Assembly: GCA_037783545.1 (NCBI GenBank)
Contig: JBBELK010001244.1
Coordinates: 124,001-188,000 of the forward strand
Source: Henricia sp. BOLD:AAB3569
Lineage: Eukaryota; Echinodermata; Asteroidea; Spinulosida; Echinasteridae
Length of the DNA stretch: 64,000 bases
Reading direction: 5' to 3'
How positions within the stretch are numbered: the stretch's first letter is position 1; the number at the start of each line of letters is the position of its first letter. Below are positions 1 to 64,000 of the stretch, piece by piece. Position numbers and translations under genes: made by a program. The notes below the pieces were generated by a model that did not search any database, was not told the DNA's origin, and saw only the letters and a program-made list of their open reading frames with translations.

Positions 1-2441
1 GGCCGATGTTCAATCACGTGGGAAATACGGCCCGGAGGGAACCGTTCCATGCTGTACACAGACCGCTGTGAATGCCGTTCGTTCCGTGACAAAACCACCC
101 GTCGCAATGCACCAGTATTTACTTCAAAAGAGCTTCATTGTGAGTCACAATTTCACCGTTTTTTTCACAAAACAGGTAATAGTAGATTGTTGTCATATTA
201 CATGTACATGAAGTGTACGTTTTCACATTTGTATTTTGAATTACAAGGACAAAACAGGCATGATAAACATTCACTTCGTGTATTTTCCATTTTGTATGTT
301 TCTCAGGATGACGTCAAAACCCTGTTGATAAACAAGCCAAGTGACCTCTAGCGTTTCAGAACTTCGGGTAAAGAGGGTCGGAACTGCTTTACGTTTTAAG
401 CAAAAGCCCGTCGATTTTTTGTGAAAAACAAGTTGTGATGGTGTTGTAGACACATACACCTCCATCATGTCCATGATAAACAGAAAAACTTTAAAAATGT
501 GGACGGGGGGGATTCTAGCTGTTTAAAAATGAGTACAAATTTCTCTGAAAACTTCAGTCAAGATTTGTGAGGTCATCTGCTCACAGTATACATGTTGAAT
601 GAACATGTTCAAACATGTACTCGCCATGAAATTGTCAAAATAACCAGTTACAACGTGTCGTTTGACTTGAAATGACGTCAACTAGGAAAACTGGAACGTT
701 TCCAAACTGCAATGATAAATTCAAGAAAGAGATGCAACAATTTGGGGTTATGAGACTGCTTTGAAGTTGCCGATTGAACCCGAACGAAGGGAAACATGTA
801 TACACTATACAGCAAACTCGACTTGTAATAGGGGGAATAAGATGACAAGCAGCTGGTAAATCTTGGCACAATCTGATAAAATAAATATCGCCATTGATTG
901 TTTATTCATTCGACAGGACATCGTCAGAAATTGGTGCGGTTTACTTACAAATGCCAGGAAATAAACACTGCTGTTACAGTGTTCCGAATCCGGGGTTCCG
1001 GAACGTGTATAATTATGTCATGTCTCGTTTTGCCAATCGTCCATAGTTGGCATGTATGATATGCTGGCCAACAATAATGGTCCTGGATCATTATTCGTTG
1101 TTACAGATCATATGAGAACGTCTTGAGAAGAGGCTATGGTAGGGGTAAAGGGTTTAAGGTGTCGGGGTTAGAGTTTAATTCATTAAAAAGTAATGAACTT
1201 GCAGCGAGTTCGTTTGGTGTAGTGGTTAGAGTGATAGACCTCTGTTATTAATGTCCCTGGTGCAATACTCGTTACTTGGTTTTAAAAGATCCTAAGTAGT
1301 TAGAAGCTTGAAAGAGCCAGAACAAATTTTAGTCTCTGTTCCGAGTGTTAAATGTGTTAAATGAGAGTCCTAGCTATGGTCCAGGACCAGTATTGTAGGC
1401 CAGAATCTCACGCGTACATATGACCAGCATATATTCTGGATACTGCATTGTGGAAACTCCGCCGCAGTGTACTATTCACTTGGGAAAAACTACCATAGGC
1501 ATTCGCCATTTGAGACTCTATATGCACCAAGTCTATGCCAAAGTGTTTTCAAAAGAAGAACTTGATATTTTATCATTAATCATGTTTCGTAACGCAATTT
1601 ATCATGTAATATTAGGAAAAATTAGTGGCAAGGGTGTTTGATAAATGATACCATCGTGTATCGTAGTGATTTGTTTCCAACACTGGGAACTAATCGTCTG
1701 CAATTTTAAACAATCGTGACACTGCGGTACCACGATGGCATGTAAATATTCACGAGGCTGATTATCCCAACGCATTGTAACTAATCAATGTCAGGAACCA
1801 TCAAGAAACAATCAGAAACTGTCAAGAAGTATTCAGATATCAGGAAAATTCCCTAAACTTAATTTTTTTAATTTAACTTTTTAATTATTATTAATTTAAA
1901 CATTAAATTTAAAAAATTAACTGGCTTAGGGGCCTACTTAGATAAGTTTGATTTTCAAACATCAAACTAAAACAATAAATGTCAAAATATTGTTGTTTGT
2001 TTAAAAAAAATATACAGTATCTAACGTTAGTTTTTAATAAAATAAAAAAGGCCTAAATTTAACTTTTAAAATAATGAAACTGTTATTTTCTAATTTTTAT
2101 GAGATATCTTTAATGTCGATATTTTCAATTTTTTACTAATAAATACAAGGCTATACCTAATTTTGCTGAATAAAAATTAGCCTAGACCTATTAATTTCCT
2201 TGACGGTTTTCAACTGCTTCCTGCCGACGGTTTCTGCGTCGCCTGACGGGTTCACAACGGTTCCCGACAGTGATTATAGTAGGACCCTAACTTGTCCTCG
2301 GGCCGGAATAATTTTTTGGAAATGCACTCACAATATGTTGTCTTATCCCACTAAAAAATAATAAATAAATAAAAAATTGCATTAGATAGAGGTATCGTAC
2401 GGTGCCCACTTTTCAAGAAAATTGTGGAAAATATTACATTT
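1..2441. other. Gene-poor left end
   Basis: I recognise no confident gene here. The first ~117 bases are open on the + strand, Cys-rich, and could be the tail of an exon ending near a GTATTT donor, but this is only a possibility. Positions 590-870 (minus) resemble 7100-7400 (plus), so they belong to a dispersed repeat. Positions 1204-1265 look like a decayed tRNA-derived head. Positions 1850-2170 are very AT-rich. Confidence 0.4.
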
Positions 2442-2675
2442 TTAGCACGACTGTTCCCTGGATGTTATAAGTTTAAATACCAACTCTGGCTGACCGGTTT
2501 GCTCGGTGGGTGTTTGACAAGCCAACATCCTTAAAACCGACCGTCTAATGACCGACCCATCTTTTGAATGACAAAACATGCCAAAATGGTCTGGTTGCGG
2601 AAACTTGTCTGTACACAACACGCAGCAATCGTCCAGCCCTATAGCTTGTTCAATATTTACAAATGTACTTGAAAC

Positions 2676-2921
2676 TAAATGCTTTTCCTTATCCAATGTA
2701 CTCACATCTTTCTTTGGACAAGTTGTCAAGACTTTGTAGTCTTCTAAGTGGTATCCCTTGGTACTCAAGTAGACCATGGCCATTAGGATGGGGTGATCAG
2801 CAAGAAATCGTCGTGTTAGTGCGTCACCACCGGGCAGACGTATACGCAGTGTGGTAGTAGACTCCGAACAAGTCTCGCTTGGCTCATCTGGGAGTTGTTG
2901 CTCTAACGATAACAGTAGCGC
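2676..2921 (-). pseudogene. FAF1-like UBX-domain exon fragment
   Basis: The minus-strand frame encodes a stretch starting LLLSLEQQLPDEP, then TTTLRIRLPGGDALTRRFLA, then KGYHLEDYKVLTTCPKKDVS. This is the organisation of the C-terminal part of FAF1, where a short SLEQ-x-LP-x-EP linker precedes the UBX domain, a ubiquitin-like fold that binds the ATPase p97/VCP. A plausible 3' splice site (CATTCAG) sits just upstream at 2922-2928. The family's FPR loop motif used for p97 binding reads CPK here. Homology stops at about position 2676 and the frame runs on into unrelated sequence, with no UBX C-terminus and no other FAF1 domains found nearby. It could be an orphan exon of a gene with very long introns, but a decayed partial copy is more likely. 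Confidence 0.5.
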
Positions 2922-3119
2922 CTGAATGAGAATAACGCCCAAATAAGTCACACTGAGTTCTTGTCTAATGCCTGAATGGGAATAATTGCCCAAATCAAAA
3001 CAGCCATTACATTCACAGTACAGAGTACCTTGATTTTTCCGACTGTGATTATATGTTGCTTCATCCTAATTGTTGGCGTTACTAGCTGTACTTCAGGGGA
3101 CAGATTTCTGCAATCATGA

Positions 3120-3300
3120 TCTATACTACAACACATGGCTCCTTAATAAGCTACAAAGATTGTGTACACATCTGCCTAGTTTGCAGGTGGTCATGGGTTC
3201 TGAGCACGCTACGTGTTTTAGCGTGTCCTCGGGAAACGCATTTAGTATAGAGTGCGTCGTGAATGGGCCAAATTACTTCAACTTAACAATGAACATGTAA
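3120..3300 (+). repeat. Degenerate tRNA-derived SINE copy
   Basis: The stretch TGCCTAGTTTGCAGGTGGTC and its downstream part (around TTTAGTATAGAGTGC) match, with substitutions, the better preserved tRNA-derived element at 19624-19750. Read as an old SINE copy. Confidence 0.4.
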
Positions 3301-3496
3301 TAATAATAATTCCACTTATAGTGCGCCATCTCTAGGGCAAGCCTGTTGGAGAGCGCATCACATTAAAAATGGCAAGTGAAATATTTTAACACAGTTAAAA
3401 ATGTAGTTATAAACAACGACACTCAACCAACCCAAAAGGAAATTTGAGTTGATACAGACACAAAATACAACAAATCACAGTTCCCCGAATGCCCCT

Positions 3497-3622
3497 TTAA
3501 ATAAAAAAGTCTTTGAGTCCGCTTTTAAACAACCTCAGTGATTGCACATTATGAAGATCGGAGGGTAGGCTGTTCCACAATTTAGAAGCAGCAGACAATT
3601 TAGGAGCAAGTACCTTGAAGAC
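3497..3622 (-). mobile_element. LINE reverse-transcriptase C-terminal remnant
   Basis: The minus frame ends in APKLSAASKLWNSLPSDL followed by SLRLFKSGLKDFFI and a stop. The arrangement A-x-LWNSLP-x-x-L, then SL-x-x-FK-x-x-LK, is the typical C-terminus of CR1/L2/Jockey-type non-LTR retrotransposon ORF2. Only this tail remains; the upstream sequence is a GC-rich stretch without recognisable RT motifs. Confidence 0.6.
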
Positions 3623-3649
3623 ATGCAAAACCTTGTCTGCTCTCTCAAC

Positions 3650-4690
3650 CCAGTGCGCAAGCCAACGACGGACCGCCGTCGGCTGCCGTCGGCTGGGAAG
3701 CGGCCGGTCGGCATCGGCACACCGACCAAAAACCACCAGCGGTTCGCCGGTGGCTTGCAAGTGGCACGCGAACAGCGTTTTACAGCTCCCGAGCTACTAG
3801 CGAACCACTAGCGGTATCCAGTGGCAAACCACCAGTGCCACTGCCGCTCCTCAATCGCCAACGGAGCACTAGCGGTCCGCGGTCCGCGGGTGGCTGCCAC
3901 CAGCGGCCCGCTAGCGGTGCCGCTAGCGGGCCGCTGACGGCCCGACCGCGGCTTGCGCACTGGGAAGAGGACAAATCAGTCGTTAGGCTTACCTTTTGTT
4001 CTTGCTCTCTTTCCCTGATTTCCTATTCTTGTTCTCTCAGTCTCTGTTCTTCCTTTTCTTGTTTTAATCTGTCTTGTTCCTGCCAAAGTAATCAGGGGAA
4101 GGTTAAATGCTTTACCTTTTAATAAGCTAAAATTTAGTGCCAGGACGGCACAAAATGATGTGGCGGGCGGGGGGCGGTTGTCCGCCCCTACCTGACCGCG
4201 GCGGATTTCTCTCTCGTGCGCTTGCCCGACCAAATTATATCACGCGGCCCGTCCCACTCTCGCAAATGTTCTCCACCTGGAGGGGAGATTTCGTCCTCTC
4301 TCCCCTCCCTAAATTTTTCTCTCCACCGAGGCGGCCCATCCTCACCGCAGGATTGCCCTCCCTTGGGCAAGGGACGCCCGGGCCAGTCCGACTGCTCGGC
4401 CCCACCATGCGTGCTTTTCATTCCGGCCCCTTACTGGCCGTCTTCCCTCTCCTTTGCTCGCACCTGTCCGAGCCCTCTCCTCGCCCGGCATAATCGTTGC
4501 CTTCCTCGGGCAGCAGCCGCCCCTCCAGCCGCCCGTGCCCTTTCAACTCGACTTGTGGATGGGTTTTTGGTCCAGAGCGGAGCCTGATGCGTGGGCGGGT
4601 TTTTTGGCCGGGTCCGAGCCTGACTTGTGGATGGGTTTTTGGTCCAGAGCGGAGCCTGACGTGTAGGCGGGTCCGAGCCCGACTTGTGGG
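3650..4690. other. GC-rich block with short tandem repeats
   Basis: A CpG-rich block unlike its AT-rich surroundings. It contains palindromic GCTAGCGG motifs (3790-3950) and a ~71-bp tandem repeat at 4551-4690 built on GACTTGTGGATGGG. Long open frames on both strands reflect the low stop-codon density of GC-rich DNA; none looks like a known protein. Confidence 0.4.
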
Positions 4691-4935
4691 TATTGAGATT
4701 TTGTTATCATACACGTTTTTGTCATATTTTTCTCATTCCGTATATTTTCAAGGATGTCGTCAAAAAACCACCAATGTTTTGTAAACTAATTTATCTGGTT
4801 CCATAAAGCAGTGCAGTAATCACACCAACCTTTTTGCTCCGATCACAGATTGCAAATTTCTCATGGATAGTATTTTAAGGAGGTATTTTATACGATTCTT
4901 AGGTTAAAACGGAATCCATTTTCTGGGAAAATCTG
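4690..4935 (+). repeat. Dispersed ~300-bp repeat family A, copy 1
   Basis: Contains the family landmarks GTTTTGTAAACTAATTTATC, CATAAAGCAGTGCAGT, CATGGATAGTATTTT and GAGGTATTTTATA in the same order as at 13372-13660, 19080-19345 and 54045-54350, and in reverse at 14215-14360 and 44812-44985. No coding capacity seen. Confidence 0.75.
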
Positions 4936-5256
4936 CATGAACAAGCAGTAACAAAGCTCACGTCTGTTATCCTCGTTTAGGTCCCAATTGTCTAAACACC
5001 ATCTGGTCTCATCCTTGCATCATGCAGATAGCGTAGCCTGGATGCATCTCTCCAGCTGTCGGTGACCGGAGGCCGTCGGTATCTTTTGATTCCTCCCCAA
5101 GACTCCCTGTAATTATTAAGACACGCTTCAGGTAACAGCCAATTATACTCACATCTAAGACCTTTGTATTGTGTCACGGCTTGACGAGTAATAAGCAGCC
5201 CACACATCTGACATTATTCTGTTGTTGCATGACATTTCTTGGGCAATTCTGGAGTG

Positions 5257-5264
5257 CATAAATA
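5257..5264 (+). promoter_or_regulatory. TATA-like box of the Kunitz/antistasin gene
   Basis: CATAAATA lies about 125 bases before the start codon at 5387. A plausible initiator (TCATTT, 5283-5288) lies 25-30 bases further on, the expected spacing. Confidence 0.4.
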
Positions 5265-5386
5265 CTCAGATTCCTGCATCGTCATTTCATTGTCTTCATC
5301 TGAGCAAACCAAGGAGCTGACTTGTCTTCAAGTCGTTTCGCTTCTGCATTTTAGTAATTGCTTCGTCGGAGTTAAAGACTTGCACA

Positions 5387-8300
5387 ATGACTGGCTATAG
5401 GGTCTTGGGCGTGATGCTACTTGTTGGTTGTGTATGGGCTACTGGCTATAAACAAGGTATGGTCATCACTTTATGGAATCTTATCTACCACTAAAATGGT
5501 GTTACATTTTTAAAAAGATTCACAGGAAGCCTATTTTTACGTGTAATTTCGACACGTCACTTTGAGAACCTTCTGCCCAAGTCATTTCTGGTTTACTGGT
5601 TTTCGGTTCGTCGTTTCACTTAAACTTTCCTCTACTCCGTTTTTTTTTCTGAAAACGACACGCGTCGCATTTACGTATTTACTCAGCACGCTTAAAAATC
5701 TATTGTTAAATCAACAACTAAAACGTGCAGTGACTACTCTTTTAAGTGTTAAAATCTAACAGTTATCGCGTTTTATTTAACACGATAAGTGTTGGATTTA
5801 ACACTTTTAAAGAGCAGTCACTAGCTCACCACACTTTTTAATTGGAACTAGTCTTCCATGGCCAGAGGTTTCGTCATACATTTTTGTTTAACTACCCCTT
5901 TTATCATGAGGATTTTTATGTACGAAGTAATGATTAAAATTACAATGACTGTTTCATACAGACAAGTGTGCAAATAGTCGTTATTATGCATGCAGGAGGT
6001 GAAAATTGAAAAGAAAACTACGGTAGAACAGCTTGCTGCTTCCTATGAATTTAAATTCCAACCAATTAAAACCCCAACCCACACCCCAACCGCTACCCCA
6101 TCACCCCACCACGTCACCCCTACCACGTCACATTTCCCAAATACATGTACGTAAAGCCTCATCTACATTGGCAAACATTTCACATCAAACTTGAAGTTTG
6201 GTCCTGTTTTTTAGAGAAGCTTGCTGGTGTGGACGGCACATAAAACATTAGCAAACTTTACCAAACCGTGTTTGCCGGTGTTTGGACATGCAGCTATTGG
6301 CAAACATCCGTTTGCTCATGTTTTATGTCTGAACCAATCAGGAACCAGTGTCAGGTCATGTGATTAGAGCCAGCCTATCGTGATCACAAGATTGTTCAAG
6401 AAGTTTGCTTCTGTTTGCCAATGTAGGCACACAGTAAACATACCTGTTTGGTGATGTTTGCAAGTGTTTGCCAGTGACAGTGTACATGTAGACTAGGTTT
6501 TACTAATTTGAGTTAAACCACAATTCAGATGTTTTACTATAAGAGCGCCACCAAGTGTGGGTGCGTGCATGGCCACCGACACAATTCAGATGTTTTACTA
6601 TAAGAGCGCCACCAAGTGTGGGTGCGTGCATGGCCACCGACACAATTCAGATGTTTTACTATAAGAGCGCCACTAAGTGTGGGTGCGTGCATGGCCACCG
6701 ACACAATTCAGATGTTTTACTATAAGAGCGCCACCAAGTGTGGGTGCGTGCATGGCCACCGACACAATTCAGATGTTTTACTATAAGAGCGCCACCAAGT
6801 GTGGGTGCGTGCATGGCCACCGACACAATTCAGATGTTTTACTATAAGAGCGCCACCAAGTGTGGGTGCGTGCATGGCCACCGACACAATTCAGATGTTT
6901 TACTATAAGAGCGCCACCAAGTGTGGGTGCGTGCATGGCCACCGACACAATTCAGATGTTTTACTATAAGAGCGCCACCAAGTGTTTCTGTTAGAGAGGG
7001 CATTTTAGTGACAGAGCGGTCGACATCGGTGTATTCGTTTACTGCACAAACATCGGATTGATTTGAAAACGAATACCTGACTTAGAGGCTGAAGTTTATT
7101 TAGGAAGCCCAGATTATTTAAACACGGTTAAAAATGTTTGCGAAGGAAAAGGTTCAATCTGTACATTTGTATGTATTTCTAAGCTGGACCATGTTGATTA
7201 AACATGTTGATTGCCAACTTCAAACCAGTCACATAACCCAAAATAATTTCTCTACTTTCTTGAATGCATCATTGCAGTTTGGAAAAATTCCAGCTTTCAA
7301 AGTTGACATCGATTTTAATATAAAAAAAACACGTTCTATTTCGTTATTTTGACGAAAATTTACGATAAGTACCGTACATGTTTCAATGTTCATTTCAACA
7401 TGTAATTTCGGATGGCCCAGTTTTAAAATGCATAGAGTAATGAGCGAGGTATTCTAGGTACTGCACAGACTTTTGCGCCGGTTACTATGTACCAGCTTGC
7501 ACCACCTGGAAACAGCCTGATTTGCCAGATAGTCTGGTGCATGTAATTTCGGATGGCCCAGCTTTAAAATGCATAGAGTAATGAGCGAGGTATTCTTGGT
7601 ACTGCACAGACTTTAGCCCGGTTACTATGTACATGTAGCTTGCACCATCTGGAAACAGCCTGATTTGCCAGACAGTCTGGTGCTTGACTCACTTGTACGC
7701 GAGCGCCATAGCGCGAAGGCGGGACTCTAGGATTTATGCAAATCACGCAACTGGTCTATAGTAGAAATTACAAAATAAAGTTACAAAAGTGAACTGTGCC
7801 GTCCTCAAATTCCATAGTTGGGGCAAGTTAGAAAGTCTTCCTGTTAAATGAGAATTTTTAATAAAACCATCAAAATGCTTCAGGCCGATGAAAAGCCGAG
7901 ATGCAATAACAGCTTTAATACAAGTACATGGTTCCTACAAGATGACCCTCGCTTAAGACAAAGAAGTAGGAAATTGCACCCACAGATGAGTAATCATGTG
8001 ATGACATCATTCTAGGTTTGGTCCCAATTAAATTAATCACCTTGTCAATCATAAATCCAATAAAGACAAACTAACGACTCAGACGACTAGAACGCCGGTA
8101 TCGGTAGGTACTAGAGCATGACGCTATTGAAAGGCTAAATCATGTGACTTTAATTCCTCCATTCATTAATTAAGGCATAAACTCCCTGTAGATCAACCCG
8201 TATCTCGTGGGTGTGACTGTGTTTTCACTATGTCCTCGCTTGGCTGAAAATACGCCATCTGGTTTTAATATCATGCTCAATGAAGTGAAATTAATAACAG

Positions 8301-11300
8301 GCTACGGATTGCAGCTCATTGTCGCTAGCAATCAAAAGGGAAATGTTTTTAAATGTAAAAATCAGAGATTTATTTCATGATCTACACTGTAGATGCAAAA
8401 CAGGTGTTGTGGCATTTCTGCATTTGAGAATTGAAAAACATGTCATAGGTCTCCAAAAAACTTCTTAATTTAATCGCCTTGGTTGACTTTTATTAATTTT
8501 CTTGATAATGTCAAATTAAATTGATGTCACCTGAAACAAATTCAGGATTTTTGGAACGGAATTTTTTAATGAAATGGAAAACCATCCGTCCCAGTTAATG
8601 TACAGGCTTGGTGGACCACCTACACCCTGACAACTAAAATAAGTACATAATTTGTTAAGGAATGGAAAACCATCCGTCCCAGTTAATGTACAGGCTTGGT
8701 GGACCACCTACACCCTGACAACTAAAATAAGTACATAATTTGTTAAGGAATGGAAAACCATCCGTCCCAGTTAATGTACAGGCTTGGTGGACCACCTACA
8801 CCCTGACAACTAAAATAAGTACATAATTTGTTAAGGAATGTCTTATAGCAACATTTGATACCATGTAAGCCTCCTGAGCTAATGATTATTGTCTAAGACC
8901 AAACAACATAAACATAAGCCCGGTTGCTTGGCCGAAGAGGAATCTTGTCTTGGTCTTGTCTTGGCCGAAGGAGTGATTTTTATGAATAATTCAAGACATG
9001 GTCCAATCATATTTTTTTTCTATTTTTTGTTTTATTACAATACCTGGTTTAAAACAAAAAAAACCAATTATTTTTTGATTAGATAAATGTACAGAGAAGC
9101 TAGAACGCGGACACTGCCATGCCAAAATTCCAAGTTGGGGTTACATTGATGATGTAGAGGACTGTGTGCTATTCATCTACGGAGGCTGCGGAGGGAACGC
9201 TAACAATTTCGCTACAGCAGAGGAATGCATCGACAAATGTGTCCGTAAGTATACATCAGTGTTGTTAATGACTCAGAGTAAAGACGCGAGTCGCTACAAG
9301 TCCAGTAGTACCGATTGACAAATTTCAAATTGACATGGCAGCCTTGTTTCAGACGCCGACCCATTGTAATACATCACGCGTCTTTTCATTTGCAAACTTT
9401 ATCACAAAAGCAAGCAGGACGTGACACTCTCGTTTACGATGACAATTTGAAGTTCCTGTATTCAGAAGTTTTTCAAACAGCCTTCCATGTACATGTAGTC
9501 TTGGCTTCAAGACCTTCGTCGTTTGTATGTTCTCGTACCGCACTGTCTGAGCGGTATTCAATTCTGCCGTGTGGTTGTTTCGACGTTGGTATCGATCCTT
9601 ACGCTTTTGACCAGACTTCGACAAAGGTCTCGGATATTTGCTCTGTGGCTGCTTAACTTTTTCTTTGTTTTGACTCAATATTCCTCTGAAAAGTCGGGGG
9701 AGCCAATCAGCGATCCAGATGAGATGCTCTCAACATACTTATTACGGTTTGAAACCATAAGAGCAAGTGCGTATGTACGAATGTATATGTACATGTAGTA
9801 CACGTACATGTACAGCAACATGCACTGCATGTACATGTACATGTACAACAACTTAGTTATGGTACACGGTAGCGACAAAGCGAGGCCAAATTTGCATATG
9901 ACTGTCCGTCATTACTCATCAATTGCCTGTTCCCTTATAATCCCTGCAGACCCACGTTCCTGCTATGACGACATTGATCAGCTGTGGTACTCACATCAAG
10001 AGACAAAAGAAGGGGGATTTGGCTGCGGAGGATGGTATGTCAATCGTTACTAAGCTTTGTCTTTCTCTCATAAAACTTGGACAATCCACACATACCGGTA
10101 GTCTAACATTTAAAATAGAATACATGATTGGTAAACTGTTACAAAAAGGCATTATTTCCACTCGTAATTAAAACTCTGTCAACAATAGATGCAGTAATAC
10201 TTCAAAAAACCTGAAAAATCCATGCATAGTTTTTGTGTATGAATGAATAGTAAAAAGGTTGTCTGCAGACTGAGATTCATTAATACAGTTCTCTTACTCA
10301 AAACCAAACTTTGAAATTAACACTTACAAGGTTTAACAAACGTAGCGTCCATCCCGCAAGATGTCTCTACAGACAGCAAAATGCGTAACCTTCTGCAATA
10401 GATAAACAAATGAGGGACAAACTTTCACTTACGGTATAAATGTCCGACTTGTTCTGAAGAGATAACTTAGGCCCAAAAAGGGTTAAAAATAGTGTGCCTT
10501 TCTAAAAACCCTGTGTACAAAATTCTACACTTTTATATACAAACCATGATGAATACATATCGTCTGGCATGATTTATACACAACAAAAGCTGAGATGAAA
10601 CCAGACCTAAAGTTAAGGAAATGTCATCTTTGTGATTTAGCTAATAGCGAAGTGATATAACTACTTAAAACCCCATGGATGCCAAACCTAGAAGTTAGAA
10701 CCTCCATGCAAAAACACACTTATTTCAGTGCTTTCGAACCCATTATTCGTGGAGACCGCCAACACCAACAACGGTCTGTCCGTGACAAAAATAGTGAACC
10801 GCAATGTATACGTGCACTGCAGTCAGCTGGGTATGGCACGCCTTTGCATACCGCATATGTATAGCATGCCAACAATTACAAGATGTTGTTTTAGTTTTCT
10901 CGACAATTAATTTAATACCGACAGTCAAAAATGCACTAATCTCCCATTTGTCTCAGCGAGTTGCGGGAGAGAATGAAAGACAGATTGCATAATTGGAAAA
11001 AATGGCGTTATCTCCATATATTGTGTTTTTCTTTGATACAGTACGTGTGTCGACGGCCTGTTTGAATGCGGCAGCTGCAGTAAGTACTTCAATCAAAAAT
11101 TGATTCAAAATCACAGAGAAAATCAAAACTTGACATGGGTTTTACTTTACAGTATAGCTCAAATGTTGTGACATAATCACTTTAAAAATGTTAGGCCCGT
11201 TTCAAAAGTCGCGCTTATGCCGTATCGAATTAAATTCAGCTTGGCACGACATTAGCACGGCAGTGGTTTCAAACGTCGAACTTAATTGCAAACTCTCAGT

Positions 11301-13861
11301 CGAACTTAAATACATCCAACATATGCGGATAAGTTGCGTGCACGTCATTGGCGTGATTATTCCATTCTGCCATAGACTACTAAAGTGCGACATCAGTTGC
11401 CATGGTAATTGGGTCTAAACATTCACTGGTAATCTGCTAAAACACAGGAAAACAGTTCACTGGTTTTAGTGTAGACCCAAAAACCATGGCAACACACAAA
11501 GGGTGATGTTTTCACTTTAGTGCTCTATTGCAAGTCGCCATTTTATTATTTTGATGCACATGTTTGTTTGTTATTTCTTTGCTCTCATATACGCGCCGCG
11601 AGCATGCGCATTCCTAATTGTGAACAAAATTGCAGGCCAACTTTGAATGAAATTAAATTTGACATGGCGCAGAAGCACGACATTTGAAACCGCGCCGTGC
11701 TATACTGCCGCACTAAATTGAGTTAGCACGGCAGACCCTGTCCAGCTAAATTCTTCTGCCGTGCCGAATTCAATTTGCTGAGCCAAATGGTTTCATACAT
11801 CGTACTTGTGCCGTGTCAATTTTGTTTTTAAATTCGACACGGCACAAGTACGATGTTTGAAACGGGCCTCCGAGACAGGATTATCAGTAAACTGATACAC
11901 AGGTCAAAACATAGACACAAGAAATAGTCCAAAATGCAAGGATCTTATTATTACCTACGTCATGTTTCTTTATTACGTACAAATGTACAATATATTTCAT
12001 CATCGCTTTACTGCACTTATATCACAAGGAATACAATTAACTCATTGCAATGCCCTGATACATTATCAACATTTTTCTGATATAAGGTTGATTTTGACAA
12101 GTCTCAATTGTTACACTGTTTCTATACACGGTTTGTTTTTACGCTCTGTGGAATATTGTAGGGTGTATGCAGATTTTTTTATTTAGGGTATACATGCATT
12201 CCGCTTGATTGATTTTGTATATGATTAGACAAATTAGCATACTCATGTATATTCTTCCTCGAAAATATTATCTGTGTTGCTGAAATGACCCCTTTACTGC
12301 GGAAAGACTCACCTGCATGACGGATACACCTTGACACAAGAATAGGTGAAAACAGTTATTTGAATTTTTTAAAATCCCAAACGCAACATACTCAAATCCC
12401 TAACTTAAGTTTGATCCCTGCATGTTCATGTACTTGTTGAATCCAATGTAAACTATACAGTAATATGTTGGTTTTTGTTCAGAGTTAACAGCTTTGGTAT
12501 GCAGTAACGTCCAGTGTGACAACAAGTGTGACTTTGGTTACAAGATTGATGAGCTGGGATGTGACACGTGTGACTGCAAGGCCCCGCCAGGTAAATGAAG
12601 AGTTTCATCGCAAAACGCTATCCATTTCGGCATTTTGAGAAAACTGCCATTTTGTATTACAACTAAGCACTGCAGTCAATGGCAAACTTCAATAAGTAAA
12701 ACAGTTTTTTTGTGGGATATAACACAGTTTGCAAATAATCTGTTGACAAATGTATAGGACACCAATCAATAATTATCTCAATTTATTTTGGAAAGGCGTT
12801 TAGCGATGAAACTCTTCAAAGTTACAGAATAAATTGCCTGGTCAATAACAAACGTGTGGGACATTTAATTTTAAACACCAAACATTTATAAACTCCTCAA
12901 AAAAAGGTTCGGAAAGTCAAGTTTGACTGACGATTTCTCTCTTGTTGCAAAATAATTGTCCTTGAATTTTATATCATGAATGTTATACGATGATGTGTCA
13001 TTTGTCATTTGTTATGATTAAGCAATTGGGGGATGTGCAGCACAGCTGAATATGGGGGCGGGTGTAAAGTGAAATGTCACAAAATGCATTGCTATTGTCA
13101 AAAAGTGCATTGACACATTCCCATCCTCCAAGCAAAAGGGGAATGCACTGCATGACAATAGCAGTGAATTTTGTGACATTTCACTTTCCACCCACCCCTG
13201 TATTCCGCTACACTGCACATCCCCCAATTGATTAATCATAACAAATGACACATCACTGTAAAGAGGGATAACAGGGTTTTTTAATGATGCCAAATTCAAG
13301 GGAAATGATTTAGTAACAAGAGAGAAATCGTCAGTCAAACTTGACTTTCCGAACTTCTTTTGAGGAGTTTAGATACCGGTACCACTTTGATACCATATAA
13401 TTTGTCATATTTTTCTCATTACCATTCTGAAATTTCACACTCTTAATCCAAATATTTTCAAGGATATCTTCTAAAAACCACTGATGTTTTGTAAACTAAT
13501 TTATCCGTTCCATAAAGCAGTGCAGTGATTACACCAACCTTTTTGCTTCCACATCCAAATTGGAGATTGCAAATTTCCCGTTTTCTTCCCATGGATAGTA
13601 TTTTGGGGAGGTATTTTATATGCTTGTTAGGTTAGAACGAAATCTATTTTCTGGGCAAGCTTCTCCAAGTTGGGCTAGTTTCAGCTTGCGTGATGATGTT
13701 CGCTGCCAAACGTTTCACGTCAGATTTACGTTTCGTTCGCATACTTTTTCTCTCTTTTTCCAGACAACTACGTCAAGAGTTTAAACTTCTACTGCCGAGA
13801 AGTCTGCAAGTTCTGCACGTCGTCAAGCAAGCTGACCTGCCCCGATGAATGCGACTGTTAA
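5387..13861 (+). CDS. Secreted Kunitz plus antistasin-like Cys-rich protein (6 exons)
   Basis: Coding exons 5387-5456, 9083-9244, 9950-10034, 11042-11079, 12483-12590 and 13764-13861 join in frame to 186 aa; every intron is GT-AG. Residues 1-19 form a signal peptide (core VLGVMLLVGCVWA). Exon 2 is one complete BPTI/Kunitz domain with cysteine spacing 8-15-7-12-3 and the motif GGCGGNANNF. Kunitz domains normally block serine proteases; here the P1 residue after Cys2 is His, not Lys or Arg, so trypsin-type inhibition is doubtful. Exons 3-4 are Cys-rich. Exon 5 has the antistasin-like spacing CSNVQCDNKC-DFGY-GCDTCDC. Exon 6 is another short Cys-rich unit ending CDC-stop. The gene is probably an extracellular inhibitor or defence/venom-like protein. 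Exon boundaries are well supported; the biological target is unknown. Confidence 0.85.
6522..6990. repeat. 61-bp satellite in intron 1
   Basis: About 7.7 near-identical 61-bp units (for example AAGAGCGCCACCAAGTGTGG) in tandem. The near-zero divergence suggests recent expansion. Confidence 0.95.
7401..7690. repeat. Two tandem ~140-bp units
   Basis: The block beginning ATGTAATTTCGGATGGCCCA occurs twice head to tail, with small differences including a short insertion. Intronic. Confidence 0.85.
8572..8845. repeat. 88-bp tandem repeat, three copies
   Basis: The unit starting AATGGAAAACCATCCGTCCC recurs at about 8572, 8661 and 8749 with essentially no differences. Intronic to the Kunitz gene, about 240 bases before exon 2. 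Confidence 0.95.
11194..11868. mobile_element. 675-bp foldback element in intron 4
   Basis: The left end GGCCCGTTTCAAAAGTCG and the right end TTTGAAACGGGCC are inverted repeats, and further internal pieces (GACACGGCA-type) are also mirrored. No transposase frame. No clear target-site duplication seen. Confidence 0.65.
12145..12365 (+). repeat. Dispersed repeat family B, copy 1
   Basis: Shares TTGATTGATTTTGTATATGA, GATTAGACAA and AATAGGTGAAAACAGT with 41275-41400 and 55690-55830. Non-coding. Confidence 0.7.
12889..13371. mobile_element. TA-flanked foldback MITE, copy 1
   Basis: The inverted ends AAACTCCTC and GAGGAGTTT are each flanked by TA. Subterminal GGAAAGTCAAGTTTGACTGA is mirrored at the right end. 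A second copy is at 34222-34702. The TA duplication fits a Tc1/mariner-type non-autonomous element. Lies in intron 5 of the Kunitz gene. Confidence 0.8.
13372..13660 (+). repeat. Dispersed repeat family A, copy 2
   Basis: Directly follows the foldback element. Carries all family landmarks including CATAAAGCAGTGCAGTG and GGGGAGGTATTTTATA. Ends about 100 bases before exon 6 of the Kunitz gene. Confidence 0.8.
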
Positions 13862-15873
13862 ATCTACCGGGCATCCCCCAAAAATTATGTTTGCTAGGAT
13901 AGGGCGACAATTTGTGTGTAAAAAAGCTATATTAGGGACGACACGCTCAATAGGAAGACAATTTGGTGTCGCCCTAATATTTTTGAGATTAAAAACCATT
14001 TGTTTTAAAATCGAGAACCATTTTTATTAGGTCTAGAACCGTCTCTCTTAGGTCTGTAACCATTTTTGGAAGCTTTGGGTAGAGAAATTTGGTGTCAATT
14101 TGAGTGATTCCTCCCAAAATTTTGGTGGTCCCCGGGGAAAGGCTTCCCGAATTGTCGCCCTATTGCTGCATCCAGGGTTATTACAATAACAATAGGTTGC
14201 ATGCTAAAAATAAATACTATACCGGTATAGTCAAACTGTCCACCATTGCTTTATGTAACTGGATAAATTAGTTTACAAAACATCGGTGGTTTTGACGATA
14301 TCCTTCAAAATATACCGATTGAGAGCGCAAAATTTCAGAATGGTAATGAGAAAAAATATACAATGTAACTACTCTGTTCAATTACTTTTATAAAACCCTA
14401 TGTTTTTAAAGGAAGGGACAACACTTGCAAAGGGTTTGCATAACTCTGTATGCGTCATGTAAGTCGCCATCTTGTAAGGCGCTCGGACCCGAGAGGGCGT
14501 CAGGACACAACAGATTTTTACATACTTCACAGCATATGGGAGTTGGGAAACAAGGCACCAATCTTGACGTCATCCATGCAATCATTGCATGGTTGACGTC
14601 ATCATCCCTTTCAAAATTTCAAATATGGCGCTGCACAGTTGCAGAGTTTATCATCAATATTAATTGGGTTGCCAACGTTGAAAACAAGATTCTCTGATTC
14701 TCATGAAGGTTTATGCACTGGCAATACATCGGTAATATTTTTGATTAAATTTGTCGACAACTTCAAACAAGTGTAGTCCCTTCCTTTTTAGCTAATACAA
14801 ATTTGCATATTCATGAGCAAAGTTGTGATGTCACATTAGGTAAAAACAGGGGAAAAAAAATCCACTATTTTCTCCAACTTGCTGAAACGTTTTCCAAGTT
14901 CCTTGGTCGTTTGGTTTTAATTGTAAGCTATGGACAAATATGGAGATGGAAACTGCAGAATTTTGCCACGATTTAATTTGTTTTCTTATGTTTTTTTAAA
15001 CTTTTGTCTTGTGTGTTCCTAATGTCAGATGCCCTCTTTCTGTGAGTTGTCTGAGAAGACATTTTCAAAGTCGAAACACACTCTTTTCGTCAATTTATAT
15101 CAAAATGAACAATAATGTCTTCCTGAATAAATAATATCTCATATGCAGCAAAAAGCACTGTAAAGTTGAGCACATGTTTTTAAATGATTTTAAATGAGCG
15201 TGTTCAGATTTTTCAAGAAAATAGATTTCGTTTTAACTAAACAATCATATAAAAGTAACATGTGTACGCACGCTTTATTAATGCTCGGTGACAGAAGACA
15301 AACCGGTCTTTTTCCATTGTCTACGTCGTATTAAGCATGTGCACTTGAACTCGACGTACACAATAGAAAAGGTTTGCTTGCTGTCACAGGTACACGTTTA
15401 ACAAAATCTCACATAAATGTCCGTAATGCGAACTAGGGATGGGAATTTACGGTTAATTCAGAAACCGGTTTGCAATTCTTTCAAGTGTCGGTTAACCGTT
15501 CGGCCGATACCAAAGATAGTTGCTGGTGTTTATATATGCAATGCAATGCACACAATACCCCTAGGCCCCCAAAATAATCTTTTAACCTTGACCTCATATA
15601 AATTTATTATTTTAGCTTAATGAAGTCATTAAAAATAACCCTCTGAATTTTTTTGTAAATTCGGGTTTCATTTAAACGTTTGGCAAAACCGGTTTTTAAT
15701 TGTTTTCGGTTAAACAGTTAAACGTCCCATCCTACCATGCCTACCCAAAACAGAAGTTTGCCCTAATGAGCAAAAAGATGAGACAACAATCATACGGTTA
15801 AACGGTTAAACGTCCCATCCTACACAAAACAGAAGTTTGCCCTAATGAGCAGACAGATGAGACAACAATCATA
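13862..15873. other. Intergenic, convergent gene ends
   Basis: Lies between the 3' ends of the Kunitz gene (+) and the Ly6-PAN gene (-). AATAAA at 14209-14214 could serve the Kunitz gene. A reverse copy of repeat family A is at 14215-14360. Positions 14770-15200 match, inverted, part of 53455-54030. Two ~60-base direct repeats around AACGTCCCATCCTAC lie at 15715-15870. No gene seen. Confidence 0.5.
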
Positions 15874-18800
15874 CTAAACCCGTTTGTAGATTTCGCTTCC
15901 CAATTGAGACTGTAATTTTGACGATTCATAGCGTCCATTTCCCAGAAAGCAACGAAAGGACGCGTCATCGAAGGCAAAGAATTCACAGCCGTCATGATGA
16001 CTGCATTGCAATGAGCAATGGACTATGGTGCGAGATGACACGACGTCCCCAGATGCTGTTGGTAACACGGTGTAGTGTGGATCCGTTAGAGCATAGTACC
16101 AACTGGAATATTGCCAATCTGCGCAGGAAAAATGCCAATATTGCAATTTGAACGAAAATAATTTGCAACGGGGCACGACATTTACAACCAAGCTCTATTT
16201 AAAGCCCCTGTTTACTATTGGGAATCTCCAATATCAGAAATGTTCACAGATTTGCGCCTAACTTACACAATATAAACATGATGACGGTAGAAAACTTCCC
16301 CTGAAATGGTTTTGTCTGAAGTGCTATAGTCTGAGAGAAATGATTAAAACAATTATCTTTTGTCTCATGAGACGAGTATTATTGTTTTTAATCCCCCCGA
16401 TTGCCCATAAAAAAATCGTTCAAGATTTTGGCTTTTTCATAAATATGAAATGACCAAAGAGGCCGACACTTCCACAGGGGAATGTCACTACATATCTATT
16501 TATTCACAATAAGTACGGATTACTCTAATGGCCATAAACCAATGCTGTGCGATTGCTTTTAACCCCACAGTTTAAACTGGTTTTTTGACAATATCCTTGA
16601 AAATATGTGGATTGGGAGCGCAAAATTTGCGACACGTACCTGTACTGCTGTTTGAGTTGCCTGGCTGTTCAGTCGTCATGTCTTGTGTTGTGGGATGCGA
16701 CATTGATGTTGTAGGTCCAGTTGATGAATCCGACTGTAACGTTGTCACACCTTGCATCACGGTGGTTGCTACTGACGTTACACCACTGGTTGTAGCATCT
16801 TGTTGTGACATTGATGTTGCAGGTCCAGTTGATGATTCCGACTGTAACGTTGTCACACCTTGCGTCACGGTGGTTGTTACTGACGTTACACCACTGGTTG
16901 TAGCATCTTGTTGTGACATTGATGTTGCAGGTCCAGTTGATGAATCCGACTGTAACGTTGTCACACCTTGTGTCACGGTGTTTGTTACTGACGTTACACC
17001 ACTGGTTGTAGCATCTTGTTGTGACATTGATGTTGCAGGTCCAGTTGATGAATCCGACTGTAACGTTGTCACATCTTGTGTCACAGTGTTTGTTACTGAC
17101 GTTACACCACTTGTTGTAGCATCTTGTTGTGACATTGATGTTGCAGGTCCAGTTGATGAATCGGACTGTAACGTTGTCACACCTTGTGTCACGGTGTTTG
17201 TTACTGACGTTACACCACTGGTTGTAGCATCTTGTTGTGACATTGATGTTGCAGGTCCAGTTGATGAATCCGACTGTAACGTTGTCACATCTTGTGTCAC
17301 AGTGTTTGTTACTGACGTTACACCACTTGTTGTAGCATCTTGTTGTGACATTGATGTTGCAGGTCCAGTTGATGAATCAGACTGTAACGTTGTCACACAT
17401 TGTGTCACGGTGTTTGTTACTGACGTTACACCACTGGTTGTTGCATCTTGCTGTGACGTTGGTGAGGTGATTGTTGTGATTAGGTGATCTCCGCTGTTAC
17501 AAAGACCCACGTCACAACAGTAGAAACAAATAGATTCGACCAGCCCACCGGGGCGACAGTCCGCAGCGTTCTGGCTTTGCTTGTCTAGGCACCAAGACGT
17601 TTCCCTGCATTCCTTTTTGACACGGAACAAGCCGGTTTCTTCTCTCACTTCGTTCATACACCCCTGTAAGTTATAAAACAGGTGCAATATCGATAAAGTT
17701 GTCTAAAAATGGTTTTCTTCAAAACAAAAAAAGGCCTTTTTCTGCAAAAAAAAGGCTTTTAAAGGTTGAACACATGATTGGTAAACCGTTACAAATAAAT
17801 TCATCTCTCTGTGTGATTGAAGATATGCATGATTAAAACCAACCTGAGTAAAAGTCAGCTCCGTACTTCTGAGAAAACAGTCAAAAACTGTGTCATTACT
17901 ACTTCGCCCCAAACCACTTAGCCCTAGAGCCACTTCGCCCTGAACCACAGCCTGTACACGAAGTGGTTTTTGGACAAATCGTTTGGGCAAAGTGGTGTTT
18001 GGGTGAAGTGGCTTTTGGGCAAAGTGGTTCTTGGGCGAAGTGGCTTTTGGACAAAGTGGTTCTTGGGCGAAGTGGCTTTTGGACAAAGTGGTCCAAAGCG
18101 AAATGGTTTTGGAGCGAAGTGAATTTTCGTCTCATGAGACGAAAACTAATTGTTTCACTCATTTCTTAAAGACTATAGCACTTTAGACAAAACCATTTCA
18201 GCTAGGGAAGGTTTTCAACCATCATCATGTTTATATTGTGTAAGTTATGTGTATGTAAATCGATCTGTGAACGTTTCTGATTTTCGAGATACCAATCATG
18301 TATTCTACCCTTAAGTCGCGCAGGCTAGGTCAATTTTTCTCGACCATAAGAAGAAATCTGGGGCAGATCCTCGCTCATTAAAATACAAAAATACAATGGA
18401 AATTCCAGGCGAAACACGGACATTCCAGGCGGTATCTGGGCACCATCAGGAATTTCCATTGTGTTTGTGTATTTTAATGAGCGTGGATCTGCCACAGATT
18501 TCTTCAGAGAAAATGCCATAACCTACTCAGACACATCTTTCTTTGACAGTTTTTATAAACTTTTGCCTTATAACCAGGGCGATTGTATTTTTTTCTTCTA
18601 TTGTCCGAAAATTAAAAATAACAAATAAATAAATATAGTCGCCGGGTTCTCGATTCCGGCAATGGACAAGGGAGACGTCGTGACACATGCACAAAGCCTC
18701 AACACGTCCTCACTGATTGGGATTGGCTATTACGTGAGCTTAACAAGCCCTACAGAGGGATAAACCCTTCAATGGGATAACTATACCCCTCGAAATATAT

Positions 18801-20740
18801 CTTGACCCTATCAACCTACCTCATCTACACCACAGGAAACCGGCGTGCCTGGATTGCAGTTGTCATTATCGGAATCGCATTCGTAGCAAGTAATTGCTGA
18901 TAAAAAAGAAAAAGGAGTATTAAATTATTACATACTGCATGGCACAAATCTCGGATATCTGCCTCGTCTATACAGCTCTCTATCACCCTGGTGTTAAAGT
19001 GTTTAAAAATGTTCACCCATCTTTCCTCAGATCAACCAGTTAAAGGAGCATTTCCATTCTTTTCCAAAGGAGTGTGTCCTGATCACATCTTTGACACCCC
19101 ATTTTTCCATGGGTGTTGATATTTTGATACCGTATCATTTTGTCATATTTACCATTTTGAAATTTCGTGCTATCAATCTGTACATTTTCAAGGATCGTCA
19201 AAAAAACACTGATGTTTTGCAAACTAATTTATCCGTTCCATAAAGTAGTGCAGTGATTACACCAACCTTTTTGCTTTCACATCCACATCCCATGGATAGT
19301 ATTTTGGGGAGGCATTTTATATGATTGTTAGGTTAGAACACGCTCCTTTAATACACAGACAATAAAAGGATTCTGTGCAACCTTGGGACTGTGAATTATG
19401 TTATAAAGATTTATATTACAAAATTATTACAATCTTACCTTTTCCATACTTGACAAAACACAGCAGTACCAGTACCTGTGGAAAGGATGAAAATTACATC
19501 AGTGCAAGAAATAAAAAATAAATAAATCTTCCACTTAACATTGTGTGGACCGACACTAATTCCTTACTTCGTGTAAATTACTGTTGCCTGCTGTCGGACC
19601 ATCGAACTTGTCATTCGCCATTGGTAAGCCCGGTGGTCGAGTGGTTAAGACCTCTGCCTAGTATGCAGGAGGTCGTGGGTTCGAGTCCTGCCCATGCACG
19701 CTATGAGATTTTACCATGTTATTGAGGAACGCTCTTAGTATAGTGCATTTCCCAACAGGACACTGCCATCTGGGAATCACCAGAACTATTTCGCTTCATG
19801 TAGGTGGCTGCCTGGCCAAGGCACACAACCCTATCAGCAGTTAGATTGTGGCAATCCCCCTGCAGGGTACTCCTGGCGCTGTTGCCATTATTACCGCTGC
19901 CATCAGGGAATCACCAGAACTATTTCGCTTCATGTAGGTGGCTGCCTGGCCATGGCACACAACCCTATCAGCAGTTAGATTGTGGCATTCCCCCTACAGG
20001 GTTCTCCTGGCGCAGTTGCCATTATTACCGCTGCCATCAGGGAATCACCAGAACCATTTAGCCTCAACTATATAGGTGGCTACCTGGCCAAGGCACACAA
20101 CCCTATCAGCAGTTAGATTGTGGCATTCCCCCTACAGGGTTCTCCTGGCGCAGTTGCCATTATTACCGCTGCCATCAGGGAATCACCAGAACCATTTCGC
20201 TTCAACTAGGTGGCTGCTGGTCAGGCGCACAACCCTATCAGCAGTTAGATTGTGGCATTCCCCCTACAGGGTGCTCCTGGCACTGTTGCCATTATTACCG
20301 CTGCCATCAGGGAATCACCAGAACCATTTCGCTTCAACTATAGGTGACTGCCTAAGGCGCCCAACCCTATCAGCACTTAGATTGTGGCATTCCCCCTAAC
20401 AGCTCCCCAAATATTGCTTGGGTTGTCAAGGCAATTGAGATTAAGTGTCTTGCCAATGGACACAAACACATTGGCACAAGTTTGGCTCGAACCCATAACC
20501 TTCCGATCACGAGCACGGCTGTATACCCACTAGACCACACTATATCTTTGTGTGTTTGTTTTAGTTCTGCATGTTTTGTGAGTTCATGTTTTCAACAGAA
20601 AACGGCAAAGACATCTTCCAAGATGATCTTTTCCATGGCAAGTTGTACTAAAATTTGACGACTATTTTCAAAACCACATCAGATGCAGAACAGTGTGATT
20701 CGATATATACTACACTCACCAATACAAGTTGAGACTTCAT
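15874..20740 (-). CDS. Ly6/uPAR - mucin repeat - PAN/apple protein (5 coding exons)
   Basis: Coding exons, 5' to 3' on the minus strand: 20740-20720, 19475-19439, 18896-18820, 17663-16640 and 16118-15874, joining in frame to 467 aa with GT-AG introns. Residues 1-19 (MKSQLVLVLVLLCFVKYGK) are a signal peptide. Residues 23-101 form a Ly6/uPAR three-finger domain, starting CYEC and ending CFYCCDVGLCN. Residues ~108-375 are seven 36-aa Thr/Ser repeats (SQQDATTSGVTSVT type), likely O-glycosylated. Exon 5 (residues 387-467) resembles a PAN/apple domain (IVHCSLQCSHHDGCEFFAF, then RCFLG) and ends KRV-stop, with no membrane or GPI segment. It is probably secreted. The exon 4 donor and exon 5 acceptor share the same phase, supporting the fusion. 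A transcript ending within exon 4 (stop downstream of the donor) is an alternative. Confidence 0.8.
16700..17460 (-). repeat. Coding 108-bp minisatellite (mucin-like), seven copies
   Basis: Seven in-frame 108-bp units inside exon 4 of the Ly6-PAN gene. They differ mainly at one position after TVTQ (C, D or G) and in the last two copies. The alternating D/G variants imply expansion by multi-unit steps. The antisense frame is also open throughout because the unit length is a multiple of three; I do not regard it as a gene. Confidence 0.95.
17900..18120. repeat. Short AAGTGG tandem repeat and hairpin in intron 3
   Basis: Imperfect units of ~20-35 bases built on GGGCAAAGTGGCTTTTGG, followed by a CGTCTCATGAGACG palindrome. 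A related block, with the neighbouring TTAAAACCGACCT-type sequence, is at 26690-26910 downstream of the fibrinogen-related gene, so this is a dispersed element with an internal minisatellite. Confidence 0.8.
18345..18515. mobile_element. Foldback element in intron 3 of the Ly6-PAN gene
   Basis: The ~55-base arms beginning AGAAATCTG and ending CAGATTTCTTC are inverted copies containing CTCATTAAAATACA and its mirror, around a ~50-base loop. No coding capacity. Confidence 0.75.
19080..19345 (+). repeat. Dispersed repeat family A, copy 3
   Basis: Carries CATGGGTGTTGATATTTTGA, TTTGCAAACTAATTTATCC and the other family landmarks. Located in intron 2 of the Ly6-PAN gene. Confidence 0.8.
19624..19702 (+). 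repeat. tRNA-derived SINE head
   Basis: Has a polymerase III A box (GGTCGAGTGGTTAAGAC) and a B box (GGTTCGAGTCC) at tRNA-like spacing. The flanks do not fold as a complete tRNA, and the same sequence recurs degenerately near 3165, so I read it as a SINE head rather than a tRNA gene. Confidence 0.65.
19766..20400. repeat. ~134-bp tandem repeat, about five copies
   Basis: CCATCAGGGAATCACCAGAA recurs at about 19766, 19900, 20034, 20172 and 20304 (spacing 132-138). It lies in intron 1 of the Ly6-PAN gene, just after the SINE head, and may be an amplified SINE tail. Confidence 0.9.
20470..20546 (-). repeat. tRNA-derived SINE head, antisense
   Basis: On the minus strand an A box (TGGTCTAGTGGGTATAC) and a B box (GGTTCGAGCC) are spaced as in tRNA. 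It faces the head at 19624, so the ~134-bp repeat array is bracketed by two inverted tRNA-like heads. Confidence 0.55.
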
Positions 20741-23295
20741 GTTTTCCCAAGCCACACTCAGCAAACCTATCTGTCAACAGAGCAGACGTTAAAATTGTGA
20801 TGAGATGCACGTACAATACTTTAAACATTTGACTACTTAAAGTACTTTAATTTTGTATTCTTTATTTCATGAATTTCCCCATATCCAAATCAGCTACATG
20901 TAAACTAAATGCATGTTAAAAAGATCTTTGGATAATATTGATTTAATTTTACATATATTATGCCCCTGTCCTACTATTGATCTTAAATAACTTATTTTAA
21001 TTTTCTAACAGATTTAAACCAAAATTTCAGATCATGTAAACACGACCTGACAAATTTTATTGTTTGAGATTTAAAAGCCATACGAATAGGTGATCTTTGG
21101 AGATTTAAATAGTTTCGTTATTTTTTCCCATAAATGGGGCCACTTTGGATGATTACTACCGTTAACATTTTGATAACAAGTAAGCTTTTAGATAATCATA
21201 ATAATTCAGACATTTGTTAGGGTAATTACCAAACATGTAGACTACCAGTATAACACTCAGACCAACATAACTACAGTAAGTTTAAAGGCACAGGCTCATC
21301 AGCAATGCGCGCGCGCCAAATTCGTGCTCGAAACACGCAGCTCTATGCCTTTGCTATGGAGCTGCGTATTGCGTGGCACACATTTGGCGCGCGCGCATTG
21401 CTGACGAGCCTGTGCCTTTAAGAGGTTACTAACGGAATGCTTACCTGATATGTGCTGTGCTGCTTACAGATGTACCGTAATAACCATCTAACGCTGGCGC
21501 GCAGTTTGAACAAAAAGCAGGCAGTTTGAGGAAACAGTACAAGCGAAATGGAACAATTGATTTGAGTTGGCGCTTCGTGCCGTAACCAATAACCAAGGTT
21601 ACAATGAGTCGACCAAAGTTGAACTGTTTTTAATTAATATTGGTGCCAGGCAGTCACTGGAGCGCAATTAAATTGACGTGGGACACAATGTACGTATGTG
21701 AATTGATCCGACTGCTATTGTAATTGAATGGACACTACACTAATTACAGAACAGGGTTTGTAGTTCTAAACATAGTGCCAATGACACTATCGATTGATTG
21801 TATGAAGCCGTTATTACTAATTATAAAGTGTACTGTTAATTATATACATGTAGGTCGTTCAGGCGAGGGGATATCTCCAGAGCTAGCTACATGTAGCTCC
21901 ACCACAAACTCCCGCCATTTGAACGCAACTTACCGGTAACTCCCCCTCCGGAGCTAGCTCCGGAGCTAGCCGTTCCCAGATTAAGCACCGAAAATTTGTG
22001 GAAATTTGTGGGGATAGCCCAACTTTTAGCACAGCGGGGTTTCTTTTATGACTTAGCTCCACCGTTATTTACCGACTGAACGCAACTGACCTCGCTCTGT
22101 GGCATCTGGTCAATATTTGTTATCCATTAGCTCCTTTCTGCTCCAGAGTTATCATCACCATTTGAACGGGAGGGCATTTCGGACTACAACAAATTTACAT
22201 GTACATGTAGCTCTAGTGAACCCCCATTAATTAACCGTAACAAATCTTCCCAAATCAATATGATTTTGCATACATGTACATGCTAGGGAGTTAGGGTTAA
22301 TTGGTTTGTGGCGAACTAATAAGTAGCCCAATCTTGTTGAATGCATCGAAAACTAGTTATACAACAAATGCAACATTATACTGGCAGAAACAAAATGTTT
22401 TGCGTACATATGTAAGTTAAAGTCTCCCAAAATGTTTTTTTTTTTGGTGTTTTTTATTCCAAGCAATTAAGTCAAGTTGACATGAAGCCAACAGCTTCAA
22501 CAGGCATGTTTTTAATCGAAACAGGGTTGAAAGTGACGTGCGCACTAACGCTAAATATAGTTCCTTTTTTTTGGGCCTTTAATTATAATGATTTTACATT
22601 TCATTGAAAAAGAGACTAGGGCCCCCCCCCCCCCCCCCCCCACCCCCCCACCCCCTTAAAGGACCCATGAAATATTATTTTTATTACACAAAACCCATGT
22701 TGTGTCGTCAGAAAGAATTTGTACACACGCTCCATGTAATCTAACTGCGCATGCGCAGTAGCGAGCTCCCTCAGCATTCTCAACACGTCATTCCCACCTT
22801 TAGCCTTATACATGTACTGTACTATTGTCAATACGGTAGCGTCACCACGCCATTCTTGCGTTTTGCTCTGATGAGTGCAAGTCAAAAAGTGCTTTATCAT
22901 GTCTTTGTCTATACTTAATTCTATTTTCCGATTTTGCGGTACCAAACACTGAGTTTGTTTAGTATGTTATTTACAACAATCCCAACAAGTTTGTTTGCGT
23001 CAAAAATGGATCAGTAGTTACTGTTTGAAATGTAACACTCTTTTTTTCTTTTTCTTTTTTAACTGGGGGTTTCCTCCATGACTAGCAATAAACAGCGCCC
23101 TCGTCTGTCAAGAAAATGTTAAAGTAGAGAACATGTCACTTCTTTTTGAAATAAAAACAAATTTGAGTTTGCCCCTTTGTCTACAGCAGTACGTTTGATC
23201 CTTTGATTTGTGTATAAAACCAGCTGATTGATAATTTTCATTTCACTATTTAAACCTTTTATAAATTCTATGTATCCTAACGTATGTTTATCTAA
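20741..23295. other. Intergenic region upstream of the Ly6-PAN gene
   Basis: Between the Ly6-PAN start codon and the fibrinogen-related cluster. Holds one TTAA hairpin element (separate entry), a short CGGAGCTAGCTCCGGAGCTA palindrome near 21950, several ACATGTACATG runs and a poly-C tract at 22623-22645. No gene recognised. Confidence 0.5.
21282..21421. mobile_element. TTAA hairpin element, copy 1
   Basis: A ~140-bp near-perfect palindrome: left arm AGGCACAGGCTCATCAGCAA, right arm its mirror, with TTAA at both ends. No coding capacity. The TTAA target fits piggyBac- or Kolobok-type transposition. Confidence 0.9.
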
Positions 23296-23427
23296 TTAAA
23301 GGCACAGGCTCGTCAGCAGTGCGCTCCCCAAATTCGTGCCAAGAAATACACATAGCAAAGGCATGGAGCAGCGTATTTCGTGGCACGAATTTGGCTCGCG
23401 CGCATTGCTGACGAGCTGTGCCTTTAA
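23296..23427. mobile_element. TTAA hairpin element, copy 2
   Basis: Same family as 21282-21421, TTAA at both ends, with small deletions in both arms. Confidence 0.9.
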
Positions 23428-23469
23428 TACACCTTTTTGCAAGCTTTTTTCCCAATAGTGGCCTCACGT

Positions 23470-23815
23470 TCTGACGCCAGCAAAATCCAATCACAGTAAA
23501 ACACGATGCTGGGAGGAAAACAAACAAGCAGTCAGGCAAAAAGTTGGGTTGAAGTGCAAAGCCAATTAGCTTTCCACTCCAATTATTCGTTTTCGAACAT
23601 TTCTAACACGATGTAATTTGGGTTTGACGAGTACGGCATATTCCTTACAATATGCTGCACGCCTCGAAATTCTCACAAAGGGTGCTTGTACATGTACATG
23701 TACGTAGTACAATATAACAGCTTGCTTTGAGAGATCATCTTCACTCACATAATCCGATAGGAAGAGAACAGAACAGATACAACAGAGGGCTGGATTTGAT
23801 AAACACGATCATCGA
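23470..23815 (+). pseudogene. Duplicated promoter/5' region of the fibrinogen-related gene, gene missing
   Basis: Aligns along its length with the upstream region of the fibrinogen-related gene at 24885-25260. Shared blocks include the GGGAGG and GCAGTCAG stretches, AATATAACAGCTTGCTTTGA (against GTATAACAGCTTGCTTTGA) and AGGAAGAGAACAGAACAGAT. After about 23815 the similarity stops, before any coding sequence. It is the relic of a tandemly duplicated paralogue whose coding part is lost or was never copied. Confidence 0.65.
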
Positions 23816-23832
23816 TTCTGGTTATTAGGATC

Positions 23833-24120
23833 TCAGCAAAACAGTGCTGACTGTGACTTCGGTCAACCACCTGACTCGATCGAAAGTTATTACAGCCAAC
23901 AGCCAACAAATGATAAGCTGGTACATGTAAGTTCCGACCGTAGCTAAAACCAATCACATTAAAACACATTACCGGGAGGTACACGAAGATCGAAGCAATC
24001 AGGCAGAAAGATGGGTCGAGTTAAAAGCCTTTTATCTTTCTACTCTAATCCATCTTTCAGCCCGACTGCTTTTTTGTTCCTCTCAGTATCGGGTTTAAGG
24101 TCTATTTTGAGAAAGCTTCT
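23833..24120 (+). repeat. Upstream repeat of the fibrinogen-related locus, copy
   Basis: TCTCAGCAAAACAGTGCTGA and the following ~250 bases recur at 29170-29460, and its second half (AAAACCAATCACATTAAAAC onwards) also at 24870-25030. Contains an internal inverted repeat built on GCAGTC-GCAGAA and its mirror. Non-coding. Confidence 0.75.
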
Positions 24121-24310
24121 TACGGGTCATTCCGTGTCAATCGTAATTAGCATGACCTGCTATGTTTGGACAGCTGTATCTCCAAAAGTAATGCACATAC
24201 AGAGATAAACTTTATCATATTTTAAAGCTCTCGAAATGGCCTTCATTTTATAAACTAACATCAAAATTGTGTCTCGTACCACAAAAAAGTTTTGTAAATT
24301 TATAACCTTT
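24120..24310 (+). repeat. Dispersed repeat family C, copy 1
   Basis: Includes AGCATGACCTGCTATGTTTG and GGCCTTCATTTTATAAACTA. Matches 30180-30500 in inverted orientation. A 14-bp CGTGCTGCGCTCAT repeat follows at 24597-24660. Confidence 0.7.
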
Positions 24311-25153
24311 AACCCTTTCAGCCCCAATGGCGACCGTGCACTGTACCACGCTTGAGCCAATAGTCGCCGAGCGGAGCTTTTTCGAGCGGCTGTATTATTT
24401 TCGTTTGCCGCCCTCTGCTGTTGTATTTTGTTTAGCCTGAAGGTCGTTGCCACCGCTTTAGTTTGGTGTATGATACAATATGGGTCACCATTACGATTTT
24501 TTGAGAAAACGACACGTGAAAAAACCTGCAATAAAATCGAACCTTCTTGCCTAAATTTCAGCATCATGGCTGATCGCGATACAGAGATACTTGTTTGCTC
24601 ATCGTGCTGCGCTCATCGTGCTGCGCTCATCGTGCTGCGCTCATCGTGCTGCGCTCATCAAAAATAATACATTTTTTTGTTAACGCGTCCGTTGAGAAAT
24701 CCCTAGCCACAGAGGCGGTCGGCTCGAGACAAATTGGTGTTGTGAGGCAGTGGCGCGTTACACATTTCTCATAAATTCTTCATGACAAAACTACTAGTTT
24801 AAAGTGTGTTGACTCGTTTTCATTGTTTGCCCTCTTGGTTGACACAATTGGGCTATGTTAAAAAACCAGATCCTGTAGCTAAAACCAATCACATTAAAAC
24901 ACGTTGCCGGGAGGTACACGAAGAAGCAGTCAGTCAGAAGGATTGGTTTGAGTGGAACGCCTTTTATCTTTCCACTCTAATCAATCTTTCTGCTCGACTG
25001 CTTCTGTGTTTCTCTCAGTATTCTTTGTTTAAATGTTAATGCTTTTTAAACGACGTAATTAGGGCTAATTCACCCGTTTTACATGTATGTACAAAGCCCG
25101 CTTCTACACACGAGTCCCGCGCACCACAACATTCTCACAAACAGTGCTTTTAG

Positions 25154-25159
25154 TATATA
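25154..25159 (+). promoter_or_regulatory. TATA-like element of the fibrinogen-related gene
   Basis: TATATA about 150 bases upstream of the preferred start codon, in a block duplicated at 23690-23810 where the equivalent reads AATATAA. Conservation of this block between the two copies favours a core-promoter role. Confidence 0.4.
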
Positions 25160-25306
25160 CGGTATAACAGCTTGCTTTGAGAGATCGTCATCACTCGCAT
25201 CATCGGAAAGGAAGAGAACAGAACAGATTACGGCCAAGGGCTGGATCTGATGAACACACTCATCATACATTTCTCTGCATTTGCCGTTTTCCTTCCTGAC
25301 CTCAAG

Positions 25307-26299
25307 ATGATATTGATCTTAGCAACCCTCTGCTCTTTCTTGGCTCTAGCAAATGGAAAACCTGAAACCACCGGTCCAAGTCATCAAATGACGTCAACTT
25401 TCTATCGGGCAGACAACCAAGCTTTGCAGAATTACGTTTATCTGGAGGTGAAGGTATCTTCTCCTGTCATTTGCGGCCGTGAATGCTCAATGGACTATCA
25501 ATGTGCATCGTTCAACTATTATGCAGAGAGAAAGTTGTGTGAATTAAGCGATACTACAAGAATCCAACACCCGTGTGACTTCGTGCATCTGCCAGGAGCA
25601 GTCTACTTTGATAAAAACTTTGAAACAATTTCCTTCTCGACACGTTATGATGGAAATTTCACCAGCTGTCAGGAGCTGCTAACAGCTGGTCACTATGACA
25701 ATGGCATCTACACCATCTATCCTGCTGGACTGACCAATGGCTTACAGGTCTACTGTGACATGGAGACTGCTGGGGGAGGGTGGATCGTCTTTCAGAGGCG
25801 TCAAGATGGCTCGGTTGACTTCTACCGTACCTGGGATGAATACAAGCATGGCTTTGGCAATCTGTGTGGTGAGTTCTGGCTTGGGAATGAAGCTCTACGC
25901 ATCCTGACTCAGACAGGACAATGGCAGCTGCGAGTGGACTTGTGGGACTGGGAAGGAAACACAGCTTGGGCCGAGTACGGTGAGTTTGCCATCTCAGGCG
26001 ATAAGTATACACTCCACTTTGGCTTATACAATGCTGGCAGTACAGCTGGCAGTGGTATGGACCAACACCAGAATATCAATTTCTCTACCAAGGATCGTGA
26101 TAACGATCTCGCAACAGCAAATTGTGCACAATATTTTCACGGTGCCTGGTGGTTTAAGAATTGCTTCTCGAGTCATCTCAATGGTAAATACGTGCATTAC
26201 GATCAGGATTTTCTGAGTACAGATGGTACAGGCATACGCTGGATGTCTTGGAAAAATGAATCCTTGAAACAATGCACTATGAAAATAAGACAAACTTAG
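25307..26299 (+). CDS. Intronless PAN plus fibrinogen-related domain protein
   Basis: A single uninterrupted frame encodes 330 aa from the Met at 25307. An in-frame Met at 25250 would add 19 aa, but the better signal peptide (MILILATLCSFLALANG) starts at 25307. Residues ~30-107 resemble a PAN/apple domain (VICGRECSMDYQCASFNYY). Residues ~110-328 form a full fibrinogen-related C-terminal domain: SCQELL at the start, YCDMETAGGGWIVFQRRQDG, the Ca-site-type DRDND followed by NCA, and a C-terminal MKIRQT. In ficolins, tachylectins and FREPs this domain binds acetylated sugars, so a secreted recognition lectin is the likely role. The absence of introns in a gene of this class is notable; single-exon retrocopy origin is possible. 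The upstream region is duplicated at 23470-23815. Confidence 0.88.
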   Translation: MILILATLCSFLALANGKPETTGPSHQMTSTFYRADNQALQNYVYLEVKVSSPVICGRECSMDYQCASFNYYAERKLCELSDTTRIQHPCDFVHLPGAVYFDKNFETISFSTRYDGNFTSCQELLTAGHYDNGIYTIYPAGLTNGLQVYCDMETAGGGWIVFQRRQDGSVDFYRTWDEYKHGFGNLCGEFWLGNEALRILTQTGQWQLRVDLWDWEGNTAWAEYGEFAISGDKYTLHFGLYNAGSTAGSGMDQHQNINFSTKDRDNDLATANCAQYFHGAWWFKNCFSSHLNGKYVHYDQDFLSTDGTGIRWMSWKNESLKQCTMKIRQT

Positions 26300-26551
26300 T
26301 CTTTAAGACAGGAATCAGACTTTAAAATGAAGAAAAGAGTCTTATTTTTCTAAATTAGAGGCCCACAGTAACGTTTGCTAATGAAACCTTATACAAATTC
26401 CTGAAACAGAATGGCTGCAGATATTTCAGCTGTGCACGCAGCAGTGTTTCAGAATTTACCTTTCAGATCAATGGCTTTTGCATTTAAACTGTAACAAATA
26501 GTTTTATCTCTCTGTGTGATTAAAGATGCATGATTAAAACCGACCTCACAC

Positions 26552-26633
26552 TATGAGCAACTAACAATGGAAATTGGGCACAAACCATTCACAATGGTGT
26601 GTGCCCAATTTCCATTGTTAGTTGCCCATAGAG
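26552..26633. mobile_element. Short hairpin downstream of the fibrinogen-related gene
   Basis: The ~37-base arms (CTATGAGCAACTAACAATGG and its mirror) surround a few-base loop. Followed at 26690-26910 by the AAGTGG minisatellite also seen at 17900-18120. Too far (250 bases) and too long for a simple terminator; read as a small foldback element. Confidence 0.6.
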
Positions 26634-26689
26634 TCAGTAAAAGTCAGCTCCGTACTTCGTCTAACTTTTGGGAAAACAATCAAAAAAGC

Positions 26690-26915
26690 TTTACAGTCAC
26701 TTCGCCCTGAACCACTTTGCCCTGTCTGAACCACGGCCCGTGCACAAAGTGGTTTTGGGGTGAAAGTGGCATTTTGGCAAAGTGGTGTTGGGGCAAAGTG
26801 GCTTTTGGGCAGTGGCTTTTGGGCAAAGTGGCTTTTGGGCAAAGTGGCTTTTGGGCAAAGTGGTTCAGGCCGAAGTGGTCCAGCTAGTGCGAAGTGGTTT
26901 TTTTCGTCTCATAAT
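26690..26915. repeat. Short AAGTGG tandem repeat, second locus
   Basis: Units built on GGGCAAAGTGGCTTTTGG, related to 17900-18120 and with similar flanking sequence. Confidence 0.8.
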
Positions 26916-27169
26916 ATGAACATTAATTGTTTTACTCATTTCTCAAAGACTATAGCACTTCAGAAGTTACAATGTACCGGTATGTATAAACCTGTGAACA
27001 TTTCTGATTTTCTAAATACCATTCATGTATTCTAACTTGAAGGGGCCTTGGAATAAATGAACTTTTTTCTCATTTACACATGTACATGTAGTACTCATAC
27101 TCGTACTCCAGTACAACGAGTACCACTAAGTACTTGGCCCTAACTCGATTTTCAGTATTTGAAAAAAAA

Positions 27170-29080
27170 ATAAGTACCGATACTCGGCTCGTACTCACAC
27201 CTTCGTACTCCGACTCGTCCCCAAACTCGGCATCTGGTACTCGGTGTACTCAATAAGTACCGATAGTCGGTTCGTACTCACACCTTCGTACTCCGACTCG
27301 TCCCCAAACTCGGCATCTGGTACTCGGTGTACTCAATAAGTACCGATACTCGGCTCGTACTCACACCTTCGCACTCGGACTCGTCCCCGAACTCGGCATC
27401 TGGTACTCGGTGTACTCAATAAGTACCGATACTCGGTTCGTACTCACACCTTCGTACTCCGACTCGTCCCCAAACTCGGCATCTGGTACTCGGTGTACTC
27501 AATAAGTACCGATACTCGGCTCGTACTCACACCTTCGTACTCGGACTCGTCCCTCAACTCGGCATCTGGTACTCGGTGTACTCAATAAGTACCGATACTC
27601 GGCTCGTACTCACACCTTCGTACTCGGACTCGTCCCTAAACTCGGCATCTGGTACTCGGTGTACTCAATAAGTACCGATACTCGGCTCGTACTCACACCT
27701 TCGTACTCGGAATCGTCCCTCAACTCGGCATCTGGTACTCGGTGTACTCAATAAGTACCGATACTCGGCTCGTACTCACACCTTCGTACTCTGACTCGTC
27801 CCTGAACTCGGCATCTGGTACTCGGTGTACTCAATAAGTACCGATACTCGGCTCGTACTCACACCTTCGTACTCGGACTCGTCCCTAAACTCGGCATCTG
27901 GTACTCGGTGTACTCAATAAGTACCGATACTCGGCTCGTACTCACACCTTCGTACTCGGACTCGTCCCCGAACTCGGCATCTGGTACTCGGTGTACTCAA
28001 TAAGTACCGATACTCGGCTCGTACTCACACCTTCGCACTCGGAATCGTCCCCTAACTCGGCATCTGGTACTCGGTGTACTCAATAAGTACCGATACTCGG
28101 CTCGTACTCACACCTTCGTACTCGGACTCGTCCCTCAACTCGGCATCTGGTACTCGGTGTACTCAATAAGTACCGATACTCGGCTCGTACTCACACCTTC
28201 GTACTCGGACTCGTCCCTCAACTCGGCATCTGGTACTCGGTGTACTCAATAAGTACCGATACTCGGCTCGTACTCACACCTTCGTACTCCGACTCGTCCC
28301 TCAACTCGGCATCTGGTACTCGGTGTACTCAATAAGTACCGATACTCGGCTCGTACTCACACCTTCGTACTCGGAATCGTCCCCAAACTCGGCATCTGGT
28401 ACTCGGTGTACTCAATAAGTACCGATACTCGGCTCGTACTCACACCTTCGTACTCTGACTCGTCCCTGAACTCGGCATCTGGTACTCGGTGTACTCAATA
28501 AGTACCGATACTCGGCTCGTACTCACACCTTCGTACTTGGACTCGTCCCTAAACTCGGCATCTGTTACTCGGTGTACTCAATAAGTACCGATACTCGGCT
28601 CATACTCACACCTTCGTACTCCGACTCGTCCCCAAACTCGGCATCTGGTATTCGGTGTACTCAATAAGTACCGATACTCGGCTCGTACTCACACCTTCGT
28701 ACTCGGACTCGTCCCCGAACTCGGCATCTGGTACTCGGTGTACTCAATAAGTACCGATACTCGGCTCGTACTCACACCTTCGCACTCGGAATCGTCCCCT
28801 AACTCGGCATCTGGTACTCGGTGTACTCAATAAGTACCGATACTCGGCTCGTACTCACACCTTCGTACTCGGACTCGTCCCTCAACTCGGCATCTGGTAC
28901 TCGGTGTACTCAATAAGTACCGATACTCGGCTCGTACTCACACCTTCGTACTCGGAATCGTCCCCAAACTCGGCATCTGGTACTCGGTGTACTCAATAAG
29001 TACCGATACTCGGCTCGTACTCACACATTCGTACTCGGACTCGTCCCCAAACTCGGCATCTGGTACTCGGTGTACACAAT
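27170..29080. repeat. 83-bp satellite, about 23 copies
   Basis: Head-to-tail 83-bp units containing CGTACTCACACCTTCGTACT and AAGTACCGATACTCGGCTCG. Most variation sits at one short segment (ACTCGTCCCxxAACTCGG). The units are themselves built from GTACTCG-like submotifs. Confidence 0.97.
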
Positions 29081-29169
29081 TCACATACTCATAACAAACA
29101 ATATATTCTGTATTCAAGAAGTACATTACTCAATTGTCAGTGATTTTGTACTCAATCATCCAAGTACAT

Positions 29170-29470
29170 GTAGTATCTCAGCAAAACAGTGCTGACTGTG
29201 ACTTCGGTCAACCACCCGACTCGAACGTTGTTACAGCCAACAGCCAACAAACTATCAGCTGGTCAGTGACTGTAGCTAAAACCAATCACATTAAAACACG
29301 TTGCCGGGAGGTACATGTACACGAAGAAGCAGTCAGGCAGAAGGATTGGTTTGAGTGGAACGCCTTTTATCTTTCTACTCTAATCAATCTTTCTGCTCGA
29401 CTGCTTCTGTGTTTGTCTCAGTATCTTTGTTTAGGGGTCAATGCTTCTTACACGACGTAATTTGGGCTAA
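29170..29470 (+). repeat. Upstream repeat of the fibrinogen-related locus, downstream copy
   Basis: Matches 23833-24120 and 24870-25030 closely, so the fibrinogen-related gene is flanked on both sides by copies. Contains the same internal inverted repeat. Confidence 0.75.
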
Positions 29471-29479
29471 TTCACCTGC

Positions 29480-30835
29480 ATGGGCCATTCCAGCGTCACT
29501 CGCATTTCACTTTTTTGCACACTTTTACAATCTTATAGTGATGTAGTTTTTAAAATACTTTTGTTATGGCAATACTCAATATATAAGGCATTAACGCATT
29601 GGTATTAAGAAAATTAAACGATACTAAATATGAGCATGACACTGTTCGACAAAACCGTCACTCGCATTTCGTGAAATGGACATGCCAAAAATTGTCTTGG
29701 TTTCAATTTATAAAGTGTCCTCAAACCAAACGTACCGGTACAACAACCAAATGCTTATACATGTACCTATCATACTGAGGTATACATGAGTGTAACAATT
29801 ATCTGCAACAACTAACTGTATTAAAGTTCGAGGGAAAAAGTGCCGTCACTCGCATTTCAGTTTGTCCGTTCATTAAGTTGTCAACAAAATGAAGCTTTTC
29901 CTCCACAATTCTCATCAAGTCTTGGCTGAGTCTTTTCAAACAACCTTTAGAAAACATTTTGAGGGTGCTGAGTGCTCTAAATACTAATTACAATAAACAA
30001 AATGTAAATAACATGCACATACAGTTACATGTTATTTACATGGTACACATGTATGTGCTGTACATGTATATATTTACATGTTATTTACATGTTATTTACA
30101 TGTTATTTACATGTTAGCCAAATCTTTCTGGAAATGTTCCTTACATCTTAAGCTAACAAATAAAACAAATATTACGCATTTTGACAAATACGCATTTTTG
30201 CAAATCAAGGTCAAAGGTTATAAATTTACATAACTTGTTTGTGGTACGAGATTCAATTTTGATGTTATTTTATAAAATGAAGGCCAATGCAAGAGCTTCA
30301 GAATGATGTAAAGTTTATCTCTGTAGGTCCATTACTTTTAGAGATATAACTGTCCAAAGATAGCAGGTCATGCTAATTAGTCAAAAGTTCGTTGACCCTT
30401 ACATGTATCTCAAAAAATTATTGACCAAATGACAAAATGTTATTTCAATCTATGATGGTCAGGTCCAAAACTCGTTGAATTGACATGGAATGACCCATTA
30501 TCAGGATCATTTTCAAACGGCGATCGGGTAAAGAGCAACCAAGGAACTCTGGAAAAATTTCCCAGTGTCCCAAGACTTTTGAGATGCAAGGCACAATACA
30601 GTGCAGCACATAAACAGCTTGAACTCCCATCCCAAGGATGAAGCATACATGTATGTATGCTCAAGAGTGTGCATTCGAGTACTACAGCCGGTGACAAATT
30701 AGCAATAGAGCCGAGTCAATTTTAATGATTTACTATTCGGATATTCTCTCCAAGTGTTCGATCGAATACTGAATATATATTCGTTAAGCCTTATTTATTT
30801 GGTGTAAATTCCCGAATCTGCCTACATGTACTTGT
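29480..30835. other. Gene-free stretch with short repeats
   Basis: CGTCACTCGCATTTC occurs at about 29493, 29658 and 29851. TTACATGTTATT repeats occupy 30015-30115. Positions 30180-30500 are an inverted copy of repeat family C. No gene recognised. Confidence 0.5.
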
Positions 30836-30844
30836 ACCTGGTAT

Positions 30845-30990
30845 GTACCGTACCGTACCGTACCGTACCGTATCGTAGTGTACCTGGTATGTACCGTACC
30901 GTACCGTACCGTACCGTACCGTACCGTACCGTACTGTACCGTACCGTACCGTACCGTACCGTACCGTACCGTAGTGTACATGTACTTGTA
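30845..30990. repeat. TACCG microsatellite
   Basis: Long runs of the pentamer GTACC, interrupted by a GTAGTGTACCTGGTATGT segment. Confidence 0.95.
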
Positions 30991-31057
30991 CGTACCGTAG
31001 TGTAAATTTGGATGCAGCACGATCAATAAAAAAAAAACATTAAGTCAACTACATACA

Positions 31058-31955
31058 TTTGAAGCGCCATTGTTGAAGCGCCATTGTTAAAGCGCCATTG
31101 TTAAAGCGCCATTGTTGAAGCGCCATTGTTGAAGCGCCATCGTTGAAGCGCCATCGTTGAAGCGCCATCGTTGAAGCGCCATTCTTGAAGCGCCATTGTT
31201 GAAGCGCCATCGTTGAAGCGCCATCGTTGAAGCGCCATCGTTGAAGCGCCATCGTTGAAGCGCCATCGTTGAAGCGCCATAGTTGAAGCGCCATAGTTGA
31301 AGCGCCATAGTTAAAGCGCCATTGTAGAAGCGCCATTGTAGAAGCGCCATTGTAGAAGCGCCATTGTAGAAGCGCCATTGTAGAAGCGCCATTGTAGAAG
31401 CGCCATTCTTGAAGCGCCATTCTTGAAGCGCCATTCTTGAAGCGCCATTCTTGAAGCGCCATTGTTGAATTAGCGCCATTCTTGAATTAGCGCCATTCTT
31501 GAATTAGCGCCATTCTTGAATTAGCGCCATTCTTGAAGCGCCATTCTTGAAGCGCATTGTTGAATTAGCGCCATTCTTGAAGCGCCCTTGTTGAAGCGCA
31601 TTGTTGAAGCGCCTTGTTGAAGCGCCATTCTTGAAGCGCCATTGTTAAAGCGCCATTGTTAAAGCGCCATTGTTAAAGCGCCATTGTTGAAGCGCCATTG
31701 TTTAAGCGCCATTGTTTAAGCGCCATTGTTGAAGCGCCATTGTTGAAGCGCCATTGTTTAAGCGCCATTGTTTAAGCGCCATTGTTTAAGCGCCATTGTT
31801 GAAGCGCCATTGTTGAAGCGCCATTGTTGAAGCGCCATTGTTGAAGCGCCATTGTTGAAGCGCCATTGTTTAAGCGCCATTGTTTGAGCGCCATTGTTTA
31901 AGCGCCATTGTTTAAGCGCCATTGTTAAAGCACATTGTTAAAGCACATTGTTAGA
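31058..31955. repeat. 15-bp satellite, roughly 60 copies
   Basis: Tandem GAAGCGCCATTGTT-type 15-mers with local variants (CGTT, TAGA, CTTG, TTTA) that occur in blocks, and occasional units with a TTA insertion. Frames stay open across it because 15 is a multiple of three; not a gene. Confidence 0.97.
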
Positions 31956-33141
31956 CCAACTTCAAAAAAATGTTAATTTAAAAATTTAAAAATTTATTTT
32001 CTCTCCCAATTTACGAATCAACTCATTACTTATCAACCTTTTCAAATATTTGAATACGAAAATCAATATTCTAATATTTCATTTTCGATCAAATATTTGA
32101 ATATTTAATTTTCGATCAAATAAGGCCAAACAAAATTAATGGTGCGTTTACGGTAACGACCTAAAACAAATCCAGGTAGGTAGGTAGGAAAATAATTTTA
32201 TTTTGTCTTTTTTTTTTACACTTCAGTTCATGCATTTGCGTGTTGTTTTGCAATCTTTGAAACTCACAATTAACAATATTAAACATGTTCATGTACAAGT
32301 GTAGAAAATGTTATGTTCGTTGGAAATTATTGCAAATAGTGCTCATTTCAAATTATCAACTTGAAAATTGGCAATAAAAAGTTTGAGGTCGGCAATTTGG
32401 CCTTAAAAATTCCAGGTAGGTCGGGTTACCGTAAACACACCATTTATTTTGTTTGGCCTAATTGAATATTTAAATAATTGCACAGCCCTAACCGGCAAGT
32501 ATTTGTATGGTAAACAAGCAAAGTACATATTATTGATGTTCTTATTGATAATAATAATAACACACACAGTACAAATTTGAAAAATTTAGGCAATTTTCAT
32601 TTTTTAAGCAGTGAAACTTGTACAGTTGCCACCCAAGGGACCGACAAAATGTGGCCAGGATACGCAGGTGGCCTTGATATTGAGGTTTAGTGGGCACATA
32701 CATGGATATTAAAAAATCATAAAACATACACATGTACCACAATGCATGTCTACGTGAATAACAGCTAAAAGTTAAGTGCTGAAAAGAGTTCCTCATTGAA
32801 AAGTTGGAATTTGTTCAGTTTTTAGCATTTTTTCTAGGCTCCCCATGAAATGTCCCACAGCTTGGTTCATTGAAGGAGTTTACTGTGTGGCCAGATTATC
32901 CAGGTTCAACTGCCATAGGATTGTACGTACACAAAGATCCTAGTACCCTGGCCACTTCAGACAGGGGCCACAATATCAAGGTTCTATACCTCCATATATG
33001 TTTGTGTACTGATTTGGGACTAGGCGGGTGGCCACTTTAGGCAGGTGGCCTCTTTAAAAAGGTGGCCTTAACAGCAGGTTTCACTGTATTAATTCATGGT
33101 ATGTTTATGCAGTGTGGATGATACTTGTGATAATTTGTATC
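31956..33141. other. Gene-free AT-rich stretch
   Basis: AT-rich with ATTCGAATATT-type runs and a weakly inverted GGTAGG motif pair at 32170 and 32410. Positions 32600-33080 contain several degenerate GTGGCC blocks. No gene or clear element. Confidence 0.4.
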
Positions 33142-33229
33142 TTAAAGGCACAGGCTCGTCAGCAATGCCCACGCAAAATTGATGCCACGAAATACGCAGC
33201 GCGCATTGCTGACGAGCCTGTGCCTTTAA
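33142..33229. mobile_element. TTAA hairpin element, copy 3 (shortened)
   Basis: 88 bp, TTAA at both ends, both terminal arms present; the central part of the palindrome is deleted. Confidence 0.85.
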
Positions 33230-33429
33230 TTGTTGGATTTGGGTAACACTAAATGTAAAGTATTGTTGTGCACAAATTGTATCTGTTATCAAAGCACTGA
33301 AGACAATTTTACAGTCATCGCTTTTCAAGTGTAAATGTGTACAGCTTGTTGTGAAAATTTACCTACATGTAGGAGTAATGCCTAAAATTAGGGGTCCAAA
33401 AGTGTGACATTTGAAAAATTGATAACAGA

Positions 33430-33567
33430 CCCCTTGCACGGCGGCCATGACAGAGGGCAGTTACATTGTCACAGTGCGTCATGCACGAGTAGGCACTTTA
33501 TGGATCTATTGTCACATCATTTAAATATGAAAACCTGCCCTCGCTGTCATGGCCGCCGTGCAAGGGG
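33430..33567. mobile_element. 138-bp foldback element
   Basis: Left arm CCCCTTGCACGGCGGCCATG and its mirror on the right, ~30-base arms. A partial relative (CTGTCATGGCCGCCATGCA) sits at 36515-36545 and 37660-37725. Confidence 0.75.
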
Positions 33568-33889
33568 TATACTTATTTAAAATTTGAGATACATGAACTT
33601 GTACCAATTTAATATTGTCAAAACAAAGAATTTCAAGTCAGACGTCATGTACGTATGTAAGCCCTCCTGCAAGTCTATAGGACAACGCAACTTTTTAGGA
33701 CAACTTTTTCCTAATAAAATCTTCATATTTTTACCTCTCTAAATTTTGGTGGTTTTTTTTCATTAGATTTTCACTTATTGATGTTTATAAGTCACTTTAA
33801 GGATATTATACATCGTGACATCCAAGTACGGAATCCATTCCCAGCACAGTATAAATGTGTCGGCTATTTACAATGTATCAGACCGTATC

Positions 33890-34023
33890 GAATGGCCGGC
33901 ATTTCGTGGGGCACCTTTTGTTACTTAAACCGTTCAACAACGGAAGCACAATATGTTCAACCGTGCATGTCCTCGAGGAACAAAGAAACTGCCCCACGAA
34001 ATGGCGGCTATTCGATACGGTCT
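33890..34023. mobile_element. Foldback element with CCGTATCGAAT ends, copy 1
   Basis: The ends GACCGTATCGAATGGCC and GGCTATTCGATACGGTC are inverted; inner parts (CCTTTTGTTACTTAAACCGT, ACAAAGAAACTGCCCCACG) recur at 60546-60731. Confidence 0.75.
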
Positions 34024-34221
34024 ATACTCCCAAAAAGGCACATTTAAAAAAAATATATCAATTCTTGATCAAAACAGAAGTTTGTTGAATACAGTGAACT
34101 TGTGGATAACAAGGCACTGATTGACCAATCACTTTGGAATAATTTTTCGGACTATTTCATGATAAACGCCTACATGTACACGTACCAAATGCAGCTTTCA
34201 TACATGTAGTATCTTGTTAAC

Positions 34222-34702
34222 TAAACTCCTCAACAAAAGTTCGGAAAGTCAAGTTTGACTGACGATTTCTCTCTTGTTACTAAATCATTTCGGTATCATT
34301 TGAAAGCCCCGTTATTCCTCTTTACAGTGATGTGTCATTTGTCATGATTAATCAATTGGGGGATGTGCAGTATAGCGGACTACAGGGGTGGGTGGAAAGT
34401 GAAATGTCACAATATTCACTGCTATTGTCATGCAGTGCATTCCCCTTTTGCTTGGAGGATGGGAAAGTGTCAATGCACTTTTTAAAAATAGCAATGCATT
34501 TTGTGACATTTCACTTTACACCCGCCCCCTGTATTCCGCTATACTGCACATCCCCCAATTGATTAATCATAACAAATGACACATCATCGTAAAGAGGAAT
34601 AACAGGGCTTTCCAATAATATAAAATTCAAGGAAGATTATTTTGCAACAAGAGAGGAATCGTCAGTCAAAGTTGACTTTCCGAACTTTTTTTGAGGAGTT
34701 TA
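34222..34702. mobile_element. TA-flanked foldback MITE, copy 2
   Basis: Same family as 12889-13371, flanked by TA. The internal AATCAATTGGGGGATGTGCA is mirrored within the element. Confidence 0.8.
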
Positions 34703-34724
34703 TATTAGGGAGATAACAATGCCA

Positions 34725-35544
34725 TTAAAGGAACACGTTGCCTTCAGATTTCACGAAATCTCACGTTTGAGGGTGTTCCTTATACTTATTAAGAGTTGTT
34801 CTTGCAATAAAACACATTTAATGTGTTATAATTAGTGAATGGTAATTAAAAAAAAAAACACTGACCTCTGACCCCCACTACATGTCCCGCGAAATGTATA
34901 CGTATTTCAAGCCGTCAATACGATCGTCCGGGTAGTGGGCAAAATGCAGCGACGAACAGGAGTTAGGCTGGCGCCGTAGCCAGTGGTACGGTAAACCTAT
35001 CAGATGAACGCAAGGTACCATACCATTCTCCGCCTCCCGAGACATGTGTGAAATGTAAACACACACACACACACCCCCACCGACTGGCTGTCCAAAAATG
35101 GATCGTCAAGAGAACACAGCAGACGCGTCAAAAAAGAAAAAAACAAAAACCTCGCCAATCAGGGTAAGAATATTGTCATGGGACAAACCGATAGAAAGGA
35201 CTTGGATGATTTATACCCAATGGTTATTGTAGACACGAATTTAAAAAAACAGGCACATCACACGCAACGGAGGAAGGAAAAATAATTTCTTTCTCCAGGC
35301 TGGAAATAAGACTAATATAATTTCTCCGCCATTTATGGGAGTCAAGATTTTGACTCCCATAAATGGCGGAGCGTGCTGCTTCGAGAAATTACGCAAAATT
35401 GAAGCATTTCTAAGGCACGTTTGTGTGGATCATTATATTCTACTTTTTAAACATCTTTCAGATCGTGCTCATTATACTTCAAACGCTTGTAATAGCCCAA
35501 AAACGCCCAATAAAGCGCAACCCGAAGGCAACGTGTTCCTTTAA
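34725..35544. mobile_element. 820-bp TTAA element with AGGAACACGTTGCCTTC ends
   Basis: Both ends read TTAAAGGAACACGTTGCCTT or its mirror. The right half contains a near-perfect hairpin at 35324-35371 (CTCCGCCATTTATGGGAGTC and mirror). The two halves are not symmetrical, so the left half has been replaced or has diverged. A short ATG frame at 35098-35163 ends in a good donor (GGGTAAGAA) and a good acceptor is at ~35301, but both lie inside the element. Confidence 0.7.
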
Positions 35545-35972
35545 CTACAAGCTACATGTAAATTGTACATGTTTTATGTACATGTACACAGGCAGTTGGA
35601 TCTGTTCTTTCTGTTAAAATGTTGCAAAAATGTGCATTAAACGAAATTTTGGAGTCGCATTTCATTTTGTGCTACGGTAGTCTTAATTTATTCTTTGGAA
35701 AACTGACCACATGTCTCAGCCATGCCCTAATTTTGACATCAAAATGAATGAAATACAAGAACAACTGACTTATTCATAAATTTATAGACAGTTTATGCAT
35801 TCCTATTGGCTGAGAGCGTGTCATGTGGCCAGTCTTAAGCAGACGATAAAGACCAGCTAGTCTTAAAATAAGTTACCGTATCTAGGGTTTAGGTTAAAGG
35901 CAGATTACATGATTGGAAAACTTTTAAAAACAGCACCGGCTGTACCAATAAGACTCTTGCACACTCATTGTG

Positions 35973-37102
35973 GCGTGCACGCTCATCGTGCCGTGCTACC
36001 GTGCGCACTAACCTCGTGACAAATTAAGTCAGTATTTCACCCCTACACGCTGATATAATCTCAAAACAGATAGTCCCATACGGTAGATTGAATCTGTATC
36101 TGAGCTCTATCTTAACATTTGTGTCAAAAACACAAATTCGATCACCACATTTTACGAGTTTAAAGCGGCCGAGAACTCCATTCCCTTGCAAAATCTTATT
36201 CGTCTACGTACAAGATCAAACTTAGCGTTTCTGTGCAGTACGTGTACTAGAATTCCGTTCCATCATGCAACAGCATTGCGCGCTGATTGCACGCAGGGAA
36301 TTTTGGGGGAACCACAAAGGCACATATTAATTCTTGTTGCCAGACAGACTTGGCGCAACGGTCGAGTTGGCGCAACGGTCGAGTTGGCGCAACGGTCGAG
36401 TTGCCGCAACGGTCGAGTTGCCGCAACGGTCGAGTTGCCGCAACGGTCGAGTTGCCGCAACGGTCGAGTAGGCCCCCTTGTGGATCTATTGTCACATCAT
36501 TTAAATATGAAAAGCTGCCCTCTGTCATGGCCGCCATGCATAAGGTCTATTCTATGGTAAATGAGTTTACGAAGTCTGCTTATCAAAATTGTCGGAAAGA
36601 ATTGAGAAGTTGATCATGGCTTCAGAACTTGCACAAACCATATGAGACAGCCTGAAAAATTTCCTCACAAAATCTTATAATTTTTTCACTCCTAAATTTG
36701 AGGTTTTTCCATTAAATCTACACTCATCGATGGTTGATAAGTCATTTTAAGAAAACAATTTCTGGTCAACTTCTTAACTCCTACTAAATTGTCAGGACAC
36801 ATTTGCAATTAAGCGATTATTTTATAAAAAAACAAAACTCACCTCCTCCCCGATTCACTCCTTGCCATGAGGCGCGCAGTATGTTGGGTCCGGTCACGGT
36901 TAAAGTTTGAGAGTGGTCTATTAAAAGAGAAGATGACCTTTGACCTCATTGCCTTGCCGATTCAGTCCTCGCCATGAGACACGTAGTATGCAGGGTCCAG
37001 TCCTGGTTAAGATTTGAGAGTGGTCCATCAGTCAAACAGATGTTGGCCTATATAATGTTAAAGTGGTAAGAGATACCAGGATGGGTCAATGGCATATTAT
37101 GG
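35973..37102. repeat. 1.13-kb tandem duplication, first copy
   Basis: Nearly identical to 37103-38283; I found one substitution (near 36121) and three fewer 17-bp units. Contains a 17-bp minisatellite (GCGCAACGGTCGAGTTG type, seven units, 36350-36470). The open frames in it are products of the minisatellite; no known gene. Confidence 0.95.
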
Positions 37103-38283
37103 GCGTGCACGCTCATCGTGCCGTGCTACCGTGCGCACTAACCTCGTGACAAATTAAGTCAGTATTTCACCCCTACACGCTGATATAATCTCAAAACAGA
37201 TAGTCCCATACGGTAGATTGAATCTGTATCTGAGCTCTATCTTAACATTTTTGTCAAAAACACAAATTCGATCACCACATTTTACGAGTTTAAAGCGGCC
37301 GAGAACTCCATTCCCTTGCAAAATCTTATTCGTCTACGTACAAGATCAAACTTAGCGTTTCTGTGCAGTACGTGTACTAGAATTCCGTTCCATCATGCAA
37401 CAGCATTGCGCGCTGATTGCACGCAGGGAATTTTGGGGGAACCACAAAGGCACATATTAATTCTTGTTGCCAGACAGACTTGGCGCAACGGTCGAGTTGG
37501 CGCAACGGTCGAGTTGGCGCAACGGTCGAGTTGCCGCAACGGTCGAGTTGCCGCAACGGTCGAGTTGCCGCAACGGTCGAGTTGCCGCAACGGTCGAGTT
37601 GCCGCAACGGTCGAGTTGCCGCAACGGTCGAGTTGCCGCAACGGTCGAGTAGGCCCCCTTGTGGATCTATTGTCACATCATTTAAATATGAAAAGCTGCC
37701 CTCTGTCATGGCCGCCATGCATAAGGTCTATTCTATGGTAAATGAGTTTACGAAGTCTGCTTATCAAAATTGTCGGAAAGAATTGAGAAGTTGATCATGG
37801 CTTCAGAACTTGCACAAACCATATGAGACAGCCTGAAAAATTTCCTCACAAAATCTTATAATTTTTTCACTCCTAAATTTGAGGTTTTTCCATTAAATCT
37901 ACACTCATCGATGGTTGATAAGTCATTTTAAGAAAACAATTTCTGGTCAACTTCTTAACTCCTACTAAATTGTCAGGACACATTTGCAATTAAGCGATTA
38001 TTTTATAAAAAAACAAAACTCACCTCCTCCCCGATTCACTCCTTGCCATGAGGCGCGCAGTATGTTGGGTCCGGTCACGGTTAAAGTTTGAGAGTGGTCT
38101 ATTAAAAGAGAAGATGACCTTTGACCTCATTGCCTTGCCGATTCAGTCCTCGCCATGAGACACGTAGTATGCAGGGTCCAGTCCTGGTTAAGATTTGAGA
38201 GTGGTCCATCAGTCAAACAGATGTTGGCCTATATAATGTTAAAGTGGTAAGAGATACCAGGATGGGTCAATGGCATATTATGG
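37103..38283. repeat. 1.18-kb tandem duplication, second copy
   Basis: Head-to-tail copy of 35973-37102. The 17-bp minisatellite has ten units here (37485-37650), accounting for the 51-bp length difference. A diverged older relative of its right part is at 39725-39830. Confidence 0.95.
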
Positions 38284-38539
38284 TTGGGTATGGTCAAACT
38301 GTACAAAAATTAGGTTGACCTTTGACCTTGTTTCCGGTTGACCCGAGATTACCATGCACGCACACCCTTTGAGCTCCTTGGACTCCGAGACCCCAAAAAA
38401 ATGTTTCTTTATAATTATAGGCTTAGTAAATTCATGACAATTTTCCCTCATTTTGCATTTTTATAACCAAATTAACATTTTAAGTGGTATATATTATGTC
38501 TTAACAAGGAAAATCATGGGTGTCCGTGCATACATGTAG

Positions 38540-38705
38540 GCTAGACCTTATCGCAAATATCCCTCGGGCGAGTTTGAACAAAAGCAAAAACTGTACTGTG
38601 GTGTGGGAAGGAAAACGGGGCAAAGTCTGCCCCGAAAACCTTCCCACAATACATTGCTGCTTTTGTGAAAACTCACCCAAGCGATATTTGCAATAAGGTC
38701 TAGAT
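38540..38705. mobile_element. ~165-bp foldback element
   Basis: TAGACCTTATCGCAAATAT on the left is mirrored by ATATTTGCAATAAGGTCTA on the right, with mirrored CTTCCCACA and GGGGCA parts inside. Confidence 0.75.
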
Positions 38706-38862
38706 GGTAAATTTGTAATGTACCCAAATCCCCACCCGGGGGTGCAAAACATTGTGCGTTTGCTCCCATATACACTGACCATGCTGACAATCTGTTTCTG
38801 TGTCAAAATCCCCACCTTGCCCTTGGGGCATGAAAAATGTGACCGCGTTTACCAACTTGACT

Positions 38863-39415
38863 TACCCCTAGAACTATGGGGGATATAGTATCCCCCATAG
38901 GTTATGTTGTTTTTTTCCAATATGGCGGCGCCTGAACTTTAAGATCGGACCGATACGGTTTAAGCTAGCGCAATAATCCGCTCCCCAATCGCCACCAAAC
39001 TCCGTCTGATAGTTCTTGAGACACTCACCTTGCGTGTGTCTACGGAATTTCGGTACAATTTTTCCACTAAATTCTCCGAAAATAATGTTGGGAAATGAAC
39101 GGGAACATGTGCGATGCATCCACATGCATGATTGAGGCATTCGGTAAAATGCATGTGGATGCATCACACATGTTCCCGTTCATTTCCCAACATTATTTTC
39201 GGAGAATTTAGTGGACGAATGGTACCGAAATTCCGTAGACACACGCAAGGTGAGTGTCTCAAGAACTATCAGACGGAGTTTGGTGGCGATTGGGGAGCGG
39301 ATTATTGCGCTAGCTTAAACCGTATCGGTCCGATCTTAAAGTTCAGGCGCCGCCATATTGGAAAAAAACAACATAACCTATGGGGGATACTATATCCCCC
39401 ATAGTTCTAGGGGTA
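38863..39415. mobile_element. 553-bp foldback transposon with 9-bp target duplication, copy A
   Basis: A near-perfect inverted repeat over its whole length, starting TACCCCTAGAACTATGGGGG and ending with its mirror. The flanking 9-mer AACTTGACT is at 38854-38862 and again at 39416-39424. A 9-bp duplication is typical of Mutator-like elements. No transposase. Confidence 0.92.
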
Positions 39416-39424
39416 AACTTGACT

Positions 39425-41738
39425 TACAAATACACGGGTCAAATGCCCCACCCTGGGGCATGAAAAACGTGACCAAACCCCCACCTACGGGGTGGCGCAG
39501 CGCTGGGGGGAAACAATTGATAGGCCTAGGTGCATAAACGTCTTATACATGTGCATGTTGGGACCTACCAACATAAATTATGACCAACTCGACCGTTTCT
39601 TCCTCCATGATGATGCTCCAACTTGACCAAACAAGAAAAGTTCGCGGCAATTCGCGAAAGTGAAGGCGAATGAATTATCAGCACAACTAACAAATATGAA
39701 CAGATGAAGTTAAACATTTCTGCTTTTCGAAATTGTCACGACACATTGTCAATTAATTAAGTGATTATTTTCCAAATAAAAACAGAATAACTACTCACCT
39801 CCTCGCTCGCCATGTGCGGGAAGCCATGATGGATAGACTGGTTCCTGGACTTCATATTCCACGTCCATACGACTACGAAGTTGGTCTGGGAACTAGACTA
39901 GGTTGCTAGCCGGCTGGATCCGAATTAGTGGCTATGGCTGTTGCTATGCTATTTTTAAGGACTTTCATTGTCCACCCGTAGCAACAGCATAGCAACATCC
40001 AGCCGGTGTTTATGCAATGCTTATGAATATTCATTATGTTTAATACGCCCCTGGATCGATAGACTGTTTCCCAGTCCACATATTCCACATTCAAACTACA
40101 TGTACTAGTAGTTGGTGGGTTTAAAAAGCAGTGCAATTATGAATATTCATTGCTTTAATAATTAGCAGCTTGTTGATTGGCTGGGTATATGTAAACTCGA
40201 GCAGAGGTAGACTCATTACAACCCTGTCTTAGTGGCTTGTTGAAACTTTTGACTAACTCGCGAAACCCGTTTAACCAGGGGCCAATTTCATGGCGCTGCT
40301 AAGCACAAAAATTTATTTTGCAAAAATGGATTGCAAGCCAAAATCGTAAGTGATGTGTATTGAAATATTGAAAGGTATTCTCCTACTCTTGCGAAGAACA
40401 CAAGTTGGCGTATAATTTTGGCTTGTAATACATTTTTATAAAACAAAAAAATTCTGTGCTATGCAAATGTTTGTGCTTAGCAGCGACATGAAATTGTCCC
40501 CAGGTCTCAGTAGTTAGTTGACACTTTTGGACTAACTCGCGAAACCTGTTTGACCAGGGCCCAATTTTATAGAGCTGTTTAACCGAGCGTCAGGCTATTT
40601 CATAGACATCGTTAACGGTAAGCAACTGAAAACCTGCCTTAACTGCAGAGCAAAATTTTGCTTAAGATCGTGACGCAACAATGGCGGTTTCCAAGCACGC
40701 GCATGCTTAAGCACGCCGTGGTCGTGAAATAGCCTTAACGTTAGCACAACCTTTCTGCTTCAGTAAGCACACGTTTTCAGCTAGCGCTTCATCAGCTCTA
40801 TGAAATTGGGCCCTGGTAGAGAATTCATCTCAAATACATTTCGATGAAAGGGTACATGTACATTCAGTTAATAAAAAACAACTTTGCAATATTTTAATAG
40901 TAAGAGAGTTTATTATTTACAACGATTTCAATAAAAAGATGCACAACAAAACTGTAAATTTATGAAACTTTACACATTTATTATGCGATTATTAAATGAG
41001 TAGATAATCAATAAAAAATGGAGTCCTTATTGCAGTAAATGTTTCTACACTTATTAAAATAGATTAAAAGTTCCAAGGCGTCATATCTAAAAATTACAGT
41101 TTGAAGTTTTAAAAATGCTATAGACTGTCGAAGTGAATACGTCATCTTTTGTTAGTTGCCTAGGCAATGGCTCTACACTAAAAATAACTGAACCGTGTCC
41201 CTGTGCTTTGCAATGGTACTTTTTCCCGACGGCCATGATAGTTTAGAGCCAATTGCCATGGCAACCACGTCAACTCATACTTCAGCTGTCTATTGTGGAG
41301 TGTATGCATTCTGCTTGAATGATTTTGTATATGATTAGACAATTGTATCTGCATGACAGACACACCTTGTCACAGGAATAGGTGAAAACAGTCATTTGAA
41401 GAAAACAAAATTCAAAAATTGACAACATACCAATATCCCTAACTTATTGCGAGTATTGTATATGGTTTTCGTTATAAAACGTGCAGATACCTAACACCCA
41501 CAGTTTATTACCCTTGATAGCCTGCGTTTCATGTGATAATCGTCCAAACACAAGGAATCTTTGGCGAAGTCTGCATTGTCTGATGACGTCATCTGCAAGA
41601 AATGATTGTCAATGTGCGAAGTGTGCAATGCTGCATCGACAACCAGAATACATCATGTCAGGAATGCCTTAAAATCATTGAAATAAACCCAGAAGCGCTT
41701 CATTTAACTCCCGAGGTCTTGGGGAAACCAGAGGGAGT
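39425..41738. other. Intergenic, rich in foldbacks
   Basis: Two successive foldbacks lie at 40278-40501 (GGGGCCAATTTCATGGCG ends) and 40557-40813 (GGGCCCAATTTTATAGAGCT ends), each preceded by a similar ~48-base sequence (GACTAACTCGCGAAACC). Repeat family B lies at 41275-41400. No gene recognised. Confidence 0.55.
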
Positions 41739-41748
41739 ATACCACTGT

Positions 41749-42210
41749 GCCTCATAGCTCAGCTGGTAGAGCATCTGCCCGGTGTGTCAGAGGTCTGGGG
41801 GAAACCTGAGGGAGTATACCACTGAGCCTCACAGCTCAGCTGGAAGAGCGTCTGCCCTGTGTGTCAGAGGTCTTGGGGGAAAACCTGAGGGAGTATACCA
41901 CTGTGCCTCATAGCTCAGCTGGTAGTGCGTCTGCCCGGTGTGTCTGAGGTCCTGTGTGGAAACCTGAGGGAGTATACCACTGTGCCTCATAGCTCAGCTG
42001 GTAGAGCGTCTGCCCGGTGTGTCCGAGGTCCTGGGGGGAAACCTGAGGGAGTATACCACTGTGCCTCACAGCTCAGATGGAAGAGCGTCTGCCCTGTGTG
42101 TCAGAGGTCTTGGGGAGAACCTGAGGGAGTATACCACTGTGCCTCATAGCTCAGCTGGTAGAGCATTTGACCGGTGTGTCAGAGGTCTAGGGTTCGAATC
42201 CCGATAAGGC
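41749..42210 (+). repeat. Tandem array of 78-bp tRNA-like units, six copies
   Basis: Each unit holds GCCTCATAGCTCAGCTGGTA (tRNA 5' half with A box). Only the last unit (42141-42210) also has a B box (GGTTCGAATCC) and a 3' end (ATAAGGC) that pairs with GCCTCAT. Its anticodon loop cannot be closed at seven bases, so it is a pseudo-tRNA or SINE head rather than a working tRNA gene. Confidence 0.85.
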
Positions 42211-42559
42211 TCTTAGGACTTTTCTCTCATTCGATGTCTCTGAAATGTACTCTCAATTTGTTTCCCAACAAGTCCATTTTGAAACTAACTTCAACTTAGA
42301 ATGAAAGAAACGGTACATTTATTACAAGATGCAAACCGCCCCAATTAAATTTTGACCACGATGACTTTACAATTGTTGTCCTGATTGTAATAATCACCTT
42401 AAGATGAGCTGTAAGCCTGCAGATGGAAGGAATCAATCCACTGTACATGAGAGAACGTCAAACTGTAGGGAGAGACCAAAAGTCAACGTGCCGAGGTGCA
42501 ATGCGACATTGACGTCTGAAAATGTTATCTTTAAGCCTCCAATAATAAAATGGTTGCAT

Positions 42560-43010
42560 TAAGGCTAGTGTACATGGACTTTTCAACTGGAAGCAACTCG
42601 ACTGAACAGTTGCGCACCGATTAGTTGCACAACTAGCAGCAACTGGGAGCATCCAGCCATGTCTACATTTCCAGAGCGCGCACATCGACACGGCAACTCG
42701 GTAAAGCCTAGAGTACATTGACCTTGCAACTGGAAGCAACTGTTGCTTGCAGTTGTTGTCGATGTGCGCGCACGTGATCATATGCATGTGTGCAACTGAC
42801 ACCAACTAGTTGCAAGTACCGGTATGCATACATCGACGCAACTAGTTGCCAGAACGTTTAACATGAGCAACTCGCGGCAACTGGGATTTTTTCCAGTTGC
42901 CAGGAGTTGCAAGTGCGCGTACATTGAGCTTTTTAAGCAACTGATCAGTTGCTCCCAGTTGCCACTAGTTGCTACCAGTTGCAATGTCAATATACACTAG
43001 GCTTTACAGA
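42560..43010. mobile_element. GTTGC-rich foldback element, copy 1
   Basis: Many copies of AACTGGAAGCAACT and CAGTTGC on both strands; the outer ends around AGGCTAGTGTACAT and ATACACTAGGCTTT are inverted. Relatives at 47685-48050 and 58250-58430. Confidence 0.7.
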
Positions 43011-43590
43011 GTACACATGCATCATACAGACAGAAAGACATCCAGAATGCAATTTGAAGAGTTTTATCGCAAAATGCAATAAACGCCACCCAATAAAATG
43101 AGATAATGGCGTCAGTACATTCTTGATTGGCAGTCCTATACATTTGTCAAATACATTATTGGCAAACTGTGTTATATCTCACAAAACCTGTTTTTCTTAT
43201 TGGAATTTGCCATTGACTGCAGTGCTTAGTTGTAATACAAAATGGGAGTTTTCTCAAAATGGCAAAAATGGATATATAGCGTTTTGCGATCAAACTCTGG
43301 ACTTTAAACTTTGACCACGGTGCGCTGACCTTTCCAACGCGCAGCCAATGCATAATGACGTATCACATCAGCCCCAAGTTACCGGGGTGGAATTCTCCGT
43401 TTTGGAAAGATCTGCCATTGGGACCTTGTGCAATACGATAAGCGCAGCATACAAGCTCGGTTTGCAAATATCCTTCTATTCAGCCATATTTTTATGATTT
43501 CAAATTTAATATCAACAAATGCATCTCTGAAGGATCAAGAAAACTTCTGAAATGAAAAAAAAATCTTAAATGAAAAAAAAACCCACCCAG
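43011..43590. other. Non-coding, partly similar to intron 5 of the Kunitz gene
   Basis: GAAGAGTTTTATCGCAAAA and GCAAACTGTGTTATATC recall, in inverted form, 12600-12740 (AGAGTTTCATCGCAAAACGC), so this is a dispersed repeat. No gene. Confidence 0.4.
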
Positions 43591-43730
43591 TTAAAGGCAC
43601 AGGCTCGTCAGCAATGCGCGCCCGCCAAATTCGTGCTCGAAACACGCAGCTCCATGCCTTTGCTATGGAGCTGCGTATTGCGTGGCACACATTTGGCGGG
43701 CGCGCATTGCTGACGAGCCTGTGCCTTTAA
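43591..43730. mobile_element. TTAA hairpin element, copy 4
   Basis: 140 bp, both TTAA ends and complete arms; almost identical to the copy at 21282-21421. Confidence 0.92.
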
Positions 43731-44443
43731 GTATAAAATTAAAATGCGGACATTGACAATTTTAACAGCGGCAGAATTACAGAGAGCAAGTCGTAAATGT
43801 TTCTTTAAAATCTATACACAATATCTACAAGTAAAGTGCAAACACGTTTAATATACAAGATTGTTTGCACCAGCAAAGAGACTTACAGTTGTCATCAAGA
43901 TCTTTTTGGAGCCTTTTAAATTAAGAGGTCGTCCAAAGTTGTCGACATTTTCACAGTTATTTTTAAGACCGCACTCCCTCGTCCATAAGACGTGTTGGAT
44001 CAAAAAGCAATCCCATCCATCCTGCACTTAATGACCTTTAAACCAGAAAGTGTTGCAATATCTCGGTGCCATTTTGAAAAGCACCAGTGGACCACCAAAT
44101 GTTCAGCAGAGTTCTCTAATCTACTGGTGCTTCTGCAGCTGACCAGCATACAATTCAGGTTAATTTCGACCCCTGGTTATGGCAAAAGTGTCCATACAAT
44201 TGCATGAGCACCAAAATAACCGTTTACATTTTTAATACCTGGCGTATCTTTTGCCATCATCATTAATAAAACAGACCACTTGAAGTTAACGTAGTATTTC
44301 TGGACATAAACTTAATCACTGATCAACTAACCCCAACCTACCATTGCACAATGACAAGGCGATCGTCCCTCTCCAACAAAATATAATATCAGCATGATTT
44401 CTCCGAGTCCATTCGAGGGCTGAACACTGTCGACCCCGCTAGT

Positions 44444-47400
44444 CTATTTCTTTGCATAGGATATTTTCATAGCAGCCGTTGGCGTAATCTTGAAGCCTTG
44501 CAGCGCGTCTTTAGCTATCCCTGATTGCGTCTCATTCTCAAACTCAACGAAGGCAATATCGTGTCGACCTGGAACAAGTCGGACCTCTTTGAAGCCTTGG
44601 AATCTGGGAAGGAACGACTCGAAGATTTAATTCATCGCAGTCGACAAGAATGATAGTCTAAAAAGTAACGAGCTTTGCAAAAATCGGTCTAGTTTTTGTG
44701 ACCTCGCAGCAATGCACGCGCCAAATTTCGTGCCACGAAATACGCAGCTCCATTCCTTTGCTATGGAGCTGCATATTTCGTGGCTCAAATTTGGCGCGCA
44801 CATTGGTTTCTTTTTAACCTAACAATCATATAAAATACCTCCCCAAAATACTATCCATGGGAAGAAAACAGGAAATTTGCAATCTCCAATTTGGATGTGG
44901 AAGCAAAAAGGTTGGTGTAATCACTGCACTGCTTTATGGAACGGATAAATTAGTTTTAAAAACACTCTTAAGCAAGGGTAATTTTAGGCCCAAAACTAGG
45001 AAGCAAGAATTTAAGGCAGTACTCACTGTTGGAAGAGCATCTTGAGCATTAGTTCGTTGGTTTCCTCAGGGAGGTTGGTCAGGAAGAGGATGGAGTTGGG
45101 CTGGTCTGGCATCGGCATTGCTACACAGAGGGACAACATACACAATATACTGGTTAGATTGGAATAGCATCTTGTGCATGAGGAGGTTGGTTTCCTCAGG
45201 GAGGTTGGTCAGGAAGAGGATGGAGTTGGGCTGGTCTGGCATCGGCATTGCTACACAGAGGGACAACATACACAATATACTGGTTAGATTGGGATAGCAT
45301 CTTGAGCATGAGGAGGTTGGTTTCCTCAGGGAGGTTGGTCAGGAAGAGGATGGAGTTGGGCTGGTCTGGCATCGCTACACAGAGGGACAACATACACAAT
45401 ATACTGGTTAGATTGGGATAGCATCTTGAGCATGAGGAGGTTTGTTTCCTCAGGGAGGTTGGTCAGGAAGAGGATGGAGTTGGGCTGGTCTGGCATCGGC
45501 ATTGCTACACAGAGGGACAACATACACAATATACTGGTTAGATTGGAATAGCATCTTGAGCATGGGTTCATTGGTTTCCTCAGGGAGGTTGGTCAGGAAG
45601 AGGATGGAGTTGGGCTGGTCTGGCATCGGCATTGCTACACAGAGGGACAACATACACAATATACTGGTTAGATTGGAATAGCATCTTGAGCATGAGTTCA
45701 TTGGTTTCCTCAGGGAGGTTGGTCAGGAAGAGGATGGAGTTGGGCTGGTCTGGCATCGGCATTGCTACACAGAGGGACAACATACACAATATACTGGTTA
45801 GATTGGGATAGCATCTTGAGCATGAGGAGGTTGGTTTCCTCAGGGAGGTTGGTCAGGAAGAGGATGGAGTTGGGCTGGTCTGGCATCGGCATTGCTACAC
45901 AGAGGGACAACATACACAATATACTGGTTAGATTGGGATAGCATCTTGAGCATGAGGAGGTTTGTTTCCTCAGGGAGGTTGGTCAGGAAGAGGATGGAGT
46001 TGGGCTGGTCTGGCATCGGCATTGCTACACAGAGGGACAACATACACAATATACTGGTTAGATTGGAATAGCATCTTGAGCATGAGTTCATTGGTTTCCT
46101 CAGGGAGGTTGGTCAGGAAGAGGATGGAGTTGGGCTGGTCTGGCATCGCTACACAGAGGGACAACATACACAATATACTGGTTAGATTGGGATAGCATCT
46201 TGAGCATGAGTTCATTGGTTTCCTCAGGGAGGTTGGTCAGGAAGAGGATGGAGTTGGGCTGGTCTGGCATCGCTACACAGAGGGACAACATACACAATAT
46301 ACTGGTTAGATTGGGATAGCATCTTGAGCATGGGTTCATTGGTTTCCTCAGGGAGGTTGGTCAGGAAGAGGATGGAGTTGGGCTGGTCTGGCATCGCTAC
46401 ACAGAGGGACAACATACACAATATACTGGTTAGATTGGAAATAATACAAAGTAGGGAGGGGCTTGGTGAGGGGGGTGGGGCTTGGTAAGATGAAAAGGCT
46501 TGGTGAGGGATGGGGCATGGTGAGGGGAGGGGCATGGTGAGGGGAGGGGCATGGTGAGGGGAGGGGCATGGTGAGGGGAGGGGCTTGGCGAGAAGCTTAG
46601 TAATGTACCTGGAGGTTGCTGCATACCCATTGGTGGAGGTTGACCCATCATGGGGTGGGGCATCATAGGAGGCGGGGCTTGGTTCATCGCTGCCGCGGCG
46701 GCTGCTGCGGCTGCCGCTGCCTTCGCCTCAGCCTTCTTCCCCCTCTTAGTTTGAACTGCAACAATCAACAAATCGTTAATACATGACATGTCAACAACCG
46801 AAACATTTTCACATAATTACAGACTGTATTAAAGTCACAGGCTCGTCAGCAATGCGCGTGCGCCAAATTCGTGCCACGAAATACACACCCCATAGCACAG
46901 GCATGGAGCTGCGTATTTCGTGACACAAATTTGGAGCGCACGCATTGCTGACGAGCCTCTGCCTTTAACTAAAACCATTCTGCACTTATTTGGAGTCGAG
47001 CAGCACTGCAGTTTGCTATGCTTTACATGTAGATGGTACTAGCAAAATCTATTTACAACTGGTATTCGGCGTTTCCCATCAAAAGAGGCCTTGACATTAA
47101 CCGAGGCCACCAAGGCCAATAATTAACCAAGGCCACCAAGGCCAATGGCCGTATGCTCTGCTGAGTTGGCCCTGCAGCCTCTTCAAGATATACACTTTCT
47201 GAGGCCAACTTTGCCAGCATGCCCTATCCCAGGTCTTGACATTAACCAAGGCCAATGGCCGTATGCTCTGCTGAGTTGGCCCTGCAGCCTCTTCAAGATA
47301 TACACTTTGAGGCCAACTTTGCCAGCATGCCCTATCCCAGGTCTTGACATTAACCAAGGCCAATGGCCTCATGCTCTGCCGAGTTGGCCATGCTACCCTT

Positions 47401-50400
47401 TAAGATATACACTGTCCGAGGCCAACTTGGCCAGCATGCCCTATCCCAGGTCTTGACATTAACCAAGGTTTTACATCAGTTGGCCTCAGCGACCTTTGAG
47501 TTTCACATAAAATTAAGGTCAAAGTGACCTGCCCTTTTAGCACACTACAACATTTTGAGGAATATTTGAGGTCCCAATTTCTTCTTTGTTTTTATTTCTA
47601 TTAATACAAGGTTCTTGTTAAAAACAAGGTCATCTGCGAAGTGTCAAGGGCGTTTTTTTTTTTTTCCTCAGCCTAAAGCCTAGCGTACATTGACATTACA
47701 ACTGGAAGCAACTAGTGGCAACTGGTGTTTCCGGCACCTAGAAGCAACTCGCGGCAACTGATCAGTTGCTTAAAAAGGTCGATGTACACGCACTTGCAAC
47801 TACTGGCAACTGGAAAAATCCCAGTTGCCGCGAGTTGCTCATATTCTACTTTCTGGCAACTAGTTGTGTACCCAGTTGCGGTCAGTTGCGTCGATGTACG
47901 CGTACTTGCAACTAGTTGCTGCTAGTTGCTCGTGTGCATCTGATCATGTGCGCGCACATCGACAGCAACTGCAAACAACAGTTGCTTCCAGTTGCAAGGT
48001 CAATGCACTCAACGCTTTACCGAGTTGCCGTGTCGATGTGCGCGCTTCAGAAAACCTAAAAAAATCCATGCACGGTTTTTGTGTTGAATGAATGGTAAAA
48101 AAAATTGTATCCCAAATACATGTACCTTTAATTGGCAATTTCTCCCACAATTTTACTCGGGGGAAAAAAAATCAACTTGCTATCAACACAATGACAATGT
48201 CAGTACTCAAAACGTACCTGGTGCTGGCTCCGGTTTCTTTTTCTCCGGCCGTTTTTCTCTCTGGACGAACGTACCCTGCAACTTGGCAATAGCGTCCGAT
48301 TGTGACTTGGCGTATTGAATTCTCTACAATAAAAAACAAGGTGAAATGGATGAGTATACCACCGTGTCTCATAGCTCAGCTGGTAGAGCATCTGCCCGGT
48401 GTGTCAGAGGTCTTGGGGGAAACCTGAGTGAGTATACCACTGTGCCTCATAGCTCAGCTGGTAGAGCATCTGCCCGGTGTGTCAGAGGTCTTGGGGGAAA
48501 CCTGAGGGAGTATACCACTGTGCCTCATAACTCAGCTGGTAGAGCATCTGCCCGGTGTGTCAGAGGTCTTGGGGGAAACCGAGGGAGTATACCACTGTGC
48601 CTCATAGCTCAGCTGGTAGAGCATCTGCCCAGTGTGTCAGAGGTCTTGGGGGAAAACCTGAGGGAGTATACCACTGTGTCTCATAGCTCAGCTGGTAGAG
48701 CATCTGCCTGGTGTGTCAGAGGTCTTGGGGGGAAACCTGAGGGAGTATACCACTGTGCCTCATAGCTCAGGTGGTAGAGCATCTGTCCGGTGTGTCGAAG
48801 GTCTTGGGGGAAACCCGAGGGAGTATACCACTGTGCCTCATAGCTCAGCTGGTAGAGCATCTGCCTGGTGTGTCAAAGGTCTTGGGGGAAACCCGAGGGA
48901 GTATACCACTGTGCCTCATAGCTCAGCTGGTAGAGCATCTGCCCGGTGTGTCAGAGGTCTTGGGGGAAACCGAGGGAGTATACCACTGTGTCTCATAGCT
49001 CAGGTGGTAGAGCATCTGTCCGGTGTGTCAAAGGTCTTGGGGGAAACCTGAGGGAGTATACCACTGTGTCTCATAGCTCAGCTGTTTAAAATCTTTAGTA
49101 AGACACTGGATATAACTGAGTGCATGGACCAAAACCTTAACATACCATAGGTTTCTCATAGAAGGGAAATCCCTGCATGGACCGTAGCGCATTGGTGGCG
49201 CTGTTTATATCCTTGAAGACGACGAACGCCTGACCTCTCATTTTGAGCGTCTTGAGAGCGACAATGTCGAGAATTTGACCAAACTGGGAGAAGATGGCGT
49301 AGAGAGATTTCTTCAACTCTGCAAACAATCGGAGAAAAGTTAATGATTAAAACTCTAATTCAATAAAAACAGTTAGAGCTGAGTTAAAGTATTGATCTGC
49401 AAGTTTTCAGATCTTATAAACTTATAAAATGTGCAAAAATTAAGATACGTATGTGGACAATTTCAACAAAATGTCAATGACATTAGGGATGCAGGCTCGT
49501 CAATGCGCGCGCAAGGAACAAATTCATGTCACGAAATTCAAAGCTCCATACAAATGCATTTAGCGGTGAATTTCGTGGCACAAATTTCGTGTTCCTCGCG
49601 TGCGCATTGACGAACCTGCGTCTTTAACCACGTGAATTTTTACCTCAATTTAAAGGACTTGAAACGCTCTATAAAATGAGGGTTTTTTTTATTGCCAGGG
49701 GTTTCTTTGAACTACTTTAAGGCTAAAAAGTGTTTCTTTTACATAAACTTTAGGACCAGAAAAAATATCTACAGACCATCGCATAGTCAGTCAGCTTTCC
49801 TTTCATACAGTGGATTGTTGTCATTTTGCCTCCAAATTAGAATCACACCCACAAATTTCAAGCTGGTTGTGTCCTGTAGTGGTTTTAGATATTCTCGATT
49901 AGAAAACAAATAAAAAGCACAACTTACATTGCCGTTTTTCAATCAAAAACGTATATTTCCGACACTCTTTCACGAATAAATATCTCCTTACGATGTTGCC
50001 ATGCTGCTATGAGGTTGGCTTGGGCGCGCTCCAGCATTTTCGGAGTCGACTCCGCGTATCCGATTCCAAAAAAGATTCCCAATTCCATTCGAAATCGATT
50101 CCATTTTTCGTATGAAAACATACGTGTACATTGCGATTTCTTATTGTGTCAAGGACAACCCATTCTAATCGATTCCAGTGTGGAGTCGCCCAAGCTAGCG
50201 TAGAATGGAGCCCAAAGCTTAACGTGGTTTTTCTTTTGAACGTACAGTTGGTGTGACTCTACGGAGGCCCAAGGAGAACGTCCGGGAGGCCCATGGTGGC
50301 GCTCTCATGTCACGTGCATTTATACAGCGCGGCACGTAACCGTTTAGTTTCGTTAGACGTTCTCTTTGGGCGTCCGTCAATGCACAACTACACGTTAGTA

Positions 50401-51204
50401 AAAATGATATCTTGATAAGGAGTTGACAACAGATTTCTTCGTCGAAGATTGTCGGAAATAGACGTTTTTGATTCAATAACGGCAATGTAAGTAGTGCTTT
50501 TTATTTGTCTTCTGATCAAGAATATATAAAACCACTACAGGAAACAACTAGCTGGAAATAGTTGGGTGTGATTCTAATTTCGAGGCAAAATGACAACAAT
50601 CCACTGTATGAAAGTGGTACCTTCTGTCCCTACGGGAACCCGTAGGGACAGAATCATTCTGTCTAACCATCGCATTGATGTTGAATTCTCTCTGACACCA
50701 ATTAACTTGTGTCAGAAATGTCACGTTACAATCAAAATCAAACTTAATGAAAACATACCATGGAGGTCGTTCTCTCAAGAATTCTGTGCAATGATTGGTT
50801 TTTCCCAATGAATCTTCTGAACAGTAGAGAAAGCGTACGTTATTTTATCGTTAGATTTTGTGCGGAAAATTTTTCATCGTCGAAATATCAGCGATTAGAC
50901 ACGACGTCATACCGCATTACCATGGAATAACCACAACATGGCGGTTTCATGAACTAACCAGCATATATTGAGAATCCAACACCAATGCGATGGTCGGCGG
51001 CCATTTAAAAAAAAACATTTCAGTCAATTTTACCAGTTTTGATTCAGAAAACGAGGCTAATCATTGCGACCATGTTTTGCTTCCTCTAAAACAACCATGA
51101 CTTCCACTTCTAAATTAAAGATTTTTTCTTTCCAACTTACCATCTTTCTTGACCTTCTCATTCAGATTGTTGATGTAAATCGACGGATTCGGTGGCACAT
51201 TCAT
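44444..51204 (-). CDS. SNRPA: U1A/U2B''-type snRNP RNA-binding protein (6 coding exons)
   Basis: Coding exons on the minus strand: 51204-51141, 49318-49146, 48323-48218, 46755-46609, 45120-45027 and 44603-44444, joining in frame to 247 aa with GT-AG introns. It has two RNA-recognition motifs. RRM1 (residues ~8-90) has RNP2 IYINNL and RNP1 RGQAFVVF, plus [12 protein letters not shown] and RSMQGFPFY. The linker is basic, then poly-Ala (11-12 Ala), then Met/Pro-rich. RRM2 has RNP2 ILFLTNL and RNP1 HDIAFVEF and ends ISYAKK-stop. The family binds U1 snRNA loop II and/or U2 snRNA loop IV in the spliceosome, in the nucleus. Length falls between fly SNF and human U1A; the protein may serve both roles. 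Exon 5 is the 3'-most of eleven tandem copies. A CATTGCAG acceptor 22 bases before the ATG hints at a 5'UTR intron. Confidence 0.93.
44702..44805. mobile_element. TTAA hairpin element, copy 5 (eroded ends)
   Basis: The central palindrome (TACGCAGCTCCATTCCTTTG and mirror) is clear but the TTAA termini are lost. Sits in the last intron of the U1A-like gene, ~100 bases before the last exon. Confidence 0.8.
44812..44985 (-). repeat. Dispersed repeat family A, reverse copy
   Basis: Reads, on the minus strand, as the right two-thirds of the family. Located between the exon 5 donor and the eroded hairpin in the U1A-like gene. Confidence 0.8.
45027..46441 (-). repeat. 11-copy exon-containing tandem array (124/130-bp unit)
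   Basis: On the minus strand each unit holds a pyrimidine-containing 3' splice site (CCCTCTGTGTAG) followed by coding sequence for [19 protein letters not shown]. Acceptors lie just above 45120, 45250, 45374, 45504, 45634, 45764, 45894, 46024, 46148, 46272 and 46396. The six-base length variants come from one or two ATGCCG units. Only the 3'-most copy (exon 5) continues MLKMLFQ into a GTGAGT donor; the other ten continue into CCAATCTAACCA then GTATAT, a weak donor. Confidence 0.95.
46500..46590 (-). repeat. 17-bp CT-rich repeat upstream of the exon array
   Basis: GGGGAGGGGCATGGTGA units (CCCCTCCCC on the transcript strand) between exon 4 and the exon array, giving a strong pyrimidine-rich tract in the pre-mRNA. 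Confidence 0.9.
46829..46968. mobile_element. TTAA hairpin element, copy 6
   Basis: 140 bp, TTAA at both ends, in intron 3 of the U1A-like gene. Confidence 0.9.
47100..47465. repeat. ~115-bp tandem repeat, three copies
   Basis: GGTCTTGACATTAACCAAGG and CCAGCATGCCCTATCCCAG recur three times in intron 3 of the U1A-like gene, preceded by a short AGGCCACCAAGGCCAAT repeat. Confidence 0.9.
47685..48050. mobile_element. GTTGC-rich element, copy 2
   Basis: Shares AAGCCTAGCGTACATTGACA and repeated GGCAACTG motifs with 42560-43010. Ends ~170 bases before exon 3 of the U1A-like gene. Confidence 0.7.
48355..49085 (+). repeat. Tandem array of 78-bp tRNA-like units, about nine copies
   Basis: CATAGCTCAGCTGGTAGAGC recurs every ~78 bases. 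The units keep the tRNA A box but not a B box. The array lies antisense in intron 2 of the U1A-like gene, within 60 bases of exon 2. Confidence 0.9.
49486..49627. mobile_element. TTAA hairpin element, copy 7 (diverged)
   Basis: The arms ATGCAGGCTCGTCAATGCGC and mirror are recognisable but the centre and ends have drifted. Intron 1 of the U1A-like gene. Confidence 0.75.
49628..51140. other. Intron 1 of the U1A-like gene
   Basis: Contains a near-perfect short hairpin at 50622-50653 (TTCTGTCCCTACGGG and mirror). No additional exon recognised. Confidence 0.5.
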
Positions 51205-51404
51205 TTTGCTTAGAACTCAGTAACTGCAATGTAAACAAGGAAACATTCTTAGGCCAATACTGAAATGGACAACTAAACGGTGGAACCAAGTGTTCTTTTC
51301 GGTAAGAGTTGAGAAGTTCATCAGAAATGTTTTCCTACAAAATACATTGAACACGGCTTTCAGTGAATTTATATATTGGAATTGATAGCTTATTCAATTC
51401 TAAG

Positions 51405-52200
51405 ATATACTTCCCACTGACACTTCCGTCGCAAATGTTGCATTTCCGAGATAAATAAATGATAAAATTACTGCATGAAGTAATGTACCCCTAGAACTAT
51501 GGGGGATACTTATCCCCCATAGGTCATGTGGTTTTTTTCCAATATGGCGGCGCCTGAAGTTTAAGATCGGACAGAAACTTTTCTTGCTAGCGCAATAATC
51601 CGCTGCCCAATCGCCACCAAACTCCGTCTGATAGTTCGTGAGACACTCACCTTGCGTGTATCTACGGAATTTCAGTACTATTTGTCCATTAAATTGTCCA
51701 AAAATTATGTTTAAAAATCAACGGGTACATGTGCGATCATCCACATGCGTGGTTCAGGCGCCTGAAACACGCACATGTGGATGGATCGCACATGTACCCG
51801 TTGATTTTGAAACATAATTTTTGGACAATTTAATGGACAAATAGTACTGAAATTCCATAGATACACGCAAGGTGAGTGTCTCAAGAACTATCAGACGGAG
51901 TTTGGTGGCGATTGGGCAGCGGATTATTGCGCTAGCAAGAAAAGTTTCTGTCCGATCTTAAACTTCAGGCGCTGCCATATTGGAAAAAAACCACATGACC
52001 TATGGGGGATAAGTATCCCCCATAGTTCTAGGGGTAGAAGTAATGCACAAAATGACGTTGCGAGCGGTCTGTGCGTAAGCGCGACAACAGAGGGCGCTGC
52101 GCACGCGTATGAATTTTTGAAGAAGAAAACGTGATTTTTCTACAGAAAAGCAACATTTGCGACAAAAGTGCAAGTGGGAAGTATATCTTAAAATTACATT
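51405..52200. mobile_element. Older foldback element carrying a nested insertion
   Basis: The outer arms (ATATACTTCCCACTGACAC on the left, CAAGTGGGAAGTATATCTT on the right) match an element at 58510-58780. The 551-bp element is inserted inside it. Confidence 0.75.
51486..52036. mobile_element. 551-bp foldback transposon with 9-bp target duplication, copy B
   Basis: Same family as 38863-39415, ends TACCCCTAGAACTATGGGGG and mirror. The 9-mer GAAGTAATG lies at 51477-51485 and 52037-52045. Confidence 0.92.
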
Positions 52201-54879
52201 ATCTGTTGATTCCAGGAGGTAATTTTTCAAGTAGGATATTGTTGAAGTTTTTCACTCCTAAAATCAATTCCCTTTAAAATATAAACACATATTGGTGGTT
52301 ATTGAGTCGTCATAAGGAGAATAAGTGGCGACCAGTAAACGGAATTTTTTCCCCATGATCAACTTCTCAATTCTTTCCCATCTTGCTACCTTGCAATGTT
52401 GGTTCGAGTCGAGTTGGCAAACGGTCGAGTTAACCTGCACTCTTTCAAACGGTATAACTTCTCAAAAAATCGGGATTAAAACGTTATTAAAACCATTAAA
52501 TGCTGGAAGTATACACATGCAAAACACGCATTATTTGTATTCCAGGTCTAGAAACACACAACTAGTAATACCACATGAGATGATGATTATCATAAATGCC
52601 AGATTCTGGTGGATTCTTAAAGCAGTTACAAATAATACGTTACCTCTCAAACAGCCAACAAAACGCACGTTACTTTGTCGTTTGTGGAAAACGCGTCTGG
52701 TAGTGCGCCCTCTTGTGTTTGTTAAGGACACTAACAACACAAGAGGGCGCACTACCAGGATAGCAAAGCGAACTCGGCGTTACTCAAACGACGGGTTTGG
52801 ATTTTCAGACTTTGTTCTCAAATATCTTGTTTTGCATATCAAATGCCAGTGATCCTTTTCTTTTGCATTCGACAGTAACAAATTGTCTAAAGTGCCAATG
52901 TGACGTCATCACTGGCTTCTGTAGATCCCGAGAACCCTTATTCATCATTATCGAATTTTACACCAAAAAAACAAATGAAATCAAACACAACCGAAAATAA
53001 TTGTTTTTTTACTTTTTCCATATGTTTCCTATCTAACTCCGAAGAGGGAAAAAATCCTTTGGAATTAGTGGTAGCTTTTTCTTAAGACTTGTAAGAATAA
53101 TTTTATCAGAGCCAAAGCTCAACAAACTTAAAATATTTAAGGAATAAAATCAATTTATTTGACAAAATCCAAACCACAAAATTGACAAATAAAACAAAAA
53201 ATCCCCTTAATCACACAAGATCATGATTGTCTTGCATTTTTATTAAAGTCTGACACAAAAACCCAAATCGGACTAAAACTCAAAACAAAATGAACCATTC
53301 TGTCCAACAGAAAATGCAGTCATAAAATAAGAATTCACCAAAATTAAATCTATCAAGTGCAAAATGTATATTGGTGCTCATTGCGTAGTGTTTCCTAACA
53401 TGTTCAAACTACTTGTATAATGTAATTAATATAATGACAAACAAATTAAAACGTTTCGGGCTATGCTTAGCGCACAAGTTTGCTTAAAGGGCCTGAAATG
53501 CTCAATAACTTTATGCATAGTTTTTGCTGCATATGAAGGATTACTTGTGTAGAAAGACAATACTACTGTTCATTTTGATGCCCCATGAATAAAAAGTGGC
53601 ATTTTTCAACTTTGAAAATTTCTTTACATAAACTCACAGAAAGAGGGCGCTCTTTGGGGCATGTAACTTTAGCAGAAAAGCAAAGAAAAAACATGTGGAA
53701 AAATGCTGCAGTTTCCGGCCTTAGTTTTTCCATGGTTTGCAACTGGCAACATGTAAAACAAACCGAAACCATCATGGGTTACAAAAGTTTCAGCAAGTTG
53801 GAGAAAATTGTGGAAACTTTTGTGCACAGTTGAATGAGATTTTCCTGTGTTTTCCTAAAGTGATATCAACACTTTGCTCATGCATATGTAAATTTAATTA
53901 GCATAACAATCAAAAAATTTGATTTTCACCCCCCAAACACTTTCAAGTATGATTTTTATGATTGTAAGTTAATAGACTAGTTCCATAGCACAGATTTCAT
54001 TGATAAAAATACCATTTCAGGCTCTTTAAGTAGCGTGACGTGACCAGATCACATTTTTGAGCCCCCATTTTTCCCCATGGGTGTTGAGATTTTGATACCA
54101 TACACGTGTCATATTTTTCTCATTACCATTCTGAAATTTTGCACTCTGAATCTGTATATTTCCAGGGATATCCTCAGAAATTCACCAAAGTTTTGTAAAC
54201 TAATTTATCCGTTCCATAAAGCAGTGCAGTGATCACACGAACCAAATTGGAGATTGCAAATTTCCTGTTTTCTTTCCATGGATAGTATTCTGGGGAGGTA
54301 TTATATATGATTGTTAGGTTAGAACGAAATCTATATTTTAGAAAAATCTGGTCACGCTCTGCTTTTAAAACGAAAACGTTTTATGTAATTCGGCCGAATC
54401 AATTTTCAACACTATGGGGAAATTTAGATGTAAATAAACAAGTGTTAGATGGTCTATACTGTACATAAATTACAAAAACCTTAACATAGTGATCCTGTAA
54501 CACTGTACAACTAACTCTATGTTGCATACATGTACTAGTATGTGTAAATATTTGAGTCTTTAAGACCTCATTTTACGGAATTTTGGAAGACATTTTGATG
54601 CATAAATATTTGATGCATAAGTATTCGGAGTTACTCTGACGTTAAATCATTTAAGGTGCAAGTTTTATCTAGAAAAAAGTGTGACATGATTTATTTATTT
54701 TTTAGATGAGACAATATAAATGTACTGTTTCTTCATGTATTATAATACAAAATATGTTGTAAGGATATGGAATATTAGAGACAATTTTAAATAAAATCTT
54801 GAGAAAGTAAAAGTGAGAATAAAAAAGTAACTATCGAAACAAGCAAATTTGGGATGAGAGAAAAATTGTAAGGGCCTTA

Positions 54880-55290
54880 TCGGATTCGAACCAGAGACCT
54901 CTGGCTCACCGGGCAGATGCTCTACCAGCATTGGGAAAAAATGAGGGAGTATACCACTGTGCCTCATAGCTCAGCTGGTAGAACATCTGCCCGGTGTGTC
55001 AGAGGTCTTGGGGAAACCTGATGGAGTATACCACTGTGCCTCATAGCTCAGCTGGTAGAGCATCTGCCTGGTGTGTCAGAGGTTTTAGGGGAAACCTAAT
55101 TTACTAGAGTATACCACTGTGCCTCATAGCTCAGCTGGTAGAGCATCTGACTGGTGTGTCAGAGGTCTTGGGGGGAAACCTAAGGGAGTATACCACTGTG
55201 CCTCATAGCTCAGCTGGTAGAGCATCTGCCTGGTGTGTCAGAGGTCTTGGGGGAACCTGAGGGAGTATACCACTGTGCCTCATAGCTCAG
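54880..55290. repeat. tRNA-like units, third array
   Basis: About four and a half plus-strand 78-bp units follow a minus-strand tRNA-like piece at 54880-54935 (B box GGTTCGAATCC read on minus). The two orientations meet head to head near 54935. Confidence 0.85.
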
Positions 55291-55987
55291 AATCATCGTT
55301 GCTTTTCTATAGAAAATTACATTTGGTTTTGACAAATAAGTCATCTATCACAGAACTGGCGACTGCTTTGGAAACAAAATGGCGGCAGTGAAATGCTCAT
55401 GTCATGTCATAACTCTCTCTATAAAGGAAGTTTACACATGGCCAATAATAATAATCTGGAATTTTGAGTGAATTCAACCATTTTCCCAAAACATTTGAAC
55501 TTTGAAGACATTAAATTATTGAAATGATATGAAGAAATCTAAAAAAGAATCTAAACTGTGAAAAGTGATTTGTTTTTCTTCTAAAAACAAACAATGCTAC
55601 TGCTCTATAGAAATAAAATAATATTAAGTGCAAAAATTAAGATCTTTCAAACCTAGGATTAAGTACACGACTCATAATAAGTTAGGGATATTGTGGGGTG
55701 TACGCAAATATTTATTGAGGGTATGCATTCAGCTTGAATGATTTTGTATATGATTAGACAATTGTATCTGCATGACAGACACCTTGTCACAGGAATAGGT
55801 GAAAACAGTCATTTGACGAAATAAAAACAAATCTAAAATTTAACCACACCAATATCCCTAGCTTATTGTGAGTAGTCTAAGTTTAATAGTTCAGCTGTTT
55901 ACTCGGACAAATTATTGTGCGAGCCAAGTATAAGTACCAAGAAAATTTGATACACACACCACGAAATTTTGAACCAGCTTTCCGACT

Positions 55988-56506
55988 ATAGGGCGTTCAA
56001 GACGCTTACACCGTGTAACAGGGGGTTTATATGTACAACGGGGGAAGATACAAAACGAAGGACACAGGGTTTCGCTTTGAATTCTGGGAACACAGGTCAA
56101 AGGTTGTTGCCGGGCGGGACTTTAAAAACACTGTTATCATTTGACTCATGATGAAAAATGAAGCCGGCTCGACGCAGAATTAGTTGCCCTAAAGTACCGC
56201 AATAAACTTTGTCAATGCCCACAGACATCTACTGATTAAGCAAAATGTATTTAGAGCCCTATTCCCTTTTATTTTGTGTCATAAATCTGTGTTTTTCTTC
56301 GTACTCGAGTCGCGATTCCAAACTGTCCGCCATGTTTTACTGCTCGCGGTTACAAGGTGACGTCATCATACCGAGCCTTACACCAGAGACCCACCCGCAA
56401 GCTCGGGCAGTAGTGGCTGCCACCGGGGCAGACTCGTATATCACATGATGGCTAAAAGAACGCTCCGGTGTAAGTTACACGGTGTAAGCATCTCGAACGC
56501 CCCATA
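55988..56506. mobile_element. 519-bp foldback element
   Basis: TATAGGGCGTTC on the left and GAACGCCCCATATA on the right, with mirrored ACACCGTGTAAC. No frame of interest inside. Confidence 0.65.
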
Positions 56507-56546
56507 TAATCCATTTTGAAGGGCCCAATAACAGGAATTTTAACAC

Positions 56547-56685
56547 TTAAAGGCACAGGCTCGTCAGCAATGCGCGCACGCCAAATTCATGCCACGAAAT
56601 ACGCAGCTCCATGCCTTTGCTATGGAGCTGCGTATTTCGTAGCACGAATTTGGCGCGCGCATTGCTGACGAGCCTGTGCCTTTAA
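56547..56685. mobile_element. TTAA hairpin element, copy 8
   Basis: 139 bp, TTAA ends, full arms. Lies ~90 bases downstream of the TMED-like stop codon, so it may be in its 3'UTR. Confidence 0.92.
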
Positions 56686-56777
56686 AAATGTTGAAATGTG
56701 GTGTTTAGGCCAAGTCTTCAAAATCAACTTCCCATTATAAAGAGACTGCTTTTCTGAATTTAACCCCACAGTATATA

Positions 56778-59700
56778 TCATGTTTTGACGGCTGTTTTGG
56801 CTTTACTACGATCGCTGAACAGATGTCGAATCATAATGACTTGTACTAGAAACGTTACTACCATAACAATAGTGGTGAGAATAGACCAAAAGGAGACTCG
56901 CTCGTAATTACGCTCGCCGATGTAACGATCACGGAACTCCGCGTTACGCAGCAGTCGTTGCGCTTGAACCGATTTCTGTAGGTTGTTTCTTACTACACTC
57001 AACGAAGTCTGAAAACGTGAGAAAAGGTACGCAGGATTACTAGCTATGTCAAGAAAACATACAAACTGCGATTGACCAAAGGCAAACCATTTTTACTCAA
57101 ACCCACCAATGGCAAACTAGCTAGACTCAAACCCACCAATGGCAAACCAGCTTGACTCAAACTGACCAATGGCAAACCAGCTAGACTCAAACCCACCAAT
57201 GGCAAACCAGCTTGACTCAAACCGACCAATGGTAAACCAGCTTGACTCAAACCGACCAATGACAAACCGGCTTGACTCAAACCGACCAATGGCAAACCGG
57301 CTTGACTCAAACCGACCAATGGCAAACCAGCTGGACTCAAACTGACCAATGGAAAACCATCTGGACTCAAACCGACCAATGGCAAACCAGCTAGACTCAA
57401 ACCGACCAATGGCAAACCAGCTTGACTCAAACCGACCAATGGCAAACCGGCTTGACTCAAACCGACCAATGGCAAACCAGCTGGACTCAAACTGACCAAT
57501 GGAAAACCATCTGGACTCAAACCGACCAATGGCAAACCAGCTTGACTCAAACCGACCAATGGCAAACCAGCTCGACTCAAACCGACCAATGGCAAACCAG
57601 CTCGACTCAAACCGACCAATGGCAAACCAGCTCGACTCAAACCGACCAATGGCAAACCAGCTTGACTCAAACCGACCAATGGCAAACCAGCTTGACTCAA
57701 ACCGACCAATGGCAAACCAGCTTGACTCAAACCGACCAATGGCAAACCAGCTTGACTCAAACCGACCAATGGCAAACCAGCTTGACTCAAACCGACCAAT
57801 GGCAAACCGGCTTGACTCAAACCGATCAATGGCAAACCAGCTCGACTTAAACCGACCAATGGCAAACCAGCTTGACTCAAACCAACCAATGGTAAACCAG
57901 CTTGACTCAAACCGATCAATGGCAAACCAGCTCGACTTAAACCGACCAATGGCAAACCAGCTTGACTCAAACCAACCAATGGTAAACCAGCTTGACTCAA
58001 ACCGACCAATGGCAAACCAGCTTTAACTCTACCTGTATTTCCTCCAGTCTTATATCTACGCTGTCCGTCACTGAGACTCCCGTCACAGCGTCGAGCCAAG
58101 CCGGTTTCTTTAATTCTTGTTCATCATCGTCGTAATTAAGGGCCAAGTCAAAGTAAACGAGCTACATGTCGAAAAAACAAATCTTATACAGAAAATTAGC
58201 ACTGAACCATCACAATAATGCCATGCACACTTAATCCCATGCTCTGTAAAGCGTAGCGTACATCGACATTGCAACTGGAAGCAACTGTGGTTTCTGGAAA
58301 CTAAAAGCAACTCGCGGCAACTGGGAGCAACTGATCAGTTGCCTAAAAAGGTTGATGTACGCGCACTTGCAACTACTGGCAACTGGAAAAAAACCCAGTT
58401 GCCGCGAGTTGCTCATGTTCTACTTTCTGGCGGTATTTTTTTGTATACATTGAACAAAGATTTTAAGGAAATTACCTCCTGGAATCAACAGATAATCCAA
58501 TTCCAAGATAGACTTCCCACATGCACATTTGTCGCAAATGTTGCTTTCCTAAAGACAAATCACATCTTGTGCATTCAGTTAGTGCACAAGATGAACCATT
58601 TATGCGCGCATGCAGCGCCCTCTATAGTCGTGCCTACGCACAGAGCACTAACGTCGTGATTTTGTCCATTACTCTCTGCAGTAATTTTATCATATATTTA
58701 TCTCAGAAATGCAACATTTCTGACGGAAGTGCAAGTGGGAAGTATATCTTAGAATTGGATGATCTGTTGATTCCAGGAGGTAATTTCTTTAAAATCAATG
58801 TATATGAAAAAATTACAAAACTACTTTAAACTTTATACAAATTTAATGTGTGATGTTCGTTAACATCGATACTCTTACCTTTTCCGATATCCTACTGAAT
58901 GAATTATCAAAACAAAAGAGATAATCGCCCGTTTCATGCGTTCCAAATCTACAGAGAAAAACAGCCAACAAAGAACAAAAGAAAAATGTTATGTTTGGGA
59001 AGTCTGTTGAAAAAAAACCAATTTTAGCAGGGAAAAATGTCAGTTGTAAAATTGAAAATAATATGGAATTGTCCAAAGTTGTCAACATTTTCACAGTTCT
59101 ACAGAGCGTAGTATTTTTCAAGACGCTCCATCCCTCCCCCGAAATACTACTTAAAATTGTTTGGTAACTACCGTGAAATGTCAACATTTTACAGTGCATG
59201 TAAAGTCCGATATTGCCCTCGACCCCCTTCCCCTGCTTTGAACAGCCCCTGTATTTGTAAAAAGAAAAACGTCACGAACAGGAAGTTACTTTTATAAAAC
59301 AAAAAGTGGAATCTATGAAAATCTAATAAATTCAGAAAATCGCTACCATCTGCTAATTTTATCATGTTTATTATTACCGATTGTAAACTCAACTAAACCA
59401 CTGCATACTTACGTGTACGTTCCTTCCTGTTTACGAGCCTCTGTTACCAGCGCTTTATTGGTCGGTGTCCTCAGGATAAAATTAATGTCCATATCGCCTC
59501 CTTCAATGACCTTAAGATAAACAAAACCAAGAACAGTGTGAAACAAAATATCATTGAGGTTCGAACCCGAGACCTCTGACATTTGAACCCGAGACCTCTG
59601 ACATTGGGCAGATGCTCATCCAGCCAAGCCGGGTTCAATTTCATTTCGGAAAGATTAGTACTCATCCCAAGGTCAACTCATAAAATTCTGTCGGTCGCAC

Positions 59701-60266
59701 ATGGCACTTTTGTGACCCGGTGCGGTGTCATATGCCTTTGTATACGGGCATAGCACCGTGACTGGAGTGAAAACAAATTAATTCATGGTTAGATACAGGT
59801 ACGTGTTGAATAGACAACGGCTTTGTTCCTTAATTGTCACCATGGACACAGTTGTTTTTATTCCAGCCCTACCGGAAGTGACGTTGCGGCAACCGACAGA
59901 AAACTTGTTTTTTAAATTTTGTTTAGAAAAAAAACAACACATAGTTATGGAATAATGTTTCATCATTAATCTCCGCACTAACAATCGCTAATTTTCAATC
60001 ACCGGCCGCTGAAACAACGGGTGAACAACGGCTAGGCCTAAAACGGTCGAGTTGTCTAACTTATGCAGTGTTGGCTTACAAACCGAACGAACCTGAAACT
60101 CGAAATCTAGCGTTTTCTTTTCTTTGATATGTTGATGAAAACATTCTCGTCTTCCCGCCGGGACGACCACCGTTAAATCGTGTTCTAAACACCAGCATAT
60201 TCCTATCACACTTATAAATGTAACTGCAAAGGAAAACTGTGATAATCTAGGTGACATATTAACCAT
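56778..60266 (-). CDS. TMED5: p24-family cargo receptor, TMED1/5-like (5 exons)
   Basis: Coding exons on the minus strand: 60266-60093, 59510-59413, 58948-58879, 58161-58033 and 57008-56778, joining in frame to 233 aa. It is a type I membrane protein of the early secretory pathway that helps load and sort cargo between ER and Golgi with COPII and COPI coats. Order: signal peptide 1-~26; GOLD domain ~30-120 with the conserved disulfide pair Cys42 (GRRECF) and Cys103 (DYLFCFDNSFS); coiled-coil stem ~150-190 ending RDRYIGERNYERVSFW; transmembrane segment ~196-218; 16-residue cytosolic tail with LF followed by basic residues and no KKxx. The DNSFSRISEK and ERVSFWS signatures favour the TMED1/TMED5 group; I cannot tell which. 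Alternative Met4 start at 60257. Intron 4 is almost filled by a minisatellite. Confidence 0.92.
57075..58022. repeat. 30-bp minisatellite filling TMED intron 4, about 31 copies
   Basis: Units such as GACTCAAACCGACCAATGGC (plus strand) repeat every 30 bases, with variant blocks of two units repeated at longer range. The array starts ~10 bases inside the intron from the exon 4 donor. Long open frames on both strands arise because 30 is a multiple of three. Confidence 0.97.
58250..58430. mobile_element. GTTGC-rich element, copy 3
   Basis: AAAGCGTAGCGTACATCGAC and repeated GGCAACTGG motifs as at 47685-48050. Intron 3 of the TMED-like gene. The right part is truncated into the following element. 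Confidence 0.7.
58510..58780. mobile_element. Foldback element related to 51405-52200
   Basis: GACTTCCCAC and GTGGGAAGTATATCTT ends are inverted; the inner GCAGCGCCCTCTATAG and the TTTGTCGCAAATGTTGC parts match the other locus. This copy lacks the 551-bp insertion, showing the empty site. Confidence 0.75.
59556..59625 (-). repeat. tRNA-like SINE fragment with partial duplication
   Basis: On the minus strand AGGTCTCGGGTTCGAACC (B box) follows GAGCATCTGCCCAATG. A 25-base piece containing AACCCGAGACCTCTGACAT is duplicated. Intron 1 of the TMED-like gene. Confidence 0.7.
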
Positions 60267-63200
60267 TTTTATCGATTTTCTTAACGTCAGGAGAGCAACA
60301 TTTCCTAACGTGTACGTGTGTTTTAATGGACTGGTACCGTAGAGATATATTTAGAAAACCCAACTTCTTCACGCTTAATGTGACAGGAGATAAGTCAAGG
60401 TACAAAACCTATCTATTTTATAATTGTCCCGCGACGGGGCGAATAATAATTAATGAAATCTGCTGTGCTTTGCAATGGTACTTTTGACGACGGCCATGAT
60501 ACTAGTAGTTAATTGCCATGGCAACCACGTCACACTTCGGCTAGATAGACCGTATCGAATAGCCGCCATTTCTTGGGGCACCTTTTGTTACTTAAACCGT
60601 TCAACAATGGAAGCACAATTAATATGTGCAACCATGGAGGTGTGTTTCTTCCTCCATGGTGCAACCATGCATGCATGTCCTCAAGGAACAAAGAAACTGC
60701 CCCACGAAATGGCGGCTTCTCGATACGCGGTAAACCAGTTTCTGTGCAAACCAACGACACGGGCCCGTACATGCAACGCCCTTTTATTCTGTAAACTAGT
60801 GAACAAAATGAAAAATATATTCTTATATTAAATTTCCACTTCATTTTTACCAAGCCCTCATGTGATTTTTCCATGAAGTGAATATATTTTTAGTAACTAC
60901 ATGTAGGCCTACATGTATATTCTTTATTTTACAAACCCGGGTTTTGTAAAATAATGAACAGAATGGTTAAGGGTTAGTGTGAAAGGAGGTTAGTGCAAGA
61001 AAAGAAAAGAAAAGAAAAGAAGAGAAAATGTTTTGTGATTGCCCCGGGACGTGGTGAACCACGTATTTAAAGTAAATCTTACGCCCCGGGGCATGTTACA
61101 GAATACACATAGTGTGCGTACAGTGTGACAAGGGACAGTACCAATCAGAGAAAATGAATCCCAAGCCAAGAAAACCATTCCTCAAGACACAAACAGTTGG
61201 CACTTGTCAGCCTAAAAACAGTCCAATTGATGCTTCTACCAGGCATGCTCAGTAATTTGAATATATTCAAATTTTACCTTTTCTACTACATATTCACTGT
61301 TGTACCTAATACATATTCATATTTTCCATGTCGTGACCCAATACACATTCCTGTTAGTGTACCTAATACATATTCAAATTTAACTGATGTCACCTAAACA
61401 TATTCAATTATTTAAGGATGGAATGTTTTTATATTTTTTCACCATGTTCTGTGATTGTTTTTTATTCACAAATGAATAATTTCAAGTCAATAATTTTTCG
61501 CATCAGTGCGGATGACGTCAGTGGATGGCACCACGCGCGCAATAAAATGCACAACGTGTACAGACGGCATAGTAAGGTAAATTTGACAAAAACAACTTGG
61601 AATTTTCTCAAGACCCAAAACATGAACAAAAATCCTGTGTTTCCTGAATCACATTCACACCTTAGGCCTGCAGCTTTTTCCGTAATGGAATTATTTTTCG
61701 TTCAAACCAAGTATCACCTTTTGGCACCAGATTTTTCTCTGTGGCCAAAGCGCCATATCGTGCGGGTATACCTTTTCCGCATAGCCACATTGTTTTATAG
61801 CAAACAGTACACAAAGCCATTGTTTGGAATAGTTGAATCAAGTTATGCGGGTGTTTAAAGATCTGACACGCGCTCCGGCTTCAGAAATGGCCATAAATAG
61901 TGCCAAATCGAAGCTATTTACTCTTATATACTATTACTATTTTTTGTTTCTGGTACTGAAACTAAGGATTCCTCAAAAGTGCCCATTGCACTGTCGCTCG
62001 CAAGCGTGAGGAAACCCATGAGGAGACGATGAATTAGAAACGGCCAGAGACACCGGGGAATCCCCTTGCTCTTCACGAAAGAATGCTCTGGGATCTTTAA
62101 AGTGCGTTTACCTAACACACTGGGCCAATGGCTTTACATCCCTTCCAAAGGATAGAGCAAGTGTGTTTAAGTGCCTCAAGATTTTGTGAGGAAATGCACT
62201 TTATAATGTTTCAGCCTGTCTCATATGTTTTGCATATGAGACAGGATGGTCTTCCAAATTCTCTCCCAGAATTGAATTTGTCTCTATAAATGTATGTCGG
62301 TTTTATGCACAAAATAAATAAAAAACATACCTTTCAAAAGATTACGTTTCACCACTGATAACACTCGCCATAAAAGATTATCTCAATAAAAATCACCGAT
62401 CCGACTCGTCATATGGATTCAAGGATCTACCAGCAAAAATAAAAAGAACGACAGACGGCGCGTGATTTTTATCGTCAAAATCGACATACATTGTATGATC
62501 ATCAGGGCAGGCGTGAGGGTGTTGTGTCTTTTGGCCGTTGGATCAAAATATTGGTATAAATGTTAGCGAAATTGTGTCCGAAATGTTCTCTAGACACAAT
62601 AATCACACGACGTTTACGCGACTGCTAAACTTAAACGGCGGGAATCTATACTTGAAAAGGGACAACATATAGGAATGATCCAGTTAAACTGACGAAACTC
62701 TACGATTTTAATACAGTATCCTGGAAACTCACAGGGTGTTATTTCGTTCATGAGTTACAACTTCTTGAGGGTAAGTTTACATGAAATAGTTATAATTTTA
62801 ATTATTTTAGAATAATCTCCACTGTCCGATACGGTAGTTTATTTCTTAAACCAATTCGCCAATCGCCGTCTGTTTTAAAATGGGCATTTTGCATAAAGAG
62901 GTCGCATGCCAAATCGTCTTTGAATTTTGTGACCTTTTGCATCATTAGCAATCAAAATTTATGCAAAACAGGATGCGCGCGCATAACGACGAGCAATTTC
63001 CAACAGAGGGCGCTTTATATATAAACAAAGAGCATATCGTCTGTAGCCTTTTACAGTTTTAGTGTACAGTTATAAGGTTTTCTTTCTAATGCTTATTTGA
63101 ATTACATCAACCCCCATTGGTATTCGCCGGAAACCGCAAACACCATGTTACCGAAGATACGTAAACCGCATGCTCATAACGCGTATGGACAACGCGCACG

Positions 63201-63271
63201 AATTTAGTAATTTGTTGTCAGTAAACTTTATTTTTATTTATGCTTCAGATAAGACAAGTTAATGTGACAAC
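60267..63271. other. Divergent intergenic region between TMED-like and SLC46-like genes
   Basis: Should hold both promoters; no clear TATA box seen. Contains a foldback at 60546-60731 (copy of 33890-34023), a CCCCGGG inverted pair at 61043-61093 and a possible SINE body at 61960-62210. The 146-codon frame at 61418 resembles nothing I know. Confidence 0.5.
60546..60731. mobile_element. Foldback element with CCGTATCGAAT ends, copy 2
   Basis: Same family as 33890-34023. Here the centre has an extra palindromic CAACCATGGAGG/CCTCCATGGT part. Confidence 0.75.
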
Positions 63272-64000
63272 ATGCCTCCGATACCAACACATGTGGATGA
63301 ATTTAAGGTGAAATTCCCGCGGATAACAGTAGAACCAGTGGTGCTACTATTCTTCATATCGTACAGTATGATCGTGACGCTCCGTGCGGAATATGTAACG
63401 CTGAGGATATCCGATGGTTTAGATAGTACCAAAGGCTCGAGAGCAGCGGTGTTGGCACCAGACGAAACTTTATGCCGATTGCACAGCAACCAATCAGTGG
63501 ACGAGTTGTACGACGAGACCCAATCACGAGCCTCCTACTGGCTATTACTGCTCAATCTCTTCCAAGTCGTGCCATCGCTTGTAAGCGTGCCTCTGATTGG
63601 CTCATGGAGTGATTTGGGCGGACGTAAACGCGCCATGGTGATTCCTATTATCGGCTATCTGATTGGCTCGTTCGTTTGGATCTTCGTGACGTATACCAAC
63701 TCCAAACTCTGGTATCTGCTGTTAGCGGAATTCTTACTGGGTATCACCGGGGATTTCTCAGCCATTTTAGCCGTTTGTAACGCGTATCTAGCCGACATCA
63801 CGACCGAACGGGAACGAACGTATCGCCTAATACTCCTCGGAATTATAATCGAGGTTGGCACGGGAGTATCGCAGATCCTCCTCGGTTATTGGATCGTTCG
63901 GCAAGGGTTCGGAGTCCCATTCTGGTTCATCGTAGCCGCCATGTTAGCCAGCCTCCTCTATATCAACTTTATCCTTCGTGAAAGTCGCTCCAAATCGGGA
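63272..64000 (+). CDS. SLC46-type major-facilitator transporter, N-terminal part
   Basis: Starts MPPIPTHVDEFKVKF and runs 243 codons without a stop to the window edge, so the C-terminal half is missing. The first helix follows ITVEPVVLLFFISYSMIV, with EYVTLRI after it, as in SLC46 proteins (folate, heme and related small-molecule carriers of plasma or lysosomal membranes). An N-glycosylation sequon (NQS) sits in the first outer loop. MFS motif A is present as GSWSDLGGRKRAM between helices 2 and 3. About six helices are visible: VEPVVLL, YWLLLLNLF, MVIPIIGYLIG, LWYLLLAEFLLG, LILLGIIIEVG and FWFIVAAMLA. The ATG (ACAACATGC) is the only good start in frame. Substrate cannot be assigned among SLC46A1, A2 and A3. 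Confidence 0.88.
   Translation, partial: MPPIPTHVDEFKVKFPRITVEPVVLLFFISYSMIVTLRAEYVTLRISDGLDSTKGSRAAVLAPDETLCRLHSNQSVDELYDETQSRASYWLLLLNLFQVVPSLVSVPLIGSWSDLGGRKRAMVIPIIGYLIGSFVWIFVTYTNSKLWYLLLAEFLLGITGDFSAILAVCNAYLADITTERERTYRLILLGIIIEVGTGVSQILLGYWIVRQGFGVPFWFIVAAMLASLLYINFILRESRSKSG

Follow-up and report, generated by a model that had tools for sequence, protein, structure and literature searches.

The locus described here raises the question of which splice acceptor would be used when the same intron-exon boundary is present eleven times in one gene, and whether such repetition affects the gene that contains it. The gene is found in a stretch of 64,000 nucleotides from the sea star Henricia sp. 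BOLD:AAB3569 (contig JBBELK010001244.1, positions 124,001 to 188,000 of the forward strand), which is referred to as the window. All coordinates below are positions in the window.

The gene rebuilt from the window is on the minus strand and has six exons, whose 744 nt including the stop codon encode a protein of 247 amino acid residues. Exon 1 starts at the ATG and encodes the beginning of RRM1 (51141..51204), exon 2 encodes RRM1 (49146..49318), exon 3 the end of RRM1 and a linker (48218..48323) and exon 6 the remainder of RRM2 followed by the stop codon (44444..44603). These four exons were placed by the gene model and by tblastn with a U1A sequence as the query. Exon 4 (46609..46755), placed by the gene model, encodes an Ala/Pro-rich linker and exits in phase 1 at the donor CAG|GTACAT. 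Exon 5 (45027..45120), in which RRM2 starts, was placed by the gene model and by alignment of the repeat units; the complete exon is the 94-nt exon part of the last repeat copy, copy 11 (NELML, MLFQQ). GT donors follow exons 1 to 5, and AG acceptors precede exons 2 to 6. When copy 11 is used, introns 4 and 5 are 1,488 and 423 nt long, respectively. Pfam detected two RRM_1 stretches in the 247-residue protein, the second of which is C-terminal, as is characteristic of the U1A/U2B'' family. The last 87 residues matched the PDB chains of U2B'' (5.8e-41) and U1-A (1.2e-40). Among the 120 listed of 3,784 homologues found, the closest proteins were the U1A-like proteins of three sea stars: Patiria miniata, with 86% identity over 100% of the query, Acanthaster planci (81%) and Asterias rubens (78%). 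The initial annotation of this DNA as a U1A-type splicing-factor gene is right.

The array (45027..46440, minus strand) consists of 11 head-to-tail units of 124 or 130 bp, as initially annotated from the assembly sequence. TRF reported 11.0 copies with 96% matches at 45029-46440, and 11 acceptors (CCCTCTGTGTAG) were identified with spacings of 124, 124, 124, 130, 130, 130, 130, 130, 124, and 130. Given the 11 acceptors and the TRF result, the array is not a product of chance. Each unit comprises the last 44 nt of intron 4 (TTCCAATCTAACCAG...TGTGTAG) and the first 80–86 nt of exon 5. The 44-nt intron part is TTCCAATCTAACCAGTATATTGTGTATGTTGTCCCTCTGTGTAG, of which the second base (T or C) is the sole variable site across the 11 copies. 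Units 1 to 10 end with GATGCTA, and the intron part of the next unit follows directly; unit 11 continues past GATGCTA as GATGCTCTTCCAACA|GTGAGT. The difference between 124 and 130 bp is an in-frame indel of 6 nt (AMPDQP vs AMPMPDQP).

Alignment of the units placed all copies on the minus strand. Those of 124 bp are copy 1 (46317..46440, with its exon part from 46396; NEPML, MLS), copy 2 (46193..46316; NELML, MLS), copy 3 (46069..46192; NELML, MLF), and copy 9 (45295..45418; NLLML, MLS). Those of 130 bp are copy 4 (45939..46068; NLLML, MLS), copy 5 (45809..45938; NLLML, MLS), copy 6 (45679..45808; NELML, MLF), copy 7 (45549..45678; NEPML, MLF), copy 8 (45419..45548; NLLML, MLS), and copy 10 (45165..45294; NLLMH, MLF). 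The 44-nt intron part of copy 11 is at 45121-45164. In the exon alignment, copy 11 alone has an A at column 70 and a C at column 85, whereas copy 1, at the other edge of the array, has no private site. Moreover, the end of native exon 5 and the start of the intron part have a 6-bp microhomology, TTCCAA, in common. It is located at 45029..45034 on the exon side and at 46435..46440 on the intron side of the likely duplication boundary, and is likely the join of the first duplication.

In a protein search with one 90-residue array frame (43 candidates, nine matches), the six matches other than P0125, P0127, and P0128 showed no second array. Past LFNQ, five of the six matched proteins run into unrelated residues and one ends there. 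P0129 resumes at FPGFKEVR beyond LFNQ, which suggests that the boundary between exons 5 and 6 is old.

The donor of exon 5 (ACA|GTGAGT, 45021..45026, minus strand) was identified with the gene model and with a simple scoring matrix of donor-site frequencies. Its score was 2.73, compared with 2.26 for the exon 4 donor. All other GTs in the array region scored -1 or lower, which agrees with the initial annotation that GTGAGT is confined to the 3'-most copy. The same annotation had the other ten copies end at a weak donor, GTATAT. GTATAT scored -2.78, and 30.5% of the GTs on both strands of the window scored equally well or better; its pairing with the U1 end was -1.4 kcal/mol, vs -5.2 kcal/mol for the native donor. 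It is found in 11 places, 30 nt upstream of every acceptor. Because it precedes every acceptor, that of copy 1 included, GTATAT is part of the branch-point region rather than the decayed end of an exon, and the initial annotation needs correction on this point. The span from acceptor to GTGAGT is 94 nt for copy 11, 224 nt for copy 10 and at least 348 nt from copy 9 upward. It is formally right that the spliceosome faces many acceptors, as had been claimed, but only 2 of the 11 (copies 10 and 11) are less than 300 nt from the sole donor-like site. Acceptor 1 is 212 nt from the exon 4 donor.

The products of each splice choice were computed. The entry phase of exon 5 is 1 and its exit phase is 2. 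With copy 11 as the only copy used, the product is the 247-residue protein. Joining any of copies 1 to 10 to copy 11 leads to a stop at codon 213 or 215 (10/10), in line with the earlier proposal that inclusion of two copies would shift the frame. Read-through from acceptors 1 to 10 to GTGAGT leads to a stop at codon 221–225 in all ten cases, and skipping of exon 5 to a stop at codon 193. When a copy is used with the GTATAT that follows it, the frame stays open as far as the normal stop in all ten cases, and the residues SN are inserted at the join. Decay is predicted for stops by the usual 50-nt rule. The distance from the read-through stop to the junction of exons 5 and 6 is 169–1,197 nt in nine of the ten forms and 39 nt in the copy 10 form; the nine would be targets of decay and the copy 10 form would be exempt.

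The AG and the 17-residue frame are intact in 11 of 11 copies, as had been reported, but the copies differ in what they encode. Positions 169–194 were compared with the 120 listed of 3,784 homologues found. Of these 120, 116 have E at position 186, two have D and two have Q; at position 187, 114 have M or L and none has P; and positions 189 and 193 are always L and F, respectively. Residues unseen in the 120 listed homologues (L186, P187, H189, or S193) occur in copies 1, 2, 4, 5, 7, 8, 9, and 10, i.e., at least one in each of 8 of the 10 upstream copies, but in none of copies 3, 6, and 11, Q194 aside. Q194 is also absent from the 120 listed homologues, yet it is common to all 11 copies. Because the native exon, too, carries the unseen Q194, unseen residues alone are no proof of loss of function.

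Counted by eye, the events that separate copy 11 from the array were three synonymous and no nonsynonymous, and those within copies 1 to 10 were one synonymous and four nonsynonymous, a contrast of small numbers without statistical significance (Fisher test, P = 0.071 one-sided and 0.14 two-sided). The comparison of the copies points to constraint on copy 11 and to less constraint on the other copies. All nine change events fall outside the 43 intron bases that are invariant (P = 0.027 on the assumption of independence, which hardly holds because the events cluster in a short exon stretch); the event-free intron bases are a weak hint of acceptor conservation in the array. The intact frame and AG were also considered as a sign of selection and rejected: with 96% TRF matches and only nine change events, the intactness of the copies says little. 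Finally, four adjacent changes, TGAA to CCTC (E to L), correspond to a ACCAACCTCC stretch that the unit contains 18 nt farther upstream, and may represent a single template switch.

From its sequence, the array is most likely a "mirage," a duplicated intron-exon boundary that has expanded under little constraint and is inert or nearly so. All 11 units span the intron-exon boundary with a 44-nt intron end and a 5' exon part, and copy 11 is the boundary copy outside homogenization, as judged from its two private sites only. First, a tandem duplication would have fused the exon 5 end with intron 4 at the common TTCCAA, leaving the duplicate without the donor and the final bases of the exon. Growth to 11 units would have followed through unequal exchange. 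In splicing, exon definition would pair the last acceptor with GTGAGT, 94 nt away, and yield the 94-nt exon 5. This pairing is expected because the donor is present in the 3'-most copy only. Copies 1 to 10 are probably excised within the 1,488-nt intron 4, and transcripts spliced to an earlier acceptor would carry early stops. The donor and coding evidence makes copy 11 the likely choice. According to a transcriptome-wide survey, the choice among alternative 3' splice sites is biased upstream; long flanking introns merely reduce this bias, and the SL class, whose label indicates a short intron upstream and a long one downstream, behaves like intron definition (PMC9225289). With acceptor 1 at 212 nt from the exon 4 donor, such a bias could favor copy 1, against the choice of copy 11. 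The survey does not settle the choice between copies 1 and 11.

Arrays with a period of at least 10 and at least three copies, the U1A array counted, occupy 16.2% of the window; within the gene span their share is 38.7%. Most of intron 2 of the U1A gene consists of an array with a 78-bp unit, which stops ~30 nt short of exon 3, and in intron 4 a 17-bp repeat (46454-46592) is directly upstream of copy 1. Tandem growth is common in the window; therefore, the U1A array needs no special cause. Of the two options that had been offered for it, neutral minisatellite growth is the better supported, and it fits the published amphioxus mirage class.

The window also contains three arrays of a 77–79 bp unit with a tRNA-like core (TAGCTCAGCTGGTAGAGC) at 41713-42192, 48352-49084, and 54931-55290, the second of which occupies most of U1A intron 2. 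Rfam tRNA matches were found at 42140-42212, at the end of the first of these arrays, and at 19627-19699. Another array near an exon edge (57074-58023, a 30-bp unit with ~32 copies) lies immediately upstream of a p24/TMED-family exon (minus-strand open frame, 56778-57092). Two arrays are very long (27169-29080, 83 bp × 23; 31059-31952, 14 bp × 63). An open frame of 376 residues (16572-17702, minus strand) contains about seven Ser/Thr-rich repeats of 108 bp (36 residues) and had no Pfam match; further frames of this array are open, too. Fold-back (MITE-like) elements with partly common sequence (CGTGCCACGAAAT) are located in U1A introns 3 (46829-46968), 5 (44724-44792) and 1 (49483-49627), and a similar stretch is near 43600-43730. 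In addition, open frames with a PAN domain and a fibrinogen C-terminal domain (25181-26299, plus strand) and with a UBX domain match (2442-3065, minus strand) were identified.

It is unlikely, against the mirage reading, that the array acts as a passive brake on splicing, in which the eleven equal acceptors would be bound by U2AF/U2 simultaneously, splicing of intron 4 would be slowed or misdirected and copy number would tune U1A output. It is just as doubtful that each extra unit adds a competing U2AF/U2 site and that the minisatellite, being hypervariable, sets the U1A level between individuals. Transcripts would be lost through early stops and decay, and binding by U1A would be unnecessary. 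The early stops of the ten read-through forms (codons 221–225), nine of them 169–1,197 nt before the junction, would fit such a brake. When the strong 3' splice site of a globin substrate is duplicated, both sites are occupied and the substrate splices poorly, and reduced occupancy raised its splicing (PMC5389562). The amphioxus mirages, however, are reported to leave regular splicing undisturbed (PMC3087553, PMC3902484). An assembly artefact, with a real copy number of one or few, is quite improbable. The intron-side flank is itself a 17-bp repeat, and the draft assembly of amphioxus was aberrant at the BflGb6 mirage (PMC3087553), but the differences between the copies are patterned, at least six kinds can be told apart among ten, and many further arrays are found within the window.

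A decoy that feeds back on U1A, in which the level of U1A or U1 would shift the choice of copy, is very improbable, although the gene product is a U1A/U2B'' protein and self-regulated splicing is common among splicing factors (PMC9262138). Ten copies are without a donor-like site, and exact matches to the motifs ATTGCAC, ATTGTAC, and ATTGCAG are absent from the transcript strand of the array. Autoregulation of U1A by the PIE involves two U1A-binding boxes near the poly(A) site. On the transcript strand of 43400-51400, exact matches to ATTGCAC are found only at 50792 and 43434 and to ATTGCAG only at 51230; as an exact match, ATTGCAC thus occurs singly in this stretch. Moreover, the U1A autoregulation described in PMC6884704 acts on 3'-end processing/polyadenylation, and the regulatory decoy that had been proposed finds no positive support. 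Almost no weight is given to the view that copies 1 to 10 are productive alternative exons that use GTATAT and add two residues (SN) to RRM2. The frame is indeed kept to the normal stop in all ten, but 30.5% of the GTs of the window are as good as GTATAT or better, 8 of the 10 copies have residues beyond Q194 that are unseen in the 120 listed homologues, and inserted residues at the join occur in 0 of these 120.

The "mirages" of amphioxus include Adh3, the globins BflGb6 and BflGb9 and troponin C (PMC3087553, PMC3902484), and PGBD5, Adh, and troponin C have been likened to the mirage build (PMC3902484). Their mRNAs are regular and splicing is undisturbed according to the authors. Similar to the U1A array, they are minisatellite-like tandem copies across an intron-exon boundary. 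The acceptor mirage of BflGb6 has units of 150–160 bp, in 6 and 3 copies in two haplotypes; homogenization leaves out its boundary copies, and RT-PCR shows regular splicing (PMC3087553). Its unit, as described there, is also an intron 3' end with a 5' exon part, and its copy numbers of 6 and 3 compare with 11 in the U1A array. Different from the amphioxus mirages, the U1A array is in a sea star and in a gene for a U1/U2 snRNP protein, and is known here from the sequence of one assembly.

A minisatellite with multiple splice donors in human IFI6 (6-16) was reportedly described by Turri et al. in 1995. Downstream repeat units of IFI6 are reported to be in use and to give rise to three mRNA species (PMC4526556). 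IFI6 and the U1A array are alike in that a minisatellite provides repeated splice sites within one gene, but IFI6 repeats donors and the U1A array repeats acceptors. In potato RdRp, intron gain via tandem genomic duplication is reported (PMC4974935). This case is similar to the U1A array in the tandem duplication of a gene piece tied to splice sites; different from it, the U1A duplicates are without a donor and no new intron is evident. In mutually exclusive tandem exons, every copy has both an acceptor and a donor. They resemble the U1A array in being repeated similar exons, but the array region has one donor-like GT and copies 1 to 10 have none. No comparable case in echinoderms or in acceptor-bearing VNTRs was found in titles and abstract starts of the open-licence literature. 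The kind of repeat is already known; the host group and the gene appear to be new as far as that literature goes.

If real and transcribed, the array offers a natural experiment in which eleven equal acceptors face a single donor, and for which opposite predictions can be made. Intron definition would select the nearest acceptor, at 212 nt, and exon definition would select the last one, which gives the 94-nt exon. The U1A array is in this respect a natural test of how a cell chooses between identical splice sites. On the same condition, the range of mirages would also widen from amphioxus to an echinoderm. If this is true, boundary minisatellites and the route of intron gain proposed for mirages could be found more widely in deuterostome genomes that are rich in repeats.
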